Part shown: positions 1 through 64,000 of the stretch, piece after piece
How the letters are laid out: each line of letters starts with the position of its first letter
How positions within the stretch are numbered: the stretch's first letter is position 1
Assembly (NCBI GenBank): GCA_027452025.1
Contig: DAIDHI010000035.1
Span: forward strand, 104,262-168,261
DNA: 64,000 nucleotides
Direction: 5' to 3'
From: Elusimicrobiota bacterium
GTDB taxonomy: Bacteria; Elusimicrobiota; Elusimicrobia; UBA1565; UBA9628
Made by a program: the position numbers and the translations under genes
Notes under the pieces: generated by a model
Seen by the model: only the letters and a program-made list of their open reading frames with translations
Databases searched by the model: none
What the model was told of the DNA's origin: nothing

Positions 1-2
1 AC

Positions 3-95
3 ATCACGGGAGCCAGCCTCACCAGCCAGGCCATGAACGACGGCCTGCGCCTGATCCTCGCGACCTACCAAGCGGCCGTCCTCGCGGCGAAATGA
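3..95 (+). CDS. C-terminal fragment of FMN-binding domain protein (truncated by window edge)
   Basis: Frame 3 reads ITGASLTSQAMNDGLRLILATYQAAVLAAK*, resembling the end of FMN-binding (RnfG/NqrC-like) domains; the stop overlaps the apbE start (ATGA). Confidence 0.6.
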   Translation: MTGASLTSQAMNDGLRLILATYQAAVLAAK

Positions 96-856
96 CGATC
101 TTCGCGATGGCCACCTTCCTGCGCGCGCGCGTCGACGCCGGGGGCCGCTCGGAGCAGGCCCGACGGCTCGTCGCCGACACCGTGCGCGAGCTGGAGGAGC
201 GTCTCTCTTTTTTCAGGCAGAGCAGCGACGTTTCTCGCGTCAACGCCGCCGCGGGCTCGGATCCCGTGAAAGTCGGCGCCGAAACCTTCGCCGCCGTCGC
301 GCTCGCCCTGCGCTACGCCGACCTGACCGACGGAGCGTTCGACCCGGCGTTTCGCTCCCGGGGCTGCGGGCGCTTTCGCGAAATCGAGCTGGACGCCCGC
401 CGGCGCACGGTCCGGCTGCCGCGGCGGGGAATGCTGCTCGATCTGGGCGGCATAGGAAAGGGCTTCGCCCTGGACCTCGCGCTGGCGCGCGCCCGCCAGG
501 CTTATCCGGTCGAGAGCGCCGTGATGGACTTCGGAGGCCAGTGGCTCTTCTTCAGCCGTTTTGCTATTCGCGAGACCGTCGCCATCGAAGACCCTCGCGC
601 GGAAGGCCGGCTCTTGGACACGTTGACCGTCGAAGGCAACGTCTCCGTCTCGACCTCGTCCCAAGGCCAGCGCCCCGGGCACCTGAGGCTGCCGTGCAGC
701 GGGGCCGCCGCCTCGGCCTGCCTCAGCGCCACCGCCGTCGCCGCCACCGGGGCCGAGGCGGAAGCGCTCTCGACGGCGCTCTTCGTCGCGGGGCCCCGCC
801 AGGCCGAGAGGTTCCTCTCGCGATTTCCGGGCGCCCAGGCGAGGCTGCACCGATGA
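92..856 (+). CDS. apbE: ApbE family FAD:protein FMN transferase
   Basis: VNAAAGS, ALRYADLTDGAFDPAF, LLDLGGIGKGFALD, VMDFGGQW motifs; adjacent to FMN-binding domain. Confidence 0.85.
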   Translation: MTIFAMATFLRARVDAGGRSEQARRLVADTVRELEERLSFFRQSSDVSRVNAAAGSDPVKVGAETFAAVALALRYADLTDGAFDPAFRSRGCGRFREIELDARRRTVRLPRRGMLLDLGGIGKGFALDLALARARQAYPVESAVMDFGGQWLFFSRFAIRETVAIEDPRAEGRLLDTLTVEGNVSVSTSSQGQRPGHLRLPCSGAAASACLSATAVAATGAEAEALSTALFVAGPRQAERFLSRFPGAQARLHR

Positions 857-1344
857 CCCGGCCCAAGACCGCCCTCGGCCCCTGGCACAAGCGCGTCCTT
901 TACGGCTCGACCGCCCTGGTGTGGCTCTCCGGCGCCCTATGGCTCGTCGACAAGCACTTCCGCCAGGTCCAGACCGACTTCGGCCTCCAGGCGCCGCCCA
1001 CGCAGGCTTTATGGCTCGACATCCACGGCGCCGCGGCCATGCTCATCCTGGGGCTTCTCGGGTCGCTGCTTCCGGAGCACGTGCGCCTGGGCTGGAAGCG
1101 CCGCGACCAGCGCCCCTCCGGCGGGCTGTCTCTGGCCGTCCTCGTCTTCCTCGCGCTGACCGGGTGGGGCCTCTACTACGTCGGCGACCAGGGCCTGCGC
1201 GCCAAGGTCAGCCTGGCCCATTGGGCCGCGGGCCTCGGACTTCCCGCCTTCATCGCCCTCCACGTCCGGCTGGCCGGCCGCTCGCGCCCGAAGACTTCTC
1301 GGCCTCGTCCGCTTGATCGCCTGCCGGACAAAATCGTTAAATAG
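853..1344 (+). CDS. Small multi-TM cytochrome b-like/DUF4405-like membrane protein
   Basis: Several hydrophobic helices with spaced His residues (WHKR, DIHGAAAM, LPEHVRLGW, SLAHWAAG, ALHVRLAG); ATGA overlap with apbE. Confidence 0.55.
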   Translation: MTRPKTALGPWHKRVLYGSTALVWLSGALWLVDKHFRQVQTDFGLQAPPTQALWLDIHGAAAMLILGLLGSLLPEHVRLGWKRRDQRPSGGLSLAVLVFLALTGWGLYYVGDQGLRAKVSLAHWAAGLGLPAFIALHVRLAGRSRPKTSRPRPLDRLPDKIVK

Positions 1345-1378
1345 TCGTCGCCGTTTTTAAATTCAAAGGGGGGTCCGC

Positions 1379-1957
1379 ATGCTCGCCACGCTCTGCCGCC
1401 GCGCCGCCATCCTCGGCGCCTTCATCCTTCTCGTCGCCTCTCTGTCGCCGGCGCTGGCCGCCGACACCTACATCGACGCGCAGCATCTCGGCGTCGGCCC
1501 GACGTGGATGACCGTGCCCGACTCGAACCGGGCCCTCAACGATCAGGTCGGCTTCTTCAGCGGACGCTACTGGTTCAATAACCGCTTCGGCGTCGACGCC
1601 GGCATCGGCCTGGGCTTTCCGCAGATGACGCCGACCAACGTCACCGAACTGGACCTCAACGTCGAGCCCATGTTCGCGCTGGCCATGCGCAAGCACACGA
1701 TCCTCTATGCCGACGCCGCCCTCACCCCGGGCTTTCAGTTCGTGGGCTCGGGCGGCGGCACGACCACCGTCTTCGATATGTCCGCCGGCGTCGGGCTCGA
1801 GAAGGCCTTCGAGGAGCTGCCTCAGGCGGCCTTCTTCGCCCAGTGGAACCCGCTCGGCTTCAACATCACCATGCCGCCGCACGGCGACACCGCCTTCGGC
1901 ATGGGAATCCTCGGAAGCGTCATGAACTTCGGGGTGGGCTTCCACTACTACCTGTAA
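1379..1957 (+). CDS. Predicted outer-membrane beta-barrel protein
   Basis: Signal peptide; alternating aromatic/Gly pattern; C-terminal GVGFHYYL. Confidence 0.55.
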   Translation: MLATLCRRAAILGAFILLVASLSPALAADTYIDAQHLGVGPTWMTVPDSNRALNDQVGFFSGRYWFNNRFGVDAGIGLGFPQMTPTNVTELDLNVEPMFALAMRKHTILYADAALTPGFQFVGSGGGTTTVFDMSAGVGLEKAFEELPQAAFFAQWNPLGFNITMPPHGDTAFGMGILGSVMNFGVGFHYYL

Positions 1958-2021
1958 GGCTCCTTCGCCGGCTCGCGCTACTTCTATCTCTAGACCCGTC
2001 CTGACGGCGCTCGCCGTTCTC

Positions 2022-2909
2022 TTGTCATCGCTCCCGGCGGCTCGGGCGCAAGCGAACTGGGACCCCACGACGAGCGGCCCTTTTTTCACCGGCACGGCGG
2101 AAACCCAGCCTCCCGGCTCGTTTTTTGCCGAGACCTACGTCTATGACTACTACCAATCGAACCCGGGGATCCATTCTGTGGTCATGCCGCTGAGATTCAA
2201 CGTGGGCGTCATCGACGGACTCGATTTCAACGCTTCGGTCCCATACGATCACACTCTGGAAAAGGGGCCGAACGGCAACTGGTATCAAGGCGGGGGCGTC
2301 GGCGATACCCAGCTCTGGGTTAAAAAGGAGCTGATCAAGGCTTCCGGCAATCTTCCGACGATCTCGACGGAGCTGATCCTCACCTTGCCATCCGGCAACT
2401 ACGCCCATTTGAAGCCCGATCTCTACGACGCGGACCAAACCGGGCTCGGCACGACGGACGTGGGCGTTTCCGTGTTGGCGCGAAAGCGCCTCGAGCCGTT
2501 CGAGTTTTACGGCCAGTTGACCTACACGACGGGCTCGCAGACGACCGTGGCTCCGGGCTACAGCACTCAAAACGGGACCCTCTTTCCCCAGGGCGGGCTC
2601 ATCACCCCGGGAGACACGATCTTTTACTCCGGGGCCTTCGAGCACATACTCAACGAAAAATGGAACGCCGGCTACTTGATGGAGCTCTACGGCGGCGCTT
2701 CGACGGGCCATAACCTCTTCGTGGGCCCGACCGGCAGGGCGGGCTGGAGTTTCCTTTGGGCGGCGCCGGAGCTGGAGATCGACTTTCCGCGCAACGTCTC
2801 CTGGGGCGCCGGAGTGGCGCTGCCGGTCTACCAGGAGAATTATCTGCGGACCATCACGCCCATGTTCACGGTCACCTACACGTATTCCGGTCCGGAAGGC
2901 CACCGATAG
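2022..2909 (+). CDS. Predicted outer-membrane transporter-like protein (MetA-pathway/porin-like)
   Basis: Beta-barrel-like sequence FAETYVYDYY...SVPYDHTLEKG...GVGDTQLWVKKEL; start uncertain (TTG at 2022, or upstream). Confidence 0.5.
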   Translation: MSSLPAARAQANWDPTTSGPFFTGTAETQPPGSFFAETYVYDYYQSNPGIHSVVMPLRFNVGVIDGLDFNASVPYDHTLEKGPNGNWYQGGGVGDTQLWVKKELIKASGNLPTISTELILTLPSGNYAHLKPDLYDADQTGLGTTDVGVSVLARKRLEPFEFYGQLTYTTGSQTTVAPGYSTQNGTLFPQGGLITPGDTIFYSGAFEHILNEKWNAGYLMELYGGASTGHNLFVGPTGRAGWSFLWAAPELEIDFPRNVSWGAGVALPVYQENYLRTITPMFTVTYTYSGPEGHR

Positions 2910-4878
2910 GAGCGCCGCCGGACGCTCCCAGCACCCAGGACGCCCGCGGCTCGAGCGCGGCCAGAAGCGCCAGGCCGATGCCGGAAAGCCCGCCCATCAA
3001 GCCGGGCACGAAGGGCCGCTCGTAGAGGCCCTGGAAGCGAAACGCTCCCTTTGCCCGGTAGAAGGCGGCCAGGTCCCGACCGGCCTGCCGCGCTTCCCGC
3101 TTGCGGCCCAGGCGCGCCAGGACGGCGATGCGCCCGGCCTCGCCGCAGCACAGGTGATGCCGCCGCAACGGCGGCAAGGGCCTAGCCGAGGCGCCTTCGA
3201 TCTCGGCCTCGGCCAGGGCCAGGCCGACGTCGCCGCAGCACCAGCCGCCGGGCTTGGCGCGTTCGCGGGCGACGGAAAGCAGCGCGCGCGCCTCGCGCTC
3301 GCGTCCCAGCCGCCAAAGCGCGACGGCCGTCCCCGCAGGCCCGTGGCCGAAGCCCGCGCCCTCGGGGATCTTTCCCGCAAAGCTTGCGCAAAGAGCGGCC
3401 GCCTCGCGCCGGCGGCCGCGCGCCAGAAGCCACAGGCAGGCGCCCGCTTGGCCGTTGAGGACGTCCGCATCGCCCAGGCGCGGCGCGGGCACGAAGCCCG
3501 GCACGTCGTCTAAGCGGCAGGCGCGGCGAGCCAAGCGCGAGAACTCCGAACGTCCGCTCTGGAGCGAGAGCTCCTCGAGGAACACGGCCACGCCCGCGGC
3601 GCCCGAGTAGAGCGACGGGTCGCCGGGGCGGTAGGCCATCGTGCGGCCGGGGCTGCGCAGCCGCGCGACGTCGAGCCAGACCGGCCCTCGCGGCGTCTCG
3701 ACGGCCAGCTCCCCAAGCGCCTCGCCGATGGCGACGGCCCAAGACAACAGGGAGCCTCCGCGCGGCCTGAGCCGCGCCGACGCAAGCGCCAAGGCGCGCT
3801 CGCAGACGGCGGCGTCGAGCGCCGCGCCGCGCGGCGCGGCCGCCGGAGCGTAGGAAACGGGAATGTCCCGCCGTCGCAGGGCGCGGCGCTCGGCCGGCGC
3901 AAAGCCGAAGCGGTCCAGAGCGCCCTCCTGGGCCCTCTCGTCCTTCAGCAAATCCGGCGCCGTGCTCCAGAAGAGCCAGTCGGCGTAGTCCCGAGTGGAC
4001 CGCGCAAGCGTCCTCGCTTTCAAGCCCGGCGGCACGGGCGGGCGCCGCGACCTCAGCCTCCGAGCGGCGCGCGAAAAGCCCCTCAGCACGGCCTTCGCGT
4101 CGAACGGCGCAGGGCGAGGCCCTTTCGGGAGGCGGTAGACGAGGCGTCCGGCGCGAAAGGCCGGGCGCGTGATCGACGGCGGCCGCAGCGCGCCGAAAAG
4201 TCCGGAGTCGACCTCGCTGAGCGCCTCCTCGCCGGCGAAGCGCCACACGGGAAGAAGGCCGGTGGCCAGAGGCGCCCAGCGCCTCTCGCCGCCGTAGCCG
4301 AAGAGCCCCTCGAGGTCTGCCGGCACGGGACGACCGCCCTTGGAGAGCCAGTTCTCGCGGTGCAGATCCGTGGCGCCGGCCAGGGAGAGCAACGCCAGCA
4401 GGGCTCCCATGTCCTCGAGCCAGCGCTTGGTGGGCTTCGCCGGCGCCGGCGCCAAAGCCTCGTGCCAGCTCCAGCTCTTGCGGCCGAGGACCAGCGGGAC
4501 CGGGAAATCCCACCCGGCCCAGGAGAGCAGCCGCGCGTAAGCGGCGTCGTGGGAGGCTGCGCGCGGCTTGTAGATCAGCCTCTTGCCCGAAGAGAAGACA
4601 AGCTCCATCACGGTGCGGCCTTTCTCGTGAGGATCGGAAAGCCCGGCGCGCAAGCGGCGCAGCCGTCCCAGCTTGCCGAAGAGCGTCTCCAGGTCCGTCC
4701 TGTCGGCGGCCAGCCGCTTCAAGCATTCGGCCCTCGCGCGGCCGGCGTCTTCTTCAATCGTCTTTTGCCAGCGCCGCAGGACGGGATAGCTGGCGGCGTC
4801 GAAAGACGCGCCGTCATAGGCGCGCGCGCGCGCCTCGATCTCGCGCAGGCGTTTCTCTATATGAGCGTCTTGCCGCAC
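2872..4878 (-). CDS. Compact class II lanthipeptide synthetase (LanM-like: DUF4135 dehydratase + LanC-like cyclase)
   Basis: Kinase-like dehydratase motifs LIYKPR, TDLHRENWL, PVPADLEGLF, ARSTRDYADWLFWSTAP, RRDIPVSY; cyclase motifs GFGHGPAG, GGWCCGDVG, HHLCCGEAG, GGLSGIGLALL. Confidence 0.85.
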   Translation of the reverse strand: MRQDAHIEKRLREIEARARAYDGASFDAASYPVLRRWQKTIEEDAGRARAECLKRLAADRTDLETLFGKLGRLRRLRAGLSDPHEKGRTVMELVFSSGKRLIYKPRAASHDAAYARLLSWAGWDFPVPLVLGRKSWSWHEALAPAPAKPTKRWLEDMGALLALLSLAGATDLHRENWLSKGGRPVPADLEGLFGYGGERRWAPLATGLLPVWRFAGEEALSEVDSGLFGALRPPSITRPAFRAGRLVYRLPKGPRPAPFDAKAVLRGFSRAARRLRSRRPPVPPGLKARTLARSTRDYADWLFWSTAPDLLKDERAQEGALDRFGFAPAERRALRRRDIPVSYAPAAAPRGAALDAAVCERALALASARLRPRGGSLLSWAVAIGEALGELAVETPRGPVWLDVARLRSPGRTMAYRPGDPSLYSGAAGVAVFLEELSLQSGRSEFSRLARRACRLDDVPGFVPAPRLGDADVLNGQAGACLWLLARGRRREAAALCASFAGKIPEGAGFGHGPAGTAVALWRLGREREARALLSVARERAKPGGWCCGDVGLALAEAEIEGASARPLPPLRRHHLCCGEAGRIAVLARLGRKREARQAGRDLAAFYRAKGAFRFQGLYERPFVPGLMGGLSGIGLALLAALEPRASWVLGASGGAPIGGLPDRNTCR

Positions 4879-5747
4879 CGCACGACCTCGTTGATCTCAT
4901 CGACGCAGCCGCGCCAGCGCCTGTCGACGAAGCGCGTCATCGCCTCGTATTCGGCCGGGACCTTGAAGGTCGCGCCGTCCGTCTCGCGCGCCAGCGGCCC
5001 GTCGAGATGCCGGCGGATCGATTCGGCCACCAACGCCGCGGCGATCCCAAGGCCCCGCAGATCCTCCCGGACCCACGTATAGGTGTAGCGCAAAAGCCGC
5101 GGCAGCGGCCGATGGTTGACCTGCCAGGCGACCACTTCCCCTTTATAGCGCAGGCCGAGGCTGTTGCCGGGCTCAAGCCACGGCTCGCCGTGGAACGGGT
5201 AGAGATTGCACGGCAGCTTCCCGGCTCGGTAGCCGTCCTCGATCGCGGCGCGCTCACTCGACCGCAACTCGGACCAGGGGAAGAGCTCGAATGCGGCGGG
5301 CACGCGCAGACGGCGCAGCCACGGCGCCTTCAAGACCTTGCCGGAACCCACGAAGCGGCACATGAGGGCGACGCGGGAAAACCCGTCCCATCCCTCCTTC
5401 TTGAGCAAGGCCTCGGCGGCGTCGCGCATGGGGCGCCCGCGCTCGAGTGTCGCCTCCACGCGCCGGCGCCCCTCGGCGGCCAGGACTCGCGCCGCTTCCT
5501 CGAGAAGGCGCGCGGCCAAGCCGCGGCGCCGCAGATCGCGACGCGTGAGAATCGACAAGAGTTCGCAAGGCTCGGCGCGGCGCGCGAGCAGCAGGCCGGC
5601 GGGAGCCTCCGCCGCGTCCCAGGCGGCGAGCGCGAGGAACGGGCGCTCCCGCCCGCCGGCCGAAAGCAGAGCCGGAATCAGGGCCGGAAAAGTCATCCCC
5701 TGGAAGGCATAGCCTTCCAGGGGATCGGAGAGCGCGGCGACGCGCAT
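4857..5747 (-). CDS. Tandem GNAT-domain acyltransferase (predicted RiPP acyl maturase)
   Basis: ATG at 5747 (MRVAALSDPLEGYAF...) 11 nt after the precursor stop; two GNAT-like blocks: LTRRDLRRRGLAARLLEEAARVL and VREDLRGLGIAAALVAESIRRH. The listed 428-aa ORF is over-extended. Confidence 0.75.
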   Translation of the reverse strand: MRVAALSDPLEGYAFQGMTFPALIPALLSAGGRERPFLALAAWDAAEAPAGLLLARRAEPCELLSILTRRDLRRRGLAARLLEEAARVLAAEGRRRVEATLERGRPMRDAAEALLKKEGWDGFSRVALMCRFVGSGKVLKAPWLRRLRVPAAFELFPWSELRSSERAAIEDGYRAGKLPCNLYPFHGEPWLEPGNSLGLRYKGEVVAWQVNHRPLPRLLRYTYTWVREDLRGLGIAAALVAESIRRHLDGPLARETDGATFKVPAEYEAMTRFVDRRWRGCVDEINEVVRCGKTLI

Positions 5748-5758
5748 GCGCGCGGGCG

Positions 5759-6391
5759 CTACTTGGACGCGGAGACGGCCATCGTGATGAAGCTGGAGAA
5801 CATCGTGCCCACGCAGACGGCGGCGGCCGCTCCGCCGACGTAGTTGGCGCCGGCTGCCTTGGCCACGCCGCCGCTGACGGTGACGATCGTGCCCTCGGTG
5901 GCCAGAGCGCTGCCGCAACCGCCGGCGCTCGGGTCGCCTTTGCCGCCGGCCACCATCTCCAGGTCGGCGTCGGAGAGCTCTCCGGACTTGGGCGGCACGT
6001 AAGGCAGGACGAAGCTCATCTGCTTGACCGAGTCCTCGTGCGCGACGATCTTGAGGCTCTTGGGCACGTTGGCCCCCGTGGCTTCCTTGATGGCCGCGGC
6101 CGGCTCCTTGAGGAGCTTCGCCTTGAACTTCGGGTCGGCCCAAGCCTTGCGGAAGACCTTGGCGACGTTGGGATCGAGCTTGTCGAGGAACGCGCCGTCG
6201 CCCTGGGGCGGCAGGACGGCATGGATCGTGGAGGGGCCGTTCTCGAAAACGCTCACCTCTACGCCCGCCGGCAGGTCCACGCCGATGGACTTGAGCGCGG
6301 CGGCCGGGTCCTTCTTGGCCAAGGCGCGGAACTTCTCATCGTGGATGCCCTTGTCGGCGAGCTGCTGGATCTGCTGGAGATTATCGAACAT
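5759..6391 (-). CDS. RiPP precursor with two tandem NHLP leader domains and a 60-aa core
   Basis: Two NHLP-like units (FRALAKKDPAAALKSIGVDLPAGVEVSVFEN...HAVLPP and FKAKLLKEPAAAIKEATGANVPKSLKIVAHED...FVLPYVPP) then LSDADLEMVAGG cleavage motif; core KGDPSAGGCGSALATEGTIVTVSGGVAKAAGANYVGGAAAAVCVGTMFSSFITMAVSASK. Confidence 0.88.
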   Translation of the reverse strand: MFDNLQQIQQLADKGIHDEKFRALAKKDPAAALKSIGVDLPAGVEVSVFENGPSTIHAVLPPQGDGAFLDKLDPNVAKVFRKAWADPKFKAKLLKEPAAAIKEATGANVPKSLKIVAHEDSVKQMSFVLPYVPPKSGELSDADLEMVAGGKGDPSAGGCGSALATEGTIVTVSGGVAKAAGANYVGGAAAAVCVGTMFSSFITMAVSASK

Positions 6392-6452
6392 TTCGGCTCC
6401 TTTTACTCGATCTTAAAAAGAACGTCTTATTTTAGCTAACTAACTCGGACCG

Positions 6453-8000
6453 TCAAGGCCCGGCTTTCGCCGCGCCGTAGTCGTTCTCGATATCGCCCAG
6501 AGCCAGGCGGTAGGCCGTCTCGGCCCGGAAGAGGTCGGCCCGGGCCGTGGCTTGATTGACCCGCGCCTGGGTCGTCTGGTACTCGACTTGCAGGAGGCGG
6601 AAGGAGTCCGACAACCCGAGCTGCAGGCGCTTCTGCTCCCCGGCCAACTGCCGCTGCGAGAGGTCCACGGCCTGATCGGCTTCGGCCAGGCGCGTGAAGC
6701 CGAAGCGCACGGCGCGATCGGCGGCGCGCACGTCCTGGCGCACGACGTTCTCGGCGGCGATGACCTGGAGGCGTCTGTTTTCCAAGGCGGCCAAAGCCGA
6801 GCGGTAGCGCCCGCGGTCGGCGCGCAAGAGCAGCGGGAAATTCGTCTTGAAGCCGAAGGACCACTGCTTGTCGGCGAAATCAAGCGCGCGGTTGAGGGAG
6901 TTCCAGCGCGCCGAGTCCAGGTTCTGCTGATAGCTGCCCACGCCGCCGAAGCTGCCGGTGGCGTCGAGCTCCGGCAGAGCGGCGCGCTTGGCCGCGTCGG
7001 CCTGCGCCTGGGCCTGCTCTTCCGAGGCGCGCGCGGCGAGCAGATCGGGCCGCTGCGACAGCGCCTGCTCCTCGGCCTTGGGAAGCGCCGCGAGCGCCCC
7101 CGAGGGCAGGGCTTCGGTGGTGGTGCGCACGTCGTAGCCCTCCGCGCGGAAGCGCCGGGCGACGTCCTCGCCGAAGGCGGTGAAGATCAGCTGGTCGACG
7201 GCGTCGCGGCGCGCCTGCTCGGCCCGGAGATAGGTGGTGCGGCGCTCGGCCGCGCCGGCCGCCGCGGTGAGCACGTCGAAAGGGGCGATCAACTGGCGCC
7301 GCTCGAGCTGCCGGTTGCGGGCCAGCAGAGAATCGCCGGCGTCCATCGAAAGCCGCGCCGCATCGGCCTGCGCTTCGGCCTGCTGAAGCTGCCAGTAGGC
7401 GTTTTCGGCGTCGGCCACGGCCTGCTCCAGGGCCCGGCGGGCCGTCGCGTCGGCGGCTTGCAGCGCGGCGAAGGCTTGGCGGATGGCGGCCAGCGCCGCG
7501 GCCGGACCGGCGTTGCGCAGCAGCGGCTGGCTGGCGCTGAAGAGAGCGGAGGCCGTGTGCAGCGCGGGAAATGGGATTTGCTGCTGGTCGGTGTCCCCGG
7601 CCGTAAACGAGATCTGCCCTCCGGTGAGCAGGTTCTGAGCCAGCGACGCGGAATAATCGAGCTGGCGCGTATCGTTGGGCGGCAGCGACAGGTCATTGGT
7701 GAAGGTCCGCGTGCGGTTGTAGTTTTGGCTCGCCGAAGCCTGGAAGGTCGGGTCAAAGAAGCCCTTGGCCGTCATGACCTGGCCCCGGGCGTCGGCCTGG
7801 CCCTGGCGCGACTGCAAATACCGCAGCTGCAGCGAGGCGGCCGCGGCCACGACCTGCGCCAGGCTGAGCGCGGTCTGCGGCGCGGACTCCGCCAGACTCG
7901 CCGTCGACACCATCACCTCTCCGGCATCCAGGGATGAGGCCGGGGCGGCCGGCGCGGCGGCGGCCCAAACGGCCAAGGCGGCGACGAGGGCCGCGCTCAT
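6453..8000 (-). CDS. TolC-family outer-membrane efflux protein
   Basis: Signal-like N-terminus MSAALVAALAVWAAA; TolC-like repeats (LSLAQVVAAAASLQLRYLQSR..., LSQRPDLLAARASEEQAQAQADAAKRAALPELDATGSFG...). Start trimmed from the 1177-aa ORF. Confidence 0.85.
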   Translation of the reverse strand: MSAALVAALAVWAAAAPAAPASSLDAGEVMVSTASLAESAPQTALSLAQVVAAAASLQLRYLQSRQGQADARGQVMTAKGFFDPTFQASASQNYNRTRTFTNDLSLPPNDTRQLDYSASLAQNLLTGGQISFTAGDTDQQQIPFPALHTASALFSASQPLLRNAGPAAALAAIRQAFAALQAADATARRALEQAVADAENAYWQLQQAEAQADAARLSMDAGDSLLARNRQLERRQLIAPFDVLTAAAGAAERRTTYLRAEQARRDAVDQLIFTAFGEDVARRFRAEGYDVRTTTEALPSGALAALPKAEEQALSQRPDLLAARASEEQAQAQADAAKRAALPELDATGSFGGVGSYQQNLDSARWNSLNRALDFADKQWSFGFKTNFPLLLRADRGRYRSALAALENRRLQVIAAENVVRQDVRAADRAVRFGFTRLAEADQAVDLSQRQLAGEQKRLQLGLSDSFRLLQVEYQTTQARVNQATARADLFRAETAYRLALGDIENDYGAAKAGP

Positions 8001-10252
8001 GCCGTCTGCCGACAGGCAAGCTCGAAAAAGAGGCCTTTTCGGGCCATGAGCTCGTCGTAGGTGCCGGCCTCTTTGAGCGCGCCGCGGTCGATGACCAGGA
8101 TTCGGTCGGCGTCGCGGATCGTGCTCAGGCGATGCGCGATGACCAGGCGGGTGACCTTGAGCTTGGAAAGGCTCTCCGTCACGATGGCCTGGGTGCGGTT
8201 GTCCAACGCGCTGGTGGCCTCGTCGAAGAGAATGATGCGCGGCTTGCGCGCGAGAGCCCGCGCGATGATGAGCCTCTGGCGCTGGCCGCCCGAAAGCGTC
8301 GAGGCGCCTTCGCCGATGATCGTCTGCATCCCCATGGGCATGCCGCGGATGTCGTCGGCCAAGCCAGCGGCCTCCGCGGCCGCCCAAGCCTCCTCCATGG
8401 AGAGCGGCAGGCCGCCCACGATGTTGGTGTAGACGTCTCCGGCGATGAGGCGGGCGTTCTGCAAAACGGCTCCAATCTGCCGGCGGATGGCCGTGACGTC
8501 GTGCTTGGCCAGATCCTTTCCATCGTAGTAGACGGCGCCGAGCTCGGGCTTTTCGAAACCCAGGAGCAGGCGCATGAGGCTGGACTTGCCCGAACCCGAG
8601 GGACCAACGACGGCCACGAACTGCCCCGGCTCGACATGGAAAGAGACGTCGTCGAGGACCCTCGGCCCATCGGCCCGGTAGCGGAAGGAAGCGTGCCTGA
8701 CGTCGATACGCCCTTGCAGGAGCCCCGGATGCGCCTTGGAACCGTCGTCTTCGGGGACGGCCTCGAGGATGGGCCTGGCGCGCGACCAGAGCGGGCCCAC
8801 GGCCGCCAGCTGCAAAGCGGTGGCGCTCAGCGACGTGCCCGCCGACAAAAACGTCGAGAACGCGGCCGAGAAGGCGATGAAATCGCCGACGGAGATCGGC
8901 GCGGCGCCCGGGTTCGAGGCTCCTGGATGCAGATTGGCGTCGACGACGTAATAAAGGACCATGGTCGAAAGGACGGGGATGAAGCCGTTGAACACGGAGG
9001 CGTAGGCGCCCAGGCGCTCGGCGGAGAACGCCGCCTGGCAGGACTCCGCGTAGCGGCGGCTCCAGACGGCGAAGGCCCGGGGCTCGGCCGCGCTCACGCG
9101 CAGCTTGGAGATGCCGTTGAGCAGCTGCAGGACCAGGCCGCCGAGCTTGCCCTCGAGCTCGGTAAGCGCGTAGCGCTTGCGCAAGGACAGCCACATCACG
9201 GCGATCTGGAACGCGGCCACGGCGGCCAGGACCAGGCAGGCCACCAGCGCCAACTGCGAATGGTAATGGAACAGCAGGAATAAATTGAAGCCGCCCTGGA
9301 GGCTGGCCACCGTCGAGGCGAGCACCGAGCCGCTGATGAGCTCCCGCATCGAGTTGACGGCGTTGGCGCGCATGGCGAGGTCGCCCACGGTGTATTCGCG
9401 AAAGAAGGGCGCCGGCAGCCGCAAGAGCCGGTCCCACACGGCGGCCTGCACGCAGCCGCCCCACTTGCCTTCCACGCGCAGCAGCGCGATCGCCTGAGTG
9501 AACGAGAATGCGGCGCTGGCCGCGGCCGCGGCGATGAGCCCCAACGTGAAGTGCGCCAGGCCCGCCCGGTCCGCGCTCGGCACGACCACGTCGAAGATCT
9601 TGCCGGTGGCCATCGGGATGGCCATGCCGAGCAGGGCTCCGAGCACGCCTAGGGCGGCCGCCATGGCGACGTCGCGCGCCATGTCTCGCCCGAAAAACGC
9701 CAGCAGGCCCCGCAGCCCCACCTTTCCGTCCCCGAAAGGGCGATAGAGCGCGTAGGCGAAAGGGTGAAGAGCGGCCGCCGCCGCCCCATCGAGCGGCATG
9801 CGCGCGCCGGCCGCGGGCTCCAGAAGCTCGTAGCGCCCCGGCCCCAGCGGCAGGACGGCGACCGGCTCCAAGGCGTTGTCCTTGGCGTCCGGCCGGCCTC
9901 GAAAGGCGAGCAAGGCGCCGCAATCCGTCTTCCACCAGTCGCCGCGCAGCGCCACGCGGCGATGGCGCACGCGCGAGGCGGCGCAAACCGCCTCGACGCG
10001 GTGCCGCAAAGGAAGGCTTTCCGGGATGGCGGGCGGCGGCGATAACGCGATGCCCTCGGCCCTGGCCACGGCGGCGCAGGCGCGCGAGAGCGCGTCGTCG
10101 AATCCTTCCCAGCCCCGCGGATCGAAGCTCTCGGGCGTCTCGACGACGGCCGCCAAGTCCTGCAGCGCGCCGGCATACATCCGCTCGTCGAGCAGGGCGC
10201 GGCGTCCGGCGCGCTCCTCCTCGCGCGGGGCGTCGTCGAGGGCCTCAGGCAT
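7997..10252 (-). CDS. NHLP-type bacteriocin export ABC transporter, permease/ATPase subunit
   Basis: Walker A GPSGSGKSS, signature LSGGQRQRL, Walker B IILFDEATSALD, TM domain; long non-peptidase N-terminus; adjacent to C39 transporter. Confidence 0.85.
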   Translation of the reverse strand: MPEALDDAPREEERAGRRALLDERMYAGALQDLAAVVETPESFDPRGWEGFDDALSRACAAVARAEGIALSPPPAIPESLPLRHRVEAVCAASRVRHRRVALRGDWWKTDCGALLAFRGRPDAKDNALEPVAVLPLGPGRYELLEPAAGARMPLDGAAAAALHPFAYALYRPFGDGKVGLRGLLAFFGRDMARDVAMAAALGVLGALLGMAIPMATGKIFDVVVPSADRAGLAHFTLGLIAAAAASAAFSFTQAIALLRVEGKWGGCVQAAVWDRLLRLPAPFFREYTVGDLAMRANAVNSMRELISGSVLASTVASLQGGFNLFLLFHYHSQLALVACLVLAAVAAFQIAVMWLSLRKRYALTELEGKLGGLVLQLLNGISKLRVSAAEPRAFAVWSRRYAESCQAAFSAERLGAYASVFNGFIPVLSTMVLYYVVDANLHPGASNPGAAPISVGDFIAFSAAFSTFLSAGTSLSATALQLAAVGPLWSRARPILEAVPEDDGSKAHPGLLQGRIDVRHASFRYRADGPRVLDDVSFHVEPGQFVAVVGPSGSGKSSLMRLLLGFEKPELGAVYYDGKDLAKHDVTAIRRQIGAVLQNARLIAGDVYTNIVGGLPLSMEEAWAAAEAAGLADDIRGMPMGMQTIIGEGASTLSGGQRQRLIIARALARKPRIILFDEATSALDNRTQAIVTESLSKLKVTRLVIAHRLSTIRDADRILVIDRGALKEAGTYDELMARKGLFFELACRQTA

Positions 10253-12422
10253 TGGCCAACCTCGCGTAGAGCCCTTCGGCGTCGCGCATGAGCTCCTCGT
10301 GGCGCCCGCGCTGGACGACATTCCCCTCGTCCAGCACCAGGATCTCGTCGGCGTCGCGGATCGTGCTCAGCCGGTGCGCGATGATCAGGCAGGAGCAGCC
10401 GCGGCGGCGGATATTCTCGCCGATGAGGCGCTCGGTGACCGGATCGAGGGCGCTCGTCGCCTCATCGAGCACGAGCACCGAAGGGTTGGTCGCCAGCGCC
10501 CGCGCGATCTCCAGGCGCTGGCGCTGGCCGCCGCTGAGATTTCGGCCGCCTTCCTCGAGCATTCCGTCATAGGCGCCGGGCCGAGCCGTGACGTCGTCGT
10601 GGATGCAGGCGTCCACGCAGGCGCGCACGATCTCGACGTCGGGCGTGCTCGAGTCCCAGAGCGTGAGGTTGTCCTTGAACGGCCCCTCGAACATGACGAT
10701 GTCCTGGTCGACCATGGCCACCGACGAGGCAAGCGAGCGCCGCGGCACCAAGCGGCGCGGCGCGCCGTCGAGGAGTATCTCGCCTTCCCAGGGCTCGTAA
10801 AGTCCGGCCACCAGGCGCGAGATCGTGGACTTGCCGCAGCCGCTCGGCCCGACGAGAGCGACGACGGCACCGGGCGCGATGACCAAGTCGAGCTTGCTGA
10901 TGAGCGCCGGCTTGCGGCGCGAATAGCCGAAGGTCACGCCTCGCAGCTCGACGCGGCCGGAAAGCTTCTTGATCGGGCCCGCGGCCGCCGCCGGCGCGCA
11001 GGCCTGCGGGTCGAGACGGTGCGCCAGCACGTCGTCGAGCCGCCCCATGTCGGCCTCGGCCCCTTGGAGTTTTTCGAGCAGCTTCATGCAGCTCTTGACC
11101 GGCTCGAGGAACGCCGCCATCAGTCCCTGGAAGGCGACGAGCATGCCGAGCGTCATGTGGCCCTGGACCACGCGCAGCCCGCCCAGGCCCAGGAGCAGGG
11201 CGTCGGCCATGCCCTGCATGACCGCCGGGACCTGCACGAGGGCCGCCGCCGTCGACTGCAGCTCCTGCTGGCAGGCCGAGAGCTTGGCCTGGTAGCCGGA
11301 CCAGGTGGCGAAGAAGTCCGACTCGCTACCCGTGGCCTTGAGGCTTTCGATCGCCTGAAGCCCGCCCATCGACACGCCCATGAGCTTGCCTTCCTCGCGG
11401 CCCAGGCGCCGGCTGCCGTCGACGCGCGCCAGGCGCGCCTTCTGGCAGACCCAGGCGTTGACGACGACCACCAGGACGGCGACGAAGAACAGCGGCCGGT
11501 CAATGGCCAGCATCAGGGCGCCGTAGAAGACGATGAGCACCAAGTCGACGGCGGACGACGTCAGCTGGCCGGCCACCAAACTCGCCACGCGCCGGTTGAG
11601 CGCGACGCGGTTGGCCACGTCGCCCGCGTAGCGCTGCGTGTAGAATTCCACCGGCAGGCGCAGCAGATGCCAGAAGAACTGCCCGGCTCCGGCCACCGAG
11701 AGCTTGGCCTGCAGCCGGACGAGCGTCTTTTGCTGCAGCCACAGCAGCGAAGCCCGCACGACCGCGGCCGCGGCCATGGCCAGCAGAAGGGGCCTGAGCC
11801 AGTCCGTCATCCCGCGGACGAGATAGTCGTCGACGAAGACGCGCCCGAAGGTGGGGATCGCCAGGCCCGGCAGCACCAGGCCGAGCCCGGCCAGGCCGAC
11901 GAACCACAGCGCGCCCTCGGAGCCGCGCGCGCGCCGCCGCAGCGCCGGCCACAGGCTCGGCCGTCGCCCGTGCCTGCGAAACTGCGGGCCGGGAGAAAAA
12001 GAGAGGGCCACGCCGGTAAAGGCCGCGTCGAACTCGCTCCAGCTCACCGTCCGCGGCCCGCAGGCGGGATCGTTCAAGTACACGATGTCGCCGCGGAAGC
12101 CTTCGACGACGACGAAGTGGTTGAAGTTCCAGAAGACGATGACGGGCAGTTCCATGGCCCGCAGCTCGGCGGGCTCCCTGCGCCAGCCCTTCGCCTCCAA
12201 GCCGTACACGCGGGCGGCTTCCACGACGTTGCGGGCGTTGCTGCCGTCGCGCGAGACGTCGCACTGGCTCCTCAGCTCCTCGAGAGGCACCCAGCGGCCG
12301 TAATAGGCCAGGATCATGGCCAGGCAGGCGGCGCCGCACTCGGCGGCCTCCATCTGCAGGACGGTCGGGGTTTTTTTGCGCGCGTTTCGCGCGGGAGCCG
12401 CGGCGGGAGCGGACGCGCTCAC
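10245..12422 (-). CDS. NHLP-type bacteriocin export ABC transporter with N-terminal C39 peptidase
   Basis: C39 Cys QMEAAECGAACLAMIL, His WNFNHFVVVEGF, Asp LNDPACG; ABC GPSGCGKST, LSGGQRQRLE, VLVLDEATSALD; GTG start overlapping hlyD stop. Confidence 0.9.
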   Translation of the reverse strand: MSASAPAAAPARNARKKTPTVLQMEAAECGAACLAMILAYYGRWVPLEELRSQCDVSRDGSNARNVVEAARVYGLEAKGWRREPAELRAMELPVIVFWNFNHFVVVEGFRGDIVYLNDPACGPRTVSWSEFDAAFTGVALSFSPGPQFRRHGRRPSLWPALRRRARGSEGALWFVGLAGLGLVLPGLAIPTFGRVFVDDYLVRGMTDWLRPLLLAMAAAAVVRASLLWLQQKTLVRLQAKLSVAGAGQFFWHLLRLPVEFYTQRYAGDVANRVALNRRVASLVAGQLTSSAVDLVLIVFYGALMLAIDRPLFFVAVLVVVVNAWVCQKARLARVDGSRRLGREEGKLMGVSMGGLQAIESLKATGSESDFFATWSGYQAKLSACQQELQSTAAALVQVPAVMQGMADALLLGLGGLRVVQGHMTLGMLVAFQGLMAAFLEPVKSCMKLLEKLQGAEADMGRLDDVLAHRLDPQACAPAAAAGPIKKLSGRVELRGVTFGYSRRKPALISKLDLVIAPGAVVALVGPSGCGKSTISRLVAGLYEPWEGEILLDGAPRRLVPRRSLASSVAMVDQDIVMFEGPFKDNLTLWDSSTPDVEIVRACVDACIHDDVTARPGAYDGMLEEGGRNLSGGQRQRLEIARALATNPSVLVLDEATSALDPVTERLIGENIRRRGCSCLIIAHRLSTIRDADEILVLDEGNVVQRGRHEELMRDAEGLYARLANA

Positions 12423-13486
12423 AGGCCGAGGTAGGACTTGAGCGCCGGCAGCGCGAGCTCGATGGGCCGACGGCGGTCCACGATCACTCTCGCCTCTCCC
12501 ATCATCCCCGCGGCGACGGGGATCTCCGGCCCCTCGGAGGCCGACCACTTGAATCCGCTCGGGCTGTTCGGGTCGCGTTCGAGGGCGATCTTGACGAGGA
12601 AGGGCGGGCCGTCCTTGGTGAGCTGATCGTCGAGGGACTGGCTGCGGGTGAGCTCGTAGAGCATATTTGCGCGCACGGGCAGCTCGGAGCCGAACGCCAC
12701 CTTGCCCTTGATGAAGCCGTATTCCTGCTTCGGAAACGACGCCGGCGAGACCTGAGCGTCCATGCCCACCTTGGCTTGGTCGCCGACGTTGGGGATGAAC
12801 GCCAAGGCCATCAGAGGCTCGTCGTCGTCCATGATCGTGAGCACCGGCGCGCCCGTGCGGATCATCGTCGAAGGCGAGGTGACAACCTCGACGACGCGCC
12901 CGGCCTTGAGCGCCCGCACCTCCGTGGCGTGCTTCTGCTGCACCGTGCCGACGGCGAGCTGCGTCTGGACGGACTCCAGATCGGCCTTGGCCGTGTTGAC
13001 GGCGTCGGCCGCGGATGCCGCGTCGGCGGCGGGGATCAGGCCCATGGCCGCCGCCTCTTTCTTGGCCTTGGCCTGCTTTTCCAGGAAGGGGATCTTCTGC
13101 CTCAGGCCGGCGAGCCTGGTCTCCAGCTCTTGGCGCGAGCCGCGGCTCTTGACCGCCTGGGACTCCTCGAAGACGTGGGCCACGACCTCGCCCGGCTTGA
13201 CGTGATCGCCCTCCTTGACCAGGATGTCGCTGACGAAGCCATCCCCGGTGGAGTAGACCTCGTCGACGCCCTCCGGCGGCATCAGGATCATCTTGCCCGA
13301 GATCGTCGTAGGGATGCGCCCGAGGATGGACCACAGCAGCACGCCCGCGAGCACCGCGACGATGGCGAGCAAGGCGACCCAGGTCTTGGGCGTCGTCACC
13401 TGGACGAGGGTATCCAATTGCTCGGGCGTCGAAAGGCGCTCGAGGGCCGACTTGCGGAAGATCTGCGCGCCGGGCAACGGAGCCAT
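12419..13486 (-). CDS. HlyD-family periplasmic adaptor (NHLP bacteriocin secretion protein-like)
   Basis: Single N-terminal TM, lipoyl-like halves (DGFVSDILVKEGDHVKPGEVVAHV / ALKAGRVVEVVTSPSTMIRTGAPVLTI); ATG at 13486 chosen. Confidence 0.85.
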   Translation of the reverse strand: MAPLPGAQIFRKSALERLSTPEQLDTLVQVTTPKTWVALLAIVAVLAGVLLWSILGRIPTTISGKMILMPPEGVDEVYSTGDGFVSDILVKEGDHVKPGEVVAHVFEESQAVKSRGSRQELETRLAGLRQKIPFLEKQAKAKKEAAAMGLIPAADAASAADAVNTAKADLESVQTQLAVGTVQQKHATEVRALKAGRVVEVVTSPSTMIRTGAPVLTIMDDDEPLMALAFIPNVGDQAKVGMDAQVSPASFPKQEYGFIKGKVAFGSELPVRANMLYELTRSQSLDDQLTKDGPPFLVKIALERDPNSPSGFKWSASEGPEIPVAAGMMGEARVIVDRRRPIELALPALKSYLGL

Positions 13487-13542
13487 CGGACCTATTTTAG
13501 CAGCTTTGACGGCGGCGTGACGGGCTTTGGTAGAATCTCCCA

Positions 13543-14280
13543 ATGGGCCGCTTCGAGGGCCGGACGGCGATCGTCAGCGGCGGCGGCCGCGGCATCGGGC
13601 GCGCCGTCGCCTTGCAGCTGGCGCGGGAAGGCGCGCGAGTCGTCTTCAGCTTCGCCGGCGACGAGAAGGCCGCCGCCCTGACCGAAGCCGCCGCCGGCGG
13701 GGCCGCCGTGGCCGTGCGCGCCGACGCATCGTCGCCGCAAGCGGCCCGGCTCCTGGCCGACGCCGCGCGCCGGCGCTTCGGAGGCTTCGACCTGCTCGTC
13801 AACAACGCCGGCATCGTCCGCTCCTCGATGGTGGCCTTCATGGACGACGAGCAGTGGAGCCAGGTGCTGCGAGCCGACTTAGACGGCCTCTTTTATCTCA
13901 GCCGCTTGGCCGCGCAGACCTTCCTCAAGCAAGGCCGCGGCGCCATGGTCAACGTGGCGTCCTTGACGGCTTTCCACGGAGCCGTCGGCCAGGCCAACTA
14001 CGCCGCCGCCAAGGGCGGCATGGTGGCCTTCACGCGCACGCTCGCCCGGGAGCTGGCGCCCCGCGGCATCCGCGTCAACGCCGTGGCCCCGGGCGCCATC
14101 GAGACGGACATGCTCCGGGCCGTTGCGGCGCCGCGGCGCGAAGCCCTGATCAATGCCGCCCCCATGGGCCGGGCGGGCACGCCGGAGGAAGTGTCCTCCG
14201 TCGTCTGCTTCCTTTTGTCCGACGCCGCCTCCTTCGTCACCGGGCAGACCCTGATCGTCGACGGCGGAACCTCGGCGTGA
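13543..14280 (+). CDS. fabG: 3-oxoacyl-ACP reductase-like SDR
   Basis: SGGGRGIGRA, NNAGI, YAAAKGG, VTGQTLIVDGG motifs; first gene of KS/ACP operon. Confidence 0.85.
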   Translation: MGRFEGRTAIVSGGGRGIGRAVALQLAREGARVVFSFAGDEKAAALTEAAAGGAAVAVRADASSPQAARLLADAARRRFGGFDLLVNNAGIVRSSMVAFMDDEQWSQVLRADLDGLFYLSRLAAQTFLKQGRGAMVNVASLTAFHGAVGQANYAAAKGGMVAFTRTLARELAPRGIRVNAVAPGAIETDMLRAVAAPRREALINAAPMGRAGTPEEVSSVVCFLLSDAASFVTGQTLIVDGGTSA

Positions 14281-15257
14281 GGCGGGTCGTCGTCACCGGA
14301 ATCGGCATCGTCTCGCCCATCGGCCACGGCCGGGAAGCGTTCTGTTCGGCCCTGGCGCGGGGCCAAAGCGGCATCCGCGACATCACCCTCTTTGCGACCG
14401 ACGGCCTGCGCGCGCGACGCGCCGGCGAGATCTCGGATTTTCAGCCTGAGGCGTTCCTCGGACCCAAGGGCCTTCGGCTGCTCGACCGCGCCGCCAAGCT
14501 CGCGCTCTGCGCGGCCCACTTGGCGCTGGAAGACAGCGGCCTCCTTTATAAAGAAGACGCCGGCGCGGAAATCGGCGTTTGCCTGGGCTCGACGGCCGGA
14601 AGCGTGCAGTCCCGCGCCGCCTACTTCGCCACGCTGCACCGCGAGGGCGTGCGCGGGCTCAACCCCGCCCTCTTTCCCAACACCGTCGTCAACTCGCCCT
14701 CCGCGCAAGTGGCGATCCGTTTCGGCCTGAAGGGCTACAACGCCACGATCTCGTCGGGCGCGGCGTCCTCCTTGCACGCGCTGGACTACGCGGCTCGCTC
14801 CATCGCCACGGGCCGCGCGCCCGCGGCGCTCGCCGGCGGAGTCGAGGAGTTGGGCGAGTTCTTCTTCATGGCGTTCCACCAGGGCGGCTGCCTCGACGAC
14901 GGCCTCGTCCTCGGCGAAGGAGCGGCCGTGCTCGCGCTCGAGGAGGCCGGGGCGGCGCGCGCGCGCGGCGCGCGGATCCTGGCCGAATACGCCGGCGGCG
15001 GCTCGTCGCTCGCGCTGCCCGAGGCGGTCGCGCTCGCGCTCGAGGAGGCGGGAGCGGCGGGCGCGCCGCCCCCCAGGACCTTCTCGGCCGACGCCGTGCG
15101 ACCGTTCATCGGCGAGTGCTATTCGGCGGGAGGCGCGTTCCAGGCCTGCGCGGCGATCCAAGCCTTGGAGCGCGAGCCGCGCGCGCTGGTGTCGTCGGCC
15201 GGCCCCACGGGCGAGGCGGCGGCGTGCGTATTTTCGAGATGGGAGAAAAACACATGA
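14277..15257 (+). CDS. Ketosynthase homolog lacking active-site Cys (KS-beta / chain-length-factor-like)
   Basis: KS fold start VVVTGIGIVSPIGHG; TACxSS position reads SSGAASS; no HGTGT; GH motif reads VRPFIGECYSAGGA. Confidence 0.75.
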   Translation: MRRVVVTGIGIVSPIGHGREAFCSALARGQSGIRDITLFATDGLRARRAGEISDFQPEAFLGPKGLRLLDRAAKLALCAAHLALEDSGLLYKEDAGAEIGVCLGSTAGSVQSRAAYFATLHREGVRGLNPALFPNTVVNSPSAQVAIRFGLKGYNATISSGAASSLHALDYAARSIATGRAPAALAGGVEELGEFFFMAFHQGGCLDDGLVLGEGAAVLALEEAGAARARGARILAEYAGGGSSLALPEAVALALEEAGAAGAPPPRTFSADAVRPFIGECYSAGGAFQACAAIQALEREPRALVSSAGPTGEAAACVFSRWEKNT

Positions 15258-15514
15258 AGCAAGATCAAGCGGCCGTCGAGGCCGCCGTCCGGACGATGGT
15301 CGCCACGATCCTCGAGAAGCCCGAAGACAAGATCGGCCCCCAGGCGGACTTCGTAGACCAACTGGGGGCGGACTCCATGGCCGCGCTCGAGCTCATGGCG
15401 GAGATCGAGAAGCGCTACGGCATCGTCGTGCCCCCGGAGAACCTGCCGCGGTTCAAGTCCGTGGCGTCGGTCAGCCGCCTCGTCATGGAACTCCTGGAAG
15501 CCGAAGTTGCCTGA
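15254..15514 (+). CDS. Acyl carrier protein
   Basis: DFVDQLGADSMAALELMAEIEKRYGIVVP phosphopantetheine site; ATGA overlap with KS-beta-like gene. Confidence 0.9.
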   Translation: MKQDQAAVEAAVRTMVATILEKPEDKIGPQADFVDQLGADSMAALELMAEIEKRYGIVVPPENLPRFKSVASVSRLVMELLEAEVA

Positions 15515-16703
15515 GGCACGCGTCGTCGTCACCGGCATCGGCGTCGTTTCCGCCGTCGGGATAGGCAAGGAAGCCTTCTGGCGCGGATTGCTCGCCGGGA
15601 AAAGCGGCGTCTCGCCGATCACGGCCTTCGACCCCGCGGCCTGCCCCGTCCCGATCGCGGCGGAAGCGCAGGATTTCCGGCCCGAAGAGCACCTCGAGCC
15701 CGAGCAGGTCCGGGCGTTCGGACGCTCCTCGCAGCTGGCGACGGCCGCCGCCAAGCTCGCCTTGACCGACGGCGGAGAGCCCTCCGGACGCTGCGGGGTC
15801 TACATCGGCACGACGATGGGAGAGGCGCGCATGCAAGACGAGGCCTGCGGCGCCTGGGTCTCGGGCGGCCGCATGGCGATCTCCGGAGACCTGGCGCGCC
15901 GCGGCGCCGACAACGTCCTGGCCGTCAACGCGGCGCGCGCCCTGCGCCTCGACGCCGAGTGCCTCTGCCTGCCCACGGCCTGCGCGGCCGGAAACTACGC
16001 CCTGGGCCACGCCTTGGACCAGATCCGGCGCGGTCGCGTGCGCTGGGCCCTGGCCGGAGGCGCCGACGCGTTTTCCCGCGTAGCCCAGGCGGGATTCTCG
16101 CGCATGCTGGCCCTGACGCCGGATCGCTGCCGGCCCTTCGACCGCGACCGCAAGGGGATCGTCGTCGGCGAGGGCGCGGCCGTGATGGTCCTGGAGCCGC
16201 TCGACGCCGCGCGCCTGCGCGGCGCGCGCGTCTACGCCGAGCTCAAGGGCTACGGCCAGAGCTGCGACGCCAGCCACATGACGATCCCCCATCCCGACGG
16301 CGCCGAGGCCGTCATGCGCCGCGCGCTCGCTCACGCGGGCGCCTCCGCCGCCGACGTCGACTACGTCTGCGCCCACGGCACCGGGACGCGGCAAAACGAC
16401 CTCAGCGAGTGCGAGGCCGTCGCGCGCGTCTTCGGTGCTCGCGCCCGCGCGGTGCCCGTCAGCTCCATTAAGTCCATGCTCGGCCACGCCATGGGCGCGG
16501 CCAGCGCGCTTGAGGCCGCGGCCTGCGCCCTGGCCGTGGCCGAAGGGACGATTCCCCCGACCATCAACTACGAGACGCCGGACCCCGGCTGCCCGATCGA
16601 CTGCGTCCCAAACGCCGCCCGCCGCGTCCGGGTCCGCCTGGCGCTCAACAACGCCTTCGCCTTCGGCGGCAACAACTGCGCGACGGTCTTTTCCAAGGTT
16701 TAA
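15507..16703 (+). CDS. Beta-ketoacyl-ACP synthase (FabF/KAS II-like), catalytically intact
   Basis: TACAAG, HGTGTRQND, KSMLGHAMGAA; TTG start overlapping ACP. Confidence 0.88.
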   Translation: MPEARVVVTGIGVVSAVGIGKEAFWRGLLAGKSGVSPITAFDPAACPVPIAAEAQDFRPEEHLEPEQVRAFGRSSQLATAAAKLALTDGGEPSGRCGVYIGTTMGEARMQDEACGAWVSGGRMAISGDLARRGADNVLAVNAARALRLDAECLCLPTACAAGNYALGHALDQIRRGRVRWALAGGADAFSRVAQAGFSRMLALTPDRCRPFDRDRKGIVVGEGAAVMVLEPLDAARLRGARVYAELKGYGQSCDASHMTIPHPDGAEAVMRRALAHAGASAADVDYVCAHGTGTRQNDLSECEAVARVFGARARAVPVSSIKSMLGHAMGAASALEAAACALAVAEGTIPPTINYETPDPGCPIDCVPNAARRVRVRLALNNAFAFGGNNCATVFSKV

Positions 16704-16739
16704 GGCTGCTCTCGTCGGAAAGTGTTAGAATCCCGTCAC

Positions 16740-16813
16740 GCCCCCGTAGCTCAGTTGGTCAGAGCAGCCCGCTCATAACGGGTTGGTCGCTGGTTCAAGT
16801 CCAGCCGGGGGCA
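16740..16813 (+). tRNA. tRNA with CAT anticodon, probably tRNA-Ile2 (lysidine-type), alternatively tRNA-Met
   Basis: Cloverleaf GCCCCCG TA GCTCAGTTGGTCAGAGC A GCCCG CTCATAA CGGGT TGGTC GCTGG TTCAAGT CCAGC CGGGGGC A; no encoded CCA. Confidence 0.9.
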
Positions 16814-16866
16814 GGGATTTTCAAGCCCTGGCCGGGCCGCGATTATTGGGCTATCCTTCTTGGCGG

Positions 16867-17598
16867 ATGGTCCGCCCGGAAGTCGTCGCCTACTTTCAGG
16901 AAAACCTGAAGAAGTTCAAGCTGGCCGAGCTCAAGAAGCAGCTGGCCGAGGAAGGCATCGCCGAAGGCGACGTCGCCGACTCCCTCAAAGCCGCGCAAAA
17001 GGCCCAGGCCGCGGCGCGGCGCAAAGCCATGGGGCGGCTGCTGATGGCGCTGGGCGTGTTGGCCATCGGCGGGGGAGCGGTCTTCACGCTGATGTCTCGA
17101 AAGCCCCCGCCCGCCCCGGCCCCGGTCGTTTCCTCGGCCAGCGGCTTCGTGGGCAAGTCCGGCTACGTCCTGCGCCTGCCCGACGGCTACACCGCCATCG
17201 ACTCCTCCGACCCCTCCCACGCGCGCGTCGAGGTGGTCTACTTCTGCAAGGCCGGGACCGACCAAAGCAGCCTTCTCGACACGGGGCTTTTCGGGCAGCT
17301 CGGCATCGTGCGCCTGCGAGTCGAGCCCAACCCGTTCGGCCCGGGCCTGCAGGGCCTGACCCAGATGACGCAGTACATGACGGGCCAGGCCCAGAAGGAC
17401 GGGGAGAAGTTCGCCCTCAAGAACGTGCAGATCTCCGAGCTGCGCGGCATCCAGATGACCTTCGAGGACCCCGACGCCCGCGTGCAGACCTACGTCATCG
17501 GCCAGTCCTCTCTCTACAGCTTTTACGCGGGCGGCGACAACGAGCTCTACGAGGGCCTGCTCAACAGCCTGCGCGAGACCCAGGACGACGCGGAATGA
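16867..17598 (+). CDS. Hypothetical membrane-anchored protein
   Basis: Helical N-terminus, one TM (LLMALGVLAIGGGAVFTLM), soluble C-terminal domain. Confidence 0.6.
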   Translation: MVRPEVVAYFQENLKKFKLAELKKQLAEEGIAEGDVADSLKAAQKAQAAARRKAMGRLLMALGVLAIGGGAVFTLMSRKPPPAPAPVVSSASGFVGKSGYVLRLPDGYTAIDSSDPSHARVEVVYFCKAGTDQSSLLDTGLFGQLGIVRLRVEPNPFGPGLQGLTQMTQYMTGQAQKDGEKFALKNVQISELRGIQMTFEDPDARVQTYVIGQSSLYSFYAGGDNELYEGLLNSLRETQDDAE

Positions 17599-17673
17599 CG
17601 TGGGTCTTGAAATTCGGCGGCTCCCCGTCTACACTTAACCCGCCTTTCAATCCCCGTCGCGCGGAGGAACGAA

Positions 17674-17904
17674 ATGCCGGTGAAGAAGCGCCGCAGCACC
17701 CTGCCTACCGACGTCCAGCTCTCGCGGGAAGAGGTGGCCCGCCTCGAGGCCGAAGCCTTGAGCCAAAAGCGCAGCGAGAGCGCTTGGCTGAGCATGACGG
17801 CCTCGGAAGAGGACGACGGCTGGACGACCGTCGAGGAGCACATGCTCTCCAAGAGCCAGCAGCAAGACCGCTCCGTCTTTCGCTGGAAGCACTTCGCCAA
17901 GTAG
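17674..17904 (+). CDS. Hypothetical small protein
   Basis: 76-aa ORF ending just before a strong terminator hairpin. Confidence 0.5.
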   Translation: MPVKKRRSTLPTDVQLSREEVARLEAEALSQKRSESAWLSMTASEEDDGWTTVEEHMLSKSQQQDRSVFRWKHFAK

Positions 17905-17920
17905 CCGCGAGCGCGCCGAG

Positions 17921-17957
17921 GCCCCCGCGTCCCGCCCCCGGACGCGGGGGCGTCTTT
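17921..17957 (+). terminator. Rho-independent terminator
   Basis: 12-bp perfect stem GCCCCCGCGTCC/GGACGCGGGGGC followed by TCTTT. Confidence 0.8.
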
Positions 17958-17996
17958 CGTCGCGGGGCGCGATTGGTATAATGGGCGCGTTCGCCC

Positions 17997-19505
17997 ATGC
18001 GTGAATCCCAGCGCGCCAACCTCCTGATCGTCCTCTCCCTGGCCGCGATCATCGGGTCGATGGCCGTCTACGCCTCGATCCTGCTGTCCTGGCTGCGCAA
18101 GGGCTCCGGCCCGACCGCGCCCGCGCCCCCCGCCGTCAGCGCCGACTTGGCGGCGGCGCGAAAGGCCTTCCGGGCACGGATCCTCGACGCGCGCGGCGCC
18201 TTGGAGTTGTCCGAGGCGCTCTACCGCGCCCACCGGGCCGTCGATTCCTTCTATGTCGAGGACTGGGCGCAGTCGTTCTACGGCCCCTCCGAGTTCTCCA
18301 AGGCCCACGACGAGGTGGTGCTGCGCAAGGAGCCGCTGCCCATCTCGATCGAACCCGGCGACCCGAAGGCCTCGCTCAAGCAAGTCGCGCAGGCGCTGGC
18401 CGGCAGCCCGGAGGACCGCGCCCTGCTCTGCCTCAAGGCCCAATTGCTCGAGCCCTCCGACCCCAGCGACGCTATCGGCCTCTATGCCCGGCTCGTCAGC
18501 GGCCATCCAGACACCTACGAAGCCGGCCAAGCCCTCGGAGAGCTCCGGCGCCTGGCCGCCGTCAAGGACGAAGGACCCTCCGAGGCGGCCGACGACGCGC
18601 GCGAAGCCCTCCAGGAACTGATGCAGGCGCGGCCCGAGGACGCCGAGATCTTCGCGGCCGCGGCGATGGCGGCCTGGCAGCGCGGCGACCTGGCTTCCGC
18701 CAAGGCCATGGTGGCCGACGCGCTCTCCAAGCGCCCCGACCAGGCCGGGGCTTTGATGGTCGACGGGGCGTTGGCCTGGAATCAGGGCGATTCCGACACG
18801 GCGCTGCGGCGCTTCTCCGCGGCTTTCGAGCGCGACCCCGACGATCTCTACAGCGCCGAGAAGCTCGCCGAGGTCTTCGACAAGCAGGGCGTCAACCGCG
18901 AGGCCGCCCTGCCTTATTACATCGCGATCTACCGGCGCCAGCCGGATTATTCCGACGGCGTCCCGGTCGAGGACACGATCCGGGACATCCTCGCGGCCCG
19001 GGACGTCTCCGGGGCGGGCTCCTCGCCGGAGGGGCTGCGGCGCGACCTCGACTCCGACGACGCCTCCGCGCGCGCCGACGCCTGCGCCCGAGCCGGCCGC
19101 TCCGGCGATTCCCGCTGGCTGGACCCCCTGACGGCCCGCCTCGACGACGACGTGGACATCGTGCGGCGCGCCGCGCGCTCGGCTCTCGTGAGCCTCGCGC
19201 GGGCGGACCCGGGAGCTCTCGACGAGCGGCGCAAGTCCCTGCTGTCCGATCCGCGGCCGCTGGTGCGCGCCGGAGCCCTCGCCGTCTTCGCCGAGCTCAA
19301 CGCCCCGAAGACGCTGCCCGACGTCGAGCGAGCCCTCCGCGACCCCGACTCCGCCGTGCGCTTCTTCGCCCACGCCGTGCTGCAAAACCGCTATCAAGAC
19401 GGCCCGGACATCGCCCGCATCCGCGCCGAATACCTGGCCCGCGAGACCGATCCTCTCGTTCTGGCGCGCTATGGCCTTGCTCCGCGCCAGCCGAGCGCAC
19501 GATGA
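17997..19505 (+). CDS. Membrane-anchored TPR plus HEAT-repeat protein
   Basis: N-terminal TM; TPR-like AEIFAAAAMAAWQRGDLASAKAMVADALSKRP; HEAT-like DDDVDIVRRAARSALVSLARADP. Confidence 0.6.
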   Translation: MRESQRANLLIVLSLAAIIGSMAVYASILLSWLRKGSGPTAPAPPAVSADLAAARKAFRARILDARGALELSEALYRAHRAVDSFYVEDWAQSFYGPSEFSKAHDEVVLRKEPLPISIEPGDPKASLKQVAQALAGSPEDRALLCLKAQLLEPSDPSDAIGLYARLVSGHPDTYEAGQALGELRRLAAVKDEGPSEAADDAREALQELMQARPEDAEIFAAAAMAAWQRGDLASAKAMVADALSKRPDQAGALMVDGALAWNQGDSDTALRRFSAAFERDPDDLYSAEKLAEVFDKQGVNREAALPYYIAIYRRQPDYSDGVPVEDTIRDILAARDVSGAGSSPEGLRRDLDSDDASARADACARAGRSGDSRWLDPLTARLDDDVDIVRRAARSALVSLARADPGALDERRKSLLSDPRPLVRAGALAVFAELNAPKTLPDVERALRDPDSAVRFFAHAVLQNRYQDGPDIARIRAEYLARETDPLVLARYGLAPRQPSAR

Positions 19506-20308
19506 AGGGCCTGGTCGACACCCACGCCCATCTGGGCGACGCGCGGTTTTCCGAAGACCGCGAGCAGGTCCTCGACCGCGCCGCCGCCGCGGGGGTCTTC
19601 AGAGTCGTCGAAATCGCCGACGCTCCCGCCGACTGGGCGGCCGCGGTCGCTCTTTCCCGCGCCCGGCCGGCGAGCGTGCGCTGCAGCCTCGGCCTGCATC
19701 CTTATTACGCCGATCAGTTCGCGCCGGCGCTGCTCGCCGAGCTCGAGCGCAAGGTCCTGCTGCCGGAGGTCGTCGGCGTCGGCGAGATCGGCCTCGACTA
19801 CGTCAAAGCCGAGACCGGCGCCGAGACTCAGCGGCCGGCCTTCGAGCGCCTGCTGGCCTTTTGCCGCGACAGCGGCAAACCCGCCGTCATCCACTGCCGA
19901 GGGGCCTACCCCGACTTGCGCGCCGTGCTCGGCCGGCTCTTCCAGGGCCCGCCCGCCGGACGGCGGTTTTGGGGAGTCGTGCACTGCTTTTCGGGCGACG
20001 TCCGGGACGCCCTCTATTGCCGCGACCTCGGCTTTTGCCTGGGCGTCGATGGGCCGGTCACTTACCCGAAGAACGACGGCCTGCGCGAGGCGCTGCGGCA
20101 AGCCGGCCCGGACTGCCTGGTGCTGGAGACCGACAGCCCCTACCTGCCGCCGCAGACGCTGCGCGGCAAGCGCAACGAGCCCGCGAACCTGCCCGAGATC
20201 GCGCGCCGGCTCGCCGAAGTCTGCAGGCTGGCGCCCGAAGAGCTGGCGGCCAAGACCACGGCCAACGCCCGGGCCCTCTTCGGCCTGCCTAAAGATACAG
20301 CGCCTTGA
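19502..20308 (+). CDS. tatD: TatD-family metal-dependent hydrolase
   Basis: DTHAHLGD, GEIGLDYVK, PAVIHCRGA, LETDSPYLPPQ, RGKRNEPANL. Confidence 0.92.
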   Translation: MKGLVDTHAHLGDARFSEDREQVLDRAAAAGVFRVVEIADAPADWAAAVALSRARPASVRCSLGLHPYYADQFAPALLAELERKVLLPEVVGVGEIGLDYVKAETGAETQRPAFERLLAFCRDSGKPAVIHCRGAYPDLRAVLGRLFQGPPAGRRFWGVVHCFSGDVRDALYCRDLGFCLGVDGPVTYPKNDGLREALRQAGPDCLVLETDSPYLPPQTLRGKRNEPANLPEIARRLAEVCRLAPEELAAKTTANARALFGLPKDTAP

Positions 20309-22055
20309 AGGCCTCTTCCGGGGAAGTCAGCCCCTCGGCGGCGGCGGCCAGCGCCTCCTGGCGCATCGGGATCATCCCCTCCTCCAGCGCCAACGCGCGC
20401 AGCTGATCGGGATTGGACTCGCCGACGATCGCTTCGTGGATGCGAAAGGACATCGTGGGCATGATCTCTCCGATCGCCTTGCGTCCCGAATAGCCGATGC
20501 CGTGGCAGTCCGGGCAGCCCCTGGCCCGCCACGCCGTTTTGAGGGCCGGCCGCTCCTCGGGCGCGAGCTGGCATTCCTCCTCGGGCGTCAAGGTCCCGGC
20601 AACGCGGCACTTCGGGCACAGCAGCCGCACCAGCCGCTGGCTGATCACCATCCGGCAGGCCGCCGCCACCAGATAAGCGGGAAGCCCCATCGACAAGAGG
20701 CGATAGACGGCGCTCGGCGCGTCGTTGGTGTGCAGCGTCGAGAGCACCATGTGGCCCGTGACGGCCGCTTTCAAGGCGATCTCGGCGGTCTCGGCGTCGC
20801 GAATCTCACCGATCAGAACGACGTTGGGATCCTGGCGCAAGAGAGACCGCAGGACGCGGTCGAAAGTGTAGCCGACGGCGGCGTTGACCTGCACCTGGGT
20901 GATGCCGGGCAGCTGATACTCGACGGGATCCTCCACCGTGACGATGTTGCGCTGGGGATTGTTGAGCATGTCGAGCATCGTATAGAGCGTGGTCGTCTTG
21001 CCGCTGCCCGTCGGTCCGGTCGTCAGGATCAGGCCGGTCGGCCGCTGGAGCGTCTCGTGGATCTGCGCCCGGCAGCGCGGGGAAAACCCGAGGCTGTCCA
21101 GCTTGACCTGCAGACTGTCGGCGCTCAGCAGCCGGATCACGATCTTCTCGCCGTAGAGCGACGGCAAGGTGCTCACCCGGAACTTCGCCGTCTGGCCGTC
21201 TGGCTTTCGGGCGGCGAATTGGCCGTCTTGAGGCAGGCGCTTCTCCGTGATGTTGAGATTGCAAAGGATCTTGATGCGCACGCAGACCTTGTCGAGCGAC
21301 TCGATCGGGAGCTTCCCCAGCGGCTGGAGCACGCCGTCGACGCGGGTACGCACGCACAAGCAGTCTCGCTGCGGCTCGAAGTGGATGTCGGAAGCGCCCT
21401 GGTTGAGCGCCTTAGTCACGATCTGGTTGACCAGCTCGGCGATCGGAGACTCCGCGCTGATCGCGTCGGCCGGACCGCGGGACTCAACGACCGCGGCCGC
21501 AGGCGGGGCGGGCCGCATGGGCGGCGCCGGCGGAGCCGGCCTTTCGAAGCGCTCGATGATCGGCGGCCGGGGAGGCTCGGGACTCTCCGAACGCGGCGGC
21601 TCGTCGGCGCCGGACCCGGCCGCCGGGAGCAAGTCGACGGGCTCGGGGACGAGGACCCGGCTCATGCTCGGCTTGGCTCCGGAAAGCGCCCGTTCGATCG
21701 TGGCCAGGAGGACACCGGTCAAAAAAGGCTTGTGGATGAAATAGACCCCCTCCAGCTCGATGAGGTCTCGGATCTGCTTGGTGGTCCCCGTCACCATGAC
21801 CAGCGGCACTTGGCGCAGTTCGTCTCGCTGTCTCAGCGCCGCGGCCAGTTGATAGCCGTTGATGCCCGCTCCGAGCCCGAAATCCAAGATGACGAGATCG
21901 GGACGAAGAGCGGCTTCTCCGGCCCTCGTGCCGAGCAGCTCCAAGGCCTGCCTGGCCTCGACGGCGGCCGTCACGCGGTGGCCCTGCATTTCGCACAGAT
22001 GCCGCAACAACTCGCGGCAGGAAGGATCGTCTTCGACAAGAAGGACATGCGCCAT
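20289..22055 (-). CDS. Receiver domain fused to GspE/PilB-type secretion ATPase
   Basis: REC: VLLVEDD, LVILDFGL, FIHKPF; ATPase: TTGPTGSGKTTTLYTML, VTVEDPVEYQLPG, LIGEIRDAETAEIALKAAVTGHMVLSTLHTND; CxxC zinc pairs. Confidence 0.88.
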   Translation of the reverse strand: MAHVLLVEDDPSCRELLRHLCEMQGHRVTAAVEARQALELLGTRAGEAALRPDLVILDFGLGAGINGYQLAAALRQRDELRQVPLVMVTGTTKQIRDLIELEGVYFIHKPFLTGVLLATIERALSGAKPSMSRVLVPEPVDLLPAAGSGADEPPRSESPEPPRPPIIERFERPAPPAPPMRPAPPAAAVVESRGPADAISAESPIAELVNQIVTKALNQGASDIHFEPQRDCLCVRTRVDGVLQPLGKLPIESLDKVCVRIKILCNLNITEKRLPQDGQFAARKPDGQTAKFRVSTLPSLYGEKIVIRLLSADSLQVKLDSLGFSPRCRAQIHETLQRPTGLILTTGPTGSGKTTTLYTMLDMLNNPQRNIVTVEDPVEYQLPGITQVQVNAAVGYTFDRVLRSLLRQDPNVVLIGEIRDAETAEIALKAAVTGHMVLSTLHTNDAPSAVYRLLSMGLPAYLVAAACRMVISQRLVRLLCPKCRVAGTLTPEEECQLAPEERPALKTAWRARGCPDCHGIGYSGRKAIGEIMPTMSFRIHEAIVGESNPDQLRALALEEGMIPMRQEALAAAAEGLTSPEEAFKALYL

Positions 22056-22132
22056 GGCCACCAAGGATACGGCGCGAGGCCCGCATGCGCCAGGAAAATG
22101 GCGGCAAAATCCGGGTTAAAGGAAGGTAAGGG

Positions 22133-23644
22133 CTATTTTTCCGAGAAGAAGACCGTCTTCGTCTCGGTGTAGTTCTCGAGAGCCTTCATTCCCAGCTCCC
22201 GCCCGAGGCCGGAGCTCTTGAAGCCGCCGAAGGGCGCCTCGAGATAGACGCTGGAGGACGAATTGACGGAGAGGTTGCCCGTCTTGACCGCCTTCGCCAT
22301 CCGCATGGCCCGCGGCGCGTTCGCGGTCCACACCGAGCCGGAAAGGCCGTACTCGGAGTCATTGGCCCGGGCGACGGCCTCCTCTTCCGTGGAAAAGGGC
22401 ACGATGCAGACGACGGGCCCGAAGATCTCCTCGCGAAAGACCCGCATGCCCGGCTTGGCGCCCGTCAGCACGGCGGGCCGGAAGAAGAACCCTTTCCCGA
22501 GAGCACCTTTCGCCCTTCCGCCGCACAGCAGCTCGCAGCCTTCCTCGCGGCCGATATCGACGTAGCCGCTGACGCGCTCGAGCTGCTTGCGAGAGATGAG
22601 CGGGCCCATCTCGACGCCCTTCCTGAACTGGGGGCCGAGCACGATCCGCCGGGCCCGGGCCGCGAAGCGCTCGACGAAACGGTCGTACACCTTCTTGTGG
22701 ACGATGGCCCGCGAGCGCGCGCAGCAATCTTGCCCGGCGTTATCGTAGACCGACCAAAGGGACTTCTCCACGCAATGATCGAGGTCCTCGACGTCGTCGA
22801 AGACCACGTTGGCGCTCTTTCCGCCCAGCTCGAGAGTCACGCGCTTCATCGTGGACGCGGCGCCGCGCATGACCTCTCGACCGACGGCCGTCGAGCCCGT
22901 GAACGAGATCTTTCTCACGAGAGGGTGCGCGACGAGGGCGTCGCCGCAGCCGGGCCCGGGGCCTGGCACCACGTTGAGCGCGCCTTCGGGAAGCCCGGCT
23001 TCGGCGAAAATTCGAGCTAGCGCCAAGGCCGATAGAGGAGTCTCCTGGGCCGGCTTGAGGACGACGGAATTGCCGCAGGCCAGCGCCGGCCCGAGCTTCC
23101 AAGCCGCGATCACGGCGGGGAAGTTCCACGGGACGATGAGGCCGCAGACTCCGACGGGCTCGCGCAGGGTGAAAAGCAGCCCGGGGTTGCCCGCGGGGAT
23201 GGTCTCGCCGAAGTGCTTGGTGGCCGCGCCGGCGTAATACTCGAGCACGTCGGCGACGTAGGAAATCTCGCCCCGGGCCGCGGCGACGGGCTTGCCCGTG
23301 TCGAGAGCCTCGAGGCGCCCCAGGGCGTCCAAGCGCTCGCGCACGAGCCGGGCCGCGTCGAAGAGAACCCGCGCCCGTTTTCCCGCCGAGTATTTTCCCC
23401 AGGGCCCGTCCGCCGCCTTCGCGGCCGCCTTGGCGGCGGCGTCTATGTCCTCGGCGCCGCCTTCGGCGACGACGGCGAGAGCGTCGCCCGTGGCCGGATC
23501 GATGGTCTCGAAGGTCTTGCCGGACGCGGCCGGACGCGGCCGTCCGCCGATCCAGAGCGGCTCGACGCGCGTCTTCTTAGAAGTAGTTGGCCGTGATGCC
23601 GCCGTCGGCAACGAGCGCGGCGCCGTTGGTCCAGGAGGATTCAT
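22133..23644 (-). CDS. NAD(P)-dependent aldehyde dehydrogenase
   Basis: PWNFPAVIAAWKLGPALACGN, SFTGSTAVGREVM, LELGGKSANVVFDD, NAGQDCCARSR; start uncertain. Confidence 0.9.
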   Translation of the reverse strand: MNPPGPTAPRSLPTAASRPTTSKKTRVEPLWIGGRPRPAASGKTFETIDPATGDALAVVAEGGAEDIDAAAKAAAKAADGPWGKYSAGKRARVLFDAARLVRERLDALGRLEALDTGKPVAAARGEISYVADVLEYYAGAATKHFGETIPAGNPGLLFTLREPVGVCGLIVPWNFPAVIAAWKLGPALACGNSVVLKPAQETPLSALALARIFAEAGLPEGALNVVPGPGPGCGDALVAHPLVRKISFTGSTAVGREVMRGAASTMKRVTLELGGKSANVVFDDVEDLDHCVEKSLWSVYDNAGQDCCARSRAIVHKKVYDRFVERFAARARRIVLGPQFRKGVEMGPLISRKQLERVSGYVDIGREEGCELLCGGRAKGALGKGFFFRPAVLTGAKPGMRVFREEIFGPVVCIVPFSTEEEAVARANDSEYGLSGSVWTANAPRAMRMAKAVKTGNLSVNSSSSVYLEAPFGGFKSSGLGRELGMKALENYTETKTVFFSEK

Positions 23645-24344
23645 CGCAGGCGAGGTAGAGTCCGAGATTGACGATGTCTTCAGGCTTGCCGAAGCGGCCC
23701 ATCGGGATTCGATTGAGGCGCTTGGCCTTCTCCTTGGGCTCCTTGAGCAGCCATTGCGTCAGAAGCGGCGTTTCGATCGGGCCCGGGCAGATGGCGTTGG
23801 CGCGGACGCCCTTGGGGCCGAACTGCACGGCCAACGACTTGGTCAAAGCGATGACGGCGCCCTTCGACGCCGTGTAGGCGTCCTGCGGGACGCTGCAGCC
23901 GACGAGAGCCACGAAAGAGGCGATATTGATGACCGAGCCGCCGCCGGAGCGGATGAGATGCGGAATTCCGTGCTTGCAGGAGAAGGCCACGCCCTTGACG
24001 TTGACGGCGAAGACCTTGTCCCAGACGGCCTCGTCCGTGTCGATGACGGAATGATCGTCGCCCGGGAAGATTCCGGCGTTGTTGTAGAGGACGTGCAAGG
24101 CGCCGTAGGCCTTGACCGCGTCCTCGATGGCCCGGCGCACGTCGGCTTCCTTCGAGACGTCCCCCGAAAGCGCGACGGCCTTGCCGCCGGCCTTCTTGAC
24201 TTGGGCGACGGTCTCGGCGACGGCCTCGGCCTTGAGGTCCATGGCCCCGACCGCCGCTCCTTCCCGCGAGAAGGCCAGGGCCGCCGCGCGGCCCATGCCG
24301 GAACCCGCGCCCGTCACGAAGCAGACCTTGCCCGCGAGCCTCAT
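23577..24344 (-). CDS. SDR-family oxidoreductase
   Basis: TGAGSGMGRA, YNNAGI, YTASKGA; ATG at 24344. Confidence 0.85.
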   Translation of the reverse strand: MRLAGKVCFVTGAGSGMGRAAALAFSREGAAVGAMDLKAEAVAETVAQVKKAGGKAVALSGDVSKEADVRRAIEDAVKAYGALHVLYNNAGIFPGDDHSVIDTDEAVWDKVFAVNVKGVAFSCKHGIPHLIRSGGGSVINIASFVALVGCSVPQDAYTASKGAVIALTKSLAVQFGPKGVRANAICPGPIETPLLTQWLLKEPKEKAKRLNRIPMGRFGKPEDIVNLGLYLACDESSWTNGAALVADGGITANYF

Positions 24345-24643
24345 TTGATCACCGAGTAGCCGGCGAGCTTGACGGCTTTGGAGAGACCGGCCTTGTCCAT
24401 GTCGTGTGCGATGCCCAGGTGCGTCATCACCGTCAGGCGCTTGACCACCCGCGAGCTTCCCTGGAGCTTGCCGATGAGGAAGGCGATGTCCTTGGCCGCC
24501 GTCTTGACGTTGCTGACTTGGCCGCCCTCGAACCACCGGATGGTCCGCGTCCCCACTTTCTTGCTCGGCATGAGCTTGACCGTCACCGCGTGCTCCGTCA
24601 CGAACAAATCGCCGATCTCTTCCATCCTCTGCTTTCCAGCCAT
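24341..24643 (-). CDS. Conserved-looking hypothetical protein
   Basis: ATG at 24643 with AAGGAGG upstream; ATGA overlap with the SDR. Confidence 0.6.
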   Translation of the reverse strand: MAGKQRMEEIGDLFVTEHAVTVKLMPSKKVGTRTIRWFEGGQVSNVKTAAKDIAFLIGKLQGSSRVVKRLTVMTHLGIAHDMDKAGLSKAVKLAGYSVIK

Positions 24644-24738
24644 CAACGCCTCCTTATAATAGGGAGAGAACCGGCATGGGGCCGGCCCTTTCCTCGGCGC
24701 GAACGGATCATACAAAACTTAAGGTGCTTCTGCCGGCG

Positions 24739-25833
24739 CTAGCGAAACGCCGGCTGGACGCGCCAATGCCGCTGCGCGGCCGCCCGAAGCAGGGCCGGGT
24801 CCGAGCCTATCACGAGGCGCAATCCATCGCCATACGACAACAAGTCGAGGTCGTCGGCAGACACCCCGAGAGCCAGCGTCGGCCCTCGGCCGGCGCCGGA
24901 GACCAGCGCGTCCACCTTCCCCTCGCGGATCGGGACGGGCTCGACGATCTTGCCGGTCATCGTCTCCCGGCTGACGTCGCGATCCTTGGAAAGTCCCTCG
25001 GAGATCCCCGCCAGCTCCACGCCTTGCAGGCGCAGCTGCTGCGCCGCGGCCTGGAGGACCGGCTGCGGATCAGGGTCTTCGAGCCAGACGTCGAAGCCCG
25101 AACGCTCGAGAAGCCGCGTCAAATCGAGCAGCTCCGGGGTCGCCAGAAACCCATGGCGGATCGCCACCGGATTAGGATCCTCGGAGGACGCGCCCAGCTT
25201 CTCGATCGACGGCGGCCGAGCGGCCTCCGTCGCCAGCACGCCCTTGGCGTAATCGAGGGCCTCCTTCCTCGGGAAGCCTTTGAGGAGGCGGGCGAGATAG
25301 ATGCGGCAATCCTTGCGGCTGACCTCGAAGCACATGCGCTGGTAGCTCTCGATGAAATATTTCACGAACTGATGGTAGGTCGGCTGTTCGTCCCAGACGT
25401 CGCGCGGCAGGCCCGAGAATTGCTCATAGGCCGCCCGTATGCGCTGGCGGCCGTAAAGGATCGGGACGACGTCCCAAAACGAGTCGTCGAACTTGAAGGC
25501 CGCCTTGCGCACCAAGTCCTGGAAGACGAGCTCGGACGGATCGCCTTCGATCAAGCCGTCGTCGACGGGCAGCACGGCGATGGGCCGCCGCGCGGCGTCA
25601 AAGTCGACGGAGCCGCGGCCGTAGACCTGGACGGCGACGTCGAGCGTCTCGGCGATCGCCGGATTCCAGCGCCCGGGCTGCAAGCGGTCGAGCGGACGCG
25701 CGGCAGCCGCGCTCGAGACCCGGACGAGGGCGGCTTTGCGGCGCAGCCGCGGGTTGCGGGGACGGTAGTAGGCCGAGGCCGGGGAGGCGGCCGCCAGCAC
25801 GCATGCGAGGAAAAAAACAACGCGAGAGCGCAT
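24739..25833 (-). CDS. Secreted HAD-superfamily-like protein with degenerate catalytic motifs
   Basis: Signal peptide; AVLPVDDGLIEGD at motif I, TPELLDLTRLLERSGFDVWLEDPDPQPV at motif II, GKIVEPVPIREGKVDAL, LALGVSADDLDLL at motif IV. Confidence 0.6.
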   Translation of the reverse strand: MRSRVVFFLACVLAAASPASAYYRPRNPRLRRKAALVRVSSAAAARPLDRLQPGRWNPAIAETLDVAVQVYGRGSVDFDAARRPIAVLPVDDGLIEGDPSELVFQDLVRKAAFKFDDSFWDVVPILYGRQRIRAAYEQFSGLPRDVWDEQPTYHQFVKYFIESYQRMCFEVSRKDCRIYLARLLKGFPRKEALDYAKGVLATEAARPPSIEKLGASSEDPNPVAIRHGFLATPELLDLTRLLERSGFDVWLEDPDPQPVLQAAAQQLRLQGVELAGISEGLSKDRDVSRETMTGKIVEPVPIREGKVDALVSGAGRGPTLALGVSADDLDLLSYGDGLRLVIGSDPALLRAAAQRHWRVQPAFR

Positions 25834-25842
25834 GTCAAAAAA

Positions 25843-25870
25843 TTGTCAACGATGGAGTGTATGTTATAAA
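25843..25870 (+). promoter_or_regulatory. Sigma70-like promoter for the DHS-like operon
   Basis: TTGTCA - 16 nt - TATAAA. Confidence 0.55.
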
Positions 25871-25912
25871 ATAAACGATCTCCGTCGGAAAACGACGGAA
25901 GGAGAGAGAGCC

Positions 25913-26977
25913 ATGGCCAACGTCAAGAAAAGCGACTTGCTCAAAGAGCCGATCGAGCACTTCGATATTACCAAGCATAACACCGTGCCGCTCGTCGAAG
26001 CGATGTCGAAGATGGCCTTCTCCGCGCGCGACTTGGCGCGCGCCAGCGAGATCTACGACCGCATGCTGGCGGACCGCGACTGCAGCGTCATCCTGTGCCT
26101 GGCCGGCTCGCTGTTCTCGGCCGGCCTCAAGAAGATCGTGTTCGACCTCGTCGCCAACAACATGGTCGACGCCATCGTGTCGACGGGAGCCAACATCGTC
26201 GACCAGGATTTCTTCGAGAGCCTGGGCTTCAAGCACTATAAGGGGACCAAGTGGGTCGACGACCACGCCATGCGCGCCGCCCGGGTCGATCGCATCTACG
26301 ACACGTTCATCGACGAAGACGAGCTCGGGCAGTGCGACAATACGATCTCGGAGATCGCGGCCAGCCTCAAGCCCAAGCCGTACTCCTCGCGCGAGATCAT
26401 CGAGGAAATGGGGAAATTTTTGGCGCAGCCGAAAAACTGCAAGGCGAAGGACTCGATCGTGCTGGCGGCCTACAAGAAGCAGGTGCCGATCTTCGTGCCG
26501 GCCTTTTCCGACTGCTCCGCGGGCTTCGGCTTCCTGCATCACCAGTGGCACAATCCGGAGGAGCATGCCTCCATCGATTCCGCCAAGGATTTCCGCGAGC
26601 TCGTGCGCTGCAAGCTCGAGTCCAAGGATACCGGCCTTCTCATGATCGGCGGCGGCGTGCCGAAGAACTTCGCCCAAGACGTCACCGTGGGCGCCGAGAT
26701 GCTGGGCCTCGAAACCCGGATGCACAAGTACGCGATCCAAATCACCGTCGCCGACGAGCGCGACGGCGCTCTCTCCGGCTCGACGCTGCGCGAAGCCTGC
26801 TCTTGGGGCAAAGTCGACACGGTCTACGAGCAGATGGTGTACTCCGAGGCGACTCTCGCGCTGCCGCTGCTCGCCTCCTACGCTTATCACAAGGGCAATT
26901 GGAAGAAGCGCGGCGCCCGGCGTTTCAACGCCCTGCTCAACGACGACAAGGCTTCCATCCCGGCGGCCCACCGCTAG
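25913..26977 (+). CDS. Deoxyhypusine synthase-family protein (possible homospermidine synthase-like)
   Basis: CLAGSLFSAGLKK, VSTGANIVDQDFFE, LLMIGGGVPKNFAQD with the Lys at the DHS catalytic position, GSTLREACSWGKV. Confidence 0.85.
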   Translation: MANVKKSDLLKEPIEHFDITKHNTVPLVEAMSKMAFSARDLARASEIYDRMLADRDCSVILCLAGSLFSAGLKKIVFDLVANNMVDAIVSTGANIVDQDFFESLGFKHYKGTKWVDDHAMRAARVDRIYDTFIDEDELGQCDNTISEIAASLKPKPYSSREIIEEMGKFLAQPKNCKAKDSIVLAAYKKQVPIFVPAFSDCSAGFGFLHHQWHNPEEHASIDSAKDFRELVRCKLESKDTGLLMIGGGVPKNFAQDVTVGAEMLGLETRMHKYAIQITVADERDGALSGSTLREACSWGKVDTVYEQMVYSEATLALPLLASYAYHKGNWKKRGARRFNALLNDDKASIPAAHR

Positions 26978-26983
26978 GACGCG

Positions 26984-27841
26984 GTGAGCCGCGTCTTCTC
27001 GGACCCCGCGACCACGTCTTACGGCGCGCCCGGGCACCCTGAGGCGCCGTTTCGCGTCGCCAGGACGGCGCAGTGCCCGGCCGCCGCGGGACACCGCATC
27101 GAGAAGCCCGCGGCGGCGGCGGCGCCCGAGGACGTGGCCTTGCTGCACGCGCCCGACCACTTCGAACGCGTCCGGCGCGCGGCGTTCGACGACCCGGACA
27201 CGCCGGCTTACCCCGGCATCGCGGAGATCGCCTTGATCAGCCTGGCGGGCGCGCTGGCAGCGGCGAAATCCGCGGCGGCGGGCGAGCCGGCCTTCTCGCT
27301 GATGCGGCCCCCGGGGCATCACGCCGGCAAAAGCCGGGTCGCCGGCTTTTGCTACTTCAACAATGTCGCCCTCTCCTGCGCCCGCCTGCTCGAGCAAGCG
27401 CCTTCGCGGCGCGTCGCCATCGTCGACATCGACGTCCATCACGGCGACGGCACCGAAGAGCTCGTGCGCGGCCGCCCGGATGTCTACTTTACGTCCCTGC
27501 ATCAAAGCCCCCTCTACCCGGGAAGCGGGCTGGAGTCCCGCGACAACTGCCTCAACTTTCCCCTCCCGCCGGGCACGGGCGAGGCGGCCTATCTTCGCGC
27601 TTTGGAGAGCGCCCTGGGCGCGGCGCTGGAATTCAAGCCCGACGTCTTGGCCGTGTCGGCCGGGTTCGACACCTACCGGGAATGCCCCATCGCCCAGCTG
27701 CGCCTGGAAAAGTCGAGCTACCGGCGCATCGGCGCCCTGCTGTCGCAGACCGGGCTCAAGCGTTACGCCGTACTGGAGGGCGGCTATGCCGAGGCTCTGC
27801 CCCTCCTCGTCGAGAACTTCCTAGACGGGTTCTTCGCCTGA
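26984..27841 (+). CDS. Histone-deacetylase/acetylpolyamine amidohydrolase-family protein
   Basis: LMRPPGHHA, FCYFNNVALS, VDIDVHHGDGTEE, AVSAGFDTY, EGGY. Confidence 0.88.
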   Translation: MSRVFSDPATTSYGAPGHPEAPFRVARTAQCPAAAGHRIEKPAAAAAPEDVALLHAPDHFERVRRAAFDDPDTPAYPGIAEIALISLAGALAAAKSAAAGEPAFSLMRPPGHHAGKSRVAGFCYFNNVALSCARLLEQAPSRRVAIVDIDVHHGDGTEELVRGRPDVYFTSLHQSPLYPGSGLESRDNCLNFPLPPGTGEAAYLRALESALGAALEFKPDVLAVSAGFDTYRECPIAQLRLEKSSYRRIGALLSQTGLKRYAVLEGGYAEALPLLVENFLDGFFA

Positions 27842-27853
27842 TATAATCCACCC

Positions 27854-28894
27854 GTGAAGTTCGACCCCAACTCGGCGGCGACGGACGGCTCCAACATCTT
27901 CGGCCTGCCGTTCAAGGAAGAGGAAGCCGTCGTCGTCTACCTGCCGGTTCCCTGGGAAGCGACGACGTCCTACGGCGCCGGCACGGCCGCCGCGCCCGCC
28001 GCCATCCTCGAGGCCAGCAGGCAAGTCGACCTATACGATTTCGACGTCCTCAGGCCCTACGAGCCGGGCCTCTTCATGCGCCCCGAGCCAAAGCAGGTGC
28101 GCGACTGGAATCGCCGGGCTCGGGCCGCCGCCAAGAAGGTGATCGCCGCGGGCGGGACCGGCGAAAGCAAGGCTCTGCAAAAGTCCGCCGACGCCGTCAA
28201 CGCCTTGAGCGAGAAGCTCAACGCCTGGGTCTACGGCGAGACTTCGGCGCTCCTCGACCGCGGCAAGATCGTCGGGATCGTCGGAGGGGACCATTCGACG
28301 CCCTATGGCGCCATCCGCGCCGCCGCCGAGAGCCATCCCGGCCTGGGACTGCTCCACTTCGACGCCCATCACGACCTGCGCGAGGCCTACGAGGGCTTCA
28401 CGCACTCGCATGCCTCCATCTTCTACAACGTGCTCAAGGACACTCCGGAAGTCGGCCGCCTGGTGCAGGTGGGCGTCCGGGACTTTTGCGAGGACGAGCG
28501 CAGCTTCTGCGCCTCCCAAGGCCGGCGCGTGAGCGTCTTTTACGACGGTGATCTCGCCCGGCGGCGCTTCTCCGGGGAGCCTTGGGCCGAAATCGCCGCC
28601 GAGATCGTCGCCCAACTGCCGGAAACCGTGTGGGTCACGGTCGACATCGACGGCCTGGACCCGCGGTTTTGCCCCAACACCGGCACGCCCGTGCCCGGCG
28701 GCATCGACTTTCGCGAGCTCAATCACGTACTCGGCGAGGTGGCGCGCTCCGGCCGCCGCATCGTCGGCTTCGACCTCGTCGAGGTAGCCCCGGGCAAGGA
28801 CGCAGGCCAGTGGGACGCCAACGTCGGCGCCCGCCTCCTTTATAAGCTGTCGGCCTGGGCCCTGGCCAGCCAGGGCCGAGTCAAGCTGCGCTGA
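27854..28894 (+). CDS. Ureohydrolase family (agmatinase/arginase-like)
   Basis: VGGDHSTPYGA, HFDAHHDLR, TVDIDGLDP metal-binding motifs; GTG start. Confidence 0.85.
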   Translation: MKFDPNSAATDGSNIFGLPFKEEEAVVVYLPVPWEATTSYGAGTAAAPAAILEASRQVDLYDFDVLRPYEPGLFMRPEPKQVRDWNRRARAAAKKVIAAGGTGESKALQKSADAVNALSEKLNAWVYGETSALLDRGKIVGIVGGDHSTPYGAIRAAAESHPGLGLLHFDAHHDLREAYEGFTHSHASIFYNVLKDTPEVGRLVQVGVRDFCEDERSFCASQGRRVSVFYDGDLARRRFSGEPWAEIAAEIVAQLPETVWVTVDIDGLDPRFCPNTGTPVPGGIDFRELNHVLGEVARSGRRIVGFDLVEVAPGKDAGQWDANVGARLLYKLSAWALASQGRVKLR

Positions 28895-28937
28895 GCGTCG
28901 ACTCCCGTTGCGCCCGCGAGCCCGCTCCGTCGGGAGG

Positions 28938-30299
28938 CTAAATGCGCTCGAAGTTCCGCTCGCGCTCCCAACAGGTGACGGCCCGGTCGAAAGCGGCTTG
29001 CTCGGCGCGCGCGGTGTGGAGGTAGTGCTTGAAGACGGTCTCCCCGAAGGCCTCACGAGCGGCCTTGGACGTCTCGAGCAGGCCGATCGCCTCGTTGAGC
29101 GTGCGGGGCACGGGCGTGACCTTGGCCTCGTAGGCGTTGCCTTCAAAGGCCGGCGGAGGCTCGAGCTTGTTCTCGATGCCGTAAAGTCCGGCGGCGATCG
29201 TCGCCGCGAAGGCGAGGTAAGGGTTGGCGTCGGCCCCTGGGATGCGGTTTTCGATGCGCAGGGAAGGTCCTTGCCCGACGGCGCGGAAGCCGCAGGTGCG
29301 GTTGTCCCGAGCCCAGGCGATGCGCGTCGGCGCGAAGGTCGCGGACTGATAACGCTTATAGGAATTGATCGTCGGAGCGTAGAAATACGACCATTCCCGG
29401 GCCAGGCTCATCTGCCCCGCGAGAAAGTGCCTGAACAGCCGGCTTGGCTTTCCCCCCTCCGGAAACAGCGGTCTTCGGCCCGCCGCGTCCCAGAGGCTGG
29501 CGTGGATGTGGCAGCTTGAGCCCGCGAGCCGGGAATCGAACTTGGCCATGAAGGTGATCGCCGCGCCTTTGGCCATCGCGATCTCCTTGGCGCCGTGCTT
29601 GTAGAAGGTGTGCCAGTCGGCCATTTGAAGGGCCGTCGAATATCCCAGGTTGATTTCATGCTGCCCCGGCCCCCACTCGCCCTTGGACGTCTCGACGGGA
29701 ATGCCGGAAGCTTCCATGAGGTTGCGGATGTCCCCGACGACGGGCTCTTCTTTGGCGCCCTGGAAGATGTGGTAGTCCTCGATGTAGGAGCCAAAATGCT
29801 CCAGATTATGGAACGCCTTCTTCTGCGCGGATTCATAGGTTTCGCGCAAGAGATAGAACTCGAGCTCCGAGGCCATCTTGACGCTGAACCCGGCCTTGGC
29901 CGCGCGCTCGATCTGCCGCTTGAGGATCGTTCGCGGCGCCGCTTCGATGGGAGCGCCTCCTTCATCGACGAGGTCGCAGACGACGAGAGAGGTTCCGGGG
30001 CTCCAAGCCAAGGGCCGCGTCGTCGAGAAGTCGGGGACGAGATGGAAGTCCTGGTAGCCGCGCTCCCAGCTCGTCAGCTCATAGCCGGGCACCGGGTCCA
30101 TCTCCATGTCGACAGTGAGCAGGTAGGCGCAGGCGTGCGTTCCGTGCGCGGCCACGGTGTCGACGAAGTGGCGCGCCGTCGCGCGCTTGCCCATCCAGCG
30201 TCCTTGCATATCCGGGAAGGCCAGAACGACGGTGTGAATTTTGCCGTCGGCGATGTCGGCGAGCAGCCGCGCGAGTTTGGGATCTTTGGATGGCGCCAT
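28938..30299 (-). CDS. Glutamine synthetase-family protein (PuuA/type III-like)
   Basis: ASELEFYLL, GPGQHEINL, GSSCHIHASLWD, NRTCGFRAVG. Confidence 0.8.
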   Translation of the reverse strand: MAPSKDPKLARLLADIADGKIHTVVLAFPDMQGRWMGKRATARHFVDTVAAHGTHACAYLLTVDMEMDPVPGYELTSWERGYQDFHLVPDFSTTRPLAWSPGTSLVVCDLVDEGGAPIEAAPRTILKRQIERAAKAGFSVKMASELEFYLLRETYESAQKKAFHNLEHFGSYIEDYHIFQGAKEEPVVGDIRNLMEASGIPVETSKGEWGPGQHEINLGYSTALQMADWHTFYKHGAKEIAMAKGAAITFMAKFDSRLAGSSCHIHASLWDAAGRRPLFPEGGKPSRLFRHFLAGQMSLAREWSYFYAPTINSYKRYQSATFAPTRIAWARDNRTCGFRAVGQGPSLRIENRIPGADANPYLAFAATIAAGLYGIENKLEPPPAFEGNAYEAKVTPVPRTLNEAIGLLETSKAAREAFGETVFKHYLHTARAEQAAFDRAVTCWERERNFERI

Positions 30300-30417
30300 G
30301 GTGCGCCATTGTAGACAATTGACGGAGGCGTTTCAACCGCGCCGGCATTAGAAACTATATGATAATAGATAGCACTTAAAATATATGTAACACTATTATA
30401 TGGACTTATAGGAGGTC

Positions 30418-30446
30418 TTGACAGCGTTCGGCGCATCTGTTATGAT
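30418..30446 (+). promoter_or_regulatory. Sigma70-like promoter for parAB
   Basis: TTGACA - 17 nt - TATGAT. Confidence 0.75.
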
Positions 30447-30474
30447 CGTTTTCTCAACGGCACCCCAAACCCCT

Positions 30475-30490
30475 GTTTTCACGTGAAAAC
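30475..30490. promoter_or_regulatory. parS-like palindrome
   Basis: GTTTTCACGTGAAAAC, perfect 16-bp palindrome containing the parS core TTTCACGTGAAA. Confidence 0.75.
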
Positions 30491-30493
30491 CCA

Positions 30494-31321
30494 ATGACCG
30501 AAGTGATCGCCATTGCCAATCAGAAGGGGGGTGTTGGAAAAACGACCACTGCGGTCAATTTGAGCGTCGCTTTGGCTCAATTAGGGCACCAGACACTTCT
30601 TATCGACCTTGATCCACAGGGGAATGCCACTTCGGGCCTTGGGATCGATAAGCGAGCGCTGAATCCCAACGTATACCATGTCCTGGTGGATTTACTTCCG
30701 ATCGAAAAGACCATCAGAGAAACGAGCATCCCTAACCATGCCATTGCCGGAGCTAGTCCCGATCTCATTGGCGCAGAAGTCGAACTAGTTTCGGCGCTCG
30801 CGCGCGAAAGCCGTCTTAAGGGCGCACTATCCACCAGCAAGAATCGCTTCGAATACGTATTGATCGACTGCCCACCTTCCTTGGGTTTATTGACCATAAA
30901 CGCTCTTACGGCAGCGGACAAGGTCATTATTCCCATTCAAGGGGAATATTACGCCATGGAGGGGCTGGCTCAGTTTGTGAGTGCTGTGGATAAGGTTAAA
31001 AAGACCTTAAACCCCCGTCTTAGCCTAGAGGGGGGCGTCTTAACCATGTTCGATGCCCGCATGACCCTCTCCCAACAGGTAAGAGAGGAAGTCGGCCGCT
31101 TCTTTGGCGGGAGTCTATTCAACACTCTCATCCCTCGCAATATTCGCATCGCCGAGGCACCAGGCTTTGGACAAAGTATTTTCCAATATGACGCTAAGTC
31201 GCGGGGGGCTGAATCCTACCTAGCGCTAGCCCAAGAATTTCTGGCTCGCCGCGGTTTAGTAGTGCCCGCGGCCCCGACACCGCCGCTGGAGCCTTCGGAA
31301 CCGACTGGAGCACAATCATGA
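30494..31321 (+). CDS. parA: Chromosome partitioning ATPase ParA/Soj
   Basis: IANQKGGVGKTTTAVNLSVALA, LIDLDPQGNATSGLG, LIDCPPSLG. Confidence 0.95.
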   Translation: MTEVIAIANQKGGVGKTTTAVNLSVALAQLGHQTLLIDLDPQGNATSGLGIDKRALNPNVYHVLVDLLPIEKTIRETSIPNHAIAGASPDLIGAEVELVSALARESRLKGALSTSKNRFEYVLIDCPPSLGLLTINALTAADKVIIPIQGEYYAMEGLAQFVSAVDKVKKTLNPRLSLEGGVLTMFDARMTLSQQVREEVGRFFGGSLFNTLIPRNIRIAEAPGFGQSIFQYDAKSRGAESYLALAQEFLARRGLVVPAAPTPPLEPSEPTGAQS

Positions 31322-32205
31322 GAAAAGCCCTTGGCCGTGGACTAGAAGCACTCATTCCCACACACGATGACGCAATGTCAGTGTCAGGGGCCGAAAAGCC
31401 ATCCGGACAGCCGTTGCGCGTTCCGATCGAACGGATTCGTCCGAACCATCTCCAACCGCGTAAGCATTTCGACGCAGAGCGCTTGGCGGAACTGGCCTCT
31501 TCAATCAAGAATCATGGCCTGGCGCAGCCTCTGATCGTCTCTTATGACCAGGCCAGCGACACCTACGAGTTGATCGCTGGCGAGCGTCGTCTGCGCGCCT
31601 GCGAGCTAGCCGGCCTTAAAGAAGTAGACGTCGTCGTTCGCGCGCCCGACTCGGAGCGCCAGCGGATGATCGTCGCCATGATCGAGAACCTTCAACGCGA
31701 GGACCTCAATCCCATCGAGGAAGCTCTGGGGTATTTGCGGCTGATCAAGGAGTTCCAAATTTCGCAATCCGACTTAGCGCAGGTCGTCGGCAAATCCAAA
31801 TCGGCGGTCTCCAACACCTTGCGCCTTCTGGATTTACCCGAGGAGATCCAAAAGGCGCTCCAGTTCGGCCAGCTGACGGAAGGCCATGCGCGGGCCCTGC
31901 TGATGATTGAAGATCCGCTGCACCGGCGCAAGATCTTTAGCTTGGTCGTGGAGCAACGACTTTCGGTTCGTCAGACCGAAGATCTGGCGCGTGGCGCTAA
32001 AGCGGCCTCTTCCGAACCGCCTAAGCCCCGCACGAAACTGGAAAAACCAGCCGATATCCGCTCTTTGGAGACAGCCCTCGAGCAGACGTTGGGTACGAAG
32101 GTGGAGATTCGCACGCGCAAGGACCCAAGGAAGGGGGGTAGCCTCACGATCCACTTTTTCTCGCTCGATGATTTCGACAAAATCGTAAAAATGATTAAAA
32201 AATAA
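31318..32205 (+). CDS. parB: Chromosome partitioning protein ParB/Spo0J
   Basis: GRGLEALIP, ELIAGERRLRACELAGL, IENLQREDLNPIEEA, GHARALL. Confidence 0.95.
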   Translation: MRKALGRGLEALIPTHDDAMSVSGAEKPSGQPLRVPIERIRPNHLQPRKHFDAERLAELASSIKNHGLAQPLIVSYDQASDTYELIAGERRLRACELAGLKEVDVVVRAPDSERQRMIVAMIENLQREDLNPIEEALGYLRLIKEFQISQSDLAQVVGKSKSAVSNTLRLLDLPEEIQKALQFGQLTEGHARALLMIEDPLHRRKIFSLVVEQRLSVRQTEDLARGAKAASSEPPKPRTKLEKPADIRSLETALEQTLGTKVEIRTRKDPRKGGSLTIHFFSLDDFDKIVKMIKK

Positions 32206-33194
32206 TGATTTTTTTAATATTATCCCTGTTCTTGGCCCCGGCGCGCGCCCAGGATCTGCCGACAGCCAGCACGAGCACGATCATGCCGACCTACCTCGCG
32301 CTGTCGCCCAACCTGAACGATTTCAAGCGCTTCGCCGATGGGGGAAGCGACGGAAACTGGTACATCGGCTACAATAACGCCTGGATCGTCAAGCTGCCCC
32401 CCGCGCCGGCGGGGGAATTCTCGCGGGCCTACATCGGCGCGCGCATCGGGCGGGCCAAGACGCGGCCAAATCCCAATCGGCCATGGGAGCGCCAACTCAT
32501 CGACGGCAAGATCTACATGGCGATCTCACAGACCCCGGCCTTCAGCTCCGGCCAAAGCTTTTACTTGGCGCGAGCCCGCGACATTTCCGTCGAGCCCAAT
32601 CCCAATACTTTCGTCGACGGCGTGGGCCCCGCGGAGTGGTTCTGGACGGAGGTGCCGCTCAACCTCGTCAGCTTCACCCAGCCCAACTATCTCGTGATCT
32701 GGTCGCCTAGCGAATATTTCACGCAGGCCTCCAGCGCCCCGATCTTGGCCGCAGCCGAAGTCGACGCCTCGCAGGCGCAAGGCGAGACGCACGCCTGGAA
32801 CAACCGGGAAATCGTCGGCGTGCCGCCTCGGGATCCCGCGACTTCCCTCGAGACTCCCATCGACAACATCAACCCCGCCCTCGCCATCAAGCTGGTGCCT
32901 CCCAGCGAGAGCGAGATCGTGGTCACCGAGTTTTCCGTGCAGAACCTCGGCAAGAAGTCCGTCGTCTCGTTCTCCGTCGCCGGGCAGGATATCGCCGAAG
33001 CTTGGGTGGAAGCGTCGCGCGATCAGCTGGATTGGGAGCGCGTGTCCCCTATCGAGCGGCAGCAGCCCTTCATGTTCACTCTCAAGGGAGCCGAGATGCC
33101 GCCTCCGGGATCTTATCTGCGCGGCGCCGCGCGGGACGTCACCGGCGCCGTGGGCGACAGCCCCATTTACGCGATCCCGTATGCCTCGCGCTGA
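32205..33194 (+). CDS. Hypothetical secreted protein
   Basis: Signal peptide MIFLILSLFLAPARA; stop/start junction with parB. Confidence 0.6.
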   Translation: MIFLILSLFLAPARAQDLPTASTSTIMPTYLALSPNLNDFKRFADGGSDGNWYIGYNNAWIVKLPPAPAGEFSRAYIGARIGRAKTRPNPNRPWERQLIDGKIYMAISQTPAFSSGQSFYLARARDISVEPNPNTFVDGVGPAEWFWTEVPLNLVSFTQPNYLVIWSPSEYFTQASSAPILAAAEVDASQAQGETHAWNNREIVGVPPRDPATSLETPIDNINPALAIKLVPPSESEIVVTEFSVQNLGKKSVVSFSVAGQDIAEAWVEASRDQLDWERVSPIERQQPFMFTLKGAEMPPPGSYLRGAARDVTGAVGDSPIYAIPYASR

Positions 33195-34230
33195 ACGCCG
33201 CTCGGCGCCCGCCGTCGGGATCGTCGGCGCCACCGGAATGGTGGGCCAGGAGCTGTTGGCTCTTCTCGAACGGCGGCGCTTCCCCGTCGGCTCCCTGGCG
33301 GCGTTTTCTTCCGGAAGTTTTCGCAAATCGGTGCGCTTCCGCGGCCGGGCCTGCGCGGCTCCGGCCCCCACGACGGCGGCGTTGCGGCGCTGCTCGCTGA
33401 TCTTCTTCGTCAGCGCCGACGAAGTCTCGCGCCGCCTGGCTCCCGCGCTGGCCGATAGCGGAGCCTGGGTCATCGACGACAGCTCCGCCTTCCGGCTCGA
33501 TCCCAAAGTGCCGCTGGTCATTCCCGAGGTCAACGCGTCCGCCCTTCGCCCGGACCGCCGTCTCGTCGCGGGCCCCAATTGCACGATGACGGGCCTGGCC
33601 GTCGCCGGGTTTGCCCTGCACGAGGCCGCCGAGGTCCGCGAAGTCCGCCTGGCGTCCTACCAGGCGGTCTCGGGAGCGGGACGAGCGGCCTTGCTGGAGT
33701 TCTTCGACCAAGCGGCTCGGCAGCGCGCGGAGCTGCGCCTGCGGGGCGGCAAGGCCCCGGTCCCGCGTGCTCGGAAGGCCTCGGCGCTGCCGCGGGCCAT
33801 CGCCGGCAACGTCGTGCCGCAGGTTGGCTCCTTCGACGACGCCGGCGAAAGCTCCGAGGAGCGCAAGGTGGCCGCCGAGCTGCGCAAAATCTGGTCGGCG
33901 CCAGGCCTGCGCGTCAGCGTCACGGCCGTGCGCGTGCCCGTCGTGCGCGGGCATTCCCTCGCCGCATGGCTGACGCTGCGGCGACGGCTGGCCCCGGCCG
34001 CGGCCGCCAAGCTCCTCGCCAACGCGCCGGGATTGCGCTTTTTCCGGGACGGCTACCCGACGCCGCTGGAGACGGCCGGCAGCGATCCCGTATACGCCGG
34101 CCGCCTGCGGCCTGGGGCCGCCGCCGGAGAGCTCGCTCTCTGGATCGTCTCCGACAACCTGCTCAAGGGCGCGGCGCTCAACTCCGTCCAGATCGCCGAG
34201 GAGCTGCTGCGGCGCCGGTGGCTGTCTTAG
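33181..34230 (+). CDS. asd: Aspartate-semialdehyde dehydrogenase
   Basis: VGIVGATGMVGQELL, VAGPNCTMTGLA, SYQAVSGAGRAALLE, DNLLKGAALNSVQIAE. Confidence 0.9.
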   Translation: MPRAERRSAPAVGIVGATGMVGQELLALLERRRFPVGSLAAFSSGSFRKSVRFRGRACAAPAPTTAALRRCSLIFFVSADEVSRRLAPALADSGAWVIDDSSAFRLDPKVPLVIPEVNASALRPDRRLVAGPNCTMTGLAVAGFALHEAAEVREVRLASYQAVSGAGRAALLEFFDQAARQRAELRLRGGKAPVPRARKASALPRAIAGNVVPQVGSFDDAGESSEERKVAAELRKIWSAPGLRVSVTAVRVPVVRGHSLAAWLTLRRRLAPAAAAKLLANAPGLRFFRDGYPTPLETAGSDPVYAGRLRPGAAAGELALWIVSDNLLKGAALNSVQIAEELLRRRWLS

Positions 34231-35009
34231 CGGCGCTGGCGTCCGCGTTCCTCCTCTTTGCGCGCCCCGCCGCGGCCTCCGAGCGGGTCCAAACGGCGTT
34301 TCAGGACGTTCGTCTCACCGCCGAGATCGTGCCCGCCGGCGGCGGCCGCTTCGCCGCCTTGAAGGTCTACGCGCGCCGCGGGCGCCGCGCGGAGCTGGTT
34401 TATATCCACCCGGGCTCCGCTCAGGCGCTTCGCTTCGAGAAGAGCGGCTTTTGCGACTTCTTCGGCGACGGCTCGCCGGCCTTGCTCTACCGGTCCCGTG
34501 ACGCGCTCGGCCGGGCGCTCGACATCGTGCGCTACGGCTCCCCCTACTTCAAGCGCGTCGGTCTATTTCCGGACGGCCGAGTCGTCGATCTCGACGACGA
34601 CGGCCAGCGGGAGATCCTCTCCCAGCGCCGGCCGCTGGGCCGCTGGTTTTCTCTCGCCTGCGGCGGCTTCACGACGGCGCCCTCGCACGCCCTCGCCGCC
34701 TCGGTTTGGGCCTGGAACGGGCGCGCCTTCGCCGACGTCTCCGGCCGCTACCCTGGGTTCTGGGAAAGACGCGAGGCGGACGACCGCGCGGCGCTCGACG
34801 CGGCTCGCGTCGACAGAAGGAAAAGACCAGGGCTTTTCATGGGCCGCGCCGTCACTGTCTTTTTCGACGAAGCCGCGCGAGGCCGAAAGCGCGCGGGCTG
34901 GCTGGAGCTGTCTCGCCTGATCGAGTCCTCCGGCGCGCCGAGGTCCTGCGCGCGAGAGGCGCGCGCCCGGCTGCGCGAGCCGCTCGAAATTCCGGCGGAC
35001 TGGCCCTAG
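34218..35009 (+). CDS. Hypothetical secreted protein
   Basis: GTG start with signal peptide VAVLAALASAFLLFARPAAA; end overlaps the mazG stop tail-to-tail. Confidence 0.55.
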   Translation: MAVLAALASAFLLFARPAAASERVQTAFQDVRLTAEIVPAGGGRFAALKVYARRGRRAELVYIHPGSAQALRFEKSGFCDFFGDGSPALLYRSRDALGRALDIVRYGSPYFKRVGLFPDGRVVDLDDDGQREILSQRRPLGRWFSLACGGFTTAPSHALAASVWAWNGRAFADVSGRYPGFWERREADDRAALDAARVDRRKRPGLFMGRAVTVFFDEAARGRKRAGWLELSRLIESSGAPRSCAREARARLREPLEIPADWP

Positions 35010-35431
35010 CGCCGCGCGCGGCGGCTTTCGCGGGCCCGCACGTCCGCGCGGCGCAGAACCCGCTCCCGGCGCTTGATGCGCTCCCAGACGTCGAGCACCC
35101 CCTGCGCCGTTTCGATCTTGAGGCCCGCGAAAACGTGCGGGTGCCGGCGCTTGAGCTTGAGATATTGCGCCCGCGCCACGTCCTGGATATCGAAGCGGCC
35201 GCGCTCGGTCTCGATTTGAGAATGGAGCAGAATCTGGAGCAGGAGATCACCCAGCTCGTCCTCGATCTCATGCCAACGGCCGCGCTTGAGGGCCTTCTCG
35301 ACCTCGAGCGCCTCCTCGCGCAGGTATTTGATCAGCGAGACGTGGGTCTGCTTGCGGTCCCAGGGGCAACCCTTGGGCGAGCGCAGGTAGGCGACAAGGT
35401 CGACGAGCTCGTCGAAGGGCTTCTTCTTCAA
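35006..35431 (-). CDS. mazG: MazG-family nucleotide pyrophosphohydrolase
   Basis: LRSPKGCPWDRKQTHVSLIKYLREEALEVEKAL, EIEDELGDLLLQILLHSQI; TTG start overlapping serS stop. Confidence 0.88.
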   Translation of the reverse strand: MKKKPFDELVDLVAYLRSPKGCPWDRKQTHVSLIKYLREEALEVEKALKRGRWHEIEDELGDLLLQILLHSQIETERGRFDIQDVARAQYLKLKRRHPHVFAGLKIETAQGVLDVWERIKRRERVLRRADVRARESRRARR

Positions 35432-36729
35432 GCGATGCGATCCGCCCCGAAATAAGGAGACAGGGCTTTGGGCACCAGGATGCTTCCGTCCTTTTGCTGG
35501 AAGTTCTCCAGGATGGCGACGAAGAGGCGGCCCACGGCCACGCCGCTGCCGTTGAGCGTATGGAGATACTCCGTCGGGCTCTTGGCCTCCCGCTTGAAGC
35601 GCGCCTCCATGCGTCGTGCCTGGAAATCGCCGCAGTCCGAGCATGAGGAGATCTCGCGATAGCGCTTCTCCGACGGAATCCAGACCTCGATGTCGTAGGT
35701 CTTGCGAGACGAGAAACCTATGTCGCCGGTGCAGAGCAGCACCACGCGGTAGGGCAGCTCCAGGGCCTTGAGCACGGCCTCGGCGTCCCCCGTGAGGCGC
35801 TCGAGCGCGTCCAAGGAATCCTCCGGCTTGGTGATCCAGACCAGCTCGACTTTGTCGAACTGATGGTTGCGGATGAGGCCGCGCACGTCCTTGCCGTAAG
35901 AGCCCGCTTCTTGACGAAAGCAAGGCGTGTAGGCGGCGTATTTGAGCGGCAGCGGCTTGTCCGCGGGCAGGATGCTCTCGCGGACGAGATTGGTGAGGGG
36001 CACTTCGGCCGTGGGGATCAGGAACAGGTCCTGGGCTTTTTCCCCGTCGGCGGTGCTCGTCTTGTATAGATCCGCCTCGAACTTAGGCAGTTGGCCCGTG
36101 CCTTCCAGGATTTCCGGCTTGACGAGGAGTGGTGGATGCACCTCCACGTAGCCGGCCTTAGCGTGCAGATCGAGCTGGAAATTGACGATGGCGCGCATCA
36201 GCCGCGCGCCGGCTCCCGACCAGAGCGCGAAGCGCGAACCGGCCAAGCGGGCGCCTTGCGCCGTGCTGAAAAGCCCGAGCTTCTCCTCGCCGAGCGTCAC
36301 GTGGTCCTTCGGCGCGAAATCGAAGGTCCGCGGCTGCCCTACCCGCCGCACCTCCCGGTTCTGCGTCTCGTCCCGGCCGACCGCCACGGACTCGTGGGGG
36401 ATGTTCGGAATCGACAAGGACAGCTCCCTGGTCTTTTTGGCGAGAGGCTCCAGCTGCTCTTCGAGCGCGGCCATCCGCGTCTTGAAACCGGCTACCTCGG
36501 CCATGAGCTTTTGGGCTCCCGCCTCGTCCTTGGCGGCCTTGGCCTTTCCGATCTGCTGGGAAGCCGCGTTGCGCTGGGCGCGCACGGCCTCCACTTCCGA
36601 AAGCTTCCGGCGGTAGTCGCCATCCAGCGCCAGCAATTCCTCCAGAGCCGGCAAATAGCGGCCGCCGCGGTCCTGCAGACCCTTTCGGGCCGCCGCGGGA
36701 TCCTTGCGCAAAGCGTTAATGTCTAGCAC
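35428..36729 (-). CDS. serS: Seryl-tRNA synthetase
   Basis: MLDINALRKDP, TAEVPLTNLVRESIL, CFRQEAGSYGKDVRGLIRNHQFDKVEL, YREISSCSDCGDFQARRM. Confidence 0.97.
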   Translation of the reverse strand: MLDINALRKDPAAARKGLQDRGGRYLPALEELLALDGDYRRKLSEVEAVRAQRNAASQQIGKAKAAKDEAGAQKLMAEVAGFKTRMAALEEQLEPLAKKTRELSLSIPNIPHESVAVGRDETQNREVRRVGQPRTFDFAPKDHVTLGEEKLGLFSTAQGARLAGSRFALWSGAGARLMRAIVNFQLDLHAKAGYVEVHPPLLVKPEILEGTGQLPKFEADLYKTSTADGEKAQDLFLIPTAEVPLTNLVRESILPADKPLPLKYAAYTPCFRQEAGSYGKDVRGLIRNHQFDKVELVWITKPEDSLDALERLTGDAEAVLKALELPYRVVLLCTGDIGFSSRKTYDIEVWIPSEKRYREISSCSDCGDFQARRMEARFKREAKSPTEYLHTLNGSGVAVGRLFVAILENFQQKDGSILVPKALSPYFGADRIA

Positions 36730-37261
36730 GGGGTCCTGTCTGGGCGACGGGAAGGCTCGATTCGACGACTCGGATAGGCGCGCCCTCGCGCGGCTCGAGC
36801 ATTGCCTCGAGCTTGAACTCGACGGGCCAATAGCCGTCCGCGCGGACGCGCTTGAGATAGATCTCTGTCAGCGCGGTCACGTCCACCGGCACCTGCAGCG
36901 TCTGATCCGGCCCGACCTGCGGCACCCGGCGCTCATCGTTGAGAAACGGCAGCGCCCAAACGGCCTGTCCCGCGCCGCCGACCGGCGCCAGCTTGGCGGA
37001 AAGCGAATAGCGGATGAGGATTCCTTCTTTTCGCGGTCCCTGGTTGCGCAGGGCGAGCTTGGCGGTCAGCCGCCCGCCGAGCCGCGCGCCGGAGTCCAGC
37101 GGCAAAAGCTCGATGGGTATCGGCTCCTTGGGTTCGACCGGACCGGTCTTGGAGATGGTCCAGGAAACCGCGCTCAACTCCAGGGCCCGCGCCGGCCCGG
37201 CCGCCATCGCCGCTAGCGCGGCGATGACGACCAGGGCCAGAGCGCCCTTGCTCGGTCGCAC
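36716..37261 (-). CDS. Hypothetical secreted protein
   Basis: GTG at 37261, signal peptide VRPSKGALALVVIAALAAMAAGPARA; listed ORF is over-extended into gyrA. Confidence 0.6.
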   Translation of the reverse strand: MRPSKGALALVVIAALAAMAAGPARALELSAVSWTISKTGPVEPKEPIPIELLPLDSGARLGGRLTAKLALRNQGPRKEGILIRYSLSAKLAPVGGAGQAVWALPFLNDERRVPQVGPDQTLQVPVDVTALTEIYLKRVRADGYWPVEFKLEAMLEPREGAPIRVVESSLPVAQTGPRARH

Positions 37262-37263
37262 CC

Positions 37264-39768
37264 CTATTTCCCTTCGAGCGGAAGCTCGGGGGAAACGGGG
37301 GGCTCGACGGCGATGGGCGCGACGCGCGCCACCCGGTCGCCTTCGTCGAGCTTGACCAGGCGCACGCCTTGCGTGTTGCGCGAGATGGTCTTGATGTCCT
37401 TGCAGCGCATGCGGATGGCCTTGCCTTTCTCGGTCATGACCATCAAGTCGTCGTCGTTGGTGACCAGCTTGACTCCGACGACGGCTCCGTTGCGGTCGGT
37501 GGCCTTGATCGTGATCACGCCGCCGCCGCCGCGGTGCTGCCCGCGGTATTCTGAGAGCTCCGTGCGCTTGCCGTGGCCGTGCTCGCAGACGGTCAGCAGG
37601 GTCTTCTTGCTGTTGGGCGGGAAGGCCTCCATGCCGATGACCTGGTCGCCCTTGTCGAGGCGGATGCCGCGCACGCCCATCGCCGAGCGGCCCATCGAGC
37701 GGACGTCGGCCTCCGGGAACCGGATGGACATGCCCCCCTTGGTGGCGATCATGAGCTCCTCGGCGCCCGTGGCGTGCTGGACCTCGACGAGGACGTCGCC
37801 CTCGTCGAGCGAGATCGCGTTGATGCCGCTGCGCCGGATGTTCTCGAACTCGGACAGCGGCGTCTTCTTGATCGTGCCGTTGCGCGTGCACATGACCAGG
37901 AACGTCTCTTGGCCCTTCTTTTCCTCGAAGGAACGGATCGCGATCGAGGACGTGATCTTCTCCTCGCCGGTGATGGCGAGCAGGTTCACGATCGCCTTGC
38001 CGCGCGACGTCCGGTTGCCCTCCGGCACCTCATAGGCCTTGAGCGCGAACACGCGCCCGCGGTTGGTGAAGAACAGCAGCGTGGCATGGGTGTCCGTGAT
38101 GAAGAAGTTCTCGATGAAGTCCTCGTCCTTGACCTCGGCGCCGGTGATGCCCTTGCCGCCGCGGCCTTGCGCCTGGTACGTGGCGACCGGGATCCTCTTG
38201 ATGTAGCCGGAGTTCGACCGGGAGATCACGACGTCCTCCTTAGCGATGAGGTCCTCGAGGGTCATCTCGGCGGCCTCGGTGGTGATCTGCGTCTGGCGGC
38301 TCTTGCCGAAGCTCTCCTTGACCTTTTCGAGCTCCTTGGAGACGATCGCCATGACCTTGCGAACGTCGGCGAGGATCGCCTTGAGCTCGGCGATCAGCTT
38401 CATGAGCCCGTCGTATTCTTCCTGCAGCTCGTTGACCGACAGCTTGGTCAACTGCGCCAGCCGCATGTCGAGGATGGCCTGGGCCTGGATCTTGGTCAGC
38501 TCGAACTCGGCGATCAACTTCTCGCGGGCGTCGTCGGTATCCTTGGCGCTGCGGATGATCTTGACGACCTTGTCGATGTTCTTGACCGCGATGATCAAGC
38601 CTTCCAAGATGTGGGCGCGGTCAAGGGCCTTCTTGAGCTGGAACTTGGTGCGGCGGATGACGACGGTCTTGCGGTGCTGGATGAAGTGGCCAAGCATCTC
38701 GCGCACCGGCAGCACGCGCGGCCGGCCGTCCACCAGCGAGAGCAGGATCACGCCGAAAGTGGTCTCCATCTGCGTGTGCTTGTAGAGCTGGTTGAGCACG
38801 ACGTTGGCGTTGCCGTCGCGCTTGACCTCGATGACCACGCGCATGCCCTTGCGGTCGGATTCGTCGCGGATGTCCGAGATGTCCGGAATCTTCTTGTCGC
38901 GCACGAGCCCGGCGATCGTCTCGAGCAGCGTGGCCTTGTTGACCTGGTAGGGCAGTTCCGTGACGATGATCGCCTGCCGGTTGCCCTTGATGTCCTCGAT
39001 TTCCGTCTTGGCCTGCACGCGGACGCTGCCGCGGCCGGTCTCGAAATAGTCCCTGATCCCGGTCTTGCCGCGGACGATGCCGCCGGTGGGGAAGTCCGGG
39101 CCCCGCATGATCTTCATGAGCTCTTTATTATCGAGCTTCGGCTCCTTGATGAGCGCGACGGCGGCGTCGCAGGTCTCGCCCAGATTGTGGGGCGGGATAT
39201 TGGTGGCCATGCCGACGGCGATGCCGGACGAGCCGTTGACGAGCAGGTTGGGAGCCCGGGCCGGCAGGACGACGGGCTCCGCCGTGGTGCCGTCGAAGTT
39301 GGCGACGAAATCCACGGTCTCCTGGTCGATGTCGGCCAAGAGCTCCTCGCCGAACTTGGCGAGGCGGCACTCCGTGTAGCGGTAGGCGGCCGCCGGGTCG
39401 CCGTCAACCGAGCCGAAGTTGCCCTGGCCGTCGATGAGCGGGTGCAGCAGGGAAAAATCCTGGACCATGCGGACCAAGGCGTCGTAGACGGCGGAGTCGC
39501 CGTGCGGGTGGTATTTCTTGAGCACCTCGCCGACGACGCCTGCGCACTTGGAATATTTCTTGTTGGAGGCCAGACCCTCGTCGTGCATCGCGTACATGAT
39601 GCGGCGGTGCACGGGCTTGAGGCCGTCGCGGATGTCCGGCAGAGCGCGGCCGACGATGACCGACATCGAGTAGTCGATGTAGGACGACCGCATCTCCGCG
39701 CCGATGTCGCGCGGGATGATGTTGCCGACGGGTTCCGGCGTCAGTTCCCCTTGCTTAGGCGTGCTCAT
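37264..39768 (-). CDS. gyrA: DNA gyrase subunit A
   Basis: [50 protein letters not shown]. Confidence 0.97.
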
Positions 39769-39785
39769 CTATTGTCTCCGTTCCC

Positions 39786-42750
<2,965 letters not shown>

Positions 42751-42754
<4 letters not shown>

Positions 42755-43866
42755 ATCCTCATCGGCATGACGACGAACTTATAGTCCGCCTCTCCCACGG
42801 GCTCGACGAGAGCGGGGTTGACGGGCGTGGTCAGGCCGAGGGACACCGTCGCCGTGTCGACGTGACGCAAGGCATCGGAGACGAATTGAGGATTAAAGGC
42901 GACTTGGAACTCCTCCCCGGAATAATCGACGGGAAGCTCGTCGTTGAACTCGAGATTTTGGCTGGAAGCGGCGATCTGTAAAGCGCCCTTGCGCAGCGTG
43001 TATTTGACGGACCCGCCGCGGTCGACGGCGCACAGGGACGCCCTCTTGGTCACCGCCAGCAGCTCTTTGGTGTCGACCGTGACGATGATGTCCTTCTTGC
43101 TTGGGATGACCTGCTCGTAATGCGGAAAGCTGCCTCCCACCAAGCGCGACAACAGCGTCGTGTCCTTGAGCTGGAACGCCACTTGGTTCTCGGTGACTCC
43201 GACCAGCATCTTTTGGGTTGAATCCGGCTTGATCTCGAAAGTCGTCAGCAGCCGCAGCAGCTCGGAAAGGATCTTCGTGGGCACGATGACCTGAAAATCC
43301 TTGTCTTTTGGAGCGATCTTCTTGGCCATCACGGCCAGGCGGCGGCCGTCAGTGGCGACCATCTCGAGGACGCCCTTCTTTGCCGACCAAAAAACGCCGT
43401 TGAGGACGTGTCGGGTCTCGTCCGAGGAAGCGGCAAAGATGGTCTTGCGCACCATCTCTCCCATAAGGCCGGCCGGAGCCTCGAAAGCGTTCTGCTTATT
43501 GAATTCGGGAAGGATCGGATACTCGGATTTAGGGGCTCCGATGATGCCGAAACGGGAGCGGCCGCACTTTAGCTGGACTTTCCCGCCGGCGTCGACGGAC
43601 AACTCCACGTCCTGGCCGTCGGGAAGGCTGTGAAGGATGTCGGAGAACTTCTTGGCGGGGATGGTGATGCTGCCGTCGCTCTCCACTTCGGCGCCGATGT
43701 AGTGCTTGACGCCCATCTCGAGGTCGGTGGACACGACTTTTACCTTGGAGTTCTCGGTCTCCATGAGGAAATTCAAGAGGATCGGCAAGGTGGTTCGGGC
43801 GGACAGAGCCGATTGGATCGTCTGGACTCCTTGAGACAAGACTTCCTTGCTACAGTGAATTTTCAT
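42751..43866 (-). CDS. dnaN: DNA polymerase III beta sliding clamp
   Basis: MKIHCSKEVLSQGVQTIQSALS...LPILLNFLMET...VVMPMRI terminus. Confidence 0.95.
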
Positions 43867-44101
43867 TTACGTAGTCCCCTTACTCATAAGGCTGAGGAAA
43901 TGGTGCATAAGTATCCGCGCCGTCATTTTTCGGTCACAAACCCGTCAATTTCCATCAACCGGACATGGGGATAAACCCGCGATATTGTCCACTCCATCCA
44001 CACGCCGCCGGTTTTCAACAGGGGCAACGGCCTCTACCAACACCCTGTCCACAATAAATCGACACGTCTTCGTCAAACCGATAGAAAAAAACGTCATGAG
44101 G
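43867..44101. other. Candidate oriC segment (dnaA-dnaN intergenic)
   Basis: Degenerate DnaA-box-like 9-mers: TGGGGATAA (43966), TTGTCCACT (43985), CTGTCCACA (44045). Confidence 0.5.
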
Positions 44102-45454
44102 TCACTGATCCTCGACCGCGCGGATATCGGCCTGGAGTTTATTGACGACTTCCAAGAAAAAAGGATCCTCCTCGACCTGCTTTTTGATCTTCTCCCGCGC
44201 ATGGAGAACCGTCGTGTGGTCTTTGCCGCCGAAAGCGCGGCCGATCTCCTTGAGAGACATCTCCGTCATGGCGCAGCAAAGATACATCGCGACTTGCCGG
44301 GGAAAAGCGATGGAAGCCGTGCGTTGGTGGCCCTTGAGGTCCTTGACGTCGACGGAATACTTATACGCCACCATGCGCTGGATCGTTTCCACTCGCACCG
44401 GGGAAGAGGCTTCGTGAGAGATCGAGTCCTTCAGGATATCCTTGGCGTCGTCGACGGTCAGGGCGCTGCCCGTCATCGAGGAGAAAGCCTTGAGGCGGAT
44501 GAGAGCTCCCTCCAGGGCCCGGATGTTGGTCTTGACGGAACTGGCCACGAACACGACGACGTCGTCGGGCACGTAAAAGCCCTCGGTGTCGGCTTTCTTG
44601 CGCAGGATGGCGATGCGAGTCTCGAGATCCGGCGGCTTGATGTCGGCCACGACGCCCCACTCGAAGCGGGAGATCAGGCGCTGCTCCGAAGCCGACATCT
44701 CCTTGGGCGAGCGGTCGGACGAGATCACGACCTGTTTATGGGCGTTGAAAAGGGCGTTGAAGGTGTGGAAGAACTCCTCGACGCTGCGGTCCTTGGCGAT
44801 CAGGAACTGGATGTCGTCGATGAGCAGGCAGTCCAGGCCGCGGAACTTGGCGCGGAACTCGTCGGGCTTGTTTTGATGGATCGAGTTGATGAACTCATTG
44901 ACAAACTGCTCGCTGGTGGTATATAGGACGCGGGCGCGCGGGTGGGCGCGACGCATCTCGTTTCCGATGGCGTGCATGAGATGGGTCTTGCCCAGGCCGA
45001 CGCCGCCGTAGATGAAGTAAGGGTTGTATTGAGTTCCCGGGCTCTTCGAGACGGCCTCGGCCGTGGCCGCGGCGAAGCGATTCGAATCTCCGATCACGAA
45101 CGACCCGAACGTGTAGCGGGGATTGAGCTCGCTGATCGTGAAATCCGACTGCGGACCCGGCTCCGAGATCGGGTCGGAGGGCGGCAGCACGCTGCGCAGA
45201 TCCTTGGCCACCTCGTAATCGAGGTCGATCTGTTGCCCCGCGATCTCTCGCAAGAGGATGGACAGGCGCTTTTGATAGTGATCGCGGATCCAGCTCGAGT
45301 AGAACTTGTTCGGGACCCGGACCTGGAGGATCTGGTTCTCCATGCGCAGGGCCTCGACGGGCTTGAGCCACAGATCAGCGTCGTCGGCGCCGATCTCGCC
45401 TCGGAGCTTGGTGACGGCATGCTCCCACAGCTCCTTGGCGTCTACGTTGTTCAC
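44102..45454 (-). CDS. dnaA: Chromosomal replication initiator DnaA
   Basis: NPYFIYGGVGLGKTHLMHAIGNE, LLIDDIQFL, GGKDHTTVLHAREKI. Confidence 0.97.
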   Translation of the reverse strand: MNNVDAKELWEHAVTKLRGEIGADDADLWLKPVEALRMENQILQVRVPNKFYSSWIRDHYQKRLSILLREIAGQQIDLDYEVAKDLRSVLPPSDPISEPGPQSDFTISELNPRYTFGSFVIGDSNRFAAATAEAVSKSPGTQYNPYFIYGGVGLGKTHLMHAIGNEMRRAHPRARVLYTTSEQFVNEFINSIHQNKPDEFRAKFRGLDCLLIDDIQFLIAKDRSVEEFFHTFNALFNAHKQVVISSDRSPKEMSASEQRLISRFEWGVVADIKPPDLETRIAILRKKADTEGFYVPDDVVVFVASSVKTNIRALEGALIRLKAFSSMTGSALTVDDAKDILKDSISHEASSPVRVETIQRMVAYKYSVDVKDLKGHQRTASIAFPRQVAMYLCCAMTEMSLKEIGRAFGGKDHTTVLHAREKIKKQVEEDPFFLEVVNKLQADIRAVEDQ

Positions 45455-45703
45455 AGGTTGTCCACCGATGTGTATAAAGCCGTAATCTCCTAAAAAATGA
45501 TTAAAAAAACTACACTTTCTTTATCCTGGCGGTCTCGAAACCGCCGGACGCCCGCGCCCTGTTGACAAAAGCGTCACACAGCGGTCGCCGGCCGCAAACA
45601 CGAAAAGCGTACCTCTTTTTCGAGGATGAGTCAAACCGTCGGCCGCCGGCCGGCGCCGGGCCAAGAGGCCTAGGCCCATGGACCTAGATCGCGGCGGGAA
45701 AAA

Positions 45704-45732
45704 TTGACACTCCCAAGACAAAGTGCTTAAAT
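45704..45732 (+). promoter_or_regulatory. Sigma70-like promoter upstream of hpf
   Basis: TTGACA - 17 nt - TTAAAT. Confidence 0.5.
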
Positions 45733-45756
45733 CCAAAAGATCCCGGAGAACCATTT

Positions 45757-46284
45757 ATGGAAATACATTTGACGGCCAAGCACCTCAAAGTCACCGCGCC
45801 CATAAACGATTACGTCAACCAAAAGCTGGAAAAGTGCCAGAAATACTTCGACCACATCATCTGGGGACAAGCGTTCCTTTCCGTGGAGAAGAGGGCGCAC
45901 AACTGCGAGTTCGTCATCCACGCGCCCAGGCAGACGTTCCGCGCGCTAGCCACGGCCGCGGACCTGTATTCCGCCGTCGACTTGGCCTCCGACAAGATCG
46001 ACGCCCAGATCAAGAAGTTCAAGGAACGGATCAAGGGCCGGCATAAGCCCGGCCAAGAAGAGGAGTCCGCTCCGGTGCCGGCGGCGGCCGGCCCTCTCAA
46101 GCCCCAGGTGGTCAAGCAGCCCGTGGCCCCGATGACGCCGGAAGAAGCCGTCGAGGAGATGGAGTCGCTGGGACTGACCTTCCGGCTCTTCCAAGACAAG
46201 GATTCGCACCAGATCCACTTGGTCTACCGCGCCAGCGATGATTCCTACAAAGTCCTTCAGCCGGTCAAGAAAAACGGCCGCTGA
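45757..46284 (+). CDS. hpf: Long-form ribosome hibernation promoting factor
   Basis: MEIHLTAKHLKVTAPINDYVNQKLEKCQKYF; C-terminal MTPEEAVEEMESLGLTFRLFQDKDSHQIHLVYR. Confidence 0.9.
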   Translation: MEIHLTAKHLKVTAPINDYVNQKLEKCQKYFDHIIWGQAFLSVEKRAHNCEFVIHAPRQTFRALATAADLYSAVDLASDKIDAQIKKFKERIKGRHKPGQEEESAPVPAAAGPLKPQVVKQPVAPMTPEEAVEEMESLGLTFRLFQDKDSHQIHLVYRASDDSYKVLQPVKKNGR

Positions 46285-46302
46285 GGCGGCGGCGGCCGCG
46301 GC

Positions 46303-47247
46303 GTGAGCGGCCCCGCCCTGAGCGTCGGCCAGCTGCTTAAGGAGCAGGAGGAGCGGCTTCGCCTGGAACTGGTCTCCGGCGAGAAGGCCTTGGGCCGCCC
46401 GATCACCGTCTCGGAGCTCAACCGCCCCGGCCTGGCCCTGTCCGGCTTTTTGGATCATTTCCGCGCCGAGCGCGTTCAGATCATCGGCATCGGCGAGCAG
46501 AGCTACTGCATGAAGGCCGAACCCAAGAAGCTCGCGGCGTCCCTATCCGCCATGCTGTCGTCGCCCGACCTGCCTTGCCTGGTGATGACGCACAATCTCA
46601 AGTCGCCCTCGACGCTCGTCCAGGCTTGCCGCAAAAACGGCGTGCCGCTCCTGCGCTCCAAGCTCGACACGGCGACGCTGGTCAGCGAGCTCGGAGAGAT
46701 CCTCGAGTCGCGCCTGGCGCCGGCGACGACGGTCCACGGCGTTCTCGTCGACGTCTACGGGCTCGGCGTGCTCATCCAAGGCGAGCCCGGGATCGGCAAA
46801 AGCGAGTGCGCCCTCGAGCTGCTCAAGCGCGGACACATCCTCATCGCCGACGACGCCGTCCAGATCCAGCACCGCCGCGGCGGCGTGCTGCGCGCGAGCT
46901 GCCCCGAGGCGCTCAAGCATTACATGGAAGTCCGCGGCCTCGGCGTCATCGACGTCAAGCTCCTATTCGGGATCGGCTCGATCCTCGACCGCACCCACAT
47001 CGAGCTGGCGATCAAGCTGGAGCCGTGGAACGCCGGCGCGCATCATGACCGAACCGGCCTCGAGACCAAGAAGATGACGATCCTCGACGTGGAAATCCCG
47101 CTCATCCGGATCCCCGTCAGCCCGGGGCGCAACCTCGCCGTGCTCATCGAAGTGGCCGCGCTCAACCAGCGGCTGCGCAACAAGGGCTACTTCTCGGCCG
47201 AAACCTTCAATCGCAAGCTCATCGAGCGGATGAGCGCCCAGGGATAA
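46303..47247 (+). CDS. hprK: HPr kinase/phosphorylase
   Basis: GEPGIGKSECALELLKRGHILIADD, VRGLGVIDVK; GTG start. Confidence 0.93.
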   Translation: MSGPALSVGQLLKEQEERLRLELVSGEKALGRPITVSELNRPGLALSGFLDHFRAERVQIIGIGEQSYCMKAEPKKLAASLSAMLSSPDLPCLVMTHNLKSPSTLVQACRKNGVPLLRSKLDTATLVSELGEILESRLAPATTVHGVLVDVYGLGVLIQGEPGIGKSECALELLKRGHILIADDAVQIQHRRGGVLRASCPEALKHYMEVRGLGVIDVKLLFGIGSILDRTHIELAIKLEPWNAGAHHDRTGLETKKMTILDVEIPLIRIPVSPGRNLAVLIEVAALNQRLRNKGYFSAETFNRKLIERMSAQG

Positions 47248-48102
47248 GTGGCCGGCGAGCGCAAGATCTTCATCATCACCGGCATCTCCGGAGCCGGCAA
47301 GAGCCAGGTGCTCAAGTGCTTCGAGGACTTCGGCTTCTATTGCGTCGACAACCTTCCCGTCGCGCTGCTGGAGGATTTCTCGAAGTTTTTGGCGCAGTCG
47401 CCCGACATAGACCGCGTCGCCTTGGGCATGGACATCCGTGAGGGCAAGCTCCTCGACGCGCTGCCGGACGTCCTCAAGGGGCTGCGGGCCCGCGGCTTCG
47501 ATTCCCGGGTTCTCTTCCTGGACGCCAGCGACGACGTCGTGATCTCGCGCTTCTCCGAGACGAGGCACCGGCATCCGCTTGGCGCGAAAGTCGAGGATGC
47601 CATCAAAGAGGAGCGCAAGACGCTGCTGCCGATCAAAGAGATCGCCGACAAGGTGATCGACACCAGCGGCATGACCTTGGGCGAACTCAAGGAGTCGATC
47701 TCCCAGACGCTCGAGCTGACGCGGACCAAGGAGATGACGCTGTCGGTCGTTTCGTTCGGCTACAAGTACGGCATTCCCATGGACGCCGATATCGTCATGG
47801 ACGTGCGCTTCCTGCCCAACCCGAACTACGTCCCGGCGCTCAAGAAGCAGACCGGCCTCAACGCGGGCGTGCAGCGCTACATCCTCGGCCAGCCCGCGGC
47901 GCGCAAGTTCCTCGACGAATTCTTGCGCTTGATCACCGCCCTTTTGCCACAATACGTAAGAGAGGGCAAGTCCTACCTGACGATCGCCGTCGGCTGCACA
48001 GGCGGCCGTCATCGCAGCGTCTTCATCACCCGATATCTGGCCAAGAAGCTGCGGGGAAGCGGACACCCAATCCAGGAGTTTCACAGGGACATCAACCGCT
48101 GA
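47248..48102 (+). CDS. rapZ: RapZ/YvcJ-family RNase adaptor (nucleotide-binding protein)
   Basis: ITGISGAGKSQVLKCFEDFGFYCVDNLP, FGYKYGIPMDADIVMDVRFLPNP, IAVGCTGGRHRSV; GTG start. Confidence 0.93.
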   Translation: MAGERKIFIITGISGAGKSQVLKCFEDFGFYCVDNLPVALLEDFSKFLAQSPDIDRVALGMDIREGKLLDALPDVLKGLRARGFDSRVLFLDASDDVVISRFSETRHRHPLGAKVEDAIKEERKTLLPIKEIADKVIDTSGMTLGELKESISQTLELTRTKEMTLSVVSFGYKYGIPMDADIVMDVRFLPNPNYVPALKKQTGLNAGVQRYILGQPAARKFLDEFLRLITALLPQYVREGKSYLTIAVGCTGGRHRSVFITRYLAKKLRGSGHPIQEFHRDINR

Positions 48103-48515
48103 TGGTCAACTTCATCGTCATCACGCACGGGGAATTCGGGGCCTACCTGGTCGAGGCCGCGGAATCGATCGTGGGGGTCCAGGCGCGCGGCGTGCGCACG
48201 ATCTCGATCTCGCCGCGCCTGAGCGTTCCCGAGATACAGCACCGGCTCTCGCGCGCCATCGACGAGGTGCGCTCCCCGGGCGGCCTCATCGTCTTCACCG
48301 ACATGCCCGGGGGGACGCCCGGCAACTTGTCTTTCCCGCTCATCAAGGACCTGCCGGGCGTCGAGATGATCAGCGGGGTCAACTTATACATGCTCGTGAC
48401 GGCGTTCAGCCATCGCGACGATCTGCCGCTGCAGGCCTTGATTCCGAAGATCATCAACGACGGCCAGCGGTCGATTCGCGACATCCGGCGGATGTTTCTG
48501 GCGAAGGTCCGATGA
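48102..48515 (+). CDS. PTS mannose-family EIIA
   Basis: VITHGEFGAYLVEAAESIVG, VFTDMPGGTPGNLS. Confidence 0.88.
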   Translation: MVNFIVITHGEFGAYLVEAAESIVGVQARGVRTISISPRLSVPEIQHRLSRAIDEVRSPGGLIVFTDMPGGTPGNLSFPLIKDLPGVEMISGVNLYMLVTAFSHRDDLPLQALIPKIINDGQRSIRDIRRMFLAKVR

Positions 48516-49006
48516 TGGCCGTCTGCCTGGCGCGCATCGACGACCGGCTCGTTCACGGCCAAGTCGTGGAGGGATGGATCCCGCATCTGCGCGCCCAGCG
48601 CGTCGTCGTCGTCTCCGACGGCGCCGCCGCCGACGAGACGCAGAAGGCGCTCATGCGCATGGCCCTGCCCGAGGACGTGGAGCTGGAGGTCATGACCGTC
48701 GAGGAGGCGGCGCGCCATCCGAGCTTGCGCGAGAATGGAGGACCGAGAACCCTCGTCCTGGCGCCCGGGCCGCTCGAGATTCTCGGACTGCTGGAACGCG
48801 GCGTCTCCTTTGCGCGCGTCAACGTCGGAGGGCTGCACTACAGCGCCGGCAAGGTGCAGCTCGGCAAGGCGATCTTTTTGAGCGAAGAGGATCGCGAGGC
48901 GCTCAAGAGCATCAGCCGCCGGGGCGTGTTCCTGGAAGGGCGCGCGGTTCCCGCGGAGAAGGAGACGGATCTTCTCGCGCTTCTGGAAGGCCGGAGCGCC
49001 GCGTGA
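48512..49006 (+). CDS. PTS mannose-family EIIB
   Basis: LARIDDRLVHGQVVEGWIPHL. Confidence 0.9.
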   Translation: MMAVCLARIDDRLVHGQVVEGWIPHLRAQRVVVVSDGAAADETQKALMRMALPEDVELEVMTVEEAARHPSLRENGGPRTLVLAPGPLEILGLLERGVSFARVNVGGLHYSAGKVQLGKAIFLSEEDREALKSISRRGVFLEGRAVPAEKETDLLALLEGRSAA

Positions 49007-49611
49007 CGAGTCTTCCCGGGCTGCTTCTGGGCGCGCTGATCCTGGCTCTCATCGAGCTCGATGAGACGGCCGCGGGCCAGTTCATGATTTCGCGGCCGAT
49101 CGTGCTCGGGCCGCTCGCCGGCGCGGCGTTCGGAGACGCGCTGCTGGGCGGAGGACTCGGACTCCTCTTCGAGCTCTTCAGCCTGGTCGACCCTCCGGTG
49201 GGCGGCTATCTTCCGATAAACCCGTCCGTCGCCTTGTCGGGAGCCCTTTTGTTTTCCGCCTCCGGCGGCGGGCCGACGCCCGCCGGGTTCGCTCTGGGTC
49301 TCGTCCTCGGCTGGATCCACGGCCTCTTGGAGACGACGCTTCGGCGCCGGCGCGTTTCGACCGCGCGGCGCGCCGAGAAGCGGCTGGCGGCCGGCGAGGA
49401 GCCCCGGCTGATGATCGCCGCCGCCGTCGAGTTGGCCCGCCAAGCCGCGTTCACTTTCTTCCTGCTGGCCGCGGCCGTGCTGGTCCGGCGGGCCTTCCTG
49501 CAAGGCTGGCTTCCGCAGCCCTGGTGGCTTTCGGCCGGACTGCGCGCCGGCCTGGCGCTGGCGCCGTGGATCGGCTTGGGGGCCCTGTGCCGCGCGCTGA
49601 GGCTGGCGTGA
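49003..49611 (+). CDS. PTS mannose-family EIIC
   Basis: Hydrophobic protein with LIELDETAAGQFMISRPIVLGPLAGAAFGD, PPVGGYLPINPSVA; GTGA overlap. Confidence 0.8.
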   Translation: MTSLPGLLLGALILALIELDETAAGQFMISRPIVLGPLAGAAFGDALLGGGLGLLFELFSLVDPPVGGYLPINPSVALSGALLFSASGGGPTPAGFALGLVLGWIHGLLETTLRRRRVSTARRAEKRLAAGEEPRLMIAAAVELARQAAFTFFLLAAAVLVRRAFLQGWLPQPWWLSAGLRAGLALAPWIGLGALCRALRLA

Positions 49612-50402
49612 CGCGGGCCGCGATGAGCCGGAGCACGGAGCGGTCCGTGTTGGCGCGCAGCCTTCTGCTGCAGTCGTGCTGGAACCAGGAGCGCATGCAG
49701 AATCTCGGCTTTTGCCTGGCGATCGAGCCGTGGCTGCGCCGGCTCTACAGCGGCAAGCGGGAACGCCTGGAGGCCCTCTCGCGGCACCAGGCGTATTTCA
49801 ACACGAACCCCTATATGGCGCCTCTGACGCTGGGGATGGTCTGCGCGCTGGAGCGCGAGGCCGCGGGCGCCGCCGGCGAGGAGCGACAGGCCCGCTTTCG
49901 CCGCATCGCCGCGCTCAAGGTGGCGGCCGGCGGCGCGTTGGCCGGCATCGGCGACGCTCTTTTTTGGGGCGCTCTGCGGCCCGCCTGCGCGGCGGCCGCG
50001 AGCCTGACGGGCCTGGTTCTCTGGCGCTTCGGCGCGCGCGCCGCCCCCTTCGCGATGGCGGCCGTTTACCTCCTTTTCTTCAACGCCGCGACGGCGGCGA
50101 CGCGCTGCCGCGGGCTGCGGCTGGGCTTGGAGTGGGGCGAGGACATCGCGGCGCGCATGAAGGCCCTGCCCTGGCAAGGATGGATCCGCAAGACTCGCCG
50201 CGCGGGCGGGATGCTGGCCGGGGCGCTGCTGGCCGCGGCGCTTCTCTGGGCGCCGGCGCGTCTTCGTCTCGAAGGGATGGCGGGTTTTTTGGCCTACACC
50301 ATCGCGGCGCGCGTGACCGGCGCCGCGGCCTCTCCGGCGCGCTTCTACGCCGCGTGCTGCGCCCTCGGCGGCCTGGCCGCGCTGGCGGGGTGGTGGCGAT
50401 GA
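49608..50402 (+). CDS. PTS mannose-family EIID
   Basis: SLLLQSCWNQERMQNLGFCLAIEPWL, YFNTNPYMAPLTLGM; GTGA overlap. Confidence 0.85.
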   Translation: MTRAAMSRSTERSVLARSLLLQSCWNQERMQNLGFCLAIEPWLRRLYSGKRERLEALSRHQAYFNTNPYMAPLTLGMVCALEREAAGAAGEERQARFRRIAALKVAAGGALAGIGDALFWGALRPACAAAASLTGLVLWRFGARAAPFAMAAVYLLFFNAATAATRCRGLRLGLEWGEDIAARMKALPWQGWIRKTRRAGGMLAGALLAAALLWAPARLRLEGMAGFLAYTIAARVTGAAASPARFYAACCALGGLAALAGWWR

Positions 50403-50665
50403 CCGAAAAGGAGTTCACCATCCTCAACCGGCTCGGCCTCCACGCGCGGCCCGCGGCGATGTTCGTGCACGAAGCGGGCCGCTTCCGCAGCACGATCCTG
50501 GTCAACAAAGACGGCCTTGAGATCAACGGCAAGAGCGTCATGGGACTGATGCTGCTGGCCGCGGAATGCGGCGCGAAGCTGCGCGTGAAAGCCGACGGGC
50601 CCGACGAGGACCAGGCCGTCGAGGCCCTGGGGCGGCTCATCGCGCGGAGGTTCGACGAGGAATGA
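50399..50665 (+). CDS. ptsH: Phosphocarrier HPr
   Basis: LNRLGLHARPAAMF (His site), INGKSVMGLMLLAA (Ser regulatory site). Confidence 0.93.
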   Translation: MTEKEFTILNRLGLHARPAAMFVHEAGRFRSTILVNKDGLEINGKSVMGLMLLAAECGAKLRVKADGPDEDQAVEALGRLIARRFDEE

Positions 50666-52385
50666 TCGTCATCAAGGGCATCGCGGCCAGCCCGGGCATC
50701 GCCATCGGGAAGGCGTACGTCCTGGAAGACGAGGAGATCGTCGTCAACCGCATCGAGCTCCCGCGCGAGCTCCTGCGCGCCGAGGTGGCGCGCTTCAAGA
50801 ACGCCCAGAAAGCCACCCATCGCGATCTCGACGCCGCCGAGGCCAAGGTGCTCAAGGTCCTGGGCCGCCAGCACGCCAAGCTCATCGACGCTCACCGCCT
50901 GATCCTGCGCGACACGCTCATCACCCGCGAGGTGCCCGAACGCATCATCCGCGAAGGCGTCAACGCCGAATTCGCGCTCTCCGAGGCCCTGGAGGCCGTC
51001 AACCAGCAGTTCGAGAAGATGGAGGACGAGTTCTTCCGCGAGCGCCGGCACGATCTCTTCGACGTGGGCAAGCGCCTCTTGTCCCATCTGCTCAAGCAGA
51101 GCAAGAAGAGCCTCTCCGATATCAAGGAGGACTGCGTGCTCATCGCTCGCAACCTCTTGCCGTCGGATACGCTCAGCCTCCACGAGACGAAGATCCTGGG
51201 CTTCGCCACCGACCTGGGAGGCAAGACCAGCCATACGGCGATCCTCGCTCAGAGCCTGGAGATTCCGGCCGTGGTCGGGCTTTCCGACATCAGCCGCAGG
51301 GTCAAGACCGGCGACGCGATCATCCTCGACGGCGACCAGGGGATGGTGATCATCAATCCCGGGCCGGAAACGGTGTCAAAATACCAGCGCGTTCAGCAGA
51401 AAGCCATGCAGGACGAGCGGGCGCTGGAGACGCTGCGCGGGCTGCCCACCGTCACGCTCGACGGGCGCAGTTTCCGGCTCGACGCCAACCTGGACTCGCC
51501 CGAGGAGCTCAAGACCATCGTCGCCCTGCAAGCCGACGGCGTCGGGCTCTTCCGCACCGAATATCTGTTCCTCAACCGCAACATGCCTCCCTCCGAGGAG
51601 GAGCAATCGAAAGCGTACCTATCGGTCGTCAAGGCGATGGAGCCCAAGCCCGTCGTCATCCGCACGGCCGACATCGGCGGCGACCGGCTCTCCCAGCTCG
51701 GCATCGAGGGACCAAAAAGCGAGACCAATCCCTTCATGGGCCTGCGCGGGGTGCGGCTGTTTTTGCGTCACAGCGATCTCTTCAAGACGCAGCTTCGCGC
51801 CATCGTGCGCGCCGGCCTCAAGGGCCGCGCCTGCGTGCTCATCCCGATGGTGTCCTCCATCGGAGAGATCCTGGGAGTCAAGCGGCTGCTGGCGCAGGCG
51901 CAGGCGGAACTGCAGGCGGAGGGCCAGCCCGTCCCGGAGAAGCTCGAGCTCGGCATCATGGTGGAGATACCTTCGGCCGCGATGATGCTCGACCAATTCC
52001 TGCCGCTCATCGACTTCATCTCGATCGGCACCAACGACTTGATCCAATACATCCTCGCCGTCGACCGCATCAACGAGCACGTCACGCACCTCTACGACCC
52101 GTTTCACCCCGCCGTCATCCGCATCCTCGACCAGGTCGTGCAGACGGCCCATAAGAAGAACAAGTGGGTCAGCGTGTGCGGCGAGATGACGTCCGATCCC
52201 CACGCCGTGCCGCTGCTCGTCGGCCTGGGCGTCGACAGCCTGTCGGTCTCTCCGAGGATGTATCTGCGCATCAAGCAGGCCGTCCGCGGCCTGCGCTTCG
52301 CCAATCTTCAGAAGCTGATCCCGCGCGCCTTGGCCGCCGCGGATTCCGACCAGATCAAGAAGCTCCTGGCGGACCAAGGATTGTG

Positions 52386-52386
<1 letters not shown>
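50662..52386 (+). CDS. ptsI: PTS enzyme I
   Basis: GIAASPGIAIGKA, LGGKTSHTAILAQSLEIPAVVG, EYLFLNRNMPPSEEEQ, GTNDLIQYILAVDR; ATG at 50662. Confidence 0.95.
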
Positions 52387-54193
<1,807 letters not shown>

Positions 54194-54194
<1 letters not shown>

Positions 54195-55213
54195 TGGAAG
54201 AACGTCTGTTTTTCATAGGGCTGGCGATGGGGGCTTACACCTGGATCAGCTACCGCTTCAGGGAGAGGAAGACCTTGAACACGCCCCTCAAGGCCGCCCT
54301 GTGGCACGCGTTGTTTTGCGCGATGGCCGCGTTTTCGGTGACGATCGTCGTCGTCCTCTCGATGGAGACGCGCTCCTCATTTATCCCGGTCGGCTCCGGA
54401 GATCTCGGGTCGAGCGAGCTGGTCCCGGCGTTCATCATGGCGCTGGCCGCGGCCGTCGTCGGGCTTTGGCGCGGCCGCAGCGAAGCCGCCAAGCCGACCA
54501 GGCGCGAGTATTTCCTGGGCGAGGACTCCGAGTGGTCGGAGACGGTGTTCTCGGCCGTCATCTTGGCCTCCGTGCTCATGTATTTCGTCATCCAGGCGTT
54601 CAAGATCCCCTCGGGGTCCATGGAGAACACTCTGCTCATCGGCGACCATCTGTTCGTAAACAAGTTCATCTACGGCCTGCGCGTGCCTTTCTCCGGCAAG
54701 AGGGTGCTCCCGCTGCGGCCGGTCGAGCGCGGCGACATCGTCGTCTTCGAATTCCCCGACTCGGACTCGCGCGATCTGCACTGCGGCGCCGTGCAGGCGG
54801 GCAAGGACTTCATCAAGCGCGTCATCGGCATCCCGGGGGACCGCGTGCAGGTCTCGGCGGGGCACGTTTTCCTCAACGGAAAGGAGCTCGTCGACGAGCC
54901 TTACGCCCAGTACCTCGACGGGCCCAACCGGCAGCCGGAATCCGTGGTGGCCACGCAGTTGACGCCGCAGCAATACCAGACGCTCTGGCAGACCCACCAG
55001 CTCGACCACACCCTGCAGGAGATCGAGCGCGACTACTTCGGGCCGGTCACGGTGCCGCCCGACTCCTATTTCGCGATGGGCGACAACCGGGACCGTTCCT
55101 GCGACTCGCGCTATTGGGGTCCGGTCGAGCGCAGGTACTTGAAGGGCAGGGCCTGGTTCATCTACTGGCCGCCTTCGCGCATGCGGCTGCTCAAGACGCC
55201 GGTCGTGCAGTAG
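54194..55213 (+). CDS. lepB: Signal peptidase I
   Basis: IPSGSMENTLLIGDHLFVNKF, DFIKRVIGIPGD, YFAMGDNRDRSCDSRYWG. Confidence 0.93.
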
Positions 55214-55219
55214 GCGCGC

Positions 55220-55507
55220 TCAGCGGATCAGCGACAGCAGGCGGGCGGCTTCGTCGCCCCAGGAGTTGCGCGCGTCGCGCACGTCGCGGTTGGAGATGGC
55301 CTTGGGATCTCGCAAGGCTTGGTCCAGTCGCGCGACGGAGGCGACCTTCTCCCGCGGCCCTTCGGGCGGCTTGACCGTCGCGGCCGGCGGCGCCGGGCGA
55401 AGGCTGAGGAGCGCGAACCGCAGGGGCGCCGCCGTCCAGGCCGACCAAAAGAACGCGGCTGCCGCGAGCAGGACGGGGACTTTGGCGTGTCGAGCGGGGA
55501 TGCGCAT
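55220..55507 (-). CDS. Hypothetical small membrane/secreted protein
   Basis: ATG at 55507 with AGGAGG upstream. Confidence 0.5.
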   Translation of the reverse strand: MRIPARHAKVPVLLAAAAFFWSAWTAAPLRFALLSLRPAPPAATVKPPEGPREKVASVARLDQALRDPKAISNRDVRDARNSWGDEAARLLSLIR

Positions 55508-55604
55508 GGGGCCTCCTGAAGTCTTCGGCAGTTTAGGCCCGGTCCCCGACGATGTCAAGACCCAGGACGTTGAGCGCCCCGACCAAATGCGATAAACTGC
55601 CGGC

Positions 55605-56293
55605 ATGCCCGCCGCCACTATCCTGGTCGTCGACGACGATGCGGCCGTCGTCGAGCTGATTTCCCAGGTGCTCGAGGAGCAAGGCTTCGCGGTCGAGACG
55701 GCCGGTTCGCTTTTCCGAGCGGAAGGCGCGTTTCGCCGCGTCTGGCCGCAGCTGGTCATCCTGGACCGGCAGCTGCCCGACGGGGACGGCCTGCGTTTTT
55801 GCGAGACGCTGCGCAAGGATCCGCGCTCTCAGGGCGTTCCCATCCTCTTCTTGAGCGCGGCGCTCAAGGGAGTCGGCGACCGCGTGCAGGGCCTCGACGC
55901 CGGCGGAGACGACTATCTCGTCAAGCCCTTCAAGGCCGAGGAGCTGCTGGCTCGCGTGCGCTCGCTGCTGCGCCGCGCGAAGCTTCCGGCGCCCCTCAGG
56001 CCGGTCATCAAGGCGGGCGCCATCGTCGTCGACCTCGATGCGCACAAGGTGTTCCTGGACGACTCCGAAGTCGCGCTTTAGCCCAAGGAATACTATCTGC
56101 TTTGCGCGCTGGCAGGCAGCCCCGGGAAGGTCTTCTCGCGCGAGGCCTTGCTTCAGCTGGTCTGGGGCCCCGGCCAGGAGCTCGACCGCACGCCGAAGGT
56201 CGTCGACGTGACGATCAGCAACCTCAAAAAAAGCTCGGGCGCGCCGGAGCGGCGATCGTCACCGTGCGCGGCCGCCCGGGCAGGAGCCGGTGA
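55605..56293 (+). pseudogene. OmpR-type response regulator interrupted by in-frame TAG and an A7 frameshift
   Basis: Intact REC domain; winged-helix sequence continues in frame past TAG (PKEYYLLCALAGSPGKVFSREALLQLVWGPG...VDVTISNLK), then needs a -1 shift at A7 (56226-56232) to give KKLGRAGAAIVTVRGR. Confidence 0.75.
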
Positions 56294-56535
56294 TCCGCGC
56301 CGAGATAGGGCTGGTCGATACCGTCGACGTGACGATCTTCGACGTGAGCGGCCGGGTGGTGCACAGCGGCAGCATGCCCGGCGCGACGGCGACCGGCATC
56401 CTCGACGGGAACTACTACTACGACTACCCGTGGCCGGGACCCAAGGCCAGCGGCGTCTACTTCGCCGTCATCCACGGCAAGGCCGCGGACGGCACGCTGG
56501 TCAAGGCGCGCGTGAAGTTCGCCGTGGTGCGCTAA
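56290..56535 (+). pseudogene. Orphan C-terminal FlgD-Ig-like/sorting-type domain fragment of a surface protein
   Basis: VDVTIFDVSGRVVHSG...YDYPWPGPKASGVYFAVIHGKAADGTLVKARVKFAVVR with no upstream protein body. Confidence 0.55.
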
Positions 56536-56597
56536 GAGACCGTCGGCCGCCGGAGCGGCGGAAGCTGGCTACGCGATCCTATCGCGGCGGGACCTGC

Positions 56598-57140
56598 TCA
56601 GTGGCTGTTGCCGTAGGTGCTGAGGAACCAGGGAGAGTTCGGTGTGATGGCGTTGGCTCCCGAGGCCGCGGGCGCTTGATCGGCGCCCGGGGCTTTGTCC
56701 GGCGGAGCCACGAAAGCTCCCGGCGCGTTGGTCAGCGGGCGGGCGAACGCATTGTTGATGGCGATAGGCTTTTGCCAATGGGCGAAAGAGGGAGCGTGGA
56801 AGTCGCCCGGAGACTCGACTAGGCCGTTGGTGTTGCTCCCGATCGCGGCCCCGGAGGCGAAGTTCCCTTGCAGCTGGCCGCGAGGAGTGGCGAACATCGC
56901 CCGCGGCGCCGCGAAGCCGGACCCGCGCGAGACGACCGGAGAACCGACCGCGCGCGGAGCGCCCAGGGAACGGAACACGGTCGCGTGCCCGCCTCCTCCC
57001 GGGGCGGCGACCGGGCCGGGCACCGCGTGCCATCCGCCGAGAGGGCTATAGACGCGGACCGAGCCGTGTCCCTTCGCCGCCGCGCCGGCGGCCAGCGCCG
57101 CCGTCAGCAGGAACGCCGCGATTCCAGGCAGAGTCTTCAT
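56598..57140 (-). CDS. Hypothetical secreted Gly/Ala/Pro-rich protein
   Basis: ATG at 57140; signal peptide MKTLPGIAAFLLTAALAAGAAA; the 984-aa listed ORF is an antisense extension. Confidence 0.55.
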   Translation of the reverse strand: MKTLPGIAAFLLTAALAAGAAAKGHGSVRVYSPLGGWHAVPGPVAAPGGGGHATVFRSLGAPRAVGSPVVSRGSGFAAPRAMFATPRGQLQGNFASGAAIGSNTNGLVESPGDFHAPSFAHWQKPIAINNAFARPLTNAPGAFVAPPDKAPGADQAPAASGANAITPNSPWFLSTYGNSH

Positions 57141-57286
57141 GGCTCCTCCGTTGCCGCCTTCCTTATCGAGGATAGCCCCGGTTGCCGCCGTTGTCGAGGC
57201 CCGGGTCGGGGAGCGCCGGTAAAAAGGCGGCAAAAGGCCGGAGATTGGTCTTGTTTCGGACAAAAAATGTAAAATGAAAACTGACC

Positions 57287-57316
57287 TTGATTCGGCGACG
57301 AATCGAGGCATACTAT
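57287..57316 (+). promoter_or_regulatory. Sigma70-like promoter upstream of clpC
   Basis: TTGATT - 18 nt - TACTAT. Confidence 0.5.
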
Positions 57317-57377
57317 TATTAAAGAGCGCCCGGGCCGGGTTTCTCGACGAGAACGCGGCCGGGCCGGAGAATAAAAC

Positions 57378-59861
<2,484 letters not shown>

Positions 59862-59885
59862 TCGCGACGCGATAAGCTGAAATAG

Positions 59886-59945
59886 GGGCCCGCCGGCCGC
59901 GCAGCCGTAACAAAACGGCTATTGCGAACCGGCGGGCCCTCTGTT
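59886..59945 (+). terminator. Two-tier nested hairpin terminator
   Basis: Outer stem GGGCCCGCCGG/CCGGCGGGCCC, inner stem AGCCGT/ACGGCT, followed by TCTGTT. Confidence 0.65.
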
Positions 59946-59977
59946 ATAGTAGGGAAGTCTCTCGACGACAAATCGCC

Positions 59978-61051
59978 ATGGACCGCGTCAAGCCGAGCTC
60001 GAAGCCCCGCGTCGACCGCACCGACATCATGCTGCTCTGCGCCCTGGGCGTCGTCGTCGCCTCTTACACGCTCGGCTATCGCCTGGATTGGAGCCAGCTC
60101 GACGTTCCCCAGCCCGCCGAGGAGACCGTGGCGGCTCCCGAAGCCGAGCCCGCGGCGGCGGCGCCAGGGGCCGTCAAGCCGGGCGCTCCGGCGCCTGCCC
60201 CCGACGCGGCGCAGAAGCAGTGGGACGAGATGACGGATCAGCTCTCTCGCGCGGCCGCCCGCTATCCCGGGCGCGTCGCCATCGACTTGGTCGACCTAAA
60301 GACCGGGCGTGATTGGACCTACCATCCCGACGATCTCTTCCCGGCGGCGAGCCTCATCAAAGTGCCGGTCATGATCTCCGTATTTTCCAAGATCCACGAC
60401 GGGCAGATGACCCTGCACGACATCCTCACGATGCGGCGGCACAACCGCATGGGCGGCTCGGGCTCTCTCAAGTGGCAGCCGGACGGCTCCAAATTCACCG
60501 TCGAGGAGCTGATGCAGCACCTCATCCGCGAGTCGGACAACACCGCCGACAACATGCTCATCGAAGACGTGGGCATGGGCTATATCCAGCAGCTCTTCCC
60601 TAAAATTGGGCTCCTTTATACGGGCATCTATCCCGAGGGCATGAGCCTGCGCAGCGGCCACGTGGCGCACGAGAATTACACCACGGCCCGCGAGATCACG
60701 ATGCTCATGACGAAGATTTACAAAGGGGAGATGATCGACAAGGAGTCGAGCCAGCTCATGCTCGAGCTGCTCAAGCTGCCGCGCCCGGCCTCGCGGCTGG
60801 CCAAGGGCCTGCCGGCGGGCTGGGAGATCGCCCATAAGACGGGCCTCGAGCGCCGCGCCTGCCACGATGCGGCCATCTTCTTCACGCCCCACGGCGACTA
60901 CGCCCTGACGGTGCTGACCGGCCAGGACGACAGCTACGCCATGGCCAAGAATTTCATCACGCGCCTCGGCCACATCACCTTCCGCCATTACGGCGGCTAT
61001 CCGCGCTATTACGCCTCGCGCCGCCGCTGGCGCCGCTTCGCGCTGAGGTGA
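59978..61051 (+). CDS. Membrane-anchored class A beta-lactamase-like serine hydrolase
   Basis: SLIK (SxxK), SDN (ESDNTADNML), KTG (AHKTGLERR); N-terminal TM. Confidence 0.8.
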   Translation: MDRVKPSSKPRVDRTDIMLLCALGVVVASYTLGYRLDWSQLDVPQPAEETVAAPEAEPAAAAPGAVKPGAPAPAPDAAQKQWDEMTDQLSRAAARYPGRVAIDLVDLKTGRDWTYHPDDLFPAASLIKVPVMISVFSKIHDGQMTLHDILTMRRHNRMGGSGSLKWQPDGSKFTVEELMQHLIRESDNTADNMLIEDVGMGYIQQLFPKIGLLYTGIYPEGMSLRSGHVAHENYTTAREITMLMTKIYKGEMIDKESSQLMLELLKLPRPASRLAKGLPAGWEIAHKTGLERRACHDAAIFFTPHGDYALTVLTGQDDSYAMAKNFITRLGHITFRHYGGYPRYYASRRRWRRFALR

Positions 61052-61572
61052 GCGCTCGCGCGGTCCTATTGCTGGCGGCCTTAATGGCCGCCTTTCGCGG
61101 CCCGGTCCGCGCCCAAGACGACATCCCGCGCCTCGAACGCAAGCTCGGCGGCCTGCGCCTGGGCGAGCGCCTGTCGGCCGTTGAGCGGCTCTACCCTCCG
61201 GTCGGGAAGTGGCCCTCCTATGTGGAACCAAAACATGGGGTCGTTCGTATACATATTGAGCGGGACGACGCCCGGAGGTTCCCGGCGGGGGTCCGGACGA
61301 TATGGCTGGGGGTCAAGCACAAGAAACTCGTGGACATCCAGCTGATCTACGATCTGGACTATACCCGGCAAAAGCCGGTCGCCGCGCTGGTGGACGATCT
61401 CTCGCTCATCTATGGACCGCCGCATCGAAACGAGTCCAAGTTCTGGTGGGTCGACGGCAAGACGGTGATACGGGTGTTTTACGCGGACGTCCCGGTGGAG
61501 ACGGGCGGCGTTCGGGCCGTCCAGCTCAACACCTCGGAGCAGGTCATTGACGCCGACCTGTTCAGGGACTAA
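61048..61572 (+). CDS. Hypothetical secreted protein
   Basis: GTG start overlapping the upstream gene; signal peptide. Confidence 0.55.
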   Translation: MSARAVLLLAALMAAFRGPVRAQDDIPRLERKLGGLRLGERLSAVERLYPPVGKWPSYVEPKHGVVRIHIERDDARRFPAGVRTIWLGVKHKKLVDIQLIYDLDYTRQKPVAALVDDLSLIYGPPHRNESKFWWVDGKTVIRVFYADVPVETGGVRAVQLNTSEQVIDADLFRD

Positions 61573-61583
61573 ACTGCCTTGTT

Positions 61584-61597
61584 CGAACATCCGTTCG
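61584..61597. promoter_or_regulatory. LexA/DinR-type SOS box
   Basis: CGAACATCCGTTCG, exact GAAC-N4-GTTC match, upstream of recA. Confidence 0.75.
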
Positions 61598-61684
61598 AAT
61601 TTACTGGACTTGACGGCGGCGTGTTGATAGAATGTTGTCCTCTCCGGGGCCAAAGCCGCGGCTGAGGGGGAGAATCATAAAACC

Positions 61685-62776
<1,092 letters not shown>

Positions 62777-62784
62777 CTTAGAAG

Positions 62785-63678
62785 ACGCATACGAGCCAGC
62801 CCCTTCTCGACGAGTACAGGAAGCACCTGACTCTCGAGAGGGGGCTGTCTCTTAACACCTGCCAGGCCTACCTTTCCGACCTCGAGCAGCTCTTCGCCTA
62901 TCTCGAGAAGCGCGGCGTGCCGCCGCTGTCGGCCAAGCGAGAGCACCTCGACGACTTCCTGTGGGACCTGCGCTCGGAAAAAGGCCTGGAGCCGGCCAGT
63001 TTGTTTCGCAAGACGGAGGCCCTGCGCTCCTTCTACTCCTTTCAGGCCGCGGAGCGCCGCGTCGAAGAAAGCCCGGCCGAGACCTTGCGTCCCCCTCGCT
63101 TGGCGCAGAAGCTGCCGCGCGCGCTGTCTTTGGCCGACATGGAGCGGCTCTTTCGCGTGCCCTCGGCCGGGTCCTTCGAGCGGGCGCGCACGCGCGTGAT
63201 GCTCGAGCTGCTTTACGCGACCGGCATGCGCGTGAGCGAACTCCTCTCGCTCAAGAGCGACGCCGTCAACCTCGAGGACCGCTGGGTGCGGGTCTTTGGC
63301 AAGCGCGCCAAGGAGCGGCTCATCCCCCTGCACGCCGCCGCCGTCTCTCTGCTCAAGCAGTATCTCGTCCTGCGCGAGGCGAAATTCAAGGACCGCTGCG
63401 AGCCGTTCCTTTTCGTCGGCCGCGCCGGCAGGAAGCTCTCGCGCGTGCAGTTCTGGCGGCTTTTGCGAGCCTACGGCAAGGAGGCGGGCGTCGACACGCC
63501 GCTCCATCCCCACCTCTTGCGCCACACCTTCGCCACGCACCTGCTGCAAAACGGCGCCGACCTGCGCTCTCTGCAGGAGATGTTGGGGCATGCCAGCCTC
63601 TCCACGACTCAAATTTACACGCACCTCGACCGCTCGGCGCTGAAGGCTTCGCACCGGAGGTTCCACCCCCGCGGATGA
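62785..63678 (+). CDS. Tyrosine recombinase XerC/XerD-like (start codon unclear)
   Basis: MLELLYATGMRVSELLSL, HPHLLRHTFATHLLQNGADLRSLQEMLGHASLSTTQIYTH; homologous N-terminus extends upstream of GTG 62917. Confidence 0.88.
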   Translation, partial: THTSQPLLDEYRKHLTLERGLSLNTCQAYLSDLEQLFAYLEKRGVPPLSAKREHLDDFLWDLRSEKGLEPASLFRKTEALRSFYSFQAAERRVEESPAETLRPPRLAQKLPRALSLADMERLFRVPSAGSFERARTRVMLELLYATGMRVSELLSLKSDAVNLEDRWVRVFGKRAKERLIPLHAAAVSLLKQYLVLREAKFKDRCEPFLFVGRAGRKLSRVQFWRLLRAYGKEAGVDTPLHPHLLRHTFATHLLQNGADLRSLQEMLGHASLSTTQIYTHLDRSALKASHRRFHPRG

Positions 63679-64000
63679 AGGCGCTGCTCGTCGCCGTCCT
63701 GCTCTTGCTGGCGCCGGCCGCTCGCGCGGTCTCGACCGAACCGGCGGCCAGCGCTGACGACGTTAAGCTCGTCGAGCTGTTTTTAAAAATACCCACGGCC
63801 CAGTTGCCGCCCGAGGCCGTGCCGCATTTCCTGCAGATCGACCCGGACAGCCTGCCCAAGAAGCTGCGCCAGCGTTACGAGGCGAAAAGGCTCGAGCTCT
63901 ACACTCTCAAGCAGATCGCCGATGGAAAGAAGAAAGGCTCTATCCGGACTCCCGACAAGGACTGCGCCGCGCCCAAAGAGACGCAGGGCCAGGAGCTGAC
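63675..64000 (+). CDS. Hypothetical secreted protein (truncated by window end)
   Basis: MKALLVAVLLLLAPAARAVSTEP...; ATGA overlap with xer. Confidence 0.55.
   Translation, partial: MKALLVAVLLLLAPAARAVSTEPAASADDVKLVELFLKIPTAQLPPEAVPHFLQIDPDSLPKKLRQRYEAKRLELYTLKQIADGKKKGSIRTPDKDCAAPKETQGQEL

Follow-up and report, generated by a model that had tools for sequence, protein, structure and literature searches.

The stretch of DNA analysed here (the window; 64,000 nucleotides) contains a gene cluster whose probable product is an exported, ring-closed, fatty-tailed peptide of the selidamide kind. We consider it reasonably likely that the cluster represents selidamide-type biosynthesis with a dedicated supply of acyl-ACP. 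The RiPP half is already known, since it corresponds to the phaeornamide gene set; the unusual part is the adjoining FabG/CLF/ACP/KS cassette. Profile searches of the window recovered all 11 genes of the two operons in the order and orientation originally predicted, and the divergent arrangement, including a distance of about 56 bp between the two start codons, was borne out almost to the base. The features are as follows.

2872..4878, minus strand: LanM class II lanthionine synthetase, compact, 668 aa (DUF4135 and LANC_like)
4857..5747, minus strand: tandem GNAT N-acyltransferase, 296 aa, with a 22-bp overlap with the LanM start (GNAT Pfam matches)
5759..6391, minus strand: RiPP precursor, 210 aa, with a ELSDADLEMVAGG cleavage site and a 60-aa core starting with Lys (TIGR03793)
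5759..5941, minus strand, stop codon included: core peptide KGDPSAGGCGSALATEGTIVTVSGGVAKAAGANYVGGAAAAVCVGTMFSSFITMAVSASK (sequence)
6426..6456, minus strand: promoter-like site TTGACG-16-TAAAAT upstream of the precursor (consensus match only)
6453..8000, minus strand: TolC-type outer-membrane efflux protein (OEP PF02321)
7997..10252, minus strand: NHLP export ABC transporter without peptidase, NHLM ABC2 (TIGR03797, 875.6 bits, cut-off 709)
10245..12416, minus strand: NHLP export ABC transporter with C39 double-glycine peptidase, NHLM ABC1 (TIGR03796, 1045 bits, cut-off 853; Peptidase_C39)
12419..13486, minus strand: HlyD-type membrane fusion protein (HlyD_3)
13487..13542, no strand: divergent intergenic region HlyD-FabG, 56 bp from HlyD ATG to FabG ATG
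13543..14280, plus strand: FabG-type ketoreductase, SDR (PF13561; NF004198, 247 bits)
14277..15257, plus strand: chain-length-factor-like KS (CLF), 326 aa (catalytic residues lost; best PDB match 9s5h_C)
15260..15514, plus strand: acyl carrier protein, 84 aa, phosphopantetheine site GADSM (PF00550; sequence)
15507..16703, plus strand: ketosynthase with intact Cys-His-His (TACAAG, HGTGT, GHAMG; ketoacyl-synthase profile, FabF-like)

The minus-strand operon thus reads HlyD, C39-ABC, NHLM-ABC2, TolC, double-NHLP precursor, tandem GNAT and LanM, and diverges from a plus-strand cassette of FabG, Cys-less KS, ACP and KS. Genes within both operons are closely packed, with overlaps of 4-22 bp or gaps of no more than 11 bp; only the gap ahead of the precursor is larger, at 61 bp. 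Real coding is supported throughout by a third-position GC of 0.86-0.92 combined with low GC at the second position in every gene, the short CLF included. The gene content and motifs are evident from the sequence itself. An element GCTAAAATARG is common to the promoter-like site of the precursor and a site before HlyD (13491-13501), the motif having been picked after both sites were seen. Over the spacing scanned, the 56-bp gap showed no sigma-70-like site. Ahead of FabG, the sequence TTGACG-19-TAGAAT was read by eye only.

The RiPP operon has gene-level features of the selidamides. The precursor carries two NHLP leader domains (TIGR03793, 102 bits, in two stretches) and a GG cleavage site, both NHLM exporters, including that with the C39 peptidase, score above the NHLP equivalog cut-offs (TIGR03796, TIGR03797), and a GNAT-family acyltransferase gene lies 11 bp from the precursor gene. 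The original prediction regarded the combination of LanM, GNAT and NHLP precursor as undescribed. This is not the case: the gene set of the selidamide phaeornamide (pha) comprises an NHLP precursor, a class II LanM, a GNAT N-acyltransferase and the NHLP exporters T1-T3 (PMC9505594), and nostolysamide is a further acylated peptide made with LanM and GNAT (PMC13060382). Likeness to phaeornamide extends to the three exporter genes and to double-glycine cleavage by a C39 transporter, whereas the pha peptide arginase and hydroxylase are both absent here and Lys1 takes the place of the pha Arg/Orn. The nostolysamide system of Nostoc punctiforme (npu) likewise couples LanM with GNAT and has a core Lys1 after GG, acylated in npu and predicted to be so here, but differs in its Nif11 leader, short Cys-rich core and full-size LanM, and no acyl-chain genes have been reported for it. 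Goadvionins, microvionin and other lipolanthines, and lipoavitides are also lanthionine-type RiPPs to which a GNAT attaches a chain; goadvionins and lipolanthines have been described as polyketide/fatty-acid hybrids. These employ a class III synthetase, avionin chemistry and N-terminal acylation, whereas the chain genes in the window are of the type II KS/CLF kind. The synthetase is not of their class: the class III LanKC model gave a score of 36.9 bits (cut-off 575), and the dehydratase is the class II DUF4135.

LanM possesses both domains of a class II enzyme, with dehydratase and cyclase motifs, and retains counterparts of CylM D252, H254, K274, D347, H349, N352, D364, R506 and T512 together with a Cys-Cys-Cys zinc site. 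It lacks the N-terminal capping region (approximately 115-130 residues, the CylM capping helices), several further segments are short, and it scores 206.9 bits against TIGR03897, below the NCBIfam LanM curated cut-off of 304. Dehydration may consequently be weak or lost. A degenerate or partial LanM, confined to phosphorylation, cyclisation or leader binding, would yield an acylated product without lanthionine bridges, that is, a linear lipopeptide. Consistent with this, the core fragment of an NHLP/GNAT locus elsewhere (L036) contains no Cys, and the contig of that locus carries no LanM. We nevertheless regard a linear product as improbable, given that every CylM catalytic position tested is kept, that the core offers two Cys and 12 Ser/Thr, and that the LanM reading frame cannot be extended upstream, so that the compact size does not stem from a mis-called start. 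The structure model of LanM (pLDDT 37) was left out of the analysis. No LanM relatives were found in plasmids.

An AF2 model (pLDDT 87.7) confirmed the tandem nature of the GNAT, with the tandem GNATs 2wpw, 7q3a and MshD as its best PDB matches; on the strength of this predicted fold we count it with the points evident from the sequence. Among 341 genomes of the phylum only two gave full-length tandem-GNAT matches, both within NHLP/LanM loci, and both sequences belonged to the query profile. A full-length relative lies near the NHLP precursor in L036, and is the nearest by identity with such a neighbour. Named genomes were scanned with a three-member GNAT alignment, a five-member alignment being too diverse. 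This returned 16 loci, 15 cyanobacterial and one from Rhodothermaceae. Most of these are not RiPP loci and have the GNAT embedded in a long ORF, which carries the annotation TIGR03032 in a plasmid relative; KS, ACP or FabG genes adjoined the GNAT in none of the 16. GNAT relatives were absent from viral contigs and only distant in plasmids, one adjoining a Nif11 precursor in Mesorhizobium, and a comparison with PHROGs gave no match. By sequence, the acyl donor of the GNAT may be either an ACP or a CoA thioester.

The acyl acceptor is predicted to be Lys1 of the core. The core contains K1, K28 and K60, C9 and C43, and no Arg, and Lys1 directly follows GG (..VAGG|KG..). The junction in L036 is likewise ..VAGG|KG.., with no arginase seen nearby. 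Conversely, in L030, a phaeornamide-like locus of a related species in the same family as the window organism, the junctions are ..VAGG|RC.. and ..VAGG|GRC.., beside an arginase. Nostolysamide bears its acyl group on Lys1 (PMC13060382). Taken together these comparisons point to Lys1, by a rule drawn from three loci.

The original prediction of a Cys-less KS in the cassette was correct and understated. All three catalytic residues of the CLF are lost: Ala replaces the nucleophilic Cys, Glu replaces the second His, and the region of the first His is deleted. The protein is 326 aa long against the usual ~410. The partner KS is intact and groups in a tree with 9s5h_B and the KSs of other cassettes, apart from FabF. 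In the PDB, KS and CLF best match the two partner chains of 9s5h, a two-chain 3-oxoacyl-ACP synthase for which a literature search found no relevant paper. The pairing of an active KS with one lacking catalytic residues is shared with 9s5h and with the ishigamide KS-CLF (6kxd), but the CLF here is ~85 aa shorter, no dehydratase gene is present and a RiPP operon adjoins. Highly reducing KS-CLF systems such as those for aryl polyenes have a dedicated dehydratase; the cassette contains no FabA/FabZ-like gene, while a related cassette, L025, has one. Genes for a thioesterase, enoyl reductase or malonyltransferase were also absent from the cassette.

A canonical FabF above the curated cut-off is missing from the genome and from almost all of the relatives checked, which might suggest that the cassette is the housekeeping fatty-acid synthase, located here by chance. 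This is highly improbable. A second, different KS with a nearby KS III-like gene is found elsewhere in the genome (contigs C26 and C62), in the same type of position as in relatives. Most of the relatives checked, which do not have the cassette, carry a matching pair. Moreover, the KS partner in the cassette is catalytically dead. We conclude that the cassette is not the housekeeping synthase.

The two halves occur together in one genome only. No second locus with both was found among the 16 GNAT loci of named genomes, the three of 295 phylum genomes with NHLM exporters, or the two of 341 with a full-length tandem GNAT. KS/CLF cassettes (G121, G150, G026, G023) were separate from the NHLP locus (G004), and the cassette relatives L025 and L027 lack RiPP genes. 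L030 contains a LanM, a GNAT, two NHLP precursors, a peptide-arginase match, a candidate hydroxylase of the cupin type and the exporters found here as well (HlyD 48% identical to that of the window), and no KS/CLF cassette within the 18 kb read. For the anticipated co-occurrence the outcome was mixed: both halves adjoin in the window, and this did not extend to a second locus. Since cassettes and RiPP operons are found apart elsewhere, we infer their coupling from adjacency in one genome and from the precedents of acylated RiPPs.

These separate occurrences also fit a reading in which the operons are mere neighbours, an ordinary selidamide drawing acyl-CoA or acyl-ACP from primary metabolism while the cassette makes a separate lipid or polyketide. 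The characterised selidamides take their acyl groups from primary metabolism (PMC9505594) and would not need the cassette, and NpuN accepts many acyl-CoAs in vitro. Yet both sets are rare in the phylum and are separated by 56 bp, no other tailoring or transport genes belong to the cassette, and the genes beyond the following tRNA-Met are conserved chromosomal genes, kept in relatives without the cassette. In an empty-site comparison with relatives the right edge was conserved and the left was not. We thus judge independent neighbours unlikely, though a more serious contender than either a linear product or a housekeeping synthase.

Dedicated supply is favoured by the head-to-head operons, the translationally coupled genes on both sides and the end of the cassette block 36 bp ahead of tRNA-Met. 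The 3-hydroxydecanoyl group of phaeornamide (PMC9505594) is the product type of a KS and FabG set without dehydratase, which we also count in its favour. In the proposed pathway, the doubled NHLP leader would serve as the binding handle of the precursor, and LanM would dehydrate some Ser/Thr of the 60-residue core, with up to two (methyl)lanthionine rings at Cys9 and Cys43. KS/CLF, FabG and the cassette ACP would generate a beta-hydroxyacyl chain on ACP, or a saturated one were housekeeping FabZ and enoyl reductase to join. The tandem GNAT would transfer this chain from ACP to the epsilon-amine of Lys1, and the C39 ABC transporter would cleave after GG, the acylated peptide being exported with ABC2, HlyD and TolC. 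Leader binding, ring formation, export and the Lys1 acceptor are drawn from characterised relatives; feeding of the GNAT by the cassette is suggested by adjacency and precedent. Of the predicted convergence on one acylated, cyclised and exported peptide, an acylated, lanthionine-type, NHLP-led exported RiPP is supported as the probable product and the dedicated acyl-ACP cassette is plausible, its coupling being the part that depends on a single genome.

The more specific proposal is that the cluster's own KS-CLF, FabG and ACP make a (3-hydroxy)acyl-ACP of fixed length, which the tandem GNAT moves straight to Lys1 of a class II, NHLP-led peptide, so that the cluster would itself encode the identity of the chain instead of borrowing it from primary metabolism. 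On this we are evenly divided. Selidamides so far borrow host fatty acyl groups, and their tail is thus not programmable. If the proposal is true, a cluster equipped to build its own chain would reveal how the tail of a lanthipeptide is fixed in nature, and the GNAT, KS/CLF, ACP, small LanM and Lys1 acceptor would form a compact parts kit for producing lipopeptides through co-expression. A link between type II ketosynthase chemistry and class II lanthipeptides would also be established; the precedents found in the literature are class III.

The eleven genes at 2872-16703 were found in exactly the set and order of the original prediction, followed on the plus-strand side by a tRNA:

minus strand: HlyD, C39-ABC (NHLM ABC1), NHLM ABC2, TolC, precursor, GNAT, LanM
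plus strand: FabG, CLF-like KS, ACP, KS
16740-16813: tRNA-Met, immediately following KS

Neighbouring genes overlap or almost touch, except before the precursor (61 bp) and in the divergent gap (56 bp), and coding was supported in all genes by codon-position GC. Profile searches placed both NHLM ABC1 and NHLM ABC2 above the NHLP equivalog cut-offs. The 64-kb window has two copies of GCTAAAATARG, one at 6426-6436 (before the precursor) and one at 13491-13501 (before HlyD), possibly a shared -10 element, the motif having been chosen once both sites were seen.

The combination of LanM, GNAT and NHLP precursor is already known from phaeornamide (PMC9505594) and nostolysamide-related clusters (PMC13060382). 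Phaeornamide genes encode an NHLP precursor (PhaA), arginase (PhaR), LanM (PhaM), hydroxylase (PhaI), GNAT (PhaN) and transporters (PhaT1-3), and its 3-hydroxydecanoyl group is supplied by primary metabolism (PMC9505594). Nostolysamides are made by a LanM and a GNAT and are acylated on core Lys1; related GNAT clusters use NHLP or Nif11 leaders (PMC13060382).

The window LanM possesses DUF4135 and LanC-like domains by profile search. Alignment to CylM (PMC4550811) revealed counterparts of the phosphorylation residues K274, D347, H349, N352 and D364 and the elimination residues D252, H254, R506 and T512; the zinc ligands are Cys, Cys, Cys, with CylM His912 replaced by Cys. Because the capping helices, which make up approximately the N-terminal 115-130 residues in CylM-type enzymes, are missing, we can only infer that the enzyme would be fully active. 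The GNAT structure model (pLDDT 87.7) matches tandem GNATs, for example 2wpw, 7q3a and MshD. In cyanobacteria, proteins related to this GNAT frequently form the C-terminal end of a long ORF outside RiPP loci (most of L037-L051; L034:7411-9522); in an annotated plasmid case that ORF is TIGR03032.

The precursor comprises two NHLP domains, ending in ELSDADLEMVAGG, and a core of 60 residues. The core has Lys1, Lys28 and Lys60, Cys9 and Cys43, and 12 Ser/Thr, but lacks Arg. The leader/core junction reads AGG/KGDPS, and arginase is absent. At L036, a cyanobacterial MAG locus with a full-length GNAT about 34% identical to that of the window, the junction reads AGG/KGSNN and no arginase was recognised nearby. 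This GNAT stands alone beside a truncated precursor with a Lys-Gly core (9239-13736), preceded by an uncharacterised 244-aa protein; no LanM was seen. In the same-family locus L030 (G004:C14:8000-26000), the junctions read AGG/RCAGS and AGG/GRCGA and an arginase-like gene adjoins (170 bits, below the peptide-arginase cut-off of 350). Cores vary in step with the enzymes across the three loci. Together with nostolysamide Lys1, this pattern points to Lys1 as the predicted acylation site of the window core (n=3 loci).

L030 also contains LanM, GNAT, two NHLP precursors, a Cupin_8 protein and exporters as in the window; no KS cassette was present in the 18 kb read. It is phaeornamide-like, its Cupin_8 protein being a hydroxylase candidate. 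A further locus (G170:C12:375000-394000), which has exporters, one LanM and six NHLP precursor genes in tandem but no GNAT, is a lanthipeptide locus with one enzyme and many substrates.

The window KS is intact. Its top PDB match is 9s5h_B (386 bits), with lower scores for the ishigamide KS 6kxd (331) and FabFs (<=287); the CLF best matches 9s5h_C, the partner chain, and has Ala, a deletion and Glu at the active-site positions. In a tree, the KS falls together with 9s5h_B, with ketosynthases from elsewhere in the phylum and with a fused paralogue on contig C18 (100/99), and FabF lies apart. KSs fused into 630-650 aa ORFs that have an ACP gene adjacent or close by (L032, G000:C18; L029, G017:C30) are its nearest paralogues. 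A related set in genome G121 comprises FabG, CLF, FabA-like, KS and ACP, and no RiPP genes lie near the KS/CLF sets of G121 and G150. Since the window cassette has FabG without a dehydratase, by itself it would yield 3-hydroxyacyl products.

The window genome also encodes another KS and a KS III-like gene on contig C26, which have counterparts in most of the relatives checked; it has three PPTase-family matches as well. Canonical FabF (above the NCBIfam cut-off) occurs in only 1/18 relatives, and in most of them a divergent KS lies some 2 kb away from a KS III-like gene (compare G000 contigs C26 and C62); fatty-acid synthesis in this lineage therefore looks unusual.

Within the phylum, LanM and above-cut-off NHLM ABC2 were each found in 3/295 genomes, the NHLP leader in 4/341 and the full-length tandem GNAT in 2/341 (the window genome and G004, both represented in the query profile). 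Among these genomes, the cassette lies beside an NHLP operon only in that of the window. The accessory block ends 36 bp before tRNA-Met. Beyond it, segment 16858-20308 has conserved order in several same-family genomes; genes there are conserved in six relatives, none of which has a cassette of the window type at the corresponding site. Both operons are therefore lineage-specific. The right edge is conserved and the left is not, so acquisition in a single step is unsupported. Further along (25832-30299), genes that by eye look deoxyhypusine-synthase-like, agmatinase-like and glutamine-synthetase-like lie close together, which suggests polyamine metabolism.

The RiPP half is very probably a selidamide-type pathway and works like one. 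In the best single reading, which we hold to be somewhat probable, its acyl chain comes from the cassette; this draws on adjacency and precedent, not recurrence. The LanM/GNAT/NHLP half is of a known kind, and what is unusual is the cassette beside it.
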